DNA of 64,000 nt from Synchiropus splendidus (Eukaryota; Chordata; Actinopteri; Syngnathiformes; Callionymidae), in assembly GCF_027744825.2 (NCBI RefSeq), contig NC_071348.1, forward strand, positions 15,719,563 to 15,783,562, written 5' to 3'. The notes under the pieces are model-generated. The model made no database searches. It worked only from the letters and a program-made list of their open reading frames with translations, and was not told where the DNA came from. Position numbers and translations under genes: made by a program. Positions 1 through 64,000 of this stretch are shown in pieces. Each line of letters starts with the position of its first letter. Position 1 is the stretch's first letter.

Positions 1-2703
1 TCACGCGACCAAACATGGTAGTGAGAATAGATGGCGGCAAAGTGGGTGGCGCACCACGCGACCAAATATGGTAATGAGCATAGTGGGCGGCGCGTCACGC
101 GACCAATTTTTGTAATGAGCAAAGTAGGCGGAGCGTCACACAACCAAATATGGTAATGGACCACGTGGGCGGCGCGTCACACGACCAAATTTGGTAATGA
201 ATAACATGGGTGGCGCGTCACACAACCAAATATGATATTGAACAAAGTGGGTGGCGCGTCACGCGACCAAATATGGTAATGAGAAAAGTGGGCGGCGCGT
301 CACGTGACCATATATGGTGATGTAGAAAGTGGGTCGCGCGTCACGTGACCTAATATTGTAATGAGTAAAGTAGGCGGAGCGTCACACAACCAAATATGGT
401 ATTGAACAACGTGGGCAGCGCGTCACATGACCAAATTTGGTAATGAACAACATGGGCGGCGCGTCACACAACCAAATATAGTAATGATCAAAGAGGGCGT
501 CGCGTCACGCGACCAAACATGGTAGTGAGAATAGATGGCGGCAAAGTGGGCGGCGCGTCACGCGACCAATTTTTGTAATGAACAAAGTAGGTGGAGCGTC
601 ACACAACCAAATATGGTAATGGACAACGTGGGCGGCGCGTCACACGACCAAATTTGGTAATGAATAACATGGGTGGCGCGTCACACAACCAAATATGATA
701 TTGAACAAAGTGGGTGGCGCGTCACTCGACCAGATATGGTAATGAGCAAAGTGGGCGGCGCGTCACACCAACAAATATGGTAATGAGCAAAGTTGGTAGC
801 CCGTCACGTGACCAAATATTGTAATGAACAAAGTAGGCGGTGCGTCACACAACCAAATAGGGTAATGAACAAAGTGGGCCGCGCGTCACGCGACCAAATA
901 TTGTAATGAGCAAATTAGGCAAAGCGTCACACAACCAAATATGGTAATGAACAAAGTGGACGCCGCGTCACACGACCAAATATGGTAATGAACAAAGTGG
1001 GAGGCGTGTCACGTGACCAAATATGATGAAGAACAAAGTCGGCGGCGCGTCACATGATCAAATATGGTAATGAACAAAGTGGGAGTCGCCTCACGCAACC
1101 AGATATGGTTATGAGCAAATTGAACGGTGCGTTGAACCACCAAATAAGGTTATTCGCAAAGTGGGCGGCGCGTCATGCCACCAAATATGGTAAAGAACAA
1201 AGTGGGCGGCGCGTCACACACCCAAATATAGTAATGAACAAAGAGGGCGGCGCGTCATGCGACCAAATATGGTAATGAACAAAGTGGGTCACGCGTCACG
1301 CAACCAAATAAGGTAATGAGCAAAGTGGGCGGCACGTCACGCCGACAAATATGGTTATGAGCAAAGTGGGCGGCGCGTCACGCGACCAAATATTGTAATG
1401 AGCAAAGTAGGCGGTGCGTCACACAACCAAATATGGTAATTAGCTAAGTGCGCAGTGCGTCATGGGACCAAATATTGTAATGATCAAAGTGGACTGCGCG
1501 TTGCACGACCAAACATGGTAATGCACAAAGTGAGGGCCGCATCACGTGACCAAATAATGTAATAAGCAAAGTGGGTGTCCCGTCACGCAACCAGATATGC
1601 TCATGAGCAAAGTGGGCGGCGCGTCACACAACCAAACATGGAAATGAGTAAAGTCGGCGGCAAAGTGGGCGTCGTATCACATTACCAAATATGGTAATGA
1701 GCAAAGTGGCCTGCAAAGTGGGGGCCACATCACGTGACCAAATGTGGTGAAAAGCAAAGTGGGCGTCGTGTCACGCGACCAAATATGGTAATGCGCAAAG
1801 TGGGGGGCGTGTCACGTGACAAAATATGGTAATGTGCAAAGTGGGCGGCAATGTGGGCAGCAATGTGATCGACCAAACATGGTTATGAACAAAGTGGCCG
1901 GCGCGTCACGCGACCAAATATGGTAATGAACAAAGTGGGCAGTGCGTCAGTCGGCCAAATATGGAAATGAGCCAAGTGGGTCGCAAAGTGGGCAGTGCGT
2001 CACGGGACCAAATATGCTCATGAGCAAAGTGGGCGGCGCGTTACACGACCAAATAATGTAATGAGCAAAGTGGGCGGCAAAGTGGATTGCAAAGTGGGCG
2101 GCAAAGTGGGCGGCGCGACCAAATTTTGGATTGAGAAAATTGGGTGGCCCATTACAGAACCAAATATGATATTGAGCAAAGATGGCGGGGTGTCACGCGA
2201 CCATATATGGTACTGAGCAAAGTGGGGTCCATATCACGTGACCAAATCCGGTAATACGCAAAGTTGGCGTCGCGTCAAGCAACCAGACATGGTTATAAGC
2301 AATGTGTGCGGCGCGTTACACGACCAAATATGGTAATGCACATAGTAAGTGCAGCATCACTTGACCAAATATTTTAATAAGCAAAGTGGGCGTCGCTTGA
2401 CGCAACCAGATATGGTCATGAGCAAAGTGAGCGTCAAAGTGGGCGGCGTGTCACGCGACCATATATGTTACTGAACAAAGATGGCGGGGCGTTACACGAC
2501 TAAATATGGTAATGAGCAAAGATGGCGGGGCTTCATGTGACCAAATATGGTAATGAACTAAGTGGGCGGCGTGTCACGCGACCAAATATGGTGTTGAGCA
2601 AAGTTGGTTGCAAAGTAGGCGTCAAAGTGGGCGCAGCATCACATGACAAATATGGTAATGAGCAAAGTGGGCTGGCACATCACGTGACCTAATATGGTAA
2701 TGA
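1..2703. repeat. 41-bp GC-rich minisatellite array
   Basis: Tandem array of about 65 diverged units with a period of 41 bp, measured between successive ACCAAAT landmarks (61, 102, 143). A typical unit has a GGCGGCGCGTCACGCGACC half, rich in CpG, and an AAATATGGTAATGAGCAAAG half. Some units carry an extra 10-12 bp GGCGGCAAAGTG insert, for example near 30, 540, 1650, 1840, 2070-2110 and 2420. Blocks are duplicated: the stretch starting at 7 recurs near 511. The array runs off the left edge. The short ORFs at 1054-1275 and 1995-2216 only translate the repeat. Confidence 0.93.
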
Positions 2704-3205
2704 TGCAATTCTCACTACAAACACCACACCTTGCTTACTTTTGCAGAACCCATTGTATAATTTGGTGAAGCAAGACGAAGCACTTATGATATGTTTTTTG
2801 AATCATAATGCTGTTCATGAATGTGCCTTGATGTTTTGTAAAACATTTAAATGCACACTTTTTCCTCTTTCAGAATACAGTCAGATGGTTGGACAAGGTG
2901 GTTATCAGCCAGTCACAAGTGTCCTGTTTTGTCATTACGTCATGTGGATATTTAATGCAAATATACAGCTTCACTGTGGATGTGTTTAGTCGATTTTATC
3001 ATATTGCAATTGGGAAAGCAACAATGCGTAACATTTAGACATAAATACATTATTTTCATGTTTTCTGAGAAGACAGGTTTCTGTATGAACGGTCACAAAT
3101 CCCGGAGTCAGACTCTCCAACTCTCCTACGACTGTGTAAATTCTCTGGGCGAGTGCATCCATCCATGGTTATATCACGTACAGGTGATGGAAGTTTCTTT
3201 TTTAA
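2704..3205. other. Non-repetitive spacer, no gene seen
   Basis: About 500 bp of AT-rich sequence between the minisatellite and the DIRS relic. Two short overlapping ORFs (2741-2989, 2980-3213) show no recognisable motif and are probably chance. No RNA gene or clear regulatory motif was found. Confidence 0.5.
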
Positions 3206-4178
3206 CTACTTAAAATTTTTACTTCTACAGTCTAGATTAAGGGTTATGGTTAGGTTTAGGTCTGTGCAGTCCGACGCCCTCAGAGAGAACCAGAGGGGAC
3301 ATTTTGCATTCGCTTTTGTAGCGAACAGATGAGTAATCCGAACCGGCTCCAAACAGATGTTATAATTCGAGGCGACAGCTCCCACTCCTGCATCAGGGCA
3401 CCCCCTCAGGACATACCGTCTGCTCCCACATTGAGCAACACCGGGACGTGACGTGCTCTCAGTGACAGCAGATGACTGTCCGCCTATTCTAAGATGGATG
3501 CTGCCACCTTGTGGAGAGTGGGTGACCTGACACCACCTTGTCTGTTCAGGTACGCTACAGCAGTCGAGTTGTCCGACCTGATCATGAGATGGTGCCTTTC
3601 CACGTGAGGAGCAAAGTGGCGAAGAACTAGGTCCACCGCCATCAACTCTAAAACATTTATGTGGCGGACCTGACCAGACTCCACCCACGCTGTCTCCGTC
3701 CAGCGCCTTGCCCCAGCCCGACAGGGACGCGTCTGTGAACATGTGAAGATATCGTGGGACACAACTGATCGGCATGCCCCTTATCAGACGTGCGCGAGAG
3801 TCCCAGAACATCAGATCCCGACGTGCCTGTCCGGACAGCACCAGACAGCGATTCTTGTTTTTCACTGGGTCCAGCTTCAAGCGGCTGAACTGGGTGCGCT
3901 GCAGACATGAGCCGCGACATGACATTGCAGGCTCTCACACGGGCGTTGTCTCTGGCTGTCGCTATTTGATCGAGCCACCTCATCATCAAAAAAACCCATC
4001 TCCGTGTCTTCCTGATCCACTCTCGCCCCTTTTTTTTTAATAAAGACGAGACTTCCTGGTCGAGACATTCTCTCTCCTGCACTGTGCAGGGTGGAGAGAC
4101 AAAATGCCCGAACCTCCCGCGTGAGCCACACTCGTCCGCTAGGGGTCGCACAAAATGGTCGGTCGTCATTTTCCCCAC
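3206..4178 (-). pseudogene. DIRS-type retrotransposon pol relic (RNase H)
   Basis: Read on the minus strand, overlapping frames preserve pieces of a DIRS-like polyprotein. The clearest is 3762-3484, containing VLELMAVDLVLRHFAPH, then a DNSTAVAYLNRQGG motif, the typical RNase H signature of DIRS-family elements that use a tyrosine recombinase. Upstream (about 4131-3877) is a segment resembling the start of the RT region (CTVQERECLDQEV, LLKKK), but the RT palm with its Y-x-D-D box is missing. The preserved pieces lie in different frames, so at least one internal deletion and several frameshifts are present. No tyrosine recombinase is visible, so the 3' part is lost or lies elsewhere. A T-run at 4029-4038 (A-run on the coding strand) marks one decayed point. 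Not functional. Confidence 0.75.
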
Positions 4179-4257
4179 ATCAGAACCGGTGGTCCGTGAA
4201 GATGGTGACGTCGTAACTCCTACTCGGAAAACGCGTCGACAAGCAGGAACCGTTGTA

Positions 4258-4761
4258 TTAGGCCACAGGGGTCAAGCCAGGACTGCAGAACCACGTGCAA
4301 GTACATGAATTACCAGGCAGAGAATACTTTTGGGATTTTTCATTGAATCTGAAGTCAGATGAAGGAGTCTTTCGTCTCCTCCCTCCGTGGAGCACCGCTG
4401 CTGGAAGGGCCTGGTCTCGGGCTAGCTCACCTCCTGTTCGTGGGTCCATGATGGTTGCCGCCTCACTGCTCTCCTCCTGGCGTGGACCCCTTCGGTCCTC
4501 CCTGCAATCGGACTGGGAACTAGGCCGCTTGCACGGGGGAGGCGCCTGCCTCTTCTCCGTGCCCACTTTCAGCATGCCAGAAAGCGGGGCCGCCGTCTTC
4601 CGTGAGCTCTCCAGCTTCTCCAAATGTTCGGTGATCCCCTCACCTTGTAGGAAGGCTGCCATCGTTACCTGGGCCTCCTGTAGCTCCTCCCTAGTCAGGT
4701 CCTCTTTGCTGTACAGCATCCTGTCCATCGAGCAGGCCAAGAGCGACATGTTGATGGCCAT
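4258..4761 (-). pseudogene. DIRS gag-like fragment
   Basis: A 167-aa minus-strand ORF directly upstream (in the coding direction) of the DIRS pol relic. It has a helical, charged N-terminal half (SKEDLTREELQEAQVTMAAFL) followed by a basic, Pro/Arg-rich stretch, as expected for the C-terminal part of a DIRS gag-like ORF1. Position and strand agree with the pol relic and support one 5'-truncated element. The last ~30 residues run into DNA that may be a decayed junction. The assignment rests mainly on context, since ORF1 of these elements is poorly conserved. Confidence 0.5.
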
Positions 4762-4769
4762 GCCGTGAA

Positions 4770-5290
4770 AACCCTCTATACTACTATTTCATCAAGACCC
4801 ACAAAAGAGTCTCGGTCGAAACAGAAAAATCTAAGCATCATATACATAAACCGATCAGGTAACACAAAGGCAAAGAATATAGCATGATGTGATCAAAACA
4901 TAACAAAAGCTTTTCATTATTTTTAAATCTTGCAATGTACTGTGGAATAACAGGTAACATGTGCAAACGTCATAATACTATTTCAATGACACCCACAAAA
5001 GAATTTGGGCCAAAACAAAAAAAAAAAAAAAAAAAGAAACAAGTGTCATATACATAAACCGAGTGGGTAGTATGACAATAAAGAATAAATTGCCCCTAGA
5101 AATGTGAGCAAAACTCTACAGACACTTTTATTATTATAAAAATAGCAATTTACATAAGAATTGCACGCGAGATGAGCAAACGTCACAATACAAGTAGTTC
5201 ATCGAGACCCACACTAAAAAAATAAAAAGAAAAATAGAACGGATGTTCGCCATATTTTGTGTTCAGACAGCGGAGAAACCTGAAAGCTAT
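4770..5290. repeat. Three diverged ~200-bp tandem repeats with A-runs
   Basis: Segments starting near 4773, 4970 and 5186 share an ATACTA/ATACAA block, a TTCATCAAGACCCACA-like block (4790, 4985, 5200) and A-rich tails; the first two also share CATATACATAAACCGA. A pure A-run occurs at about 5020-5038. This may be the flank of the DIRS element or an independent decayed repeat. No coding potential. Confidence 0.55.
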
Positions 5291-5649
5291 TGAGAAGTAA
5301 AATATACCAAGGTGACGTTTTTTGAAACATTTCTGTCAAATGGATTGACAAACTTCATTATTGCATGTTTTTCAGTGAGACTGGGTTGTCAGTGACGTGA
5401 CCTTCCCAACCCGACCCTTTGAGGACCAGTTTTCCCACCACAGGGTTAATGCCTTTGGTTCAAGAACAACGATCAGTTTGGGATATGATTTGAAACTTTG
5501 AGTTATCACAGTTCATCTCAACAATGCTCACTACTACCTGTCATGTTCCGTTCATCAGTGCGTTCATTAAAAAATACTTGAACTGTTCATGGCACTCGAT
5601 GTTTCGGTGTCTTTCATGCCATCATTTGAAAAAAAGGCTTGTCATGTAT
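5291..5649. other. AT-rich spacer, nothing recognised
   Basis: About 360 bp without an ORF, repeat or RNA gene I can support. Confidence 0.4.
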
Positions 5650-5800
5650 CTGCAGTGTGGTGGTTAACACATCTGCCCAACGTGTGGAAGGTCCTCGGCT
5701 TGAAACCAAGCACAAACCACTTTGGCTTCGTACAGAGGGGAACCCTGACAACTTGCCTGTGATTTCCACCATATTATCCACCCCTCTGGAACTCGGATTG
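5650..5800 (+). repeat. tRNA-derived SINE-like relic
   Basis: The stretch contains TGGTTAACACATCTG, matching an RNA polymerase III A-box pattern, and about 35 bp later GGTCCTCGGCTTGAAACC, close to a B-box (GGTTCGANTCC type). This arrangement is typical of tRNA-derived SINEs in fish genomes. The B-box is mutated, so it is likely an old inactive copy. The small ORFs over it (5639-5866 + and 5664-5858 -) are probably chance. Confidence 0.45.
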
Positions 5801-6458
5801 AAACCTCTGATAAAAAGTGCTGAACAAACGAAAAAGTCTCACAAACCCTTGATGACAATGTCTTGAGTTGACGTGTGGTTCAAAATCTGAATCAAACCAG
5901 TTTTTAATTGAGTTATGGTGGTCCTGTTGTATATACTGGAAATTCGAAAATATTATAATCAAAACCTGCTAAATAATATTTGATATTATTTCTGTTTTAA
6001 TCATTGATGAACCTGCTAAATAATATTTGATATTATTTCTGATTTTTATCATTGACTGTTTGATGTTTGAACTTTAGTGAACCTGTATGCTTTTGACCGT
6101 GAACGTTTGAACTCACGAACAGCTGTGTGCTTTGAACTAAGAATGACCTTGTAAGCGCGCTCGTTTGAAGTCATGTGCAGGTGGCCATCTTGAACTTAGT
6201 TTGAACTTGTAAGCGCACGTGCTGACAAAGATGGAGTAGATGTACTGACCTAATATGGTAAACCGGGCATCATTGACGCAAATAATGATGCAAGTGCTGA
6301 TGTAATTGACACTAATATGATCTATCACCAAACATGTATCCTTTTGAGGGAAGGACTTCAAAGGCCATCTGGAGAAAAACAAGATAAGATAAAGATATGA
6401 TTAATTACCTTGGCATGAGAAACGGACGTCGGTATGTCTTCAAGGCCATGTGTGTGGC

Positions 6459-6466
6459 TATATAAG
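6459..6466 (+). promoter_or_regulatory. TATA box of 5' LTR
   Basis: TATATAAG, placed about 535 bp into the LTR and followed by a GC-richer start region. It is conserved at 24141-24148 in the 3' LTR. Transcription would begin about 25-30 bp downstream, near 6490. Confidence 0.75.
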
Positions 6467-6825
6467 CGCTCGGAGATGTGACCCTGTGTTCTTGCTCTTT
6501 TTGGCTCTTCGCCCGCGTCTGTCCGCCGTAAGGTCTTGTATCTTATCTTGGGACGGTGCTATTGCTATTTGCTCTCAGACTATCTGATTTTAACTCATCT
6601 TTTATTTTTCTCTTACTATTTTTGAATTAATTCTTTTTATTGCATGTATTTTGATTATATGGTTTTTGAAGTGTTTTTGATTATATGGTTTTTGAAGTAT
6701 ATGTACTAGTACCAGCGTCTGGCGATACCCTTGAGTTTATGGATTTTATTATTCTTGGTTGACTTTGCTGTTTTTACTATTCTTTTATTAATATTTTGAA
6801 GAATCATTTTTGTGACAAAAAACAT

Positions 6826-6831
6826 AATAAA
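6826..6831 (+). terminator. Poly(A) signal AATAAA in 5' LTR
   Basis: AATAAA in the context CATAATAAAATTG, conserved at 24571-24576 in the 3' LTR, where it would end proviral transcripts. It lies about 335 bp after the inferred start site, implying an R region of about 350 bp. Confidence 0.7.
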
Positions 6832-6928
6832 ATTGAGTACGAATTAAGTACTGAAAAGGCACAACGGCGTTGATCCCTGACTACTAAAGAATCAACTGGC
6901 TGCTACCTACTACCATCAATTGGGTCAT

Positions 6929-6936
6929 AGGTGAGT
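6929..6936 (+). promoter_or_regulatory. Candidate major splice donor AG|GTGAGT
   Basis: A perfect donor consensus, AG at 6929-6930 followed by GTGAGT at 6931-6936, about 100 bp after the poly(A) signal and inside the LTR. It is conserved in the 3' LTR (cut after 24675). It could supply the common 5' exon for spliced pol, env and accessory messages. Use is inferred from sequence only. Confidence 0.5.
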
Positions 6937-7411
6937 TATTGTTTGATTTCCTCCTGTTGCACATGTAATGAGTGTCTCACATGGTAGCATTATTCCATCC
7001 TGAATTATTGTGTCAATGATTAGGTGGTAGTTTTAGGCATTAATGGGGAAAATGTTATTTGAAAGGAATGGATTGAGGATCTGATCATGAGTCCCTAAAC
7101 GAAGTTAAGTAAAGAGACTACGGTAAGAGGTGTAGCATTGTAAGGTCAAGAACCTGTTTCTTAACAGGTCGGGCTAATTAAATAACCCGCTCAGTGAAGC
7201 GCCGACACTACTCACTAATATAATAAGGTACAGATGATACGCTTATTATAGTCTTAGAACCGTGTCCGCAACAAGAGGCTGACTGAGTTGACCACCCGAG
7301 GGGCCCTTTACCAGAGAGGCAAAGGGAGGTAGTGTGCTCGGAACTAGGGACGGCTTATGTTATAGCCAATCGCCTTGTACACAAGACCTTGAAAACCTAA
7401 ACCCGACGACA

Positions 7412-7429
7412 TGGCGCCCGAACAGGGAC
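7412..7429 (+). other. Primer-binding site, tRNA-Lys3 type
   Basis: TGGCGCCCGAACAGGGAC directly follows the LTR terminal CA. It is an 18-nt perfect match to the complement of the tRNA-Lys3 3' end, the primer used by HIV-1 and several other lentiviruses. Mammalian foamy viruses use a lysine tRNA too, but the Lys1,2 isoacceptor. Confidence 0.95.
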
Positions 7430-7861
7430 ATGATTGAAAAACGTACAATCTTTTTGTGAGTAACTGGACCACAGATTAAAATTCTGGCCGGAAAAGTTCG
7501 GTAGTGAATAGATGGATCCTACAATCTCTGAGTTTTGAATCAAAGATATAGATTCAGGCTCTATCACTCGACAACGTACGATTGTGTTGATTCTACAATT
7601 TACCGAGAGACTGTCCCTTGGGACTGATCACCCCAAGCAGGATAGTTAAAGTATTAAGGTAATTGTAGTACGACTATATAATATAGCTGGAATACAGAAG
7701 TACAGCAAAAAGTCCCGTGAGGCCTTATAACGGGCACCCCATGGTAAGGAGTCCGCTAAGGACAACTTGGGAACTGCAGCAGGAAGCAGCGGCATAGTTC
7801 GGGAAACTGTTCATAGCCGGTAAAGTGAATTTCTTAAAAATAATTTGACTGAGATTGAAAA
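7430..7861 (+). other. Proviral leader between PBS and first ORF
   Basis: 432 bp without an ORF of note, where the packaging and dimerisation signals would be expected. I can point to no specific structure by eye. It ends in GAGATTGAAAA just before the macro-ORF ATG, giving that ATG a strong context. Confidence 0.5.
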
Positions 7862-8713
7862 ATGGAAATGAGCAAAGAGGTTGTGCCAAAAAGTGGTGGA
7901 GCTCTTACGAGAAGAGCTTCCATAGCCGAGTCTGAGGTTGTGACTGCTCCCCCTTATATGTGGGTAATGGGGTCCTTTCTGATAATCGATACACGATTAG
8001 AAAACCAGGAATTTTGGGATATCCTGACACCCGGCTCGTATACGCTTCTGAACCCACGAAGATGTCCGAGACCAACCGATAGTGCGGGGGTAGCTTGTTG
8101 GGTAAAAGAAAAATTTGGTGAACAAGTCGAGAAGTTTGATCAAGAATACTCTGAGAACTGGGAACCAGGCGAGGCATGTCCTCTGGACACAGGGGAGTCG
8201 AAATTACAAACGATATCAATGGCCCATTACATGCCATACGACGTCAAGAACCACGAGGGCTCCTTTAAGGTGCTTTCAGAAACTTATTACAACTCCTTGA
8301 GCCATGCTAAAACGGAAGCTGTCATAATTCCTGTCTTCGTAACCGGTGTGTTTAATTACCCTCTCGAGAAGGCAGTGCAAACTTGTCTTGAACATGCTCA
8401 ACATTGGGTGAACTATAACTTTGAATCCGCCCGAATGGTGATCCTCTTGGCCTCCGAGGCTGGGCTACGGCAGGAAATTATCAAACAACTGGTAGAGAGG
8501 ATTCAGGTGTATCCGGTGAAAGTTCAGGATTATGCAGCGACTCACAGTTGTCCACTTGATGCAACCTTGCTTGATGGTTTAATGAAGAAGCCCAAAGTGA
8601 GCAAGTTGTATAAGGAGTCTACCCATGACCATGACGCAGGGAGTATTACTGAAAGTTTTGTGAGTCAATACCAGCACTACCCAAGCCCTGCTAGGCCGGG
8701 GATTTATCCCTGA
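7862..8713 (+). CDS. Macro-domain-like protein in gag-leader position
   Basis: A 283-aa intact ORF; its ATG has A at -3 and G at +4. Residues ~35-215 read as a macro domain, the fold that binds ADP-ribose and in some families removes it from proteins. The landmarks occur in family order: a TLLNP strand (61-65), a GVACWVKEKFG helix (76-86), a GESKL strand after CPLDT (107-115), the helix ETYYNSLSHAK (140-150), the strand VIIPVF with loop TGVFNYP (161-167), the helix LEKAVQTCLEHAQHW and the final strand MVILLASE (192-199). TGVFN corresponds to the phosphate-binding loop. The second Asn of the usual NAAN motif is not seen (N64-P-R-R) and the glycine-rich loop is reduced to SAG, so binding is more likely than hydrolysis. 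The last ~65 residues match nothing I know. It lies 24 bp upstream of, and in frame with, gag (single TGA at 8711). A capture from a host or viral macro gene is an inference. Confidence 0.7.
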   Translation: MEMSKEVVPKSGGALTRRASIAESEVVTAPPYMWVMGSFLIIDTRLENQEFWDILTPGSYTLLNPRRCPRPTDSAGVACWVKEKFGEQVEKFDQEYSENWEPGEACPLDTGESKLQTISMAHYMPYDVKNHEGSFKVLSETYYNSLSHAKTEAVIIPVFVTGVFNYPLEKAVQTCLEHAQHWVNYNFESARMVILLASEAGLRQEIIKQLVERIQVYPVKVQDYAATHSCPLDATLLDGLMKKPKVSKLYKESTHDHDAGSITESFVSQYQHYPSPARPGIYP

Positions 8714-8737
8714 GGTGAACTCCAAAATGTTCAATCG

Positions 8738-10792
8738 ATGTACCAAGCAACTGGTACACTACCCCTGACAAATAAGGGACCATTGGACACCGCGTTACAA
8801 GAGTTACAAGAGATAGTCAAACTTCCGACTGCGCCACCCGCCTATGAAGCTGACCCAGCTCTTAGGGACCATGGCTATGCCACGCCAGCGAGGGTCCGCT
8901 TTCTTGATTCGGTAGAAAATGACCCCGATGATGGAAAATCCCTGAGCCCGAGTGAAACTGACAGAGGAGTCATTGCAAGAAGTTTGGAGAGGATGTCAGA
9001 GCAACTTAGTGCGATAACACGGCAAATAGGAAGTCAACAAGATCAGCTCGACAGGAGTTTGAGTCAGGGAGGATTAGGATGCATTTTAGGTTCCCAGGGA
9101 AATCGCCCGCATGCTATACAACCACTCAATCCCTCTAATGGCTCCATAGGGGCCTTGGATCTCAACGCCTCGGAAAACCCTGATGTCAGAGACCTAGGAT
9201 CGGGCGAGCCGGCCTTGGGTGAAATCCCAGTCATTAGAATGGATAATGGATCCATGTTTGTCATCTTACACACTTCAACGGCCAAGTACAAGCCAACTGG
9301 GGACAATGTAGTAATCCCCATAAGGAAGTGGAATGGACTGGAGGAAGTAAGGGCATTCACTCTGTGGAGAAAGAAAATTGGTAAAAGGGACTTCGATCAC
9401 CGTCTCTCACTTTTGGGAGAAGAGGTTCGTGACCGAAATTACCGAGCTCTAGAACAGGTCCATCAGTTAGATTTTACTGAGTGCGAGGATTCCCCCGTAG
9501 CCGCCGTTTATGTGACGCCACTGGTGCATTCGTGTTCGGTAGATGGGCAGATACACGCTGGAGCCAGTAAAATTGCTCGGCTTGAGTTGTCTAAGGTGAC
9601 CCTTGACCTTAATCCCCCCGAATCATTGGGGGTCCTCACAAATGCACAGCTAGCACGGTGGGTGACCGCCACCTATGCTACGCTAACCTCATTAGGTTAC
9701 TTTGAGACAGTTACGTGTCTGATAGGGAACCGACAACTAGCAAAGACACTCTATGACACAGTGTTACTTTTGAAGCAGGATAAATTTACAAAGTATCTGG
9801 AAAATTCCCCTCAGCTACAACGTGGCCTAGAGGATGAGGAGCACAGAGAGCCAGAGGAACCTCGGGTCCCCTTTCGACCCTCCTCTGCGTCTACACCATG
9901 TCCCCCAACCCCCTTACCGAGATCTCCGCGGGTTGAACGATCACCTTTACCGCCCATTGACCGTCAACCCACCCGGATGGTACAAGCAAAAAATTCTAGG
10001 GGGCGAAAGATAACGTGGGGAGAGTATGATGCCACCAAATGGCCGTGCGACCCCGATGAGGAAGGATTAAGAGAACGCCCTACGGCTCATGCTTATGACC
10101 CAGTTGCACACCAGCAACCTCCGGAGCCAGATTGGAACAAAGAAATAATCACACCTCAATGGTTTCCTCATGACAGGAAAGAAAGGGCCCGGAGAATGCG
10201 ATCTCCCTCCTCTGAGGAAATAGGTGGATGGCAAGGAGTGTCTAGGTCCTTTAAACAAGCATATCTCGCACGAGGATATGATGCCCATCGCAATTCCTTG
10301 ACAGATATCTACTCCCACATGCCCAAGGCCACTCACTTGCCGACAGACTCATGGGAAAGACGGTCTCCATGCCCCTCAGATTCCGACGATCAGAGTAGCG
10401 ATGACTCCGACAGTGATAGTGACCCGACTCTGGGTCCGCAGCCAGACCCCCCAACTCCTTCAAGACAGGGTAGCAGGATGGCCTCCACAGGAGGGATAGG
10501 ACGACAGCGTACTCAGCTGGCGGTCTCAATCCTTGCAGGGGGCCCCCCATCGGAGCCCAGACAAGACACTGACGTTAGAGTGTCAAGTAAAATTACTGTA
10601 GCAGACCTGTGCAAGGCACTCCCGAAAAGGAAAGATAAGGAATCCAACTGCGAGTACGTTAGAAGGTTGAATAAGGAATTGTCTCCATCTCAAATGGCTG
10701 ACCCGGTTATTAGTAAATATGTCTCCAAAGACCTCCGATATGGCTACTCTACTTACAAGCCAAGTGGAGGCAACCATTCGAGATCTGGTTGA
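8738..10792 (+). CDS. gag: Gag, N-terminal and capsid portion
   Basis: A 684-aa ORF in frame 2. Residues 30-36 form PTAPPAY, an overlapping pair of late-budding motifs (PTAP for Tsg101, PPxY for Nedd4-type ligases). A heptad-like helical stretch follows at ~78-108 (coiled-coil candidate), then a ~200-residue globular region, a Pro/Arg-rich linker (~380-500), an acidic Ser/Asp tract at ~547-563, and near the C-terminus (~620-650) a helix with CEYVRRLNKEL that resembles the capsid major-homology area. Its ATG has a weak context (T at -3), and upstream the frame is open back to the TGA of the macro ORF, so translation might begin earlier. The reading frame moves to frame 3 within 10719-10792, by mutation or programmed +1 shift. 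Identification rests on motifs and position before pol. Confidence 0.8.
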   Translation: MYQATGTLPLTNKGPLDTALQELQEIVKLPTAPPAYEADPALRDHGYATPARVRFLDSVENDPDDGKSLSPSETDRGVIARSLERMSEQLSAITRQIGSQQDQLDRSLSQGGLGCILGSQGNRPHAIQPLNPSNGSIGALDLNASENPDVRDLGSGEPALGEIPVIRMDNGSMFVILHTSTAKYKPTGDNVVIPIRKWNGLEEVRAFTLWRKKIGKRDFDHRLSLLGEEVRDRNYRALEQVHQLDFTECEDSPVAAVYVTPLVHSCSVDGQIHAGASKIARLELSKVTLDLNPPESLGVLTNAQLARWVTATYATLTSLGYFETVTCLIGNRQLAKTLYDTVLLLKQDKFTKYLENSPQLQRGLEDEEHREPEEPRVPFRPSSASTPCPPTPLPRSPRVERSPLPPIDRQPTRMVQAKNSRGRKITWGEYDATKWPCDPDEEGLRERPTAHAYDPVAHQQPPEPDWNKEIITPQWFPHDRKERARRMRSPSSEEIGGWQGVSRSFKQAYLARGYDAHRNSLTDIYSHMPKATHLPTDSWERRSPCPSDSDDQSSDDSDSDSDPTLGPQPDPPTPSRQGSRMASTGGIGRQRTQLAVSILAGGPPSEPRQDTDVRVSSKITVADLCKALPKRKDKESNCEYVRRLNKELSPSQMADPVISKYVSKDLRYGYSTYKPSGGNHSRSG

Positions 10793-11318
10793 TAAAGTGA
10801 ATAAAGGAGAGATGTCCCTTCTGCAAGCTTATTCCATACTGGCAGATGAGGGGGCTGATGAGTCACAGGTCAAACATTTCCTGGTACAGATTAACTGCCC
10901 TGAACAAGCCAAATTGGTTCTGGAGTTCCTCCAAGCGAAGGGACTGGATGCAAAGACTGAGGTTATCTCCCGTCACAGCTCTGTGATGGCTGTTAGAAGA
11001 GCCCTCAAAAAAGAAAAACAGAGACCTGATGTTCCCGGGGCTCGACTGTCAAAAAACGAGCAGAGGGGGAAGTCTCTTCCCCCTTTCGGAAAAGCGACAG
11101 CAAACCCCCAATACGGCCTGGCTCGCACTCAATCTACCTTTCCACCGAGAAAGGATCGAAATCAGCAAGACATCAGGCCCAATGGACAGGGTGGGGCCAA
11201 GCGCCCTCCATTCAACAAGAACGTGAATGGCTCAGCCTCGAATGCCCCCAGACAGCCTCATTGGAGGCAGGATCGTCCCCGTTCATACCCGTGTCCGAGG
11301 AAGAATGGAAGGCGATGA
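10719..11318 (+). CDS. gag: Gag C-terminal portion (capsid end and basic nucleocapsid)
   Basis: A 199-aa ORF in frame 3, overlapping the upstream gag frame by 74 bp and pol by 92 bp. The N-terminal ~85 residues are helical and charged (TIRDLVDKVNKGEMSLLQAY, QAKLVLEFLQAKG), consistent with a capsid C-terminal domain. From ~95 on it is strongly basic and rich in Arg, Lys, Gly, Pro, Asn and Gln. No C-x2-C-x4-H-x4-C zinc knuckle is present, whereas most orthoretroviral nucleocapsids have one or two; foamy Gags use basic Gly/Arg-rich boxes instead. It is probably the direct continuation of the frame-2 ORF. Whether the join is a disabling indel or a programmed shift cannot be told from one copy. 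Confidence 0.72.
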   Translation: MSPKTSDMATLLTSQVEATIRDLVDKVNKGEMSLLQAYSILADEGADESQVKHFLVQINCPEQAKLVLEFLQAKGLDAKTEVISRHSSVMAVRRALKKEKQRPDVPGARLSKNEQRGKSLPPFGKATANPQYGLARTQSTFPPRKDRNQQDIRPNGQGGAKRPPFNKNVNGSASNAPRQPHWRQDRPRSYPCPRKNGRR

Positions 11319-14300
11319 CGCAAGAGCAGAGGGAAGCAGTAATACTTGCAGCGGCCCGACGAAACCAGGATATGGGAAGAGATCTGACCGCAGCCCAGAG
11401 GAAAGTGTTAGAAAAGCACGAGCCCAAAACCCAACAATGAGGCCCTATAAAGTGCAGATTTGGGTTATAGATCAAAAAAGAGATTGTTACTATGACACTG
11501 GAACAGACATATCCATATTACCAAAGGAGTGGTTAGATGAAGAACTCGATCAGAAGGTGCTCGTAAAATTGGCTAATGGAGATGTTACTATGTTGGCCCT
11601 AGGAAGATTTAATGGTAAAATGGTGGCAATAGGGCCAAACCCTTTATTGTCTCCAAATGACTCAGAATGGATTATTGATGCCCCCTCCTCAAGTTGGATG
11701 AGAGAAGTTAATAGGATTACGGCTATAGAAAAATTAGTGTGTACTTCACACATAAAAGACAAGGCACGGCTAGAAAAGATCCTTTATTCGGCCGAAGTGG
11801 CCCCATTTAAAAATGATGTAGGATTAATGAAAACAGAACCATATGTCATTAGGGTTGGCCTCCCAGGCAAACAGAAGCAGTACCCATTAGGTAAATATGA
11901 AGATCAATTGCTAGCAGTGTTTAAAGAATTGGAACAACTCAGGGTCATTGAGAAAATTAAAGAACCACCCTGCTTAATGCCAGTACAAGCAGTACCAAAA
12001 AAGGATAGTACTGTCAGGCCTGTCCATAACCTAAAAATGTTAAATGACGTAACAGTGAAGGACACTAGACAAATCATCAATCCCCGACAGACCATGTTAA
12101 AAATACGCCCGGGAGAATATAACTCCAGTATTGACCTAGCGAATGGATTTTGGTCCGTACCACTGGCCGAGGAAAGCAGGCCAAAAACCTGTTTTATGAT
12201 AAAAGGACAAGGCTACATGTGGACCTGGCTTCCCCAAGGATTTGTGAATTCCCCAAACGCATTTCAGGAACGTATGGAGAAACTGTTGCAAGACTTGCCA
12301 GTCACATGTTACATAGACGACATATTCATCTCCACGGAGACTGAAGAAGAACATCTCGAGCTTTTGGAGGAAGTAATCCGGAGACTGAAAGACCATGGAA
12401 TGAAAATTGGAATCGCCAAATGTGAGATAGGAGTACCTCAAGTCAAATATCTGGGTGTCCTAGTTACTAAGCATGCGATAACTTCCACTGACGACTATCT
12501 CCAAAATCTGCACCCTACTACGCTTAAAGAGCTAGAGAAATGTTTAGGAAAATTGGGGTGGCTACGAAGTATGATCCCTTATTACTCCACCTTAGCGAGA
12601 CCTGTCGAGATGATCAAAAATAAGGTCAGGACATTCGACAAACGATCCCTAAAGTTAATAGAACATGATAGAATGCTAACGCCAGTAGAAATTGAAACCT
12701 GGAACTGCCTTATACAACAAATTCTCACGGATGGGGTGAAACTCGCTCCGTACCGAGATGGACAAAATATCTCTGTGAAAGTGTTAGAGGAAAAGGAAAA
12801 TGGTGGATGCGCGGCAGTCTACGAGGAAAGCAGTGACACACCGATTTGTTACGTATCCGTCAGGTATTCACCCACTGAAAGTCGATTTGCCCCAGCAGAA
12901 AGGGAACTCAGGTTGTTATGGAAAGTTTACACGGAACTGGCTTCCAACTTAGGCCAGGTTTATGTAAAATGTACAGTACAGAATGACCTCACTAAAGAAA
13001 TGGTCAAGGATACGGTGGAATTCGCTAAAGCTTATGCCTCTAGATGGGGAAAGTGGAAGCAGATGCTCTTGGATCCGAATTGGTCATTTATAATGGCCAA
13101 GTCTAAACAGCAGCCTAAAATCCCTGCAGTATCTCAACCAGATTATACAGGGATATACACCCTCTTTACTGATGGAAGTAAAACAGCACAAGATTCCGAG
13201 GGATTTTGGGGTTTTGTGCTTTACAAACGAGATAAACCCCTGTATAAAGAAAAAGGAAGAATGGGCAAGACAGCACAGGAAGCCGAGTTACAGGCAGTTG
13301 TCAGCGGACTGCAATATGTAAAGAAGAAGGGAATAAAATCCTTACGAATTGTGACTGACAGTTGGTACGTGTCGGAAGGGCTGAAAGATAACTTTAAATA
13401 CTGGCAGCAGCGAGACTTCCAGAATTACAAAGGCAAAGAGTTGGAAAATCGTGACTTATGGATAGTGGTGAACCAATTGTTACAACACATAAAACTATGG
13501 GTGACCCATGTCAATAGCCACACAGGAATCCAGGATTTTGATCACATGGGAAATGATGAGGTCGACAAACTAGTGCAGACTAGAGCAGTTGCGGTAGGCA
13601 CTTTGATTTTTCCTGATAAATGGAAAAATGACCAAGGGAAGCTTGTCATTCCTAAAGAGGAAAGGCTGGATTATGTTCGGCACATTCATCGTGCTTTGCT
13701 ATATATCGGGAATGAGAGGACGCGGAGATGGATGGTTGATAACGGGATTGAAGCCGGTCCTCTCAAGGACACCATATCACTAGTTAGACATGACTGCGAG
13801 ATATGCATGGAGAAGGGATTGTTACCTCCTATTGCTTATCAAGAAGGTAAAATTGGTGAAGAATTCCCAGGCATTTCCGCATCTATGGATGTGGGAGTCC
13901 TGGGTAGTCACTACGGCATATATAAAAAAATCCTGGTGATAGCTGACAATGGGGGAGGACACACACGAGTCTACCCCATTAAGAAAGAAACCACAAAGAC
14001 AGCTAAAGAGTGTGTAATGTCATTTATTCAGGGGAATCCAGTCAAAACCCTCAGATCAGATAATGCCGCCATGTTTACTTCAAAGCACTTTCGTTCATGG
14101 TTGGAGCAGGAAGGGATACGACATGTCTTATCCATCCCGCATCAATCCAACACTAACGGAGTCGCGGAACGTGCAGTGCGCGCGGCAAAATCGCAAATAC
14201 TACTGTATAAGCACAGATGGCACTTACCTGAAAACCTCTTTGCCATTAACCAACAACTCAGTCTCCCCAAGTTACGGGGTTCTACCCCTGCCCACTCTCT

Positions 14301-14382
14301 TCTCTGTACCACAGGGTATTTCAGCCAAAATCTCCAGAAATTACTATCCGGAGCCCTCTGTATCGTTACAGGTGGGAAGTGA
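11227..14382 (+). CDS. pol: Pol: protease, reverse transcriptase, RNase H, integrase
   Basis: A 1051-aa ORF in frame 1, +1 relative to the end of gag, starting at its own ATG as in foamy viruses, where Pol is made from a separate message. Protease: DTG at 90-92. RT: LPQGFVNSP from 335 and YIDD at 362-365. RNase H: first Asp in FTDGSK (649), Glu in the AQEAEL helix, Asp in VTDSWY (711), and a THVNSHTG/NDEVD end. Integrase: H819/H821 with CEIC at 857-860 for the zinc domain (the second His position is not clear-cut), then the catalytic triad D888, D945 and E981 with exactly 35 residues between the last two. No dUTPase is seen. Frame 1 goes astray after ~14300, so the integrase C-terminal domain lies in frame 2 (next entry). 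All catalytic motifs are intact. Confidence 0.95.
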   Translation: MAQPRMPPDSLIGGRIVPVHTRVRGRMEGDDARAEGSSNTCSGPTKPGYGKRSDRSPEESVRKARAQNPTMRPYKVQIWVIDQKRDCYYDTGTDISILPKEWLDEELDQKVLVKLANGDVTMLALGRFNGKMVAIGPNPLLSPNDSEWIIDAPSSSWMREVNRITAIEKLVCTSHIKDKARLEKILYSAEVAPFKNDVGLMKTEPYVIRVGLPGKQKQYPLGKYEDQLLAVFKELEQLRVIEKIKEPPCLMPVQAVPKKDSTVRPVHNLKMLNDVTVKDTRQIINPRQTMLKIRPGEYNSSIDLANGFWSVPLAEESRPKTCFMIKGQGYMWTWLPQGFVNSPNAFQERMEKLLQDLPVTCYIDDIFISTETEEEHLELLEEVIRRLKDHGMKIGIAKCEIGVPQVKYLGVLVTKHAITSTDDYLQNLHPTTLKELEKCLGKLGWLRSMIPYYSTLARPVEMIKNKVRTFDKRSLKLIEHDRMLTPVEIETWNCLIQQILTDGVKLAPYRDGQNISVKVLEEKENGGCAAVYEESSDTPICYVSVRYSPTESRFAPAERELRLLWKVYTELASNLGQVYVKCTVQNDLTKEMVKDTVEFAKAYASRWGKWKQMLLDPNWSFIMAKSKQQPKIPAVSQPDYTGIYTLFTDGSKTAQDSEGFWGFVLYKRDKPLYKEKGRMGKTAQEAELQAVVSGLQYVKKKGIKSLRIVTDSWYVSEGLKDNFKYWQQRDFQNYKGKELENRDLWIVVNQLLQHIKLWVTHVNSHTGIQDFDHMGNDEVDKLVQTRAVAVGTLIFPDKWKNDQGKLVIPKEERLDYVRHIHRALLYIGNERTRRWMVDNGIEAGPLKDTISLVRHDCEICMEKGLLPPIAYQEGKIGEEFPGISASMDVGVLGSHYGIYKKILVIADNGGGHTRVYPIKKETTKTAKECVMSFIQGNPVKTLRSDNAAMFTSKHFRSWLEQEGIRHVLSIPHQSNTNGVAERAVRAAKSQILLYKHRWHLPENLFAINQQLSLPKLRGSTPAHSLLCTTGYFSQNLQKLLSGALCIVTGGK

Positions 14383-14515
14383 GGTGTGGATACTCGCCAC
14401 CGGAAAATCTACCACTATAGTAAAAGTCGAAGGGAACGTACTTACGGGTAAAGATGGCCACAGGTACCACCCCAAACAACTACGACTTAAGTATACAAAT
14501 CAGGATGGAAGCTGA
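14300..14515 (+). pseudogene. pol: Integrase C-terminal domain, shifted to frame 2
   Basis: In frame 2 the region gives VSLQVGSEVWIL ... GHRYHPKQLRLKY, typical of the SH3-like integrase C-terminal domain. The preceding catalytic core ends in frame 1 near STPAHSLL. A one-base-type indel near 14296-14320 therefore separates core and C-terminal domain, and as it stands the frame-1 protein ends in an unrelated tail at 14382. The segment overlaps the start of the next ORF (14454) by 62 bp. Confidence 0.75.
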
Positions 14516-16064
14516 CCGAGACCATGTGCCAGGATGGGTTCAGGGGGTTGGGGAGGACTATGTGAAGATGCTCCCCGACCGAGTCTTCCCAAATAATGGC
14601 CTTTTGGTTATGGCCTGGGATGGTGTTAATCATTCCTGGAAAAAAGGGATTGTTATGTCCTATACTCACCCCACCACCAGTGTTAGATGGTCTAACTATG
14701 AGCCTGGTGACTGTGTCCTTTGTGCTGCGCCTGTTTTTGCCCTAATTTGGTCTGGAGATGCAAAGCACAAGCATGAGCACCGTCCTAAGCGAGCGGAGGT
14801 GGGCGCTGAACATTTGATGTGCGGGATTGAATTAATGGGGTCTGCCCCCTTCACGTTTTGCAAATGCTGCTGGGACTCGTGGGGATGTCGATATCAAATA
14901 CTACGCAAAGACACCCATTGCGGGCCATGCACCTGTGGCCGACGTAATGGGGTTTGGAATGTGTGCGATACTGGCACCCCCTGGCAGATAAACCCAGCAC
15001 AGTTCTTGGCGCTGCGGTATGGTTTTCACTCAAACGATCACCTTCCTCAGCCACCGTTTGCTTTACGGGCCAGTGTCATAGATTCTTGGAACTGCCCCAT
15101 TCTGATATACCAGACTATGATGTCTATTGGCTATGACAAATTGTCATCTAAACAGGAAAAGAAACTCTCAGTCATCCCCAGGGATACCACCATGAAGTGG
15201 GAAGACTTTCTCCCTTGGAAGTGGGAGGATGGCTTGTCTTTGTCTGGAGATGGAAGCCTATCCTTGCCAGGCTATAGCCAGAGAGGTTGGGAATCCACCT
15301 CCATGGGAAGGTGGTGGACCAAGCAAATATGGCCCCAAGATAGAGTGGCTAAGGGGAATATATTCTGCCCAGACGTGTACAACTACCCGCATTTAACCAA
15401 CAATAAGAGGATTTTTACAACTTCTGGAACCTTGCCCAGACATGCTAAGGAGGTACAGGAAGCCAGGGTCTCCACTATTGAACGTAACCTTATTCTTGTT
15501 ACTGAATGCGGCCCACGAGTAGTGTCTGGGACCGCCCATGTCCTTATCTCGTTCACTGGCTTCACATGGTACCCGTTGGGGGTCTTCATAGAAGTTGACA
15601 GAAAGGACTTGATGATACTGACTAATGTCTCGATCCCGGTCAGACCTGTAACAAGGACAAAGGTGACTGGATGGTGGTCAGCTTGGCTGAGGAGGAGAGC
15701 TAAGCTCAGCCGTACTGGATTTACTGAAGCTGTCCTGGATCATGAGATGCCAGGCTGCACGTTTTTCCAGCAGCACCTGGAACCATGCCTGGGAGGTGCG
15801 ATTGGTCCAGAGGGGGAGAGGAATAATCCCAAGAACAGTTCGGCTATTATGAACCAATCAGGAGAGATCAAAAAGACGGTGTCGCAAGAACTAATGCCAC
15901 CACCCTCTTCTCACCCACAGGATCTTGATAGTCCTGGGTCAGATGACGAGGAGGTGCCTAAAGTACGCGATAAAGGCAAGCGACCAGCTAGTGGTAAGCT
16001 ATCGCGAATAGCCCTCCTTCTCAAAAGAAGAAAGGGAAAGAAGAATAATGAATTTATGGGATAA
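14454..16064 (+). CDS. Accessory ORF between pol and env, Cys-rich, basic tail
   Basis: An intact 536-aa ORF in frame 3; its ATG has a strong context (A at -3, G at +4). It overlaps the end of the integrase by 62 bp and the start of env by 17 bp, so it is tightly packed between them. I do not recognise the family. Residues 123-171 hold nine cysteines (C123, 136, 138, 139, 145, 156, 159, 161, 171) including CKCC and CGPCTC, suggesting metal binding or disulphides. The protein is rich in Trp. The last ~60 residues are charged: an acidic SDDEE patch, then a bipartite basic cluster (KGKRPASGK ... KRRKGKK), a plausible nuclear localisation signal. There is no signal peptide or clear membrane span. 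Long intact length in an otherwise damaged provirus suggests a real gene. A nuclear regulator or host-factor antagonist is possible but unproven. Confidence 0.7.
   Translation: MATGTTPNNYDLSIQIRMEADRDHVPGWVQGVGEDYVKMLPDRVFPNNGLLVMAWDGVNHSWKKGIVMSYTHPTTSVRWSNYEPGDCVLCAAPVFALIWSGDAKHKHEHRPKRAEVGAEHLMCGIELMGSAPFTFCKCCWDSWGCRYQILRKDTHCGPCTCGRRNGVWNVCDTGTPWQINPAQFLALRYGFHSNDHLPQPPFALRASVIDSWNCPILIYQTMMSIGYDKLSSKQEKKLSVIPRDTTMKWEDFLPWKWEDGLSLSGDGSLSLPGYSQRGWESTSMGRWWTKQIWPQDRVAKGNIFCPDVYNYPHLTNNKRIFTTSGTLPRHAKEVQEARVSTIERNLILVTECGPRVVSGTAHVLISFTGFTWYPLGVFIEVDRKDLMILTNVSIPVRPVTRTKVTGWWSAWLRRRAKLSRTGFTEAVLDHEMPGCTFFQQHLEPCLGGAIGPEGERNNPKNSSAIMNQSGEIKKTVSQELMPPPSSHPQDLDSPGSDDEEVPKVRDKGKRPASGKLSRIALLLKRRKGKKNNEFMG
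15901..15920 (+). promoter_or_regulatory. Candidate splice acceptor before env
   Basis: A pyrimidine-rich tract (CACCCTCTTCTCACCCACAG) ends in AG at 15919-15920, about 130 bp upstream of the env ATG. An env message could be spliced from the LTR donor to this site. A short frame-1 ORF starts at ATG 15943 and ends before env. Use is inferred. Confidence 0.4.
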
Positions 16065-17664
16065 ATTCTGGTATTGGAGAGCTAGGCGCTGGTGGCAGTT
16101 TAAGGCGAGACAACAATTGGCATATAAAGATCAGGCCAAGGATATACAGCACCAGACACCAGCTACAATTTCCAGGAAACAAATGAAACGCGACAAAATG
16201 ATCAAGGAAAGGGAGAAAACCACTAGGATGTCTCCCTTGAGTCTTTTTATAATTGGAATGCTACTATTTATATTAATATTAGTAATAGCCTCATGGTCAA
16301 GTATAGTCTATGAACATATGACCTATACCAGCAGTGTCACCCGACGTTGGAAATCGAAAACAGTACGTTGTAGAAACTGCACCGTCTTGACCCCGGATAC
16401 GAAAGAAATATCCTTGCCAATTGCAACAGATAAAAATGGCACTCAATTTGATCAAGCTCTATGGATAAAACAAGCAATTGTCTACCTAAACATCCATGGA
16501 GCTATAAGTGGCACTTGTGAATATGAGAAACCAAAACTTGATAGTCAGGAAATGAAGAGTCAGGTGACCGTCAAGACACTTAAACGGAGACGTCGCCGAA
16601 GCGCGGAAAACCCTGTGGACAAAACTGCCGCACGTCCTACTTGGACAGCTGCTGCTATGTCAGTTACCCCCAGCCCGATCAATCAAGCGGGAAATATTAA
16701 TGTGATCGAAAACCATATGGTCAGTAGCATGACTACACCTGAACCTGGAAAAGATACCAGGAATAATGGCACGACAGGAATAGATACTCAGACTGCCTTA
16801 TCTGCCAAAGACAATGAAGGGAATCTCGGTGCAGCAATGACTGAAAAGAAGACAGTCATGGCCACATCTCCTATAGATTCCATAATCATGTATACCCCAA
16901 CAATGGCCCCTGATCAAATGGAGACTAACATAATCTTAACATCTGATGGCAAAACAGTTGACATAAATACGATGGCCCCAATGTTCACATCGGAGCCCGC
17001 AGATCCTCACAAGGAAGGCATGGGAGAATGTGATATCCCATTTAAAAGTGTTAACGTGTTAAATTGTGATGAAGGACTCATGGACTGGCTTCTCCAGGCA
17101 TCTCAGGCAGCATATGAGAGGCTGTGTGAATATAAGGCCCAGTGTAAGCGGAAGAATCAAACCCTATGTGAATACGACACCTGGAAAGATATAGTAACTC
17201 ATTATGGACCTACCTCCAAGGAATTTGCAACAGTAAAAGTAAAGTTAATCAATCATGAAGAGATGAGACTTTCTGGATGGTCCTTCGACATCAACTCTGA
17301 TAAAACCTGTTATTATAAAGTTTTTGCCCAACAAACGAGACGGGGCTGGTCGACGGGAGAAGATAGATATTATATGATGAAAAAATGCCAGAAAATCAAT
17401 ACCACCCATGTGTGGAATGCCCCGCTTATTAGAAGAGTTGAACAATCTATCTATAATAATAGAACATGGGAAGAAGAACTGTGGACAACCACAGAAGCTT
17501 ACGGAAATGAAGAATGGGATAAAAGTAATCAAATAGGACAACTCCTGTTAGATATAGCCCCCCTACCTTTTTTGGCAAACTCTGATCCCGACGTGTTAAA
17601 CACTGATTCGGCTGACCCTGTTTCTAGAAGAGTTAGAAGAGAGCTGGAGTACACATGTTCTTAA
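16048..17664 (+). CDS. env: Env N-terminal part: leader and start of surface unit
   Basis: A 538-aa ORF in frame 1. The N-terminal ~60 residues are basic and Trp-rich (W4, W8, W10, W15, W16), followed by one hydrophobic span (about 64-82) and a KRRRRRS furin-type site (179-185). This is the layout of a foamy Env leader peptide, whose cytoplasmic Trp motif contacts Gag during budding. Residues ~185-325 are Thr/Ser/Pro/Met-rich with few cysteines, mucin-like. A Cys-containing globular region follows, then a second furin-type RRVRR (527-531). The frame stops at TAA 17662-17664 but remains open beyond in the same frame. Overlaps the previous ORF by 17 bp. Role: membrane glycoprotein for budding and entry. 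Broken here. Confidence 0.78.
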   Translation: MNLWDKFWYWRARRWWQFKARQQLAYKDQAKDIQHQTPATISRKQMKRDKMIKEREKTTRMSPLSLFIIGMLLFILILVIASWSSIVYEHMTYTSSVTRRWKSKTVRCRNCTVLTPDTKEISLPIATDKNGTQFDQALWIKQAIVYLNIHGAISGTCEYEKPKLDSQEMKSQVTVKTLKRRRRRSAENPVDKTAARPTWTAAAMSVTPSPINQAGNINVIENHMVSSMTTPEPGKDTRNNGTTGIDTQTALSAKDNEGNLGAAMTEKKTVMATSPIDSIIMYTPTMAPDQMETNIILTSDGKTVDINTMAPMFTSEPADPHKEGMGECDIPFKSVNVLNCDEGLMDWLLQASQAAYERLCEYKAQCKRKNQTLCEYDTWKDIVTHYGPTSKEFATVKVKLINHEEMRLSGWSFDINSDKTCYYKVFAQQTRRGWSTGEDRYYMMKKCQKINTTHVWNAPLIRRVEQSIYNNRTWEEELWTTTEAYGNEEWDKSNQIGQLLLDIAPLPFLANSDPDVLNTDSADPVSRRVRRELEYTCS

Positions 17665-17667
17665 GAA

Positions 17668-18018
17668 ATGTTCCAAAAGGTAGAGACAAAAACCATGCTG
17701 GTATTACTTGAATCCATTCTTAACACTGTAACCGCAGCGAATCCAGCTAAACGTGAAGGAGAGAAGGAACAACAAGTTAAGTTTTTTCTCTCCATACCAG
17801 AGAAGACACAATTCGACAATTGTCTTTATTTGATGACAAATGGTTCTAAACCATGGTCGGACGGCAAGTCTCCCCCGGACACTCATTTCAGGGAAGAGGA
17901 GATTTATCCTAGGTGTCAACCAGAGAAAGATTGCAGAAACAAAGGGCCCAAGAGTGATGAGTATGACACTAGCCCACGAGACACTTACGTAATGTTTATT
18001 GGAGGTGGCATCTGTTGA
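17668..18018 (+). pseudogene. env: Env middle fragment (frame 1 after stop)
   Basis: Continues in the same frame immediately after the TAA at 17662. It gives 116 residues with a short hydrophobic stretch (TMLVLLESILNTVTAA), which could be a fusion-peptide-like or signal-like segment after the RRVRR site, then Cys-containing sequence. It ends at TGA 18016-18018. The next large env segment lies in frame 3, with both frames open between 17973 and 18015, so a frame change occurred there. Confidence 0.6.
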
Positions 18019-20036
18019 CTACCATGAGTGAACAAAGTAGGGACAAGATTAATGGATCGGGAAGAGAGTACATTGCAGATCAGCATCCGGATAGTAATTT
18101 CTGGAGATTTTGGCTGAAATACCCTGTGGTACAGAGAAGAGTCATGTGGTACAAATTAAGGGCATTGCAAGAAGATGGTATATTATGCCATAATAAACAG
18201 TTTAATGGTAAAGGAATGGAAGAAGGAAATGATTGTCACAAAGAACCATGCGAGTGCCGAAGGGACCAAATAGGCCTAGCGATCCCTATGATGACGCAGC
18301 AACCTTGCAGAAACTGGGTCAGAAATAATCAGTCAGTTTGGTGGGCTGAAGCTAAGAAATGTTTATCTCAAAAGCTTGGTATAAACATAACTCATGTTAA
18401 ATACGCGTATCAGCTCATTAATGAGAAGCCCAAAAATACAGAAAATAGGATATTTTATCCTATGAGAGGAAAAGACTGGGCAGAGGCAATGGAGTATTGT
18501 ACATCGGATCTACCAGTTAATTTATCCTGCCCAAGTGGCCAACCAACAGGTCAACAACCGAATAGTCATAAACACATTATTCTTCCCACATGTCTAAACG
18601 ATAAGGCTAAAAATGATCCGACGGTCTTCTTTAAGATATGGGAATGGTCACAGTTAGCCGGTCTCATTTTGGGACAAGGGTTAGGATGGAATTCGTTTGA
18701 CATAGAAAGTTTAGAAATGCTGATATGGCCACACCTAGTATGGTACGATGAACTACAAACCCCTAGCGATGGAGGAAAAAATACCACTGTGATACATTGG
18801 TTCCTTGTAAGCCCAGGATTGCCAGATTCTGTAAATCCACTCAACACTTTAAGGGGAAAAGTTAGAGACTATGAAGTAAAAGTGCAAACTGAGCAAGGAG
18901 TATGGGGATATGATTCAGTATACCAGGAGAATATTACTGAATGGAATAAGCCATCTACGGAGGGACTCCAAAATGATGACCAAAAAACGTGGTACGCCGC
19001 CCTTAAAGAAGCAACGTTATTGTTTAACCCAAGCCAATTATGGGGCGACATTACTCAAATAAAAGGAGGTAAAAGAACCCCGGGAATGGCCCTTCAGGAT
19101 CAATTAGCAAATTATCAAAATTTCTTAAAAAGGAAAGAAGTTTCCTGGAATGATTCCAATGGGGAAGTATCTATACGAGCCTGGCCTCATCTCGCAATGG
19201 AACCACTTCTCGTAGAGGCCTCGTCAAAAGATAGTGTACAGAAAAAGGGAAAAGTTGAAGATATATCTACAAGGTACACAGCTACGTTTCTGTTGCCCGA
19301 TCATCTGAAGACAATCAAACAATATTTTAAACAACACCCGGAATGGCGCCACGTAAGAACAATTCAGTCATCGTTCCCGTTTGTCCATACTACTCTAATG
19401 ACTACGGAAAGATTTCTGATAGCAGGACTAGACCTCTTTCAGGTCAATAATACAAGACAAACACAGAGTCAGGTGTTTGATAAAACTGAATTTAAGAAGA
19501 CTTGGTTCCCCATTATAAGTAGCGTTCAATATCCACAGCTCAGATGGCAACCCCAAGACCCCGAGCATTTTAGTTTAAACGTTACAGGATATCAAGGGTG
19601 TTTTCGAGCACCTAACCTGAAACCTAAGGCAGTTTATAGTCACGACTCTAATCCATGTGACCCGCATCAGTGGGGATATATCCCGTATAATAGCTCTGGA
19701 TGTTTTAATGGGTCCCAAGTAGCCAAGCAACTAAAAAGAGAGCACAAGTCTTATTTTACTACTAGGTGGGGGACACACGGTATATTGTCGAATAATAGAG
19801 AAAAAATGTGTGGACGGCTTGGGATACATGTAGCCATACCACACTGGCCGAAAGTGGCTGCTCCGATTGGGCTTTTAGAAAGTATAAATCCAGGGTTCCT
19901 CATGTATAATCGATACGAAACATACCGAGATGAACTATGTAACAAAGACAATGTGTATGCAAAGTCACAGACACATGTTTTTGAATTAGATGATATAATC
20001 CTATCAAAGATGACATACAGTAATTCATCCCCCTAG
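18015..20036 (+). pseudogene. env: Env large central part (frame 3)
   Basis: A 673-codon open stretch, with first ATG at 18024 but no signal peptide, so it is the continuation of the upstream env frames rather than a separate gene. The product is rich in Trp, has several paired cysteines (CHKEPCEC, SNPCDPHQWG) and multiple N-x-S/T sites, as expected for a glycoprotein ectodomain. It ends at TAG 20034-20036, after which the same frame is open again to 20528. This makes the env region about 4.5 kb, longer than the ~3 kb of exogenous foamy viruses. Which portion is surface and which transmembrane subunit is uncertain. Confidence 0.68.
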
Positions 20037-20528
20037 TACATTCCAAAAGGGGAGAGAATCTGCGTATATGAGGAATATAGTGCCCCTAAGATTAATATAA
20101 CCAAGGACCCATATGCCTGTGAAAAATTAAACGATTATTGGCATGTTGTACGTGACTTTCGGAAGAAAGTACCGACAGCAGGATGGCTGGGATTTTTTGG
20201 AATGATGTCGGAAGCTATGATGTATGGAATAGGACAGGGAGTTGTAGATACAGCGGCAGCTGTGTGGGAAATTATCCAATTTATATGGTGGTACCTAAAA
20301 TGGATACTACTTGTATTAGCGATCCTCGTAGCTCTCGCCGTAATCTCTAAAGTAATCGCCTTATGTCGGTGCCTTAATAGTATATGCTGCTATCCGTGCC
20401 GTGCAGTCCAAAGACGAAAAGGGAGACAAGAGAAAGAGTTCTTGAGGAAGGCTCTTCGAGATGTCAAAGAAGAAATAAAGAAAAAGAAGCAAGAAAAGTG
20501 GAAAAAAGTCAATGGACGAAGGGTCTAA
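20037..20528 (+). pseudogene. env: Env C-terminal anchor and cytoplasmic tail
   Basis: Open in frame 3 from the TAG at 20034 to the stop at 20526-20528; the first ATGs are at about 20202. It has an amphipathic hydrophobic stretch (GWLGFFG ... AAAVWEIIQFIWWYLKW), a membrane anchor (WILLVLAILVALAVISKVI, about 20301-20360), a Cys cluster just inside the membrane (CRCLNSICCYPC, a palmitoylation-type context) and a highly charged tail ending KKKKQEKWKKVNGRRV. Lysine-rich ends are common in foamy Env tails, where a dilysine motif retains the protein in the ER. The exact KKxx end is not present. Confidence 0.75.
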
Positions 20529-21064
20529 CTAGGTTTGAATTAGGCATCCCACTTATGTCTTAAGGATTGAGGTACTGGCCACGAAAGTACCTGAGGGGGA
20601 AGTAAATAAGGAAGATCTTAGGATAAAATCATAATTTTAAGTGTTAGGCACCATTTTAATAATATTAGTATTACTTATCTTCAAAGTTACCCATTTCTCC
20701 TAAAGAGAAGACTGGTGTCGAAGGACGAATCATACACTGTGTAAAAACATAGTTACTTAGAGTTCTCCTAAAACTCTCCTAGGGTGGAGAGAGGAAGAAA
20801 GAGAGAGAGAGATCAAAACTACCACTGTAATAACAGAAAAATACATCTTAATCAGTACCAAAGTATTAGTTTACGATATCACTTCAGGACTGATTAAAAT
20901 GAAAACTAAATGATACAACTTTGCAGAGCAATGTACTATGCTCCATGGCTCTTACCCACGATTACATTAAAATACCCATAAGTGTTTAAACACTGCACGG
21001 AACCAGACAATAGTTCGGACTCTCTTCTGGATGACATGGGCGTGTATTGGAGCAGATGCACTGA
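20529..21064 (+). other. Non-coding proviral spacer after env
   Basis: About 540 bp with stops in all frames. It holds a purine-rich GAGAGAGGAAGAAAGAGAGA tract near 20790-20812. No ORF is supported. A short frame-1 ATG ORF starts at 21031 and ends near 21120. The spacer may be regulatory sequence upstream of the 3' gene block. Confidence 0.5.
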
Positions 21065-21583
21065 CGTTGTCTGGGGTGCATCCTCGGATTAATAGTAGGG
21101 TGCATTCGTTTTTTCGTTAGAAAAGCATCCCCTTTACATGCCTCGTTCGGCCTCATTGGAGGCGCGGGTTTAAATCTAAGCCCTCAAAGACCATGGCTTT
21201 GGCCGACCGCGGTCACCATAGTATACGTACTGGACAGTCTGTACACCGAATTGACCCTTTTGTTTTGCATAGGTTCTCAGTGTACCTATTGCATTATAGC
21301 AGGAACGGCGATATACTTCATACTCATAGGCTCATTGATGGCATTAATTTGGTCAACCCTGGGGAGGTATAAAAAGGCAGCACTTAATCTTACTGCGCAA
21401 TGGATGATTCTGATGATATGGATTCTGTTCAAAAAGTTAGCTGGAGGAACTTCTTTGTATGTCTCTGTGTTTTATATAGGTTATCTGATGGGGACTTGTT
21501 ACCCCATAAAGATATGGAAAACTTCGAACAGCATAAGGCTGTTTGGAATGGCGTCTACTGTTCGTAGACCTTCTCAAAATTAA
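21065..21583 (+). CDS. Multi-pass membrane ORF, unknown
   Basis: Frame 2 is open from just after a TGA at 21062 to TAA 21581. The first in-frame ATG is only at 21338, so the upstream part would need a spliced-in start, a non-AUG start, or a lost ATG. The open stretch is strongly hydrophobic throughout, with four or five likely membrane spans (examples: CILGLIVGCI, AVTIVYVL, CIIAGTAIYFILIGSLMALIW, QWMILMIWILF, SLYVSVFYIGYLMG), separated by short basic loops. I do not recognise the family. The internal TATA candidate at 21368 lies inside it. After its stop the same frame reopens at 21584, leading into the next ORF. Either a small accessory membrane protein or chance hydrophobicity; I favour a real but damaged gene. 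Confidence 0.45.
   Translation, partial: RCLGCILGLIVGCIRFFVRKASPLHASFGLIGGAGLNLSPQRPWLWPTAVTIVYVLDSLYTELTLLFCIGSQCTYCIIAGTAIYFILIGSLMALIWSTLGRYKKAALNLTAQWMILMIWILFKKLAGGTSLYVSVFYIGYLMGTCYPIKIWKTSNSIRLFGMASTVRRPSQN
21368..21376 (+). promoter_or_regulatory. Candidate internal promoter TATA box
   Basis: TATAAAAAG in a GGGGAGG-TATAAAAAGGCAGC context, a close match to a strong TATA box with a GC-rich upstream flank. It lies about 225 bp before the 3' accessory ORFs. Foamy viruses have an internal promoter near the end of env that drives the transactivator gene, and this is the equivalent position. Function is inferred. Confidence 0.5.
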
Positions 21584-21587
21584 CATT

Positions 21588-21604
21588 TTGTAATGTTTCT
21601 ACAG
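21588..21604 (+). promoter_or_regulatory. Candidate splice acceptor before 3' accessory ORFs
   Basis: TTTGTAATGTTTCTACAG ends in AG at 21603-21604, with a possible branch-point TTAAC about 20 bp upstream. An exon starting at 21605 would open directly into the frame-2 accessory ORF. Confidence 0.4.
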
Positions 21605-21979
21605 GGCTCAATTGTGATTACGGACGGGAACGACAAAGCAGATCAATGGGATCCATGGCACACACAAAAAACGAGAGTCCTGTTAGCCCTAGATGTGATC
21701 ATGGAGCCCCTTGATCCCGGAACCAAAGTCTGCCCTGTAGACAAAGGAAGACATAGGATTTTTAGTTGGGGACCCTCCACCAAAATGGTTGAATATTGGA
21801 GGGGCGAGCCCTGCATGAGATTTACAGCAAAGGTGTCACGCGGTGTAATTACCCAAGATCATAAAAAGAAGGTCCAAAAATTATGGATACCACATGAAAT
21901 CAAAGCGAGGGATCAGGTTGTGTGTCATTCGAAAAGGAGACCCAGTTCATCCTCCAGGTATGGCCACGTTTTGTGGTAA
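21593..21979 (+). CDS. 3' accessory ORF A (128 aa)
   Basis: Frame-2 ORF from ATG 21593 to TAA 21977-21979; the frame is open from 21584. It is mixed alpha/beta-looking with several Trp (DQWDPWHTQKTRVLLALDV, FSWGPSTKMVEYWRG) and no membrane span. Family not recognised. It overlaps the next ORF, and its TAA shares a base with that ORF's first ATG (TAATG at 21977-21981). It may be the N-terminal part of the same protein separated by a frame change, or a separate protein linked by termination-reinitiation. Confidence 0.55.
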   Translation: MFLQGSIVITDGNDKADQWDPWHTQKTRVLLALDVIMEPLDPGTKVCPVDKGRHRIFSWGPSTKMVEYWRGEPCMRFTAKVSRGVITQDHKKKVQKLWIPHEIKARDQVVCHSKRRPSSSSRYGHVLW

Positions 21980-23583
21980 TGTGCCAGGAGAACGAGCCAT
22001 TGACCCATTGGCTCCCAGTTGTTTGTGCTGAACTCTGGGAGTTTACGTTCCCCGGGGATGGTAAGCTGCCCCCATTGACCACGCACGCCCTTAGGGCGTA
22101 CCATTGTAAAATAGGACCTGGGCAGAAATCCTGGATTGAGCGTGGAGGATTCCATCCTCCGTATATGATGGAGGGATTGGTGCTGAGAACCGAACAGGTG
22201 GGAGAAATATACAACGAAGACTTGGGAAATGTTAGCCCAGCCAGACCTTGGGGGCCAGGAAACATTCAGCCAGGCTACCAACCTCCCGAGAAACAGATTT
22301 ACCTCTATGACCCAAACTTACTGATGGTGACTCAATGGCAGAAAGACGTCGTGAGTGTGTATGAGGACTGGGAGGAGTGCGTCGTCAGGGAGCATGATGA
22401 ATTGTGGCATGGGGGGCTTGGTACACAACATTACCAAGGAGGATATTGTCCTAGTGGTTACTACGAGTGGATCAAAAAGTTGTTGAAAGACAGATCAGTG
22501 GTGCCCACGGCACTTGGTTGGCATATGCAAGGACCGGTCACTTGGGAAAAATTCGCCCGACTGGTGATGAGTGGAGCTAAGGAGGAGGCAATGGCGGTGT
22601 TGAAGGGAAATCGCGACTGGAGGCGCCCTGCCATGCTCCAACAGTACAAACGGCGACTCGGGAGGCCCGCCCCCCGGAGACCAAACCCGGCGAGACGTTG
22701 GGCAAGGAGAGCCGCGACATCCAGTAGCACAGGGGTGGCCTCTGGAGGGAGAAGCAATCTCCCGTCCAAAGACGAGACACCTGCTGGCTCGGAGTCGGTA
22801 GCTACTCCAGCCCCAAGGGCACCCAAGTGTCGGAGGGCCTCCGTGTCTGTACCGATGTACCCTGAGCCAGCGCGGTCTTCTCCCGAACCACTGCCGAATG
22901 CTCCACCACCTTCAGAAAATAGTGCAGTTGAGGACAGTCAGGAAGAACAGCCAGATCACCAAGGAGATGCCAGCGCAGCAAACTGTGCTTATTGTAAGGG
23001 AGAATTAGTGGCCCTTAAAGATCCACTCCTTTGTAAGCACGATGGCCATATCCTGGGAAGTTGCCACCTGTGTGGGTTAAACATGAAGGACACCAGATTC
23101 GTCTTCCCTAATGTAGGACAGTTCGTAGCAGGCCCCGTTAATGGCCCTCACACGGGGACAGATGGCCCTGTGGGGATGAACCCCAGCAGCATGCTAAACC
23201 CTGTACCCCCGGCATCACCAAGACGCCAGACACGTTCTCCTCTAACTGAAGACTCCTGTGATCTGTGCCTTACACCTCCGAAATCTGCAAGCCACTTGAC
23301 TCCTGCTCCACGAGATGAACATTCACCCAGTACTCCCCAAGATGAGGTTCCAGGTCCCGCAGCGTCTGAGGATTGGGGTGGAGAACCTGATGACTACACT
23401 GCCCCTTTGACGTCCAGCCCTACGTCGCCTGGTGTGCCAAGATCGGCGTCGGCGCTGATGTGGATCTGCTACTACGTGAACATGCTGAGAGAATTGGATG
23501 ATCTCGAGTCACTGCTGAGACAACGAAATGATGACGACGAAGGAATCGGACCACTGGACTTTGGCGAATTGGACAAATGGTGA
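21922..23583 (+). CDS. 3' accessory ORF B, transactivator-like
   Basis: Frame 1 is open from before 21922; the first ATG is 21979, in strong context (G at -3, G at +4), giving about 534 aa. Residue numbers here count from 21922. The N-terminal ~235 residues are globular and Trp/Tyr-rich. Then comes an Arg-rich patch (about 243-265, RRPNPARRWARRA), a long Pro/Ser linker, a Cys/His cluster (CAYC at 355-358, CKHDGH, CHLC at 381-384) with zinc-finger-like spacing, a second Pro/Ser linker, and a very acidic end (DDLESLL ... NDDDEGIGPLDFGELDKW). A basic DNA/nuclear patch plus an acidic C-terminal activation-type tail is the layout of foamy Tas/Bel1 transactivators, and the gene sits in the same place, ending 15 bp before the PPT. 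Sequence homology to Tas is not visible to me. Intact. Confidence 0.68.
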   Translation: MSFEKETQFILQVWPRFVVMCQENEPLTHWLPVVCAELWEFTFPGDGKLPPLTTHALRAYHCKIGPGQKSWIERGGFHPPYMMEGLVLRTEQVGEIYNEDLGNVSPARPWGPGNIQPGYQPPEKQIYLYDPNLLMVTQWQKDVVSVYEDWEECVVREHDELWHGGLGTQHYQGGYCPSGYYEWIKKLLKDRSVVPTALGWHMQGPVTWEKFARLVMSGAKEEAMAVLKGNRDWRRPAMLQQYKRRLGRPAPRRPNPARRWARRAATSSSTGVASGGRSNLPSKDETPAGSESVATPAPRAPKCRRASVSVPMYPEPARSSPEPLPNAPPPSENSAVEDSQEEQPDHQGDASAANCAYCKGELVALKDPLLCKHDGHILGSCHLCGLNMKDTRFVFPNVGQFVAGPVNGPHTGTDGPVGMNPSSMLNPVPPASPRRQTRSPLTEDSCDLCLTPPKSASHLTPAPRDEHSPSTPQDEVPGPAASEDWGGEPDDYTAPLTSSPTSPGVPRSASALMWICYYVNMLRELDDLESLLRQRNDDDEGIGPLDFGELDKW

Positions 23584-23597
23584 AGGAAGATATTTTC

Positions 23598-23606
23598 GGA
23601 GGGGGA
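23598..23606 (+). other. Polypurine tract
   Basis: GGAGGGGGA immediately before the TG of the 3' LTR, where plus-strand DNA synthesis starts. There is no spacer between the purine run and the LTR TG. Confidence 0.85.
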
Positions 23607-24140
23607 TGTTGTATATACTGGAAATTCGAAAATATTATAATCAAAACCTGCTAAATAATAATTGATATTATTTCTGTTTTTATCATTGATAAACCTGCTA
23701 AATAATATTTGATATTATTTCTGATTTTTATCATTGATTGTTTGATGTTTGAACTTTAGTGAACCTGTATGCTTTTGATCGTGAACGTTTGAACTCACGA
23801 ACAGCTGTGTGCTTTGAACTAAGAATGACTTTGTAAGCGCGCTCGTTTGAAGTCATGTGCAGGTGGCCATCTTGAACTTAGTTTGAACTTGTAAGCGCAC
23901 GTGCTGACAAAGATGGAGTAGATGTACTGACCTAATATGGTAAACCGGGCATCATTGACGCAAATAATGATGCAAGTGCTGATGTAATTGACACTAATAT
24001 GATCTATCACCAAACATGCATCCTTTTGAGGGAAGGACTTCAAAGGCCATCTGGAGAAAAACAAGATAAGATAAAGATATGATTAATTGCCTTGGCATGA
24101 GAAACGGACGTCGGTATGTCTTCAAGGCCATGTGTGTGGC

Positions 24141-24148
24141 TATATAAG
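24141..24148 (+). promoter_or_regulatory. TATA box of 3' LTR
   Basis: TATATAAG, the conserved counterpart of 6459-6466. Confidence 0.7.
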
Positions 24149-24570
24149 CGCTCGGAGATGTGACCCTGTGCTCTTGCTCTTTTTGGATCATCGCCAGAGT
24201 CTGTCCGCCGTAAGGTCTTGTATCTTATCTTGGGACGGTGCTCTTGCTATTTGCTCTCAGACTATCTGATTTTAACTCATCTTTTATTTCTCTCTTACTA
24301 TTTTTGAATTAATCCTTTTTATTGCATGTATTTTGATTATATGGTTTTGAAGTTTTTTTTTTGATTATACGGTCTTTGAAGTATTTTTGATTATATGGTT
24401 TTTGAAGTATATGTACTAGTACCAGCGTCTGGCGGTACTTTTGATATTGTTGGGTATCAGCGTCTGGCAATACCCTTGAGTTTATGGATTTTATTATTCT
24501 TGGTTGACTTTGCTGTTTTTACTATTCTTTTATTAATATTTTGAAGAATCATTTTTGTGACAAAAAACAT

Positions 24571-24576
24571 AATAAA
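24571..24576 (+). terminator. Poly(A) signal of 3' LTR
   Basis: AATAAA at the position matching 6826-6831; the likely 3' processing signal for all proviral transcripts. Confidence 0.7.
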
Positions 24577-27500
24577 ATTGAGTAGGAATTAAATACTGAA
24601 AAGGCACAACGGCGTTGATCCCTGACTGCTAAAGAATCAACTGGCTCCTACCTACTACCATCAATGGGGTCATAGGTGAGTTATTGTTTGATTTCCTCCT
24701 GTTGCACATGTAATGAGTGTCTCACATGGTAGCATTATTCCATCCTGGATTATTGTGTCGATGATAAGGTGGTAGTTTTAGGCAGTTATGGGGAAATATG
24801 TTATTTAGAAGGAATGGATTGAGGATCCGATCATGAGTCCCTAAACGAAGTTAAGTAAAGAGACTACGGTAAGAGGTGTAGCATTGTAAGGTCAAGAACC
24901 TGTTTCTTAACAGGTCGGGCTAATTAAATAACCCGCTCAGTGAAGCGCAGACACTACTCACTAATATAATAAGGTATAGTTGATACGCTTATTATAGTCT
25001 TAGAACCGTGTCCGCAACAAGAGGCTGACTGAGTTGACCAACCGAGGGGCCCTTTACCAGAGAGGCAAAGGGAGGTAGTGTGCTCGGAACTAGGGACGGC
25101 TTATGTTATAGCCAATCACCTTGTACATGAAACCTTGAAAACCTAAACCCGACGACAGAAGGTTAAAATTTAATTTTCAGAAGCTTCTCTGCAAAGTTAT
25201 GGCACAATGCAGAAAACGCATTTTGAGCCTGAGATAAGTTCGATTCCGGAATGCCAAACATAAAAGTGTTGATAACGTTGGAAAAACACTTCAGACAGCT
25301 TAGATTTGATGTGCAACGACTAGAAAGACCCTTTCTCCTATAGTGGGAGGTGAAAATTTCATGTTCTGAAGCTTCCCTGCAAAGTTATGGCACAATGCAG
25401 AAAACACGTTTTCAGCCTGAGATAAGGTCGATTCCGGAACGCCAAACATAAAAATGTTGATAACTTTGGAAAAACACTTCAGACAGCTTAGACTTGATGT
25501 GCAACTACTAGAAAAAACCCTTTCTGCAGTAGTGGGATGTGAAAAATGCATGTTCCGAAGCTGCCCTGCAAAGTTATGGCACAATGCAGAAAACGCGTTT
25601 TCAGCCTGAGATAAGGTGGGTTCCGGAAAGCCAAACATAGAAATGTTGATAACTTTGGAAAAACACATCAGACAGCTTAGATTTAATGTGCAACTACTAG
25701 AAAGACCCTTTCCGCCATAGTGGGATGCGAAAATTTCATGTTCTGAAGCTATATGCAAAGTTATGGCAAAATGCGTAAAACACGTTTTCAGCCTGAAATA
25801 AGGTCGATTCCGGAACGGCAAACTTAAAAATGTTGATAACTTAGGGAAAACACTTCAGACAGCTTAGATTTGATGTGCAACTAGTAGAAAGTCCCTTTCT
25901 GCTATAGTGGGAGGTGAACATTCCATGTTCTGAAGCTTCCCTGCAAAGTTATGCCACAATGCGTAAAACACGTTTTCAGCCTGAGATCAGGTCGATTCCG
26001 GAACGCCAAACATAAAAAAGTTGATAACTTTGGAAAAACACTTCAGACAGCTTAGATTTGATGTGCAACTACGAGAAAGACCCTTTCTGCTACTGTGGGA
26101 GGTGAAAATTTCATGTTCTGAAGTTTCCCTGCAAAGTTATGGCACAATGCAGAAAACACGTTTTCAGTCTGAGATAAGGTTGATTCCGGAACGCCAAACA
26201 TAAGAATGTTGATAACTTTGGAAAAACACTTCAGACAACTTAGATTTGATGTGCAACTACTAGAAAGACCCTTTCTGCTATAGTGGGAGGTGAAAATTTC
26301 ATATTCTGCAGCTTTCCTGCAAAGTGATGACACAATGCAGAAAACGCGTTTTCAGTCTGAGATAAGGTTGATTCCGGAACGCCAAACATTAGAATGTTGA
26401 TAACTTTGGAAAAACACTTCAGACAGCTTAGATTTGATGTGCAACTACTAGAAAGACCCTTTCTGCTATAGTTGGAGGTGAAAATTTCATGTTCTGAAGT
26501 CTCCCTGCAAAGTTATGGCACAATGCAGAAAAAGCGTTTTCAGCCTGAGATAAGGTGGGTTCCAGAACGCCAAACATAAAAATGTTGATAACGTTGGAAA
26601 AACACTTCAGACAGCTTAGATTTGATGTGCAACTACTAGAAAGTCACTTTCTGCTATAGTGGGAGGTGAAAATTTCATATTCTGCAGCTGTCCTGCAAAG
26701 TTATGGCACAATGCAGAAAACGCGTTTTCAGCCTGAGATAAGGTGGGTTCCAAAACGCCAAACATAAAAATTTTGAGAACTTTCGAAAAACACTTCAGAC
26801 AGCTTAAATTTGTTGTGCAACTACTAGAAAGACCCTTTCTGCTATAGTGGGAGGTGAAAATTTCATATTCTGAAGCTTTCCTCCAAAGGTATGGCACAAT
26901 GCAGAAAACGCGCTTACAGAGTGAGATAAGGTGGGTTTCGGAACGCCAAACATAAAAATGTTGATAACTTTGGAAAAACACTTCAGACAGCTTATATTTG
27001 ACGTGCAACTACTAGAAAGACCCTTTCTGCTATAGTGGGAGGTGAAAATTTCATGTTCTGAAGCTTCTCTGCAAAGTTATGGCACAATGCAGAAAAGGCG
27101 TTTTCAGCCTGAGATAAGGTGGGTTTCGGAACGCCAAGCATCAAAATGTTGATAACTTTGGAAAAACACTTCACACAGGTTACATTTGATGTGCAACTAC
27201 TAGAAAGACCATTTCTGCTATAGTGGGATATGAAAATTTCATGTTCTGAAGCTTCCCTGCAAAGTTATGGCAGAATGCGTAAATCGTGTTTTAAGCCTGA
27301 GATAAGGTCGATTCCGGAACGCCAAACATAAAAGTGTTGATAACTTTGGAAAAACACTTCAGACAGCTTCGATTTGATGTGCACCTACAAGAAAGGCCCT
27401 TTCTGCTATAGCGGGAGGAGAAATTTTCATGTTCTGAAGCTTCCCTGCAAAGTTATGGCACAATGAGTAAAACGCGTTTTCAGCCTGAGATAAGGTCGAT

Positions 27501-30500
27501 TCCGGAACGCCAAACGTAAAAATGTTGATAACTTTGGAAAAACACTTCAGACAGCTTAGATTTGATGTGCAACTACTAGAAAGACCCTTTCTGCTATAGT
27601 GGGATATGAAAACTTCATGTTCTGAAGCTTCCCTGCAAAGTTATGGCAGAATGCGTAAATCGTGTTTTCAGCCTAAGATAAGGTCGATTCCGGAACGGCA
27701 AACATAAAAGTGTTGATAACTTTGGAAAAATACTTCAGACAGCTTAGATTTGATGTGCAACTACGAGAAAGACCCTTTCTGCTATCGTGGGAAATGAACA
27801 TTTCATGATCTGAAGGTTCCCTACAAACTTATTGCACAATGCAGAAAACGCGTTTTCAGCCTGAGAAAAGGTCGATTCAGGAACACCAAACATAAAAATG
27901 TAGAAAACTTTCGAAAAACACTTCAGACAGCTTAGATTTGATGTGCAACTACGAGAAAGACCCTTACTGCTATAGTGGGAGGTGAAAATGTCATGTTCTG
28001 AAGCTTCGCTGCAAAGTTATGGCACAATGCGTAAAACTCGTTTTCAGCCTGAGATGAGGTTGATTTCAGAACGGCAAACATAAAAATGTTGATAACTTTG
28101 GAAAAACACTTCAGACAGCTTAGATTTGATGTGCAACTACTAGAAAGACCCTTTCTGCTATAGTTGGAGGTGAAAATTTCATGTTCTGAAGCTTCCCTGC
28201 AAAGTTATGGCATAATGCGTAAAAAACGTTTTCAGCCTGAGATATGGTCGATTCTGGAACGCCAGACATAAAAATGTTGATAACTTTGGAAAAACACTTC
28301 AGACAGCTTTGATTTGATGTGCAACTACTAGAAAGACCCTTTCTGCTATAGTGGGAGGTGAACATTTCATGTTCTGAAACTTCCCTGAGAAGTTATGGCA
28401 CAATGCAGAAAACGCGTTTTCAGCTAGAGATAAGGTGGGTTCCGAAACGCCAAACGTAAAAATGTTGATAACTTTGGAAAAACACTTCAGACAGCTTAGA
28501 TTTGATGTGCAACTACTAGAAAGACCCTTTCTGCTATAGTGGGAGGTGAACATTTCATGTTCTGAAGCATCCCTGAGAAGTAATGGCACAATGCAGAAAA
28601 CGAGTTTTCTGCCTGAGATAAGGTGGGTTCCCGAACGCCAAACATAAAAATGTTGATAACTTTGGAAAAACACTTCAGACAGCTTAGAGTTGATGTGCAA
28701 CTATTAGAAGGACCCTTTCTGTTATAGTGGGAGGTGAAAATTCCATGTACTGAAGCTCCCCTGAAAAGTTAAGGCACAATGCAGGAAACGCGTTTTCAGC
28801 CTGAGATAAGGTGGGTTCCGGAACGCCAAACAAAAAATGTTGATAACTTTGGAAAAACACTTCAGACATCTTAGATTTGATGTGCAACTACTAAGAAAGA
28901 CCCTTTCTGCTATAGTGGGATGTCAAAATTTCATGTACTGAAGCTCCCCTGAAAAGTTAAGGCACAATGCAGAAAACGCGTTTTCAGCCTGAGATAAGGT
29001 GGGTTCCGGAACGCCAAACATAAAAATGTTGATAACTTTGGAAAAACACTTTCGACAGCTTAGATTTGATGTGCAACTACTAGAAAGACCCTTTCTGCTA
29101 TAGTGGGAGGTGAAAATTTCATGTTCTGAAGCTTCCCTGAGAAGTTATGGCACTATGCAGAAAACGCGTTTTCAGCCTGAGATAAGGTCGATTCTGGAAC
29201 GCCAAACATAAAAATGTTGATAACTTTCGAAAAACACTTCAGACAGCTTAGATTTGATGTGCAACTACTAGAAAGACCCTTTCTGCTATAGTGGGAGGTG
29301 AAAATTTCATTTTCTGAAGCTTCCCTGCAAAGTTATGGCACAATGCGTAAAACGCGTTTTCAGCCTGAGATAAGGTCGATTCTGGAACGCCAGACGTAAA
29401 AATGTTGATAACTTTGGAAAACCACTTCAGACAGCTTAGAGTTGATGTGCAACTACTAGAAGGACCCTTTCTGTTATAGTGGGAGGTGAAAATTCCATGT
29501 ACTGAAGCTCCCCTGAAAAGTTAAGGCACAATGCGGAAAACGCGTTTTCAGCCTGAGATAAGGTGGGTTCCGGAACGCCAAACATAAAAATGTTGATAAC
29601 TTTGGAAAAGCACTTCAGACAGCTTAGAATTTATGTGCAACGACTAGAAGGACCCTTTCTGTTATAGTGGGAGGTGAAAATTCCATGTACTGAAGCTCCC
29701 CTGAAAAGTTAAGGCACAATGCAGAAAACGCGTTTTCAGCCTGAGATAAGGTGGGTTCCGGAACGCCAAGCGTAAAAATGGTGATAACTTTGGAACAATA
29801 CTTCTGACAGCTTAGATTTGATGTGTAACTACTAGAAAGACCCTTTCTGCTATAGTGGGAGGTGAAAATTTCATTTTCTGAAGCTTCCCTGAAAAGTTAT
29901 GGCACAATGCGTAAAATGCGTTTTCAGCCTGAGATAAGGTCGATTCCAGAACGCCAAACATAAAAATGTTGAAACTATGGAAAAACACTTCAGACAGCTT
30001 AGATTTGATGTGCAACTACTAGAAAGACCCTTTCTGCTATAGTGGGAGGTGAACATTTCATTTTCTGAAGATTCCCTGAGAAGTTATGGCACAATGTGTA
30101 AAACGCGTTTTCAGCCTGAGATAAGGTCAATTACGGAACGCTAAACATAAAAATGTTGATAACTTTGGAAAAACACTTCAGACAGCTTAGATTTGATGTG
30201 CATCTACTCGAAAGACCCTTTCTGTTATAGTGGGAGGTGACCATGTCATGTTCTGAAGCTTCCCTGAGAAGTTATGGCACAATGCAAAAATCGCGTTTTC
30301 AGCCTGAGATAAGGTGGTTTCCGAAACGCCAAACATAAAAATGTTGATAACTTTGGAACAACACTTCAGACAGCTTAGATTTGATGTGCAACTACTAGAA
30401 AGACCCTTCCTGCTATAGTGGGAGGTTAAAATTTCATGTTCAGAAGCTTCCATGCCAAGTTATGGCACAATGCAGACATCGCATTTTCAGCCTGAGATAA

Positions 30501-33500
30501 GGTCGATTCTGGAACGCCAAACATAAAAATGTTTATAACTTTCGAAAAACACGTCAGACAGCTTAGATTTGATGTGTCAGTACTAGAAAGACCATTTTTG
30601 CAATAGTGGGACTTGAAAATTTCATGTTCTGAAGTTTCCCTGCAAAGTTATGGGACAATGCAGAAAACGATTTTTCATCCTGAGATAAGGTCGATTCCGG
30701 AACGCCAAACATAAAAATGTTGATAACTTTCGAAAAACACTTCAGACAGCTTAGATTTGATGTGCCAGTACTAGAAAGACCATTTTTGCAATAGTGGGAC
30801 TTGAAAATTTCATGTTCTGAAGTTTCCCTGCAAAGTTATGGGACAATGCAGAAAACGCGTTTTCAGTCTGAGATAAGGTGGGTTCCGGAACGCCAAACAT
30901 AAAATTGTTGATAACTTTGGAAAAACACTTCAGACAGCTTATATTTGATGTGCAACTACTAGAAAGACCCTTTCTGCTATAGTGGTAGGTGAAACTTTCG
31001 TGTTCTGAAGCTTTCCTTCAAAGTTATGGCATAATGCAGAAAACATGTTTTCAGCCAGAGGTAAGGTGGGTTCCGGAACGGCAAACATAAAAATGTTGAT
31101 AACTTTCGAAAAACACTTCAGACAGCTTAGATTTGATGTGCAACTACTAGAAAGACCCTTTCTGCTATAGTGGGAGGTGAAACTTTCATGTTCTGAAGCT
31201 TTCCTTCAAAGTTATGGCACAATGCAGGAAATGCATTTTCAGCCTGAGATAAGGTGGGTACCGGGACGCCAAACATAAAAATGTTGATAACTTTCGAAAA
31301 ACACTTCAGACAGCTTAGATTTTAAGTGCAACTACTAGAAAGACCCTTTCTGCTATAGTGGGAGGTGAAAATTTCATTTTCTGAAGCTTCCCTGCAAAGT
31401 TATGGCACAATGCGTAAAACGCGTTTTCAGCCTGAGATAAGGTCGATTCCAGAACGCCAAACATAAAAATGTTGATAACTTTGGAAAAACACTTCAGACA
31501 GCTTAGATTTGATGTGCAACTACTAGAAAGACCCTTTCTGCTATAGTGGGAGGTGAAAATTTCATTTTCTGAATCTTCCCTGACAATTCATGGCACAATG
31601 CACAAAACGCGTTTTCAGCCTGAGATAAGGTGGGTTCCGGAACGCCAAACTTAAAAATGTTGATAACTTTGGAAAAACACTTCAGAGAGCTTAGATTTGA
31701 TGTGAAACTACTAGAAAGACCCTTCCTGCTATAGTGGGAGGTGAAAATTTCATTTTCTGAAGCTTCCCTGCAAAGTTATGGCACAATGCGTAAAACGTGT
31801 TTTCAGCCTGAGATAAGGTCGATTCCAGAACGCCAAACATAAAAATGTTGATAACTTTGGAAAAACACTTCAGACAGCTTAGATTTGATGTGTAACTATT
31901 TGAAAGACCCTTTCTGCTATAGAGGGACGTGAAACTTTGATGTTCTGAAGCTTTCCTTCAAAGTTATGGCACAATGCAGAAAACACGTTTTTAGCCTGAC
32001 ATAAGGTGGGTTCCGGAACGCCAAACATAAAAATGTTGATAACTTTGGAAAAACCATATCAGACAGCTTAGATTTGATGTGCAACTACTAGAAAGACCCT
32101 TTCTGCTATAGTGGGAGCTGAAAATTTGATGTTCTGAAGCTTCCCTGCAAAGTTATGGCACAATGCAGAAAACGCGTTTTCAGCCTGAGATAAGTTGGGT
32201 TCCGGAACGCCAAACTTAAAAATGTTGATAACTTTGGAAAAACACTTCAGACAGCTTATATTTGATGTGCAACTACTAGAAAGACCCTTTCTGCTATAGT
32301 GGGAGGTGAAACTTTCATGTTGTGAAGCTTTCCTTCAAAGTTATGGCACAATGCAGAAAACGCATTTTCAGCCTGAGATAAGGTGGGTTCCGGAACGCCA
32401 AACATAAAAATGTTGATAACTTTGGAAACACACTTCAGACAGCGTAGATTTGATGTGCAACTACTAGAAAGACCCTTTCTGCTATAGTGGGAGGTGAAAA
32501 TTTTATTTTCTGAATCTTCCCTGAGAATTCATGGCACAATCCACAAAACGCGTTTTCAGCCTGAGATAAGGTGGTTTCCGGAACGCCAAACGTAAAAATG
32601 TTGATAACTTTGGAACAACACTTCAGACAGCTTAGATTTGATGTGCAACTACTAGAAAGACCCTTTCTGCCATAGTGGGAGGTCAAAATTTCATGTTCTG
32701 AAGCTTCCCTGGAAAGTTGTGGGACAATGCGTAAAACACGTTTTCAGCCTGAGATAAGGTTGATTCCGGAACGCCAAACATAAAAATGTTGATAACTTTC
32801 GAAAAACACTTCAGACAGATTAGATTTGATGTGCAACTATTAGAAAGAACCTGTTTGTCACAGTGGGAGCAGAAAATTTCATGTTCTGATGCTTCCCTGC
32901 AAAGTTAAGGAACAATGCAGAAAACGCGTTTTCAGCCTGAGATAAGGTGGGTTCCGGAACGCCAAACATAAAAATGTTGATAACTTTGGAAAAACACTTC
33001 AGACAGCTTATATTTGATGTGCAACTACTAGAAAGACCCTTTCTGCTATAGTGGGAAGTGAAGCTTTCATGTTCTGAAGCTTTCCTTCAAAGTTATGGCG
33101 CAATGCAGAAAACGCATTTTCAGCCTGAGATAAGGTGGGTTCCGGAACGCCAAACATAAAAATGTTGATAACTTTCGAAAAACACTTCAGACAGATTAGA
33201 TTTGATGTGTAACTTCTAGAAAGACCCTTTCTGCTATTGTGGGAGGTGAAACTTTCATGTTCTGAAGCTTTCCTTCAAAGTTATGGCACAATGCAGAAAA
33301 CGCGTTTTCACCCTGACATAAGGTGGGTTCCGGAACGCCAAACATAAAAATGTTGATAACTTTGGAAAAAAACTTCAGACAGCTTAGATTTGATTCGCAA
33401 CTACTAGAAAAACCCTTTCTGCGATAGTGGGAGGTGAACATTTCATGTTCTGAAGCTTCCCTGAGAATTTATGGCACAATGCAGAAAACGCGTTTTCAGC

Positions 33501-36500
33501 TTGATATAAGGTGTGTTCCGGAACGCCAAACATAAAAATGTAGATAATTTTCGAAAAACTCATCAGACTTCATAGATTTGATGTGCAACTACTAGAAAAA
33601 CCATTTCTGCAATAGTGGGAGGTGAAAATTTCATTTTCTGAAGCTTCCCTGCAAAGTTATGGCACAATGCACAAAACGCGTTTTCAGCCTGAGATAAGGT
33701 GGGTTCCGGAAAGCCAAACGTAAAAATGTTGATAACTTTGGAACAACACTTCAGACAGCTTAGATTTGATGTGCAACTACTAGAAAGACCCTTTCTGCCA
33801 TAGTGGGAGGTCAAAATTTCATGTTCTGAAGCTTCCCTGGAAAGTTATGGCACAATGCGTAAAACGGGTCTTCAGCCTGAGATAAGGTCGATTCCGGAAC
33901 GCCAAACATGAAAATGTTGATAACTTTGGAAAAACTCATCAGACTGCATAGATTTGATGTGCAAATACTAGACAGACACTTTCTGCAATAGTGGGATGTT
34001 AAAATTTCATGTTCTGAAGCTTCCCTGCAAAGTTATGGCACAATGCAGAAAACGCGTTTTCAGCTTGAGATAAGGTGGGTTCCGGAACGCCAAACGTAAA
34101 AATGTTGATAACTTTGGAAAAACACATCAGACAGCTTAGATTTGATGTGCAACTACTAGAAAGACCCTTTCTGCTATAGTGGGAGGTGAACATTTCATGT
34201 TCTGAAGCTTCCCTGCAAAGTAATGGCACAAAGCAGAAAACGCGTTTTCAGCTTGAGATAAGGTGTGTTCCGGAACGCCAAACATAAAAATGTTAATAAT
34301 TTTTGAAAAGCACTTCAGACAGCTTAGATTTGATGTGCAACTACTAGAATGACCCTTTCTGCTATAGTGGGGGGTCAAAATTTGATGTTCTGAAGCTTCC
34401 CTGGAAAGTTATGGGACAATGCAGAAAACAATTTTTCAACCTGACATAAGGTCGATTCCGGAACGCCAAACATAAAAATGTTGATAACTTTCGAAAAACA
34501 CTTCAGACAGCTTAGATTTGATGTGCAACTACTAGAAAAACCCTTTCTGCTATAGTGGGAGGTGAAAATTTCATTTTCTGGAACTTCCCTGCAAAGTTAT
34601 GGCACAATGCGTTAAACGCGTCTTCAGCCTGAGATAAGGTCGATTCCGGAACGCCAAACATGAAAATGTTGATAACTTTGGAAAAACTCATCAGACTGCA
34701 TAGATTTGATGTGCAAATACTAGAAAGACACTTTCTGCAATAGTGGGAGGTGAAAATTTCATGTTCTGAAGCTTCCCTGCAAAGTTATGGCACAATGCAG
34801 AAAACGCGTTTTCAGCCTGAGATAAGGTGTGTTCCGGAACGCCAAACATAAAAATGTTGATAACTTTGGAAAAACACTTCAGACAGCTTAGATTTGATGT
34901 GCAACTACTAGAAAAACCCTTTCTGCTATAGTGGGAGGTGAAAATTTCATTTTCTGGAACTTCCCTGCAAAGTTATGGCACAATGCGTAAATCGCGTCTT
35001 CAGCCTGAGATAACGTCGATTCCGGAACGCCAAACATGAAAATGTTGATAACTTTGGAAAAACTCATCAGACTGCATAAATTTGATGTGCAAATACTAGA
35101 CAGACACTTTCTGCAATAGTGGGAGGTTAAAATTTCATGTTCTGAAGCTTCCCTGCAAAGTTATGGCACAATGCAGAAAACGCGTTTTCAGCTTGAGATA
35201 AGGTGGGTTCCGGAACGCCAAACATAAAAATGTTGATAACTTTGGAAAAACACTTCAGACAGATTAGATTTGATGTGCAACTACTAGAAAGACCTTTCTG
35301 CTATAGTGGGATATGAAAATTTCATGATCTGAAGCTTCCCTGCAAAGTTATGGCACAATGCAGAAAACGCGTTTTCAGCCTGAGATAAGGTCGATTACGG
35401 AACGCCAAACTTAAAAATGTTTTTAACTTTTGAAAAACACTTCAGACAGCTTAGATTTGATGTGCAACTACTAGAAAGACCCTTTCTGCTATAGTGGGAG
35501 GTGAAAATTTCATTTTCTGAAGCTTCCCTGCAAAGTTACGGCACAATGCGTAAAACGCGATTTCAGCCTGAGATAAGGTTGATTCCGGAACGCCAAACAT
35601 AAAATTGTTTATAACTTTGGAAAAACACTTCAGACAGCTTAGATTTGATGTGCTACTACTAGAAAGACCATTTCAGGTAAAGTGGCAGGTGAAAATTTCA
35701 TGTTCTGAAGCTTCCCTGCAAATTCATGGCACAATGCGTAAAACGCGATTTCAGCCTGAGATAAGGTCGATTCAGGAACGCCAAACATAAAAAATATGAT
35801 AACTTTTGAAATACACTTCAGACAGCTTAGATTTGATGTGCAAGTACTAGAAAGACCCTTTCTGCTATAGTGGGAGGTGAAAATTTCATGTTCTGAAGCT
35901 TCCCTGCAAAGTTATGGCACAATGGAGAAAACGCGTTTTCAGCCTGAGATAAGGTGGGTTCCGGAACGCCAAACATAAAAATGTTGATAAATTTGGAAAA
36001 ACACTTCAGGCAGCTTAGATTTGATGTGCAAGTACTATAAAGACCTTTTCTGCTATTGTGGAACTTTAAAATGTCATTTTCTGATGCATCCCTGCAAAGT
36101 TATGGCACAATGCAGAAAACGGGGTGTTCAGTTGATTCCGGAATGTCAAACATAAAAATGTTGATAACGTTGGAAAGCCACTTCAGACAGCTTAGATTTG
36201 ATGTGCAACTACTAGAAAGACTCTTTCTGCTATAGTGGGAGGTGAAAATTTCATGTTCAAAAGCTTTATGCAAAGTCATGGCACAATGCAGGAAACGCGT
36301 TTTCAGCCTGAGATAAGGTCGATTCCGGAACACCAAACATAAAAATGTTGATAACTTCGGAAAAACACTTCAAACAGCTCAGATTTGATGTGCAACTACT
36401 AGAAAGACCCTTTCTGCTATACTGGGATCTGGAAATTTCATGTTCTGAAGCTTCCCTGCAAAGTTATGGCACAATGCAGAAAACACGTTTTCAGCCTGAG

Positions 36501-39500
36501 ATAAGGTGGATTCCGGAACGCCAAACATAAAAATGTTGATAACTTTGGAAAAACACTTCAAACAGCTTCGATCTGATGTGCAACTACTAGAAAGACCCTT
36601 TTTGCTATAGTGGGAGGTGAAAATTTCATGTTCTGAAGCTTCCCTGCAAAGTCATGGCACAATGCAGAAAACGCGTTTTCAGCCTCACATAAGGTCAATT
36701 CCGGAATGCCAAACATAAAAATGTTGATAACTTCGGAAAAACACTTCAGACAGCTTAGATTTGTTGTGCAACTACTAAAAAGACCCTTTCTGCTATAGTG
36801 GGATGTGAAAGTTTCATGTTCTGAAGCTTCCCTGCAAAGTTATGGCACTTTGCAGAAAACGCATCTTCAGCCTGAGAAAAGGTGGGTTCCGGAACGCCAA
36901 ACATAAAAATGTTGATGACTTTGCAAAAACACTTCAGACAGCTTAGATTTGATGTGCAACTACTAAAAAGACCCTTTCTGCTATAGTGGGAGGTGAAAAT
37001 TTCATGTTCGGAAGCATCCATGCAAAGTTATGGCATAATGCAGAAAACGCGTTTTCAGCCAGAGATAAGGTCGATTCCGGAACGCCAAACATAAAGATGT
37101 TGATAACTTTCGAAAAACACTTCAGACAGCTTAGATTTGATGTACAACGACTAGAAAGACCCTTTCGGTTATAGTGGGAGGTGAAAATTCCATGTTCTGA
37201 AGCTCCCCAGAAAAGTAAAGGCACAATGCAGAAAACGCGTTTTCAGCCAGAGATGAGGTGGGTTCCGGAACGCCAAACATAAAAATGTTGATAACTTTGG
37301 AGAAACACTTCAGACAGCTTATAGTTGATGTTCAACTACTAGAAGGACCCTTTCTGTTATAGTGGGAGGTGAAAATTCCATGTACTCAAGCTCCCCTGAA
37401 AAGTTAAGGCACAATGCAGAAAACGCGTTTTCAGCCTGAGATATGGTGGGTTCCAGAACGCCAAACATAAAAATGTTGATAACTTTGGAAAAACACTTCA
37501 GACAGCTTAGATTTGATGTGCAACTACTAGAAAGACCCTTTCTGCTATAGTGGGAGGTGAAAATTTCATTTTCTGAAGTTTCCCTGCAAAGTTTTGGCAC
37601 AATGCGTAAAACGCGTTTTCAGCCAGAGATAAGGTCGATTCCGGAACGCCAAACAGAAAAATGTTGATAACTTTCGAAAAACACTTCAGACAGCTTAGAT
37701 TTGATGTGGAACTACTAAAAAGACCCTTTCTGCTATAGTGGGAGGTGAAAATTTCATGTTCGGAAGCATCCATGCAAAGTTATGGCACAATGCATAAAAC
37801 GCGTTTTCAGCCTGAGATGAGGTCGATTCCGAAACGCCAATCATAAAAATCTTGATAACTTTGGAAAAACACTTCAGACAGCTTAGATTTGAAGTGCAAC
37901 TACGAGAAAGACCCTTTCTGCTAGAGTGGGAAGTTAAAATTTCATGTTCTGAAGCTTCCCTGCAAAGTTATGGCACAATGCAGAAAACGCGTTTTCAGTC
38001 TGAGATATGGTGGGTTCCGGAACGCCAAACATAAAAATGTTGATAACTTTCGAAAAACACTTCAGACAGCTTAGATTTGATGTGCAACTACCAGAAAGAC
38101 CCTTTCTGCGATAGTGGGGTGTGAAAATTTCATTTTCTGAAGCTTCCCTGCAATGTTATTGCACAACGCAGAAAACGCGTTATCAGCCTGAGATAAGGTG
38201 GGTTCCGGAACGCCAAACATAGAAATGTTGATAACTTTGGAAAAACTCTTCAGACAGCTTAGATTTGATGTGCAACTACTAGAAACACACTTTCTGCTAT
38301 AGTGGGATGTGAAAAATTCATGTTCTGAAGCTTCCCTGCAAAGTTATGGCACAATGCAGAAAATACGTTTTCAGCCTGAGATAAGGTCGATTCCGGAAGC
38401 CAAACATAAAGGTGTTGATAACTTTGAAAAAACTCTTCAGACAGCTTAGATTTGATGTGCAACTACTAGAAAGACCCTTTCTGCATTAGTCGGAAGTGAA
38501 AATTACATGTTCAGAAGCTTCCCTGCAAAGTTCTGGCACAAATAAAGAAACACATTTTCAGCCTGAGATAAGGTGGGTTCCGGAACGCCAAACATAGAAA
38601 TGTTGATAACTTTGGAAGAACTCTTCAGACAGCTTAGATTTGAAGTGCAACTACTAGAAAAACCCTTTCTGCTGTAGTGGGATGTGAAAAATTCATGTTC
38701 TGAAGCTTCCCTGCAAAGTTATAGCACAATGCAGAAAATACGTTTTCAGCCTGAGATAAGGTCGATTCCGGAACGCCAGACATAAAAATGTTGAAAACTT
38801 TGGAAAAACACTTCAGACAGCTTAGATTTGATGTGCAACTACTAGAAAAACGCTTTCTGCTATAGTGGGAGGTTAAAACTCCATGTTCTGAAGCTTCCCT
38901 CCAAAGTTATGGCACAAAGCAGGAAACGCGTTTTCAGCCTGAGATAAGATGGGTTCCGGAACGCCAAACATAAAAATGTTGATAACTTTGGAAAAACACT
39001 TCAGACAGCTTACATTTGATGTTCAACTACTAGAAAGACCGTTTCTGCTAGAGTGGGAGGTTAAAATTTCATGTTCTGAAGCTTCCCAGCTCAGTTATGG
39101 CACAAAGAAGAAAACGCATTTTGAGCCTGAGAAAAGGTCGATTCCGGGACGCCAACCATAAAAGTGTTGATAACTTTGGAAAAACACTTTAGACAGCTTA
39201 GATTTGATGAGCAACTACTAGAAAGACCCTTTCTGCTATAGTGGGAGGTGAAAATTTAATGTTCTGAAGCTTCTCTGCAAAGTTATGGCACAATGCAGAA
39301 AACGCATTTTCAGCCTGAGACCAGGTAGGTTCCGGAACGCCAAACATAAAAACGTTGATCACTTTGGGAAAACACTTCAGACAGCTTAGATTTGATGTGC
39401 AACTACTAGAAAGACCCTTTCTGCTATAGTGGGAGGTGAACATTTCATGTTCTGAAGCTTCCCTGCGAAGTTATGGCACAATGCGTAAAACGTGTTTTCA

Positions 39501-41084
39501 GCCTGACATCAGGTCGATTCCGTAACGCCAAACATAAAAATGTAGATAACTTTGGAAAAACACATCAGACAGCTTAGATTTGATGTGCAACTGCTAGAAA
39601 CACCCTTTCTGTTGTAGTGGGAGGTGAAAATTTCATGTTCTGAAGCTTCTCTGCAAAGTTTTGGCACAATGCGTAAAACGCGTTTTCAGCCTGAGATAAG
39701 GTCGATTCCGGAACGCCAAACATAAAAATGTTGATAACTTTCGAAAAACACTTCAGACAGCTTAGATTTTAAGTGCAACTACTAGAAAGACCCTTTATGC
39801 TATTGTGGGAGGTTTTAATTTCATGTTCTGAAGCTTCCCTGAAAAGTTATGGCACAAAGAAAGAAAGACGTATTCAGCCTGAGATAAGGTGGGTTCTGGG
39901 ACGCCAAACATAAAAATGTTGATAACTTTGGAAAAACACTTCAGACAGCTTAGATTTGATGTGCAACTACTAGAAAGACCCTTTCTGCTACAGTGGGAGA
40001 TGAACATTTCATGTTCTGAAGCTTCCCTGAGAAGATATGCCACAATGCAGAAAACGCGTTTTCAGCCTGAGATAAGGTCGATTCCGGAACGCCATACATA
40101 AAAATGTTGATAACTTTGGAAAAACACATCAGACAGCTTAGATTTGATGTGCAACTACTAGAAAGACCCTTTCTGCTATAGTGGGAGGTTAAAATTTCAT
40201 GTTCGGAAGCTTCTATGCAAAGTAATGGCACAATGCAAACAACGCATTTTTAGCCTGAAATAATGTCGATTCTGGAACGGCAAACATAAAAATGTTGATA
40301 ACTTTCGAAAAACACTTCAGACAGCTTAGATTTAATGTGCAACTACTAGAAAGACCCTTTCTGCTATGGTGGGAGGTCAAAATTTCATGTTCTGAAGCTT
40401 CCCTGGAAAGTTATGGGACAATGCAGAAAACGATTTTTCATCGTGAGATAAGGTCGATTCTGGAACGTCAAACATAAAAATGTTGATAACTTTCGAAAAA
40501 CACTTCAGACAGCTTAGATTTGATGTGCAACTACGAGAAAGACCCTTTCTGCAATAGTGGGAGGTGAACATTTCATGTTCTGAAGCTTCCCTGCAAAGTT
40601 ATGGCACGATGCAGAAAACGTGTTTTCAGCCTGAGAAAAGGTTGGTTCCGCAACGCCAAACATAAAAATGTTGATAACTTTGGAAAAACACTTCATACAG
40701 CTTAGATTTGATATGCAACTACTAGAAAGACCCTTTCTGCTATAGTCGGAGGTGAAAATGTCATGTTCTTAAGCTTCCCTGAGAAGTTATGGCACTAGGA
40801 AAAAACACGATTTCAGCCTGAGACAAGGCAGGTTCTGGAATGCCAAATATAAAAATGTAGATAACTTTGGAAAAACACATCAGACAGCTTAGATTTGACG
40901 TGCAACTACTAGAAAGACCCTTTCTGCTATAGTGGGAGGTGAAAATTTCATGTTCTGAAGCTTCCCTGCAAAGTTATGGCACAATGCAGAAAACGCAATT
41001 TCAGCCAGAGATAAGATGGGTTCCGGAACGCGAAGAATAAAAATGTTGATAACTTTGGAAAAACACTTCAGACAGCTTAGATTT

Positions 41085-42560
41085 GATGTGCAACTACTAG
41101 AAAGACCCTTTATGCTATTGTGGGAGGTTAAAATTTCATGTTCTGAAGCTTTCCTGCAAAGGTATGGCACAATGCGGAAAACCCGTTTTCAGCATGAGAT
41201 AAGGTGGGTTCCAGAACGCCAAACACAAAAATGTTGATAACTTTGGAAAAACACTTCAGACAGCTTAGATTTGACGTGCAACTACTAGAAAGACCCTTTC
41301 TGCTATAGTCGGAGTTGAAAATTTCATGTCCTGAAGCTTCCCTGAGAAGTTATGGCACAAAGAAAGAAACATGTTTTCAGCCTGAGATAAGGTGGGTTCT
41401 GGAATGCCAAACATAAAAATGGTGATAACTTTGGAAAAACACTTCAGACAGCTTAGATTTGATGTGCAAATACGAGAAAGACCCTTTCTGTTGTAGTGGG
41501 AGGTGAAAATGTCATGTTCTGAAGCTTCCCTGCAAAGTCATGGCTCAATGCGTAAAACGCGATTTCAGCCTGAGATAAGGTCGATTCCGGAACGCCAAAC
41601 ATAAAAATGTTGATAGCTTTGGAAAAACACTTCAGACAGCTGAGATTTGATGTGCAACTACTAGAAAGACCCTTTCTGATATAGTGGGATGTGAAAATTT
41701 CATGTTCTGAAGTTTCCCTGCAAATTTATGGCACAATGCGTAAAACGCGTTTTCAGCCTGAGATAAGTTCGATTCCGCAACGGCAAACATAAAAAAGTTG
41801 ATAACTTTGGAAAAACACTTCAGACACCTTAGACTTGATGTGCAACTACTAGAAAGACCCTTTATGCTATTGTGGGAGGTTAAAATTTCATGTTCTGAAG
41901 CTTTCCTGCAAAGGTATGGCACAATGCGGAAAACCCGTTTTCAGCATGAGATAAGGTGGGTTCCAGAACGCCAAACACAAAAATGTTGATAACTTTGGAA
42001 AAACACTTCAGACAGCTTAGATTTGACGTGCAACTACTAGAAAGACCCTTTCTGCTATAGTCGGAGTTGAAAATTTCATGTCCTGAAGCTTCCCTGAGAA
42101 GTTATGGCACAAAGAAAGAAACATGTTTTCAGCCTGAGATAAGGTGGGTTCTGGAATGCCAAACATAAAAATGGTGATAACTTTGGAAAAACACATCAGA
42201 CAGCTTAGATTTGATGTGCAAATACGAGAAAGACCCTTTCTGTTGTAGTGGGAGGTGAAAATGTCATGTTCTGAAGCTTCCCTGCAAAGTCATGGCTCAA
42301 TGCGTAAAACGCGATTTCAGCCTGAGATAAGGTCGATTCCGGAACGCCAAACATAAAAATGTTGATAGCTTTGGAAAAACACTTCAGACAGCTGAGATTT
42401 GATGTGCAACTACTAGAAAGACCCTTTCTGATATAGTGGGATGTGAAAATTTCATGTTCTGAAGTTTCCCTGCAAATTTATGGCACAATGCGTAAAACGC
42501 GTTTTCAGCCTGAGATAAGTTCGATTCCGCAACGGCAAACATAAAAAAGTTGATAACTTT
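41085..42560. repeat. Four-monomer duplication within satellite
   Basis: Rare variants (TTTATGCTATTGTGGG, GGAAAACCCGTTTTCAGCA) starting at 41099 recur in the same order from 41851, an offset of 752 bp or exactly four monomers. Following variants (TGTCCTGAAGC, AAGAAAGAAACATG, TTTCTGTTGTAGTGG) repeat as well. This indicates a recent tandem duplication. Confidence 0.85.
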
Positions 42561-43119
42561 GGAAAAACAATTCAGACAGCTTAGATTTGAAGTGCAACTA
42601 CTAGAAAGTTCTGCTATAGTGGCAGGTGAAAATTTCACGTTCTGAAGCTTCCCTGCAAAGTTATGGCACAATGCAGAAAACGCATTTCCAGCCTGTGATA
42701 AGGTGGGTTCTAGAACGCCAAACATAAAAATGTTGATAACCTTTGAAAAACACTTCAGACAGCTTAGATTTGATGTGCAACTACTAGAAAGAACCTTTCT
42801 GCTATAGTGGGAGGTGAAAATTTCATTTTCTGAAGCTTCCCTCCAAAGTTATGGCACAAGGCAGAAAACGCGTTTTCAGCCTGAGATAAGGTCGATTCCA
42901 ATACGCCAAACATAAAAATGTTGATAACTTTGGAAAAACACTTTATACAGCTTAGATTTGATGTACAACTACTAGAAAGACCCTTTCTGCAATAGTGGGA
43001 GGTCAAAATTTCATGTTCTGAAGCTTCCCTGGAAAGTTATGGGACAATGCAGAAAACGCGTTTTCAGTCTGAGATAAGGTAGATTCCGGAACGCCACACA
43101 TAAAAATGTTGATAACTTT

Positions 43120-46100
43120 CGAAAAACACTTCAGACAGCTTAGATTTGACGTGCAACTACTAGAAAGACCCTTTCTGCTATAGTGGGAGGTCGAAATTTC
43201 ATGTTCTGAAGCTTCTCATGGAAAGTTATGGGACAATGCAGAAAACGATTTTTCATCCTGAGATAAGGTCGATTACGGAACGCGAAACATAAAAATGTTC
43301 ATAACTTTCGAAAAACACTTCAGACAGCTAAGATTTGATGTGCAACTACTAGAAAGACCCTTTCTGCTATAGTGGGAGGTGAAAATTTCATGTTCTGAAG
43401 CTTCCCTGCAAAGTTATGGGACAATGCAGAAAACAATTTTTCATCCTGAGATAAAGTCGATTCCGGAACGGCAAACGTGAAAATGTTGATAACTTTCGAA
43501 AAACACTTCAGACAGCTTAGATTTGATGTGCAACTACTAGAAAGACCCTTTCTGCTACAGTGGGAGGTCAAAATTTCATGTTCTGAAGCTTCCCATGGAA
43601 AGTTATGGGACAATGCAGAAAACGATTTTTCATCCTGAGATAAGGTCGATTACGGAACGCGAAACGTAAAAATGTTGATAACTTTCGAAAAACACTTCAG
43701 ACAGCTTAGATTTGATGTGCAACTACTAGAAAGACCCTTTCTGCTATAGTGGGAGGTGAACATTTCATGTTCTGAAGCTTCCCTGAGAAGTTATGGCACA
43801 ATGCAGAAAAAGCGTTTTCAGCCTGAGATAAGGTGGTTTCCAAATCGCCAAACGTAAAAATGTTGATTACTTTGGAACAACACTTCTGACAGCTTAGATT
43901 TAATGTGCAACTATAGAAAGACCCTTTCTGCTATAGTGGGAGGTGAAAATTTCATGTTCTGAAGCTTCCCTGCAAAGTTATGGCACAATGCGTAAAACGT
44001 GTTTTCAGCCTGAGATCAGGTCGATTCCGGAAGGCCAAACATAAAAATGTTGATAACTTTGGAAAAACACATCAGACTGCTTAGATTTGATGTGCAACTA
44101 CTAGAAACACCCTTTCTGCGATAGTGGGAGGTCAAAATTTCATGTTCGGAAGCATCCATGCAAAGTTATGGCACAATGCAGAAAACGCGTTTTCAGCCAG
44201 AGATAAGGTCGATTCCGGAACGCCAAACATAAAAATATTGATAACTTTGGAAAAACACTTCAGACAGCTTAGATTTGATGTGCAACTAGTCGAAAGACCA
44301 TTTCTGTTATAGTGGGAGGTGAAAATAAAATTTTATGTTCTGAAGCTTCCCTGCAAAGTTTTGGCTCAATGCAGAAAACGCGTTTTCAGCCAAAAGATAA
44401 GGTGAGTTCCCGAACGCCAAAGATAAAAATGTTGATAACTTTGGAAAAGATCTTCAGACAGCTTAGATTTGATGTGCAACTACTGGAAAGACCCTTTCTA
44501 CTATAGTGGGAGGTTGAAAATTTTATGTTTTGAAGCTTCCCTGCAAAGTTATGGCACAATCCAGAAAACGCGTTTTCAGTCTGAGATAAGGGGGATTCCG
44601 GAACGCCAAACATATAAATGTTGATAACTTTCGAAAAACACTTAAGACAGCTTAGATTTGATGTGCAACTACTAGAAAGACCCTTTCTGCTATAGTCAGA
44701 GGTGAAAATTTCATGTTCTGAAGCTTCTCTGCAAAGGAATGGCACAATGCAGAAAATGCGTTTTCAGCCTGACATAAGGTGGGTTCCGGAACGCCAAACA
44801 TAAAAAAGTTGATAACATCAGAAAAACACGTCAGACAGCTTAGATTTGATGTGCAACTACTAGAAAGACCCTTTCTGATATAGTGGGAGGTGAAAATTTC
44901 ATGTTCTGAAGCTTCCCTGCAAAGTTATGGCACAATGCGTAAAACGCGTTTTCAGCCTGTGATAAGGTCGATTCCGGAACGCGAAACATAAAAATGTTGA
45001 TAACTTTCAAAATACACTTCAGACAGCTTAGATTTGATGTGCAAATACGAGAAAGACCCTTTCTGTTGTAGTGGGAGGTGAAAATGTCATGTTCTGAAGC
45101 TTCCCTGCAAAGTCATGGCTCAATGCGTAAAACGCGATTTCAGCCTGAGATAAGGTCGATTCCGCAGCGCCAAACATAAAAAAGTTGATAACATCAGAAA
45201 AACACTTCAGACAGCTTAGATTTGATGTGCAACTACTAGAAAGACACTTTCTGTTGTAGTGTGAAGTGAAAATTTCATGTTCTGAAGCTTCTCTGCAAAG
45301 TTATGGCACAATGCAGAAAACGCGTTTTCAGCCTGAGATAAGGTCGATTCCGGATCGCCAAACATAAAAATGTTGATAACTTTTGACAAACGCTTCAGAC
45401 AGCATAGATTTGATGTGCAAGTACTTGAAAGACCCTTTCTGCCATAGTGGGATGTGAAAATTTCATGTTCTGAAGCTTCCCTGCAAAGTTATGGCACAAT
45501 GCAGAAAACGCATTTTCAGCCTGAGATAAGGAGGGTTCTAGAACGCCAAACATAAAAATGTTGATACCTTTTGAAAAACACTTCAGACAGCTTAGATTTG
45601 ATGTGCAACTGCTGGAAAGAACCTTTCTGCTGTAGTGGGAGGTGAAAATTTCATGTTCTGAAGCTTCCCTGCAAAGTTATGGGACAATGCAGAAAACAAT
45701 TTTTCATCCTGAGATAAAGTCGATTCCGGAACGGCAAACGTGAAAATGTTGATAACTTTGGAAAAACAATTCAGACAGCTTAGATTAGATGTGCAACTGC
45801 TAGAAAGAGCCTTTCTGCTACAGTGGGTGGTTAAAATTTCATTTTCTGAATATTCCCTGCAAAGTTATGGCACAATGCAGAAAATGCGTTTTCAGCTTGA
45901 GATAAGGTGGGTTCCGGATCGCCAAACGTAAAAATGTTGATAACATTGGAAAAACACTTCAGACAGCTGAGATTTGATGTGCAACTACTAGAAAGAACCT
46001 TTCTGCTATAGTGGGAGGTGAACATTTCATGTTCTGAAGCTTCCCATGGAAAGTTATGGGACAATGCAGAAAACGATTTTTCATCCTGAGATGAGGTCGA

Positions 46101-49100
46101 TTACGGAACGCGAAACATAAAAATGTTGATAACTTTGGAAAAACACTTCAGACAGCTTAGATTTGATGTGCAACTACGAGAAAGACTCTTTCTGCTATAG
46201 TGGGAGGCGAACATTTCATGTTCTGAAGCTTCCCTGCAAAGTTATGGCACTATGCAGAAAACGCGTTTTCAGCTTGAGATAAGGTGGGTTCCGGAACGCC
46301 AAACATAAAAATGTTGATAACTTTGGAAAAACACTTCAGACAGCTTAGATTTGATGTGCAACTACTAGAAATACCCTTTCTGCTGTAGTGGGAGGTGAAC
46401 ATTTCATGTTCTGAAGCTTCCCTGAGAAGTTATGGCACAATGCAGAAAACGCGTTTTCAGCCTGAGATAAGGTCGATTCCGGAACGCCAAACATAAAAAT
46501 GTTGATAACTTTCGAATAACACTTCAGACAGCTTAGATTTGACGTGCAACTACTAGAAAGACCCTTTCTGCTATAGTGGGAGGTCGAAATTTCATGTTCT
46601 GAAGCTTCTCATGGAAAGTTATGGGACAATGCAGAAAACGATTTTTCATCCTGAGATAAGGTCGATTACGGAACGCGAAACATAAAAATGTTCATAACTT
46701 TCGAAAAACACTTCAGACAGCTAAGATTTGATGTGCAACTACTAGAAAGACCCTTTCTGCTATAGTGGGAGGTGAAAATTTCATGTTCTGAAGCTTCCCT
46801 GCAAAGTTATGGGACAATGCAGAAAACAATTTTTCATCCTGAGATAAAGTCGATTCCGGAACGGCAAACGTGAAAATGTTGATAACTTTCGAAAAACACT
46901 TCAGACAGCTTAGATTTGATGTGCAACTACTAGAAAGACCCTTTCTGCTACAGTGGGAGGTCAAAATTTCATGTTCTGAAGCTTCCCATGGAAAGTTATG
47001 GGACAATGCAGAAAACGATTTTTCATCCTGAGATAAGGTCGATTACGGAACGCGAAACGTAAAAATGTTGATAACTTTCGAAAAACACTTCAGACAGCTT
47101 AGATTTGATGTGCAACTACTAGAAAGACCCTTTCTGCTATAGTGGGAGGTGAACATTTCATGTTCTGAAGCTTCCCTGAGAAGTTATGGCACAATGCAGA
47201 AAAAGCGTTTTCAGCCTGAGATAAGGTGGTTTCCAAATCGCCAAACGTAAAAATGTTGATTACTTTGGAACAACACTTCTGACAGCTTAGATTTAATGTG
47301 CAACTATAGAAAGACCCTTTCTGCTATAGTGGGAGGTGAAAATTTCATGTTCTGAAGCTTCCCTGCAAAGTTATGGCACAATGCGTAAAACGTGTTTTCA
47401 GCCTGAGATCAGGTCGATTCCGGAAGGCCAAACATAAAAATGTTGATAACTTTGGAAAAACACATCAGACTGCTTAGATTTGATGTGCAACTACTAGAAA
47501 CACCCTTTCTGCGATAGTGGGAGGTCAAAATTTCATGTTCGGAAGCATCCATGCAAAGTTATGGCACAATGCAGAAAACGCGTTTTCAGCCAGAGATTAG
47601 GTCGATTCCGGAACGCCAAACATAAAAATATTGATAACTTTGGAAAAACACTTCAGACAGCTTAGATTTGATGTGCAACTAGTCGAAAGACCATTTCTGT
47701 TATAGTGGGAGGTGAAAATAAAATTTTATGTTCTGAAGCTTCCCTGCAAAGTTTTGGCTCAATGCAGAAAACGCGTTTTCAGCCAAAAGATAAGGTGAGT
47801 TCCCGAACGCCAAAGATAAAAATGTTGATAACTTTGGAAAAGATCTTCAGACAGCTTAGATTTGATGTGCAACTACTGGAAAGACCCTTTCTACTATAGT
47901 GGGAGGTTGAAAATTTTATGTTTTGAAGCTTCCCTGCAAAGTTATGGCAGAATCCAGAAAACGCGTTTTCAGTCTGAGATAAGGGGGATTCCGGAACGCC
48001 AAACATATAAATGTTGATAACTTTCGAAAAACACTTAAGACAGCTTAGATTTGATGTGCAACTACTAGAAAGACCCTTTCTGCTATAGTCAGAGGTGAAA
48101 ATTTCATGTTCTGAAGCTTCTCTGCAAAGGAATGGCACAATGCAGAAAATGCGTTTTCAGCCTGACATAAGGTGGGTTCCGGAACGCCAAACATAAAAAA
48201 GTTGATAACATCAGAAAAACACGTCAGACAGCTTAGATTTGATGTGCAACTACTAGAAAGACCCTTTCTGATATAGTGGGAGGTGAAAATTTCATGTTCT
48301 GAAGCTTCCCTGCAAAGTTATGGCACAATGCGTAAAACGCGTTTTCAGCCTGTGATAAGGTCGATTCCGGAACGCGAAACATAAAAATGTTGATAACTTT
48401 CAAAATACACTTCAGACAGCTTAGATTTGATGTGCAAATACGAGAAAGACCCTTTCTGTTGTAGTGGGAGGTGAAAATGTCATGTTCTGAAGCTTCCCTG
48501 CAAAGTCATGGCTCAATGCGTAAAACGCGATTTCAGCCTGAGATAAGGTCGATTCCGCAGCGCCAAACATAAAAAAGTTGATAACATCAGAAAAACACTT
48601 CAGACAGCTTAGATTTGATGTGCAACTACTAGAAAGACACTTTCTGTTGTAGTGGGAAGTGAAAATTTCATGTTCTGAAGCTTCTCTGCAAAGTTATGGC
48701 ACAATGCAGAAAACGCGTTTTCAGCCTGAGATAAGGTCGATTCCGGATCGCCAAACATAAAAATGTTGATAACTTTTGAAAAACGCTTCAGACAGCATAG
48801 ATTTGATGTGCAAGTACTTGAAAGACCCTTTCTGCCATAGTGGGATGTGAAAATTTCATGTTCTGAAGCTTCCCTGCAAAGTTATGGCACAATGCAGAAA
48901 ACGCATTTTCAGCCTGAGATAAGGAGGGTTCTAGAACGCCAAACATAAAAATGTTGATACCTTTTGAAAAACACTTCAGACAGCTTAGATTTGATGTGCA
49001 ACTGCTGGAAAGAACCTTTCTGCTGTAGTGGGAGGTGAAAATTTCATGTTCTGAAGCTTCCCTGCAAAGTTATGGGACAATGCAGAAAACAATTTTTCAT

Positions 49101-49520
49101 CCTGAGATAAAGTCGATTCCGGAACGGCAAACGTGAAAATGTTGATAACTTTCGAAAAACACTTCAGACAGCTTAGATTTGATGTGCAACTACTAGAAAG
49201 ACCCTTTCTGCTACAGTGGGAGGTCAAAATTTCATGTTCTGAAGCTTCCCATGGAAAGTTATGGGACAATGCAGAAAACGATTTTTCATCCTGAGATAAG
49301 GTCGATTACGGAACGCGAAACGTAAAAATGTTGATAACTTTCGAAAAACACTTCAGACAGCTTAGATTTGATGTGCAACTACTAGAAAGACCCTTTCTGC
49401 TATAGTGGGAGGTGAACATTTCATGTTCTGAAGCTTCCCTGAGAAGTTATGGCACAATGCAGAAAAAGCGTTTTCAGCCTGAGATAAGGTGGTTTCCAAA
49501 TCGCCAAACGTAAAAATGTT
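43120..49520. repeat. Higher-order duplication, 3393-bp offset
   Basis: 43120-45750 recurs almost unchanged at 46513-49143 (offset 3393 bp, about 18 monomers), including rare features such as the GGTGAAAATAAAATTTTATG insertion at 44321 and 47714. A third partial copy of the AACAATTTTTCATCCTGAG segment continues at 49085-49520 (offset about 2263 bp from the second). The near identity of long blocks contrasts with the divergence of neighbouring monomers. Confidence 0.88.
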
Positions 49521-50591
49521 GATTACTTCACTAAAACTCTTCAGACAGCTTAGATTTGATGTGCAACTACGAGAAAGACCCTTTCTGATATAGTGGGAGG
49601 TGAAAAATTCATGTTCTGAAGCTTCCCGGCAAATTTATGGCACAATGCGTAAAACATGTTTTCAGCCTGAGATCAGGTCGATTCCGGAACGCCAAACATA
49701 AAAAAGTTGATAACTTCACTAAAACTCTTCAGACAGCTTAGATTTGATGTGCAACTACGAGAAAGACCCTTTCTGATATAGTGGGAGGTGAAAATTTCAT
49801 GTTCTGAAGCTTCCCGGCAAATTTATGGCACAATGCGTAAAACGCGTTTTCAGCCTGAGATAAGGTCGATTCCGGAACGCCAAACATAAAAATGTGGATA
49901 ACTTAGGAAAAACACTTCAGACAGCTTAGATTTGATGTGCAACTACTAGAAAGACCAGTTCTGCTATAGTGGCAGGTGAAAATTTCATGTTCTGAAGCTT
50001 CACTGCAAATTTATGGCACAATGCGTAAAACACGTTTTCAGTCTGAGATAATGTCGATTCCGGAACGCCAAACATAACGATGTTGATAACTTTGGAAAAA
50101 CACTTCAGACAGCTTAGATTTGATGTGCAACTACTGGAAAGACCAATTCTGCTTTAGTGGCAGGGGAAAATTTCATGTTCTGAAGCTTCCCTGCAAAGTT
50201 ATGGCACAAGGCAGAAAACGCGTTTTCAGCCTGAGATAAGGTCGATTCCATTACGCCAAACATAAAAATGTTGATAACTTTGGAAAAACACTTCATACAG
50301 CTTAGATTTGATGTGCAACTACTAGAAAGACCCTTTCTGCAATAGTGGGAGGTCAAAATTTCATGTTCTGAAGCTTCCCTGGAAAGTTATGGGACAATGC
50401 AGAAAATGCATTTTCATCCTGAGATAATGTAGATTCCGGAACGCCACACATAAAAATGTTGATAACTTTCGAAAAACACTTCAGACAGCTTAGATTTGAT
50501 GTGCAACTACTAGAAAGACCCTTTCTGCTATAGTGGGAGGTCAAAATTTCATGTTCTTAAGCTTCCTTGCAAAGTTATGGCACAATGCAGA

Positions 50592-52693
50592 TGTAGTGAA
50601 AGTGACGGATTGTCGGGTCACGGACGCCTGCGTCTGTGACGTGGATATTATGAAAAATAATATCTCCTCGAAAGTTTGGGGCACCACCTGAAATATAGTT
50701 TCCAGGAGACTATTAAGCTCTCTTGATTAACACTTAATTAATTAATTAACTGTGGTAACTTAATTAATTGTTAGCGTAATCAATCTATTTATCTGAAGTC
50801 ACTACTCGTGATGTAATGTCCTTTACTGATCAGAGGCTCTTAGATTGATTATAATACACTCCAAAGTAACGTGATCAAGACCAACGTAATTTTATATATT
50901 TATTTAGGAATAAAAGAACAGAAAGAAACAGGAAAGATGCAGAAGTAGAATAATATGATCCCAACAATATCGCGATGGAAACGCAAACCAGTTATGAATC
51001 AATGTCAATACCGTATCAGACACGTGTGTAACTGATGGGAAAGTTCAGACGTTCTAGTCTAACTGTCAACCTCAGGCAAGTAATAACATTACTAAACCCC
51101 AACACACCACTCTGTGCAGAGATGACAAGCAGCGGCTTACTTTGGCGATGAGTGGAGGGATGAATGGGATGGAGGGATGGATGAGAGGGTGATGAGTAGA
51201 TGCAGAAGGTCGGTCAGGAGGCCAAGGAGGAGGCAGGCGGCTTTGGAAGGAGGCGTCCTGGTTCTCAGCGTAGTGACTTGGAGGTGATGAGGACCCACAG
51301 CTTCAGGCGTCGATGGCACTCTCGGATCGTCTTCCGGACCGTTGTGGATCTTTCGTCGCAGACGGGGTGATCGTAGCTGGCAGAGAGCGGCGTAGGACCG
51401 AAGGCGTATCTTTCTCTCATGCCAGGTGATTCACCGGTCTGAACAACCTTCTAGAGTGGTCGCCTTAATGACACACTCCAGGTAGCGGAAGGTTGTTGGA
51501 AGTTGGACTCGCGTGCTCGTCACGGCCGCCGGCTGTGATCACGTGGTGTGACTGGGCCGTTCCTGAAGGAGGCTCTGGCTTGGCAGACCGCTGTAGGACG
51601 AGGGCGACGTGCAACTTTGGAGAAGTTCTCTATCACTCTCACACTTGGATGGGCAGCGAGTGGAACGCTGGTACGGCTTCAAGGGTGGAGGAGAAGCAAG
51701 AGTCTTTGCAGGAACTTGAGCAGGAACCGTCGGAGAAGTTGGTTGTAGTTGGTTGTAGGAGGCGAAGTATCCAGAGGAAGCGGCAGAAGGAGGGGAAAGA
51801 AAGCAACCGAGGGCAACAGAGGGACAGAGGGGAACAGAGGAGAAAAGAGCAACGGGGTAAGAGAGGAGCACAGAGGGCTGAACAGAGGGCAACAGAGGAG
51901 TGAATAGAGGTGGGTGAACAGAGCTATGAACCTCTGTAAACTGGGTCTTTTAAACTCTCATGAAGAGTCTCCTTGTCCAGTCTTGATTGGTTGAAGGAGT
52001 TCCATCACCTATTGCTGATTGGACGAGGATTTCCAAGCCTGGCCTTCCTCCTCCTCCTCCAACGGGGTCCTAAATTCCAGTCTTGAGATGGGAGATTTTG
52101 ATCCCCCCAGTACCAGAGTTTTATTTGACAATAAAACATTACCTGAGTTGTAAAGTTGCTCACAATCTGTCAAAACTTTCCCATCTCAATTTAAGCATTC
52201 AAACGACACCAAACATGACCATCCTAGCACATTGTCTTCTTATAATGATCAACATAACAATCAACCATTCATGTCAAGTTTAACATCACATGTTCAGGGC
52301 ATCTGGTTTGCTGGAACATCCTGTGGAAACCATGGGTTAAGTGGGAAACAAAAGTCCTTTTTCAGAAATACACATTAAGACACATTCACATATAAGTCTG
52401 TCTTTGTTCATCTGGAACCTGGAAAAGGGGGAGCTGTGTGTGTCCCCCACCGAACAGGGTTCACGAGTTGTTCAGGGTTTTTTCCTCTTACGGCACAGCA
52501 TCCTGGACTGTTGCTCTAGTCTCTCCCCCCTTTGACCATTCCAATGATTTATGGTCCTTATCGGAGGGTTCAGAAACCTCTGAGCTGCCAAAGGCATGGT
52601 GGGAACCCAAGGAGATGTCTCCGAGTTGAAGTTACACATTCCGGAAAAGTTCACCAGGTCCATGCTTGAATCTCTGGAGAAGGAATCACTACA
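50592..52693. mobile_element. LTR-like insertion with CAGA target duplication
   Basis: A 2102-bp non-satellite segment interrupting one monomer. It starts TGTAGTGA and ends TCACTACA, perfect 8-bp inverted termini in TG...CA form, and is flanked by CAGA on both sides (50588-50591 and 52694-52697) inside the GCAGAAAA part of a satellite unit. A TG...CA end with a 4-bp duplication fits a solo LTR of a retrovirus-like element. No second LTR, PBS or pol is seen. Poly(A)-type motifs occur in both orientations (AATAAA at 52130, within a GTTTTATT-TGAC-AATAAAAC hairpin; TTTATT near 50900), so the strand is undecided. A non-autonomous DNA element is a weaker alternative. ORFs at 51493-51903 and nearby look like chance in low-complexity sequence. 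Confidence 0.65.
51780..51910. repeat. ACAGAGG-type low-complexity tract
   Basis: Purine-rich degenerate short repeat (CAGAGGGACAGAGGGGAACAG and similar) inside the LTR-like insertion. It produces the Arg/Gln/Glu-rich end of an ORF that I do not regard as a gene. A separate GGATGGATGAGAGGGTGATG-type patch lies at about 51150-51200. Confidence 0.7.
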
Positions 52694-55600
52694 CAGAAAA
52701 TGCGTTTTCAGCCTGAGATAAGGTCGATTCCGGAACGCCAAACTTAAAAATGTTTTTAACTTTTGAAAAACACTTCAGACAGCTTAGATTTGATGTGCAA
52801 CTACTAGAAAGACCCTTTCTGCTATAGTGGGAGGTGAAAATTTCATGTTCTGAAGCTTCCCTGCAAAGTTATGGGACAATGCAGAAAACGATTTTTCGTC
52901 CTGAAATAAAGTCGATTCCGGAACGCCAAACGTAAAAATGTTGATAACTTTTGAAAAACACTTCAGACAGCTTAGATTTGATGTGCAACTACTAGAAAGA
53001 CCCTTTCTGCTACAGTGGGAGGTTAAAATTTCATGTTCTGAAGCTTCCCTGCAAAGTTATGGCACAATGCAGAAAACGCGTTAAGCCAGAGATAATGTGG
53101 ATTCCGGAGCGGCAAACGTAAAAATGTTGATATATTTGGAAAAACACTTCAGACAGCTTAGATTTAATGTGCAACGAATACAAAGACCCATTCTGCTATA
53201 GTGGGAGGTGAAAATTTCATGTTCTGACGCTATACTGCAAAGTTATGGGACAATGCAGAAAATGCGTTTTCAGCCTGAGATAAGGTCGATTCCGTAATGC
53301 CAAACATAAAAATGTTTATAACTTTGGAAAAACACTTCAGACAGCTTAGATTTGATGTGCAACTACTAGAAAGACCCTTTCTGCTATAATGGGATAAGAA
53401 AATTTCATGTTCTGAAGCTTCCCTGCAAAGTTATGGCACAATGCAGAAAACGCGTTTACAGCCTGAGATAAGGTGGGTTCCGGAACGCCAAACATAAAAA
53501 TGTTGGTAACTTTGGAAAAACACTTCGGACAGCTTAGATTTGATTTGCAATTACTAGAAAGACCCTTTCTGCTATAGTGGGATGTGAAAATTTCATGATT
53601 TGAAGTTTCCCTGCAACGTTATATCACAATGCAGAAAACGCGTTTTCAGCCAGAGATAAGGTCGATTCTGGAATGCCAAACATAAAAATGTTGATAACTT
53701 GGGAAAAACACTTCAGACAGCTTAGATTTGACGTGCAACTACTAGAAAGGCCCTATCTGCTGTAGTGGGAGGTGAAAATTTCATGTCCTGAAGCTTCCCT
53801 GCAAAGTTTTGGCACAATGCAGAAAACGCGTGTTCAGCCGGAGATAAGGTGGGTTCCGGAACGCCAAACATAAAAATGGTGATAACTTTGGAAAAACACT
53901 TCAGACAGCTTAGATTTGATGTGCAACTACTCGAAAGACCCTTTCAGCTACAGTGGGAGGTTAAAATTTCATGTTCTGAACCTTCCCTGCAAAGTTATGT
54001 CAAAATGCAGAAAACGCGTTTTCAACCTGAGATAAGGTGGGTTCCGGAACGCCAAACATAAAATTGTTGATAACTTTGGAAAAAACATTTCAGACAGCTT
54101 AGATTTGATGTGCAACTACTTGAAAGTCCCTTTCTGCTATAGTGGGAGTTGAAAATTTCATGTTCTGAAGCTTCCCTGCAAAGTTATGGGACAACGCAGA
54201 AAACGCGTTTTCAGCCTGAGATAAGATGGTTTCCGGAACGCCAAAAATAAAAATGTTGATAACTTTGGAAAAACACTTCAGACAGCTTAGATTTGATGTG
54301 CAATTACTAGTAAGACCCTCTCTGCTATAGTGGGATGTGAAAATATCATGTTCTGAAGTTTCTGTGCAAAGTTATATCACAATGCAGAAAACGCGTTTTC
54401 AGCCAGAGATAAGGTCGATTCTGGAATGCCAAACATAAAAATGTTGATAAGTTTGGAAAAACACTTCAGACAGCTTAGATTTGATGTGCAACTACTAGAA
54501 AGACCCTTTCTGCTTTAGTGGGAGGTGAAAATTTCATGATCTGAAGCTTCCCAGAAAAGTTATGGCACATTTCAGAAAATGCGTTTTCAGCCTGAGATAA
54601 GGTGGGTTCCAGAATGCCAAACATATAAATTGTTGATAACTTTGGAAAAACACTTCAGACAGCTTAGATTTGATGTGCAACTACTAGAAAGACCCTTTCT
54701 GGTTTAGAGGGAGGTGAAAATTTCATGTTCGGAAACTTCCCTGAGAAGTTATGGCACAATGCAGAAAACGCGTTTTCAGCCGGAGATAAGGTGGGTTCCG
54801 GAACGCCAAACCTAAAAATGTTGATAACTTTCGAACAACACTTCAGACAGCTTAGATTTGATGTGCAACTACTAGAAAGACCCTTTCTGCTTTAGAGGGA
54901 GGTGAAAATTTCATGTTCTGAAGCTCCCCGGAAAAGTTAAGGCACAATGCAGAAAACGGGTTTTCAGCCTGAGATAAGGTGGGTTCCAGAACGCAAAAGA
55001 TAAAAAATGTTGAAAACTTTGGAAAAACACTTCAGACTGCTTAGATTTTATGTGCAACGACTAGAAAGACCCTTTCTGCTATAGTAGGAGGTGAAAATTT
55101 CATGTTCTGAAGCTTCCCTGCAAAGTTATGGCACAATGCGAAAAACGCGTTTTCAGCCTGAGATAAGGTCGATTCCGGAACGCCAAACATAAAAATGTTG
55201 ATAACTTTGGAAAAACACTTCAGACATCTTAGATTTGATGTGCAACTACCAGAAAGGCCCTTTCTGTCATAGTGGGAAGTTAAAATTTCATGTTCTGAAG
55301 CTTCCCTGCAAAGTTATGGCACTATGCAGAAAAAGCGTTTTCAGCCTCAGATAAGGTGGGTTCCGGAACGCCAAACATAAAATTCTTGATAACATTGGAA
55401 AAAACATTTCAGACAGCTTAGATTTGATTTGCAACTACTAGAAAGACCCTTTCTGCTATAGTGGGAGGTGAAAATGTCATGTTCTGAAGCTTCCCAGCAA
55501 AGTTATCGCACAATGCAGAAAACGTGTTTTCAGCCTGAGATAAGGTGGGTTCCGGAACGCCAAACATAAAAATGTTGATAACTTTGGAAAAACACTTCAG

Positions 55601-58600
55601 ACAGCTTAGATTTGATGTGCAACTACTAGAAAGACCCTTTCTGGTTTAGAGGGAGGTGAAAATTTCATGTTCGGAAACCTCCCTGAGAAGTTATGGCACA
55701 ATGCAGAAAACGCGTTTTCAGCCTGAGATAAGGTGGGTTCCGGAACGCCAAACCTAAAAATGTTGATAACTTTCGAACAACACTTCAGACAGCTTAGATT
55801 TGATGTGCAACTACTAGAAAGACCCTTTCTGCTTTAGAGGGAGGTGAAAATTTCATGTTCTGAAGCTCCCCGGAAAAGTTAAGGCACAATGCAGAAAACG
55901 GGTTTTCAGCCTGAGATAAGGTGGGTTCCAGAACGCAAAAGATAAAAAATGTTGAAAACTTTGGAAAAACACTTCAGACAGCTTAGATTTTATGTGCAAC
56001 GACTAGAAAGACCCTTTCTGCTATAGTAGGAGGTGAAAATTTCATGTTCTGAAGCTTCCCTGCAAAGTTACGGCACAATGCGAAAAACGCGTTTTCAGCC
56101 TGAGATAAGGTCGATTCCGGAATGCCAAACATAAAAATGTTGATAACTTTGGAAAAACACATCAGACATCTTAGATTTGATGTGCAACTACTAGAAAGGC
56201 CCTTTCTGTTATAGTGGGAAGTTAAAATTTCATGTTCTGAAGCTTCCCTGCAAAGTTATGGCACAATGCAGAAAACGCGTTTTCAGCCTGAGATAAGGTG
56301 GGTTCCGGAACGCCAAACGTAAAAATGTTAATCACTTTGGAACAACACTTCAGACAGCATAGATTTGATGTGCAACTACTAGAAAGACCCTTTCTGCAAT
56401 AGTGGGAGGTGAAAATTTCATGTTCTAAAGGTTCCCTGCAAAGTTATGGCACAATGCGTAAAACGCGTTTTCAGCCTGAGATAAGGTAGTTTCCGGAACG
56501 CCATACATAAAAATGTTGATAACTTTGGAAAAACACATCAGACAGCTTAGATTTGATGTGCAACTACTAGAAAGACCCTTTCTGCTATAGTGGGAGGTTA
56601 AAATTTCATGTTCGGAAGCTTCCATGCAAAGTTATGGCACAATGCAGACAACGCTTTTTCAGCCTGAGATAAGGTTGATTCTGGAACGCCAAACATAAAA
56701 ATGTTGATAACTTTGGAAAAACACTTCAGACAGCTTAGATTTGATGGTTAACTACAAGAAAGACCCTTTCTGCTACAGCGGGAGATTAAAATTTCACGTT
56801 CTGAAGCTTCCCTGCAAAGTTATGGCACAATGCAGAAAACGCGTTTTCAACCTGATTTAAGGTGGGTTCCGGAACGCCAAACGTAAAAATGTTGATAACT
56901 TTGGAAAAACATTTCAGACAGCTTAGATTTGATGAGCAACTACTAGAAAGACCCTTACTGCTACAGTGGGAGGTTAACATTTCATGTTCTGAAGCTTCCC
57001 AGCAAAGTTATCGCACAATGCAGAAAATGCGTTTTCAGCCCGATATAAGTTCGTTTCCGGAACGGCAACCTAAAAAATGTTGATAGCTTTCGAAAAACAC
57101 TTCAGACAACTTACATTTGATGTGCAACTATTAGAAAGACCCTGTCTGCTATAGTGGGAGGTGAAAATTTCATGTTCAGATGCTTCCCTGCAAAATTATG
57201 GCACAATGCAGAAAACGCGTTTTCAGCCTGAAAAAAGGTGGGTTCCGGAACGGCAAACATAAAAATGTTGATAACTTTCGAAAAACACTTCAGACAGCTT
57301 AGATTTGATGTGCAACTACTACAAAGACCCTGTCTGTTATAGTCGGAGTTGAAAATTTCATGTTCTGAAGCTTTCCTTAAATGTTATGGCACAATGCAGA
57401 AAACGCGTTTTCAGCCTGAGATAAGGTGGGTTCCGGAATGCCAAACATATAAAATGTTGATAACTTTGGAAAAACACTTCAGACAGCTTAGATTTGATTT
57501 GCAACTACTAGAAAGGCCCTTTCTGTTATAGTGGGAAGTTAAAATTTCATGTTCTGAAGCTTCCCTGCAAAGTTATGGCACAATGCAGAAAACGCGTTTT
57601 CAGCCTGAGATAAGGTGGGTTCCGGAACGCCAAACTTAAAAATGTTGATAACTTTGGAAAAACACTTCAGGCTGCTTAGATTTGATGTGCAACTACTAGA
57701 AAGACCCTTTCTGCTACAGTGGGAGGTTAAAATTTCATGTTCTGAAGCTTCCCTGCAAAGTTATGGCACAATGCAGAAAACGCGATTTCAACCTGAGATA
57801 AGGTGGGTTCCGGAACGCCAAACATAAAATTGTTGATAACTTTGGAAAAACACTTCAGGCTGCTTAGATTTGATGTGCAACTACTAGAAAGACCCTTTCT
57901 GCTACAGTGGGAGGTTAAAATTTCATGTTCTGAAGCTTACCTGCAAAGTTATGGCACAATGCAGAAAACGCGTTTTCAGCCTGAAAAAAGGTGGGTTCCG
58001 GAACGCCAAACATAAAAATGTTGATAACTTTGGAAAAACACTTCAGACAGCTTAGATTTGATGTGCAACTACTAGAAAGACCCTTTCTGGTTTAAAGGGA
58101 GGTGAAAATTTCATGTTCTGAAGCTCCCCGGAAAAGTTAAGGCACAATGCAGAAAACGGGTTTTCAGCCTGAGATAAGGTCGATTCTGGAACGCCAAACG
58201 TAAAAATGTTGATAACTTTGCAAAAACACTTCCGACAGCTCAGATTTGCTGTGCAAATACTAGAAAGACCCTTTCTGCTATAGTGGGACGTGAAAATTTC
58301 ATGTTCTGAATGTTCCCTGCAAACTTATGGGACAATGCAGAAAACGATTTTTCATCCTGAGATAAGGTCGATTCCGGAACGCCAAACATAAAAATGTTGA
58401 TAACTTTCGAAAACACTTCAGACAGCTTAGATTTGATGTGCAACTACTAGAAAGACCCTTTCTGCTATAGTGGGACATGAAAATTTCATGTTCTGAAGCT
58501 TACCTGCAAAGTTATGGCACAATGCAGAAAACGCATTTTCAGCCTGAGATAAGGTCGATTCTGGAACGCCAAACATAAAAATGTTGATAACTTTCGAAAA

Positions 58601-61600
58601 ACACTTCAGACAGCTTAGATTTGATGTGCAACTACTAGAAAGACCCTTTCTGCTATAGTGGGAGATGAACATTTCATGTTCTGAAGCTTCCATGCAAAGT
58701 TATTGCACAATCCAGAAAACGCGTTTTCAGCCTGAGATAAGGTCCATTCTGGAACGCCAAACATAAAAATGTTGATAACTTTCGAAAAACACTTCAGACA
58801 GCTTAGATTTGATGTGCAACTACTAGAATGACCATTCCTGCTATAGTGGGACGGGAAAATGTCATGTTCTGAAGCTTCCCTGCAAAGTTATGGCACAATG
58901 CAGAAAACGGGTTTTCAGATTGAGATAAGGTGGGTTCCGGAACGCCAAACATAAAAATATTGATAACTTTCGAAAAACACTTCAAACAGGTTAGATTTGA
59001 TGTGCAAATACTAGAAAGACCCTTTCTGCTATAGTGGGACGTGAAAATTTCATGTTCTGAAGCTTCCCTGCAAAGTTATGGCACAATGCAGAAAACGCGT
59101 TTTCAGCCTGAGATAAGGTCGATTCCGGAACGACAAACATAAAAATGTTGATAACTTTGGAAAAACACATCAGACAGCTTAGATTTGATGTGCAACTACT
59201 AGAAAGACCATTTCAGCTATAGTTGGAGGTTAAAATTTAGTGTTCTAAAGCTTCCCTGCAAAGTTATGGCACAATGCAGAAAACGCGTTTTCAGCCTGAG
59301 ATAAGGTCGATTCCGGAACGCCATACATAAAAGTGTTGATAACTTTGGAAAAACACATCAGACATCTTAGATTTGATGTGCAACTACTAGAAAGACCATT
59401 TCAGCTATAGTGGGAGGTTAAAATTTCATGTTCTGAAGCTTCCCTGCAAAGTTATGGCACAATGCAGAAAACGCGTTTTCAGCCTGAGATGAGGTCGATT
59501 CCGGAACGACAAACTTAAAAATGTTGATAACTTTGGAAAAACACATCAGACAGCTTAGATTTGCTGTGCAAATACTAAAAAGACCCTTTCTGCTATAGTG
59601 GGACGTGAAAATTTCATGTTCTGAATCTTCCCTGCAAACTTATGGGACAATGCAGAAAACGATTTTTCATCCTGAGATAAGGTCGATTCCGGAACGCCAA
59701 ACATAAAAATGTTGATAACTTTCGAAAAACACTTCAGACAGCTTAGATTTGATGTGCAACTCCTAGAAAGACCCTTTCTGCTATAGTGGGACATGAAAAT
59801 TTCATGTTCTGAAGCTTCCCTGCAAAGTTATGGCACAATGCAGAAAACGCGTTTTCAGCCTGAGATAAGGTCGATTCTGGAACGACAAACATAAAAATGT
59901 TGATAACTTTTGAAAAACACTTCAGACAGCTTAGATTTGATGTGCAACTACTAGAATGACCATTCCTGCTATAGTGGGACGGGAAAATTTCATGTTCTGA
60001 AGCTTCCCTGCAAAGTTATGTCACAATGCAGAAAACCTGTTTTCAGCCTGAGATAAGGTGGGTTCCGGAACGCCAAACATAAAAATGTTGATAACTTTCG
60101 AAAAACACTTCAGACTGCTTAGATTTGATGTGCAACTACTAGAAAGACCTTTTCTGCTATAGTGGGAGGTGAAAATTTCATGTTCTGAAGCTTCCTTGCA
60201 AAGCTATGGCACAATGCAGAAAACGCGTTTTCAGCCTGAGATAAGGTAGATTCCGAAACGCCATACATAAAAATGTTTATAACTTTGGAAAAACAAATCA
60301 GACAGCTTAGATTTGATGTGCAACTACTAGAAAGACCCTTTCTGCTATAGTGGGACGTGAAAGTTTCATGTTCTGAAGCTTCCCTGCAAAGTTATGGCAC
60401 AATGCCGAAAACGCGTTTTCAGCCCTAGATAAGGTGGGTTCCGGTACGCCAAACATAAAAATGTTGATAACTTTGGAAAAACACTTCAGACAGCTTAGAT
60501 TTGATGTGCAAATACTAGAAAGACCCTTTCTGCTATAGTGGGAGGTGAAAATTTCATTTTCTGAAGCTTCCCTGCAAAGTTATGGCACAATGCAGAAAAC
60601 GCCTTTTCAGTCTGAGATAAGGTTGATTCCGGAACGCCAAACATAAAAATGTTCATAACTTTGGAAAAACACTTCAGACTGCTAACATTTGATGTGCAAC
60701 TACTAGAAAGACCCTTTTTGCTATAGTGGGAGGTGAACATTTCATGTTCTGAAGCTTCCCTGCAAAGTTATCGCACATTGCAGAAAACGCGTTTTCAGCT
60801 TGAGATAAGGTCGATTCCGGAACGCCAAACATAAAAATGTTGATAACTTTCGAAAAACACTTCAGACAGCTTAGATTTGATGTGCAACTACGAGAAAGAC
60901 CCTTTCTGCTATAGTGGGAGGTGAAAATTTCATGTTCTGAAGCTTCCTTGCAAAGTTATGGCACAATGTAGAAAACGCGTTTTCAGCCTGAGATAAGGTG
61001 GGTTCCGGAACGCCAAACATAAAAATGTTCATAACTTTGGAAAAACACTTCAGACAGCTAATATTTGATGTGCAACTACTAGAAAGACCCTTTCTGCTAT
61101 AGTGGGAGTTGAACATTTCATGTTCTGAAGCTTCCCTGCAAAGTTATGGCACAATGCGTAAAACGCGTTTTCAGCCTGAGATAAGGTCGATTCCGGAACG
61201 CCAAACATAAAAATGTTGATAACTTTCGAAAAACACCTCAGACAGCTTAGATTTGATGTGCAAATACTAGAAAGACCCTTTCTGCTATAGTGGGAGGTGA
61301 AAATTTCATGTTCTGAATCTTCCCTGCAAAGTTATGGGACAATGCAGAAAACGATTTTTCATACTGAGATAAGGTCGATTCCGGAACGCCAAACATAAAA
61401 ATGTTGATAACTTTCGAAAAACACTTCAGACTGCTTAGATTTGATGTGCAACTACTAGAAAGACCCTTTCTGCGATAGTGGGAGGTGAACATTTCATGTT
61501 CTGAAGCTTCCCAGCAAAGTTATGGCACAATGCAGAAAACGCGTTTTCAGCTTGAGACAAGGTGGGTTCCGGAACGCCAAACATAAAAATGTTCATAACT

Positions 61601-64000
61601 TTGGAAAAACACTTCAGACTGCTAACATTTGATGTGCAACTACTAGAAAGACCCTTTCTGCTATAGTGGGAGGTGAACATTTCATGTTCTGAAGCTTCCC
61701 TGCAAAGTTAAGGCACATTGCAGAAAACACGTTTTCAGCTTGAGATAAGGTCGATTCCGGAACGCCAAACATAAAAATGTTGATAACTTTCGAAAAACAC
61801 TTCAGACAGCTTAGATTTGATGTGCAACTACGAGAAAGACCTTTTCTGCTATAGTGGGAGGTGAAAATTTCATGTTCTGAAGCTTCCTTGCAAAGTTATG
61901 GCACAATGCAGAAAACGCATTTTCAGCCTGAGATAAGGTCGGTTCCGGGACGCCAAACATAAAAATGTTCATAACTTTGGAAAAACATTTCAGACAGCTA
62001 ACATTTGATGTGCAACTACGAGAAAGACCCTTTCTGCTATAGTGGGAGGTGAAAATTTCATGTTCTGAAGCTTCCTTGCAAAGTTATGGCACAATGCAGA
62101 AAACGCATTTTCAGCCTGAGATAAGGTCGATTCCGGAACGCCAAACATAAAAATGTTGATAACTTTGGAAAAACACCTCAGACAGCTTAGATTTGATGTG
62201 CAAATACTAGAAAGACCCTTTCTGCTATAGTGGGACGTGAAAATTTCATGTTCTGAAGCTTCCCTGCAAAGTTATGGTACAATGCAGAAAACACGTTTTC
62301 AGCCTGAGATAAGGTCGATTCTGGAACGCCAAACATAAAAATGTTGATAACTTTCGAAAAACACCTCAGACAGCTTAGATTTGATGTGCAACTACTAGAA
62401 AGACCCTTTCTGCTATAGTGGGAGGTGAACATTTCATGTTCTGAAGCTTCCATGCAAAGTTATGGCACAATGACGACAATGCGTTTTCAGCCTGAGATAA
62501 GGTCGATTCTGGAACGCCAAACATAAAAATGTTGATAACTTCCAAAAAACATTTCAGACAGCTTAGATTTGATGTGCAACTACTAGAAACACCCTTTCTG
62601 CTATAGTGGGAGGTGAACATTTCATGTTCTGAAGCCTCCCTGCAAAGTTATGGCACAAGGCAGAAAACGCGTTTTCAGCTTGAGATAAGGTGGGTTCCGG
62701 AACGCCAAACATAAAAATGTTAATAACTTTCGAAAAACACTTCAGACAGCTTAGATTTGATGTGCAACTACTGGAAAGACCCTTTCTGCTATAGTGGGAC
62801 GTGAAAATTTCATGTTCTGAAGCTTCCCTGCAAAGTTATGGCACAAAGCGTGAAAAGCGTTTTCTGCCTGAGATAAGGTCGATTCCGGAACGCCAAACAT
62901 AAAAATGTTGATAACTTTTGTTCAACACTTCAGACAGCTTAGATTTGATGTGCAACTACTAGAAAGACAATTTCTGCTATAGTGGTATGTGTAAATTTCA
63001 TGTTCGGAAGCTTCCCTGCAAAGTGATTGCACAATGCAGAAAACACGTTTCTAGCCTGAGATAAGGTCGATTCCGGAACGCCAAACAAAAAAATGTTGAT
63101 AACTTTGGAAAAACACATCAGACAGCTTAGATTTGATGTGCAACTACTAGAAAGACCCTTTCTGCTACAGTGGGAGGTTAAAATTTCATGTTCTGAAGCT
63201 TCCCTGCAAAGTTATGGCACAATGCAGAAAACGCGTTTCCAGCACGAGATAAGGTGGGTTCCGGAATGCCAAACATAAAAATGTTGATAACTTTGGAAAA
63301 AAACATTTCAGACAGCTTAGATTTGAAGTGCAACTACTAGAAAGACCCTTTCTGCTATAGTGGGAGGTGAAAATTTCATGTTCTGAAGCTTCCCTGCAAA
63401 GTTAAGGATCAATGCAGAAAACGCGTTTTCAGCCTGAGGTAAGGTGGGTTCCGGAAGGCCAAACATAAAATTGGTGATAACTTTGGAAAAACCACTTCAG
63501 ACAGCTTAGATTTGATGTGCAACTACTAGAAAGACCCTTTCTGCTATAGTGGGAGGTTAAAATTTCATGTTCTGAAGCTTCCCTGGAAAGTTATGGCACA
63601 ATGCAGAAAACTAGTTTTCAGCCTGAGATAAGGTGGGTTCTGGAAAGCCAAACATAAAATTGGTGATAACTTTGGAAAAACCACTTCAGACAGTTTAGAT
63701 TTGATGTGCAACTACCAGAAAGACCCTTTCTGCTACAGTGGGAGGTTAAAATTTCATGTTCTGAAGCTTCCCTGCATAGTTATGGCACAATGCAGAAAAC
63801 GCGTTTTCAGCCTGAGATAAGGTGGGTTCCGGAACGCCAAACATAAAAATGTTGCTAACTTTTGAAAAAACATTTCAGACAGCTTAGATTTGATGTGCAA
63901 CTACTAGAAGGACCCTTGCTGCTATAGTGGCAGGTTAAAATTTCATGTTCTAAAGGTTCCCAGCAAAGTTATGGCACAATGCAGAAAATGCGTTTTCAGC
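52694..64000. repeat. 188-bp satellite array, block 2 (~60 monomers)
   Basis: Resumes in the same phase of the monomer at which block 1 stopped and continues to the right edge. Local duplications occur: the CTGGTTTAGAGGG variant at 54699 recurs at 55641 (offset 942 bp, five monomers), the TTTGCTGTGCAAATACTA variant near 58245 recurs near 59559 (offset 1314 bp, seven monomers), and adjacent near-identical units lie at 57615 and 57803. No gene is supported in this block. Confidence 0.97.

What the first reader, a model, noticed from the sequence alone, without database searches (positions are those of the whole stretch)
7862..8713. A macro domain at the 5' end of a retroviral coding region
The ORF shows the ordered landmarks of a macro domain, including a TGVFNYP loop and the following helix and strand. 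Macro domains that bind or remove ADP-ribose occur in several RNA viruses as counters to host PARP responses. I know of none described as a standard retroviral gene. Here it has a strong start context, is intact, and lies before gag within the LTR-bounded unit, so it appears to belong to the virus. The usual NAAN second Asn is missing, hinting at reading or binding rather than hydrolysis.
Basis: partly seen in the sequence, partly recalled or inferred. Interest (0 to 1): 0.9.

Follow-up and report, generated by a model that had tools for sequence, protein, structure and literature searches.

The report
Macro domain heading a retroviral Gag
In a family of giant foamy-like retroviruses fossilised in this genome, the main structural protein (Gag) begins with a macro domain, a fold that elsewhere reads or erases ADP-ribose tags; the separate gene seen in the window is only the front end of a Gag frame that is broken in this copy.

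Summary
The ORF at 7862-8713 encodes a macro domain: Pfam Macro E 1e-7, above the curated cut-off. A profile of six viral copies alone matches 17 PDB chains at E <= 1, all macrodomain proteins. It is not a separate gene. The rest of gag lies in the same frame, behind one stop at 8711-8713. The genome holds 91 near-full-length copies of this segment (of 138 matches). In 45 of 91 it lies in one open frame of at least 970 aa, 40 of them 1,187-1,218 aa; in the pieces read it is the N-terminus of Gag, before a PTAP/PPxY late motif. So it sits where matrix sits in other Gags. Lineages 66% identical in it both keep it, with dN/dS 0.18. LTR sequence lies upstream in 34 of 34 pieces and Pol is foamy-like. 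In the 11 rows shown the catalytic NAAN and GGG motifs are gone; the second phosphate loop remains. I read it as a non-hydrolysing ADP-ribose or nucleotide reader built into Gag. Macro ORFs in fish retroviruses were reported in 2009 (seen only as cited); I found no report of one inside Gag.

The parts
5925..7411 (+). 5' LTR (TG...CA)
   Evidence: self-comparison, 38 mismatches over 1,487 ungapped columns against the 3' LTR; ends read
7412..7429 (+). primer binding site, lysine-tRNA type (tRNA type recalled)
   Evidence: read; 18 of 18 identical in 31 of 34 sibling pieces
7862..8713 (+). front part of gag as left in this copy: N-terminal tail, macro domain and linker; frame closed by TGA at 8711-8713
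7952..8512 (+). macro domain proper (residues about 31-217)
   Evidence: Pfam 75-175; structure match 29-217
8738..10792 (+). remainder of gag in the same frame; begins at a methionine that is internal in sibling frames; late motif PTAPPAYE
10719..11318 (+). ORF in another frame where siblings have the Gag C-terminus; the two nearest copies end their Gag frame at the same place
   Evidence: frames of 972/973 aa there, 1,217 aa in other copies
11227..14382 (+). pol (RT, RNase H, integrase by Pfam; protease region by PDB match), foamy-like
   Evidence: Pfam; best PDB match 7ksf, protease/RT/RNase H, E 1e-55
14454..16064 (+). ORF between pol and env positions, no Pfam match at E <= 10
16048..17664 (+). 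env-position ORF with hydrophobic stretch and RRRRR / RRVRR motifs; further ORFs downstream in this region look like broken continuation (assignment by position only, not tested)
23598..23606 (+). polypurine tract
   Evidence: read
23607..25157 (+). 3' LTR

Best explanation
This is the N-terminal domain of Gag of a giant foamy-like endogenous retrovirus, not a stand-alone gene (shown, about 0.93). The domain is a macro fold in the place that matrix has in other retroviruses, followed by a linker, a PTAP/PPAY late motif, the rest of Gag and a basic tail without zinc knuckles. Selection kept it through divergence into at least two lineages (shown). The catalytic asparagine and glycine-rich loop of macro hydrolases are replaced by a conserved arginine- and proline-rich loop while the second phosphate loop is kept, so it most likely binds without cutting (inferred, about 0.75). 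Being part of Gag it would be in every particle in many copies. I think it reads ADP-ribose or a related nucleotide on host proteins or RNA, either to steer Gag or the incoming core to such sites or to mask PARP-made marks on viral components (inferred, about 0.45).
Against: No binding data. The N-terminal half, including the loop that replaces NAAN, is poorly aligned by profiles (hhalign covers only 125-214; forced further, it does not place the loop), so NPRR = NAAN is a motif-order inference; residues 60-63 and 69-74 of the model are below pLDDT 50. The AF2 model was made with an alignment of macrodomains, which biases it to that fold, and its mean pLDDT is only 59. The most divergent lineage scores below the Pfam cut-off (E 0.0018-0.011). 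22 of 102 pol places compared have no macro segment within 12 kb upstream, so not every related element carries it.
Confidence: 0.6

Rival explanations
1. The macro fold has been turned into a plain matrix: a structural domain that contacts RNA, membrane or the Env leader through its basic loop and no longer binds ADP-ribose.
For: It holds the matrix position; the NAAN and GGG motifs are gone and an arginine-rich loop is conserved in their place.
Against: The GTGVFN phosphate loop, the histidine strand MAHYLP and other motifs are kept across lineages, more than a bare scaffold would need.
Confidence: 0.33
2. An active ADP-ribosylhydrolase carried in the particle that erases PARP marks, as coronavirus Mac1 does.
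For: Nearest matches by sequence are MacroD-type or related hydrolases (NCBIfam models, all far below their cut-offs); the host genome has macro-bearing exons of PARP14/9 type (type recalled).
Against: No NAAN in the 11 rows shown (position 67 is R or S); GGG reduced to its last glycine in most rows; in this copy the loop-2 glycine is also replaced (V160).
Confidence: 0.12
3. A separate accessory gene upstream of gag, as the first reader proposed (compare orfC of walleye dermal sarcoma virus, recalled).
For: In this copy the ORF is closed 24 bases before the next in-frame ATG.
Against: Siblings at 99%, 92-94% and 63-65% identity have one uninterrupted frame; the methionine at 8738 is internal there.
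Confidence: 0.04
4. A recently captured host fragment without function.
For: Viruses do capture host genes (general knowledge); its source is unresolved.
Against: Shared by two lineages with dS near 1.2 and dN/dS 0.18.
Confidence: 0.03

Closest known systems
Ray-finned fish foamy-like endogenous retroviruses, proposed Gigantospumavirus (PMC5512871; passages seen)
   Same: Very long provirus (here 19.2 kb; 17.4-17.5 kb there), lysine-tRNA PBS, foamy-like Pol, extra ORFs between pol and env.
   Different: There ORF-1 was called gag by position and no macro domain is mentioned in the passages seen; whether those Gags begin with one was not tested here.
Fish ERVs with macro or CNPase ORFs, Basta et al. 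2009 (paper not held; seen as cited in PMC4977317)
   Same: A macro domain in a fish retrovirus.
   Different: Described there as additional ORFs in a passage on mostly epsilon-like elements; here it is the N-terminus of Gag in a foamy-like element. I could not read the original.
Viral macrodomains of coronaviruses, alphaviruses and hepatitis E virus (PMC9503650 passages; PMC10499221 introduction)
   Same: Macro fold in an RNA virus.
   Different: Those lie in non-structural polyproteins and some are hydrolases; this one is in a structural protein and lacks the catalytic motif.
MacroD-type macrodomains: MACROD1/2, YmdB, Oceanobacillus
   Same: Nearest by sequence profile and close by fold.
   Different: Lacks NAAN and GGG; the sequence match is firm only in the C-terminal half.
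PARP9/PARP14 macrodomains
   Different: Weaker by sequence (PARP14 E 0.083, PARP9 0.22); no shared flanking domain was seen.

Membership tests
Macro domain (PF01661) | score above the curated Pfam cut-off | tested here: met
   32.3 bits against 22; siblings L012 34.2 and L022 31.4; divergent L031 16.1-18.6, below the cut-off
Macro domain (PF01661) | alpha/beta/alpha macro fold | tested here: met
Macro domain (PF01661) | binds ADP-ribose | not testable with these tools
   needs a binding assay
MacroD-type ADP-ribosylhydrolase | catalytic Asn of NAAN and GGG loop | tested here: not met
   NPRR or NPRS and D[SG][AT]G in the 11 rows shown (this half is placed by motif order only)
MacroD-type ADP-ribosylhydrolase | second phosphate loop S/T-G-V/I-F/Y | tested here: met
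   TGVFNYP here; GTGVFN, or GPGVFN in one row, in siblings
Foamy-like endogenous retrovirus | Pol nearest to foamy viruses | tested here: met
   five best PDB matches, E 1e-55 to 7.6e-48, are protease-RT chains named Pr125Pol, peptidase A9 or protease/RT/RNase H (foamy type by recall); Ty3 next at 2.5e-30; PDB only. Pfam Spuma_A9PTase only E 0.043
Foamy-like endogenous retrovirus | Pol phylogeny within the foamy-like clade | not tested
   no reference set of fish Pols at hand
Foamy-like endogenous retrovirus | Gag with foamy Gag homology | tested here: inconclusive
   no foamy Gag family among Pfam matches at E <= 1; no zinc knuckle pattern, basic tail
Retroviral Gag | first long frame after the leader, late-budding motif, followed by pol | tested here: met
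   (pol deleted in 8 of 34 pieces; no pol match within the piece in 6 others)
Stand-alone pre-gag accessory gene | own frame ended before gag in intact copies | tested here: not met
   one frame through macro and Gag in 45 of 91 copies

The most novel reading that the evidence does not exclude
A clade of giant foamy-like retroviruses uses a macro domain as its matrix: Gag itself is an ADP-ribose reader present in every particle in many copies, so that assembly or the journey of the incoming core is tied to the host's PARP response. It would be a structural protein of a retrovirus built on an ADP-ribose reader.
Probability: 0.35. Interest if true: 0.9.

Novelty: new variant of a known kind. Interest (0 to 1): 0.72.

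Why it matters
The gag of a fish foamy-like virus, DrFV, has been described as having no detectable homology to anything (PMC10699275, passage). Here a Gag of this kind has a recognisable first domain, and it is of the family at the centre of the contest between RNA viruses and antiviral PARPs. It gives a concrete, testable entry to how these viruses met host ADP-ribosylation, and a case of a macro domain that selection kept after the loss of its catalytic motif.

Tried and rejected
Separate-gene reading: rejected on sibling frames. Splice or readthrough schemes to reach a gag ATG at 8738 (donor-like site at 7744): dropped once siblings showed one frame.

Protein database searches: searches found nothing, but they admit only proteins of 0.55-1.75 times the query length, so full-length Gags of about 1,200 aa could not appear. 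The third search used a profile holding a bacterial macrodomain piece, so its E-values, and those, do not test the virus; (virus only) does. No search was left for a full-length Gag. Viral contigs: nothing. PHROGs: nothing.

the pol column was void through a bad option; redone. Unbiased single-sequence fold: never accepted by the queue. Foldseek search of the PDB: never accepted; only the VIA-align second look ran. Origin of the domain: not resolved; MACROD by sequence, PARP9 and bacterial MacroD tied by structure.

Papers: in ten searches the listed rows (at most 20 of up to 2,236 papers in one search) showed none on a macro domain in Gag; Basta 2009 is not held.

Full report
What is in the window. 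The window carries one provirus, 5925-25157 (19.2 kb). Its LTRs are 1,487 and 1,551 bases and differ at 38 of 1,487 ungapped columns. A PBS of lysine type (type recalled) follows at 7412-7429 and a polypurine tract precedes the 3' LTR. From 25160 on, the window is a 188-bp satellite array. No satellite of that kind lies upstream and no matching target duplication is seen. Pol at 11227-14382 has RT, RNase H and integrase by Pfam, and a foamy protease match only at E 0.043. Its five best PDB matches, E 1e-55 to 7.6e-48, are protease-RT chains (foamy type by recall; names Pr125Pol, peptidase A9), with the next at 2.5e-30. The element is therefore foamy-like, and in length and extra ORFs like the giant elements described from ray-finned fish (PMC5512871, passages seen). 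The genome is 583 Mb in 96 contigs and has macro-bearing exons of PARP14/9 type (type recalled); that it is a teleost is inference.

It is the front of Gag. The next ORF (8738-10792) is in the same frame, separated by one stop at 8711-8713 and eight codons. The genome search found 138 matches to the 283-aa protein. I kept 91 rows that cover nearly the whole segment and dropped 47 fragments or second pieces. In 45 of 91 the segment lies, without internal stop, in one open frame of at least 970 aa (typed): 2 of 3 in the group at 99-100% identity (973-974 aa; the third is the window copy), 27 of 33 at 92-94% (25 with 1,218 aa, two of more than 2,100 aa; in those two the frame runs on into Pol), and 16 of 28 at 63-65% (15 with 1,187-1,211 aa). 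None of the 3 copies at 82-84% nor of the 24 at 73-77% has such a frame. I read 34 pieces, chosen across the groups from the 90 other copies. From its first methionine the frame is 972 aa or longer in 21 of 34, two of them running past the end of the piece, and a PTAP-or-PPxY match follows in the same frame in 30 of 34; in L012 it is PTAPPAYE, as in the window. The start context is TGAAAAATGG in the groups nearest the window and similar in the others, except three pieces whose frame begins later (L037, L038, L041). The PBS is exact in 31 of 34 and LTR sequence lies upstream in 34 of 34. Intact frames therefore exist. In this window copy Gag is broken twice: by the stop after the linker, and by a frame change near 10.8 kb where the two nearest copies end too.

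Architecture. Gag runs: N-terminal tail with a conserved RRASIAESEV, macro domain (about 31-217), linker, PTAP/PPAY late motif at about 319, central region, basic C-terminal tail; no zinc knuckle pattern was found. The linker (216-310) evolves faster: dN/dS 0.52-0.65 in 6 of 8 pairs, 0.14 in one, undefined in one. The macro domain thus stands where matrix stands in other retroviruses. The protein does not begin with Met-Gly, so it has no myristoylation signal.

Selection and history. Across eight pairs the macro segment has dN/dS 0.18-0.43; in the deepest kind of comparison (L012 and L031, 66% identical there) dN is 0.21, dS 1.19, ratio 0.18 (Nei-Gojobori). One pair (L031 and L038) rests on five changes only, and the pairs are not independent. 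Trees of the macro segment and of the next part of Gag recover the same main lineages. Two broken copies, L023 and L029, sit on long branches in the second tree, and L013 shifts slightly. The domain was therefore in the common ancestor of these lineages and moved with Gag.

Pocket. In the 11 rows shown, the place of the catalytic NAAN reads NPRR (NPRS in one row), the GGG loop is D[SG][AT]G, and the loop NPRRCPRPTD is otherwise unchanged but for one row (L022). The second phosphate loop is GTGVFN in siblings (GPGVFN in L022; V160 in place of the first G in this copy), and the histidine strand MAHYLP corresponds to IHTVGP. Loss of the asparagine speaks against hydrolysis: a conserved asparagine is essential in SARS-CoV-2 Mac1 (PMC10499221, introduction read; that it is the second Asn of NAAN is recalled), and loss of macrodomain activity is known in host and viral proteins (PMC10221186, title, start of abstract and passages). 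The mapping of NPRR to NAAN rests on motif order, not on a confident alignment.

How it most likely works. Shown: a macro domain is the first domain of Gag in a foamy-like retroviral family and was kept under purifying selection. Inferred: it binds but does not cut. Inferred further: the ligand is ADP-ribose, poly(ADP-ribose) or a related nucleotide, read on host proteins or RNA by Gag or by the incoming core. The main rival is a macro fold reused as plain matrix.

Against the reading. Of 110 pol matches I compared 102 with the macro places: 80 have a macro segment or fragment within 12 kb upstream and 22 do not; 17 of those 22 are at 92-93% identity with frames of 509-542 aa. They may be deletion derivatives, which was not followed up, and only 110 of 1,097 pol candidates were scored. 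The 63-65% lineage, tested on L031, scores below the Pfam cut-off on its own.

What is known. Ray-finned fish foamy-like elements had ORF-1 called gag by position, and a later paper says the gag of DrFV had no detectable homology (PMC10699275, passage). A review says some ray-finned fish ERVs, in a passage on mostly epsilon-like sequences, carry macro-domain or CNPase ORFs, citing Basta 2009, which is not held. A survey of ADP-ribose systems in viruses names, for retroviruses, only a 2H domain in fish retroviruses such as the walleye virus, in the 12 of 21 places I saw (PMC9503650). Ten searches of the open library listed no paper on a macro domain in Gag. The find is a new variant of a known kind: macro domains in fish retroviruses are not new; one as the head of Gag appears to be.

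Noticed in passing
L030-L036 and L042; G000 C1:39.87-39.99 Mb: Eight of 34 pieces, all of the 63-65% lineage, pass from Gag straight to pol residue 918-922: protease, RT, RNase H and most of integrase are missing while the Gag frame stays open for 1,063-1,205 aa. Genome-wide, 18 of 91 macro places, all of this group, have no listed pol nearby. This looks like a non-autonomous family that keeps Gag.
   Followed up: partly
G000 C1:39846672-40188967: Copies of that group stand in the same orientation; four of ten spacings are 13,055-13,065 bases, as if tandem proviruses shared LTRs.
   Followed up: no
G000, 22 places listed: Pol copies, 17 of 22 at 92-93% identity with frames of 509-542 aa, have no macro segment upstream; possibly complementary deletion derivatives.
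   Followed up: no
L024, L025 and other places of the 73-77% group: 19 of 24 places of this group carry a TGA in the macro segment, and many have a second partial macro piece 2.4-3 kb away; it seems to have multiplied after the break.
   Followed up: no
window 25160-64000: A 188-bp satellite array of about 206 copies abuts the 3' LTR directly, with a 41-bp minisatellite at 37-2604 on the other side; the flanks share no target duplication.
   Followed up: partly
window residue 160 of the ORF (8339-8341): This copy alone among the 11 rows shown has V where the phosphate loop has G.
   Followed up: no
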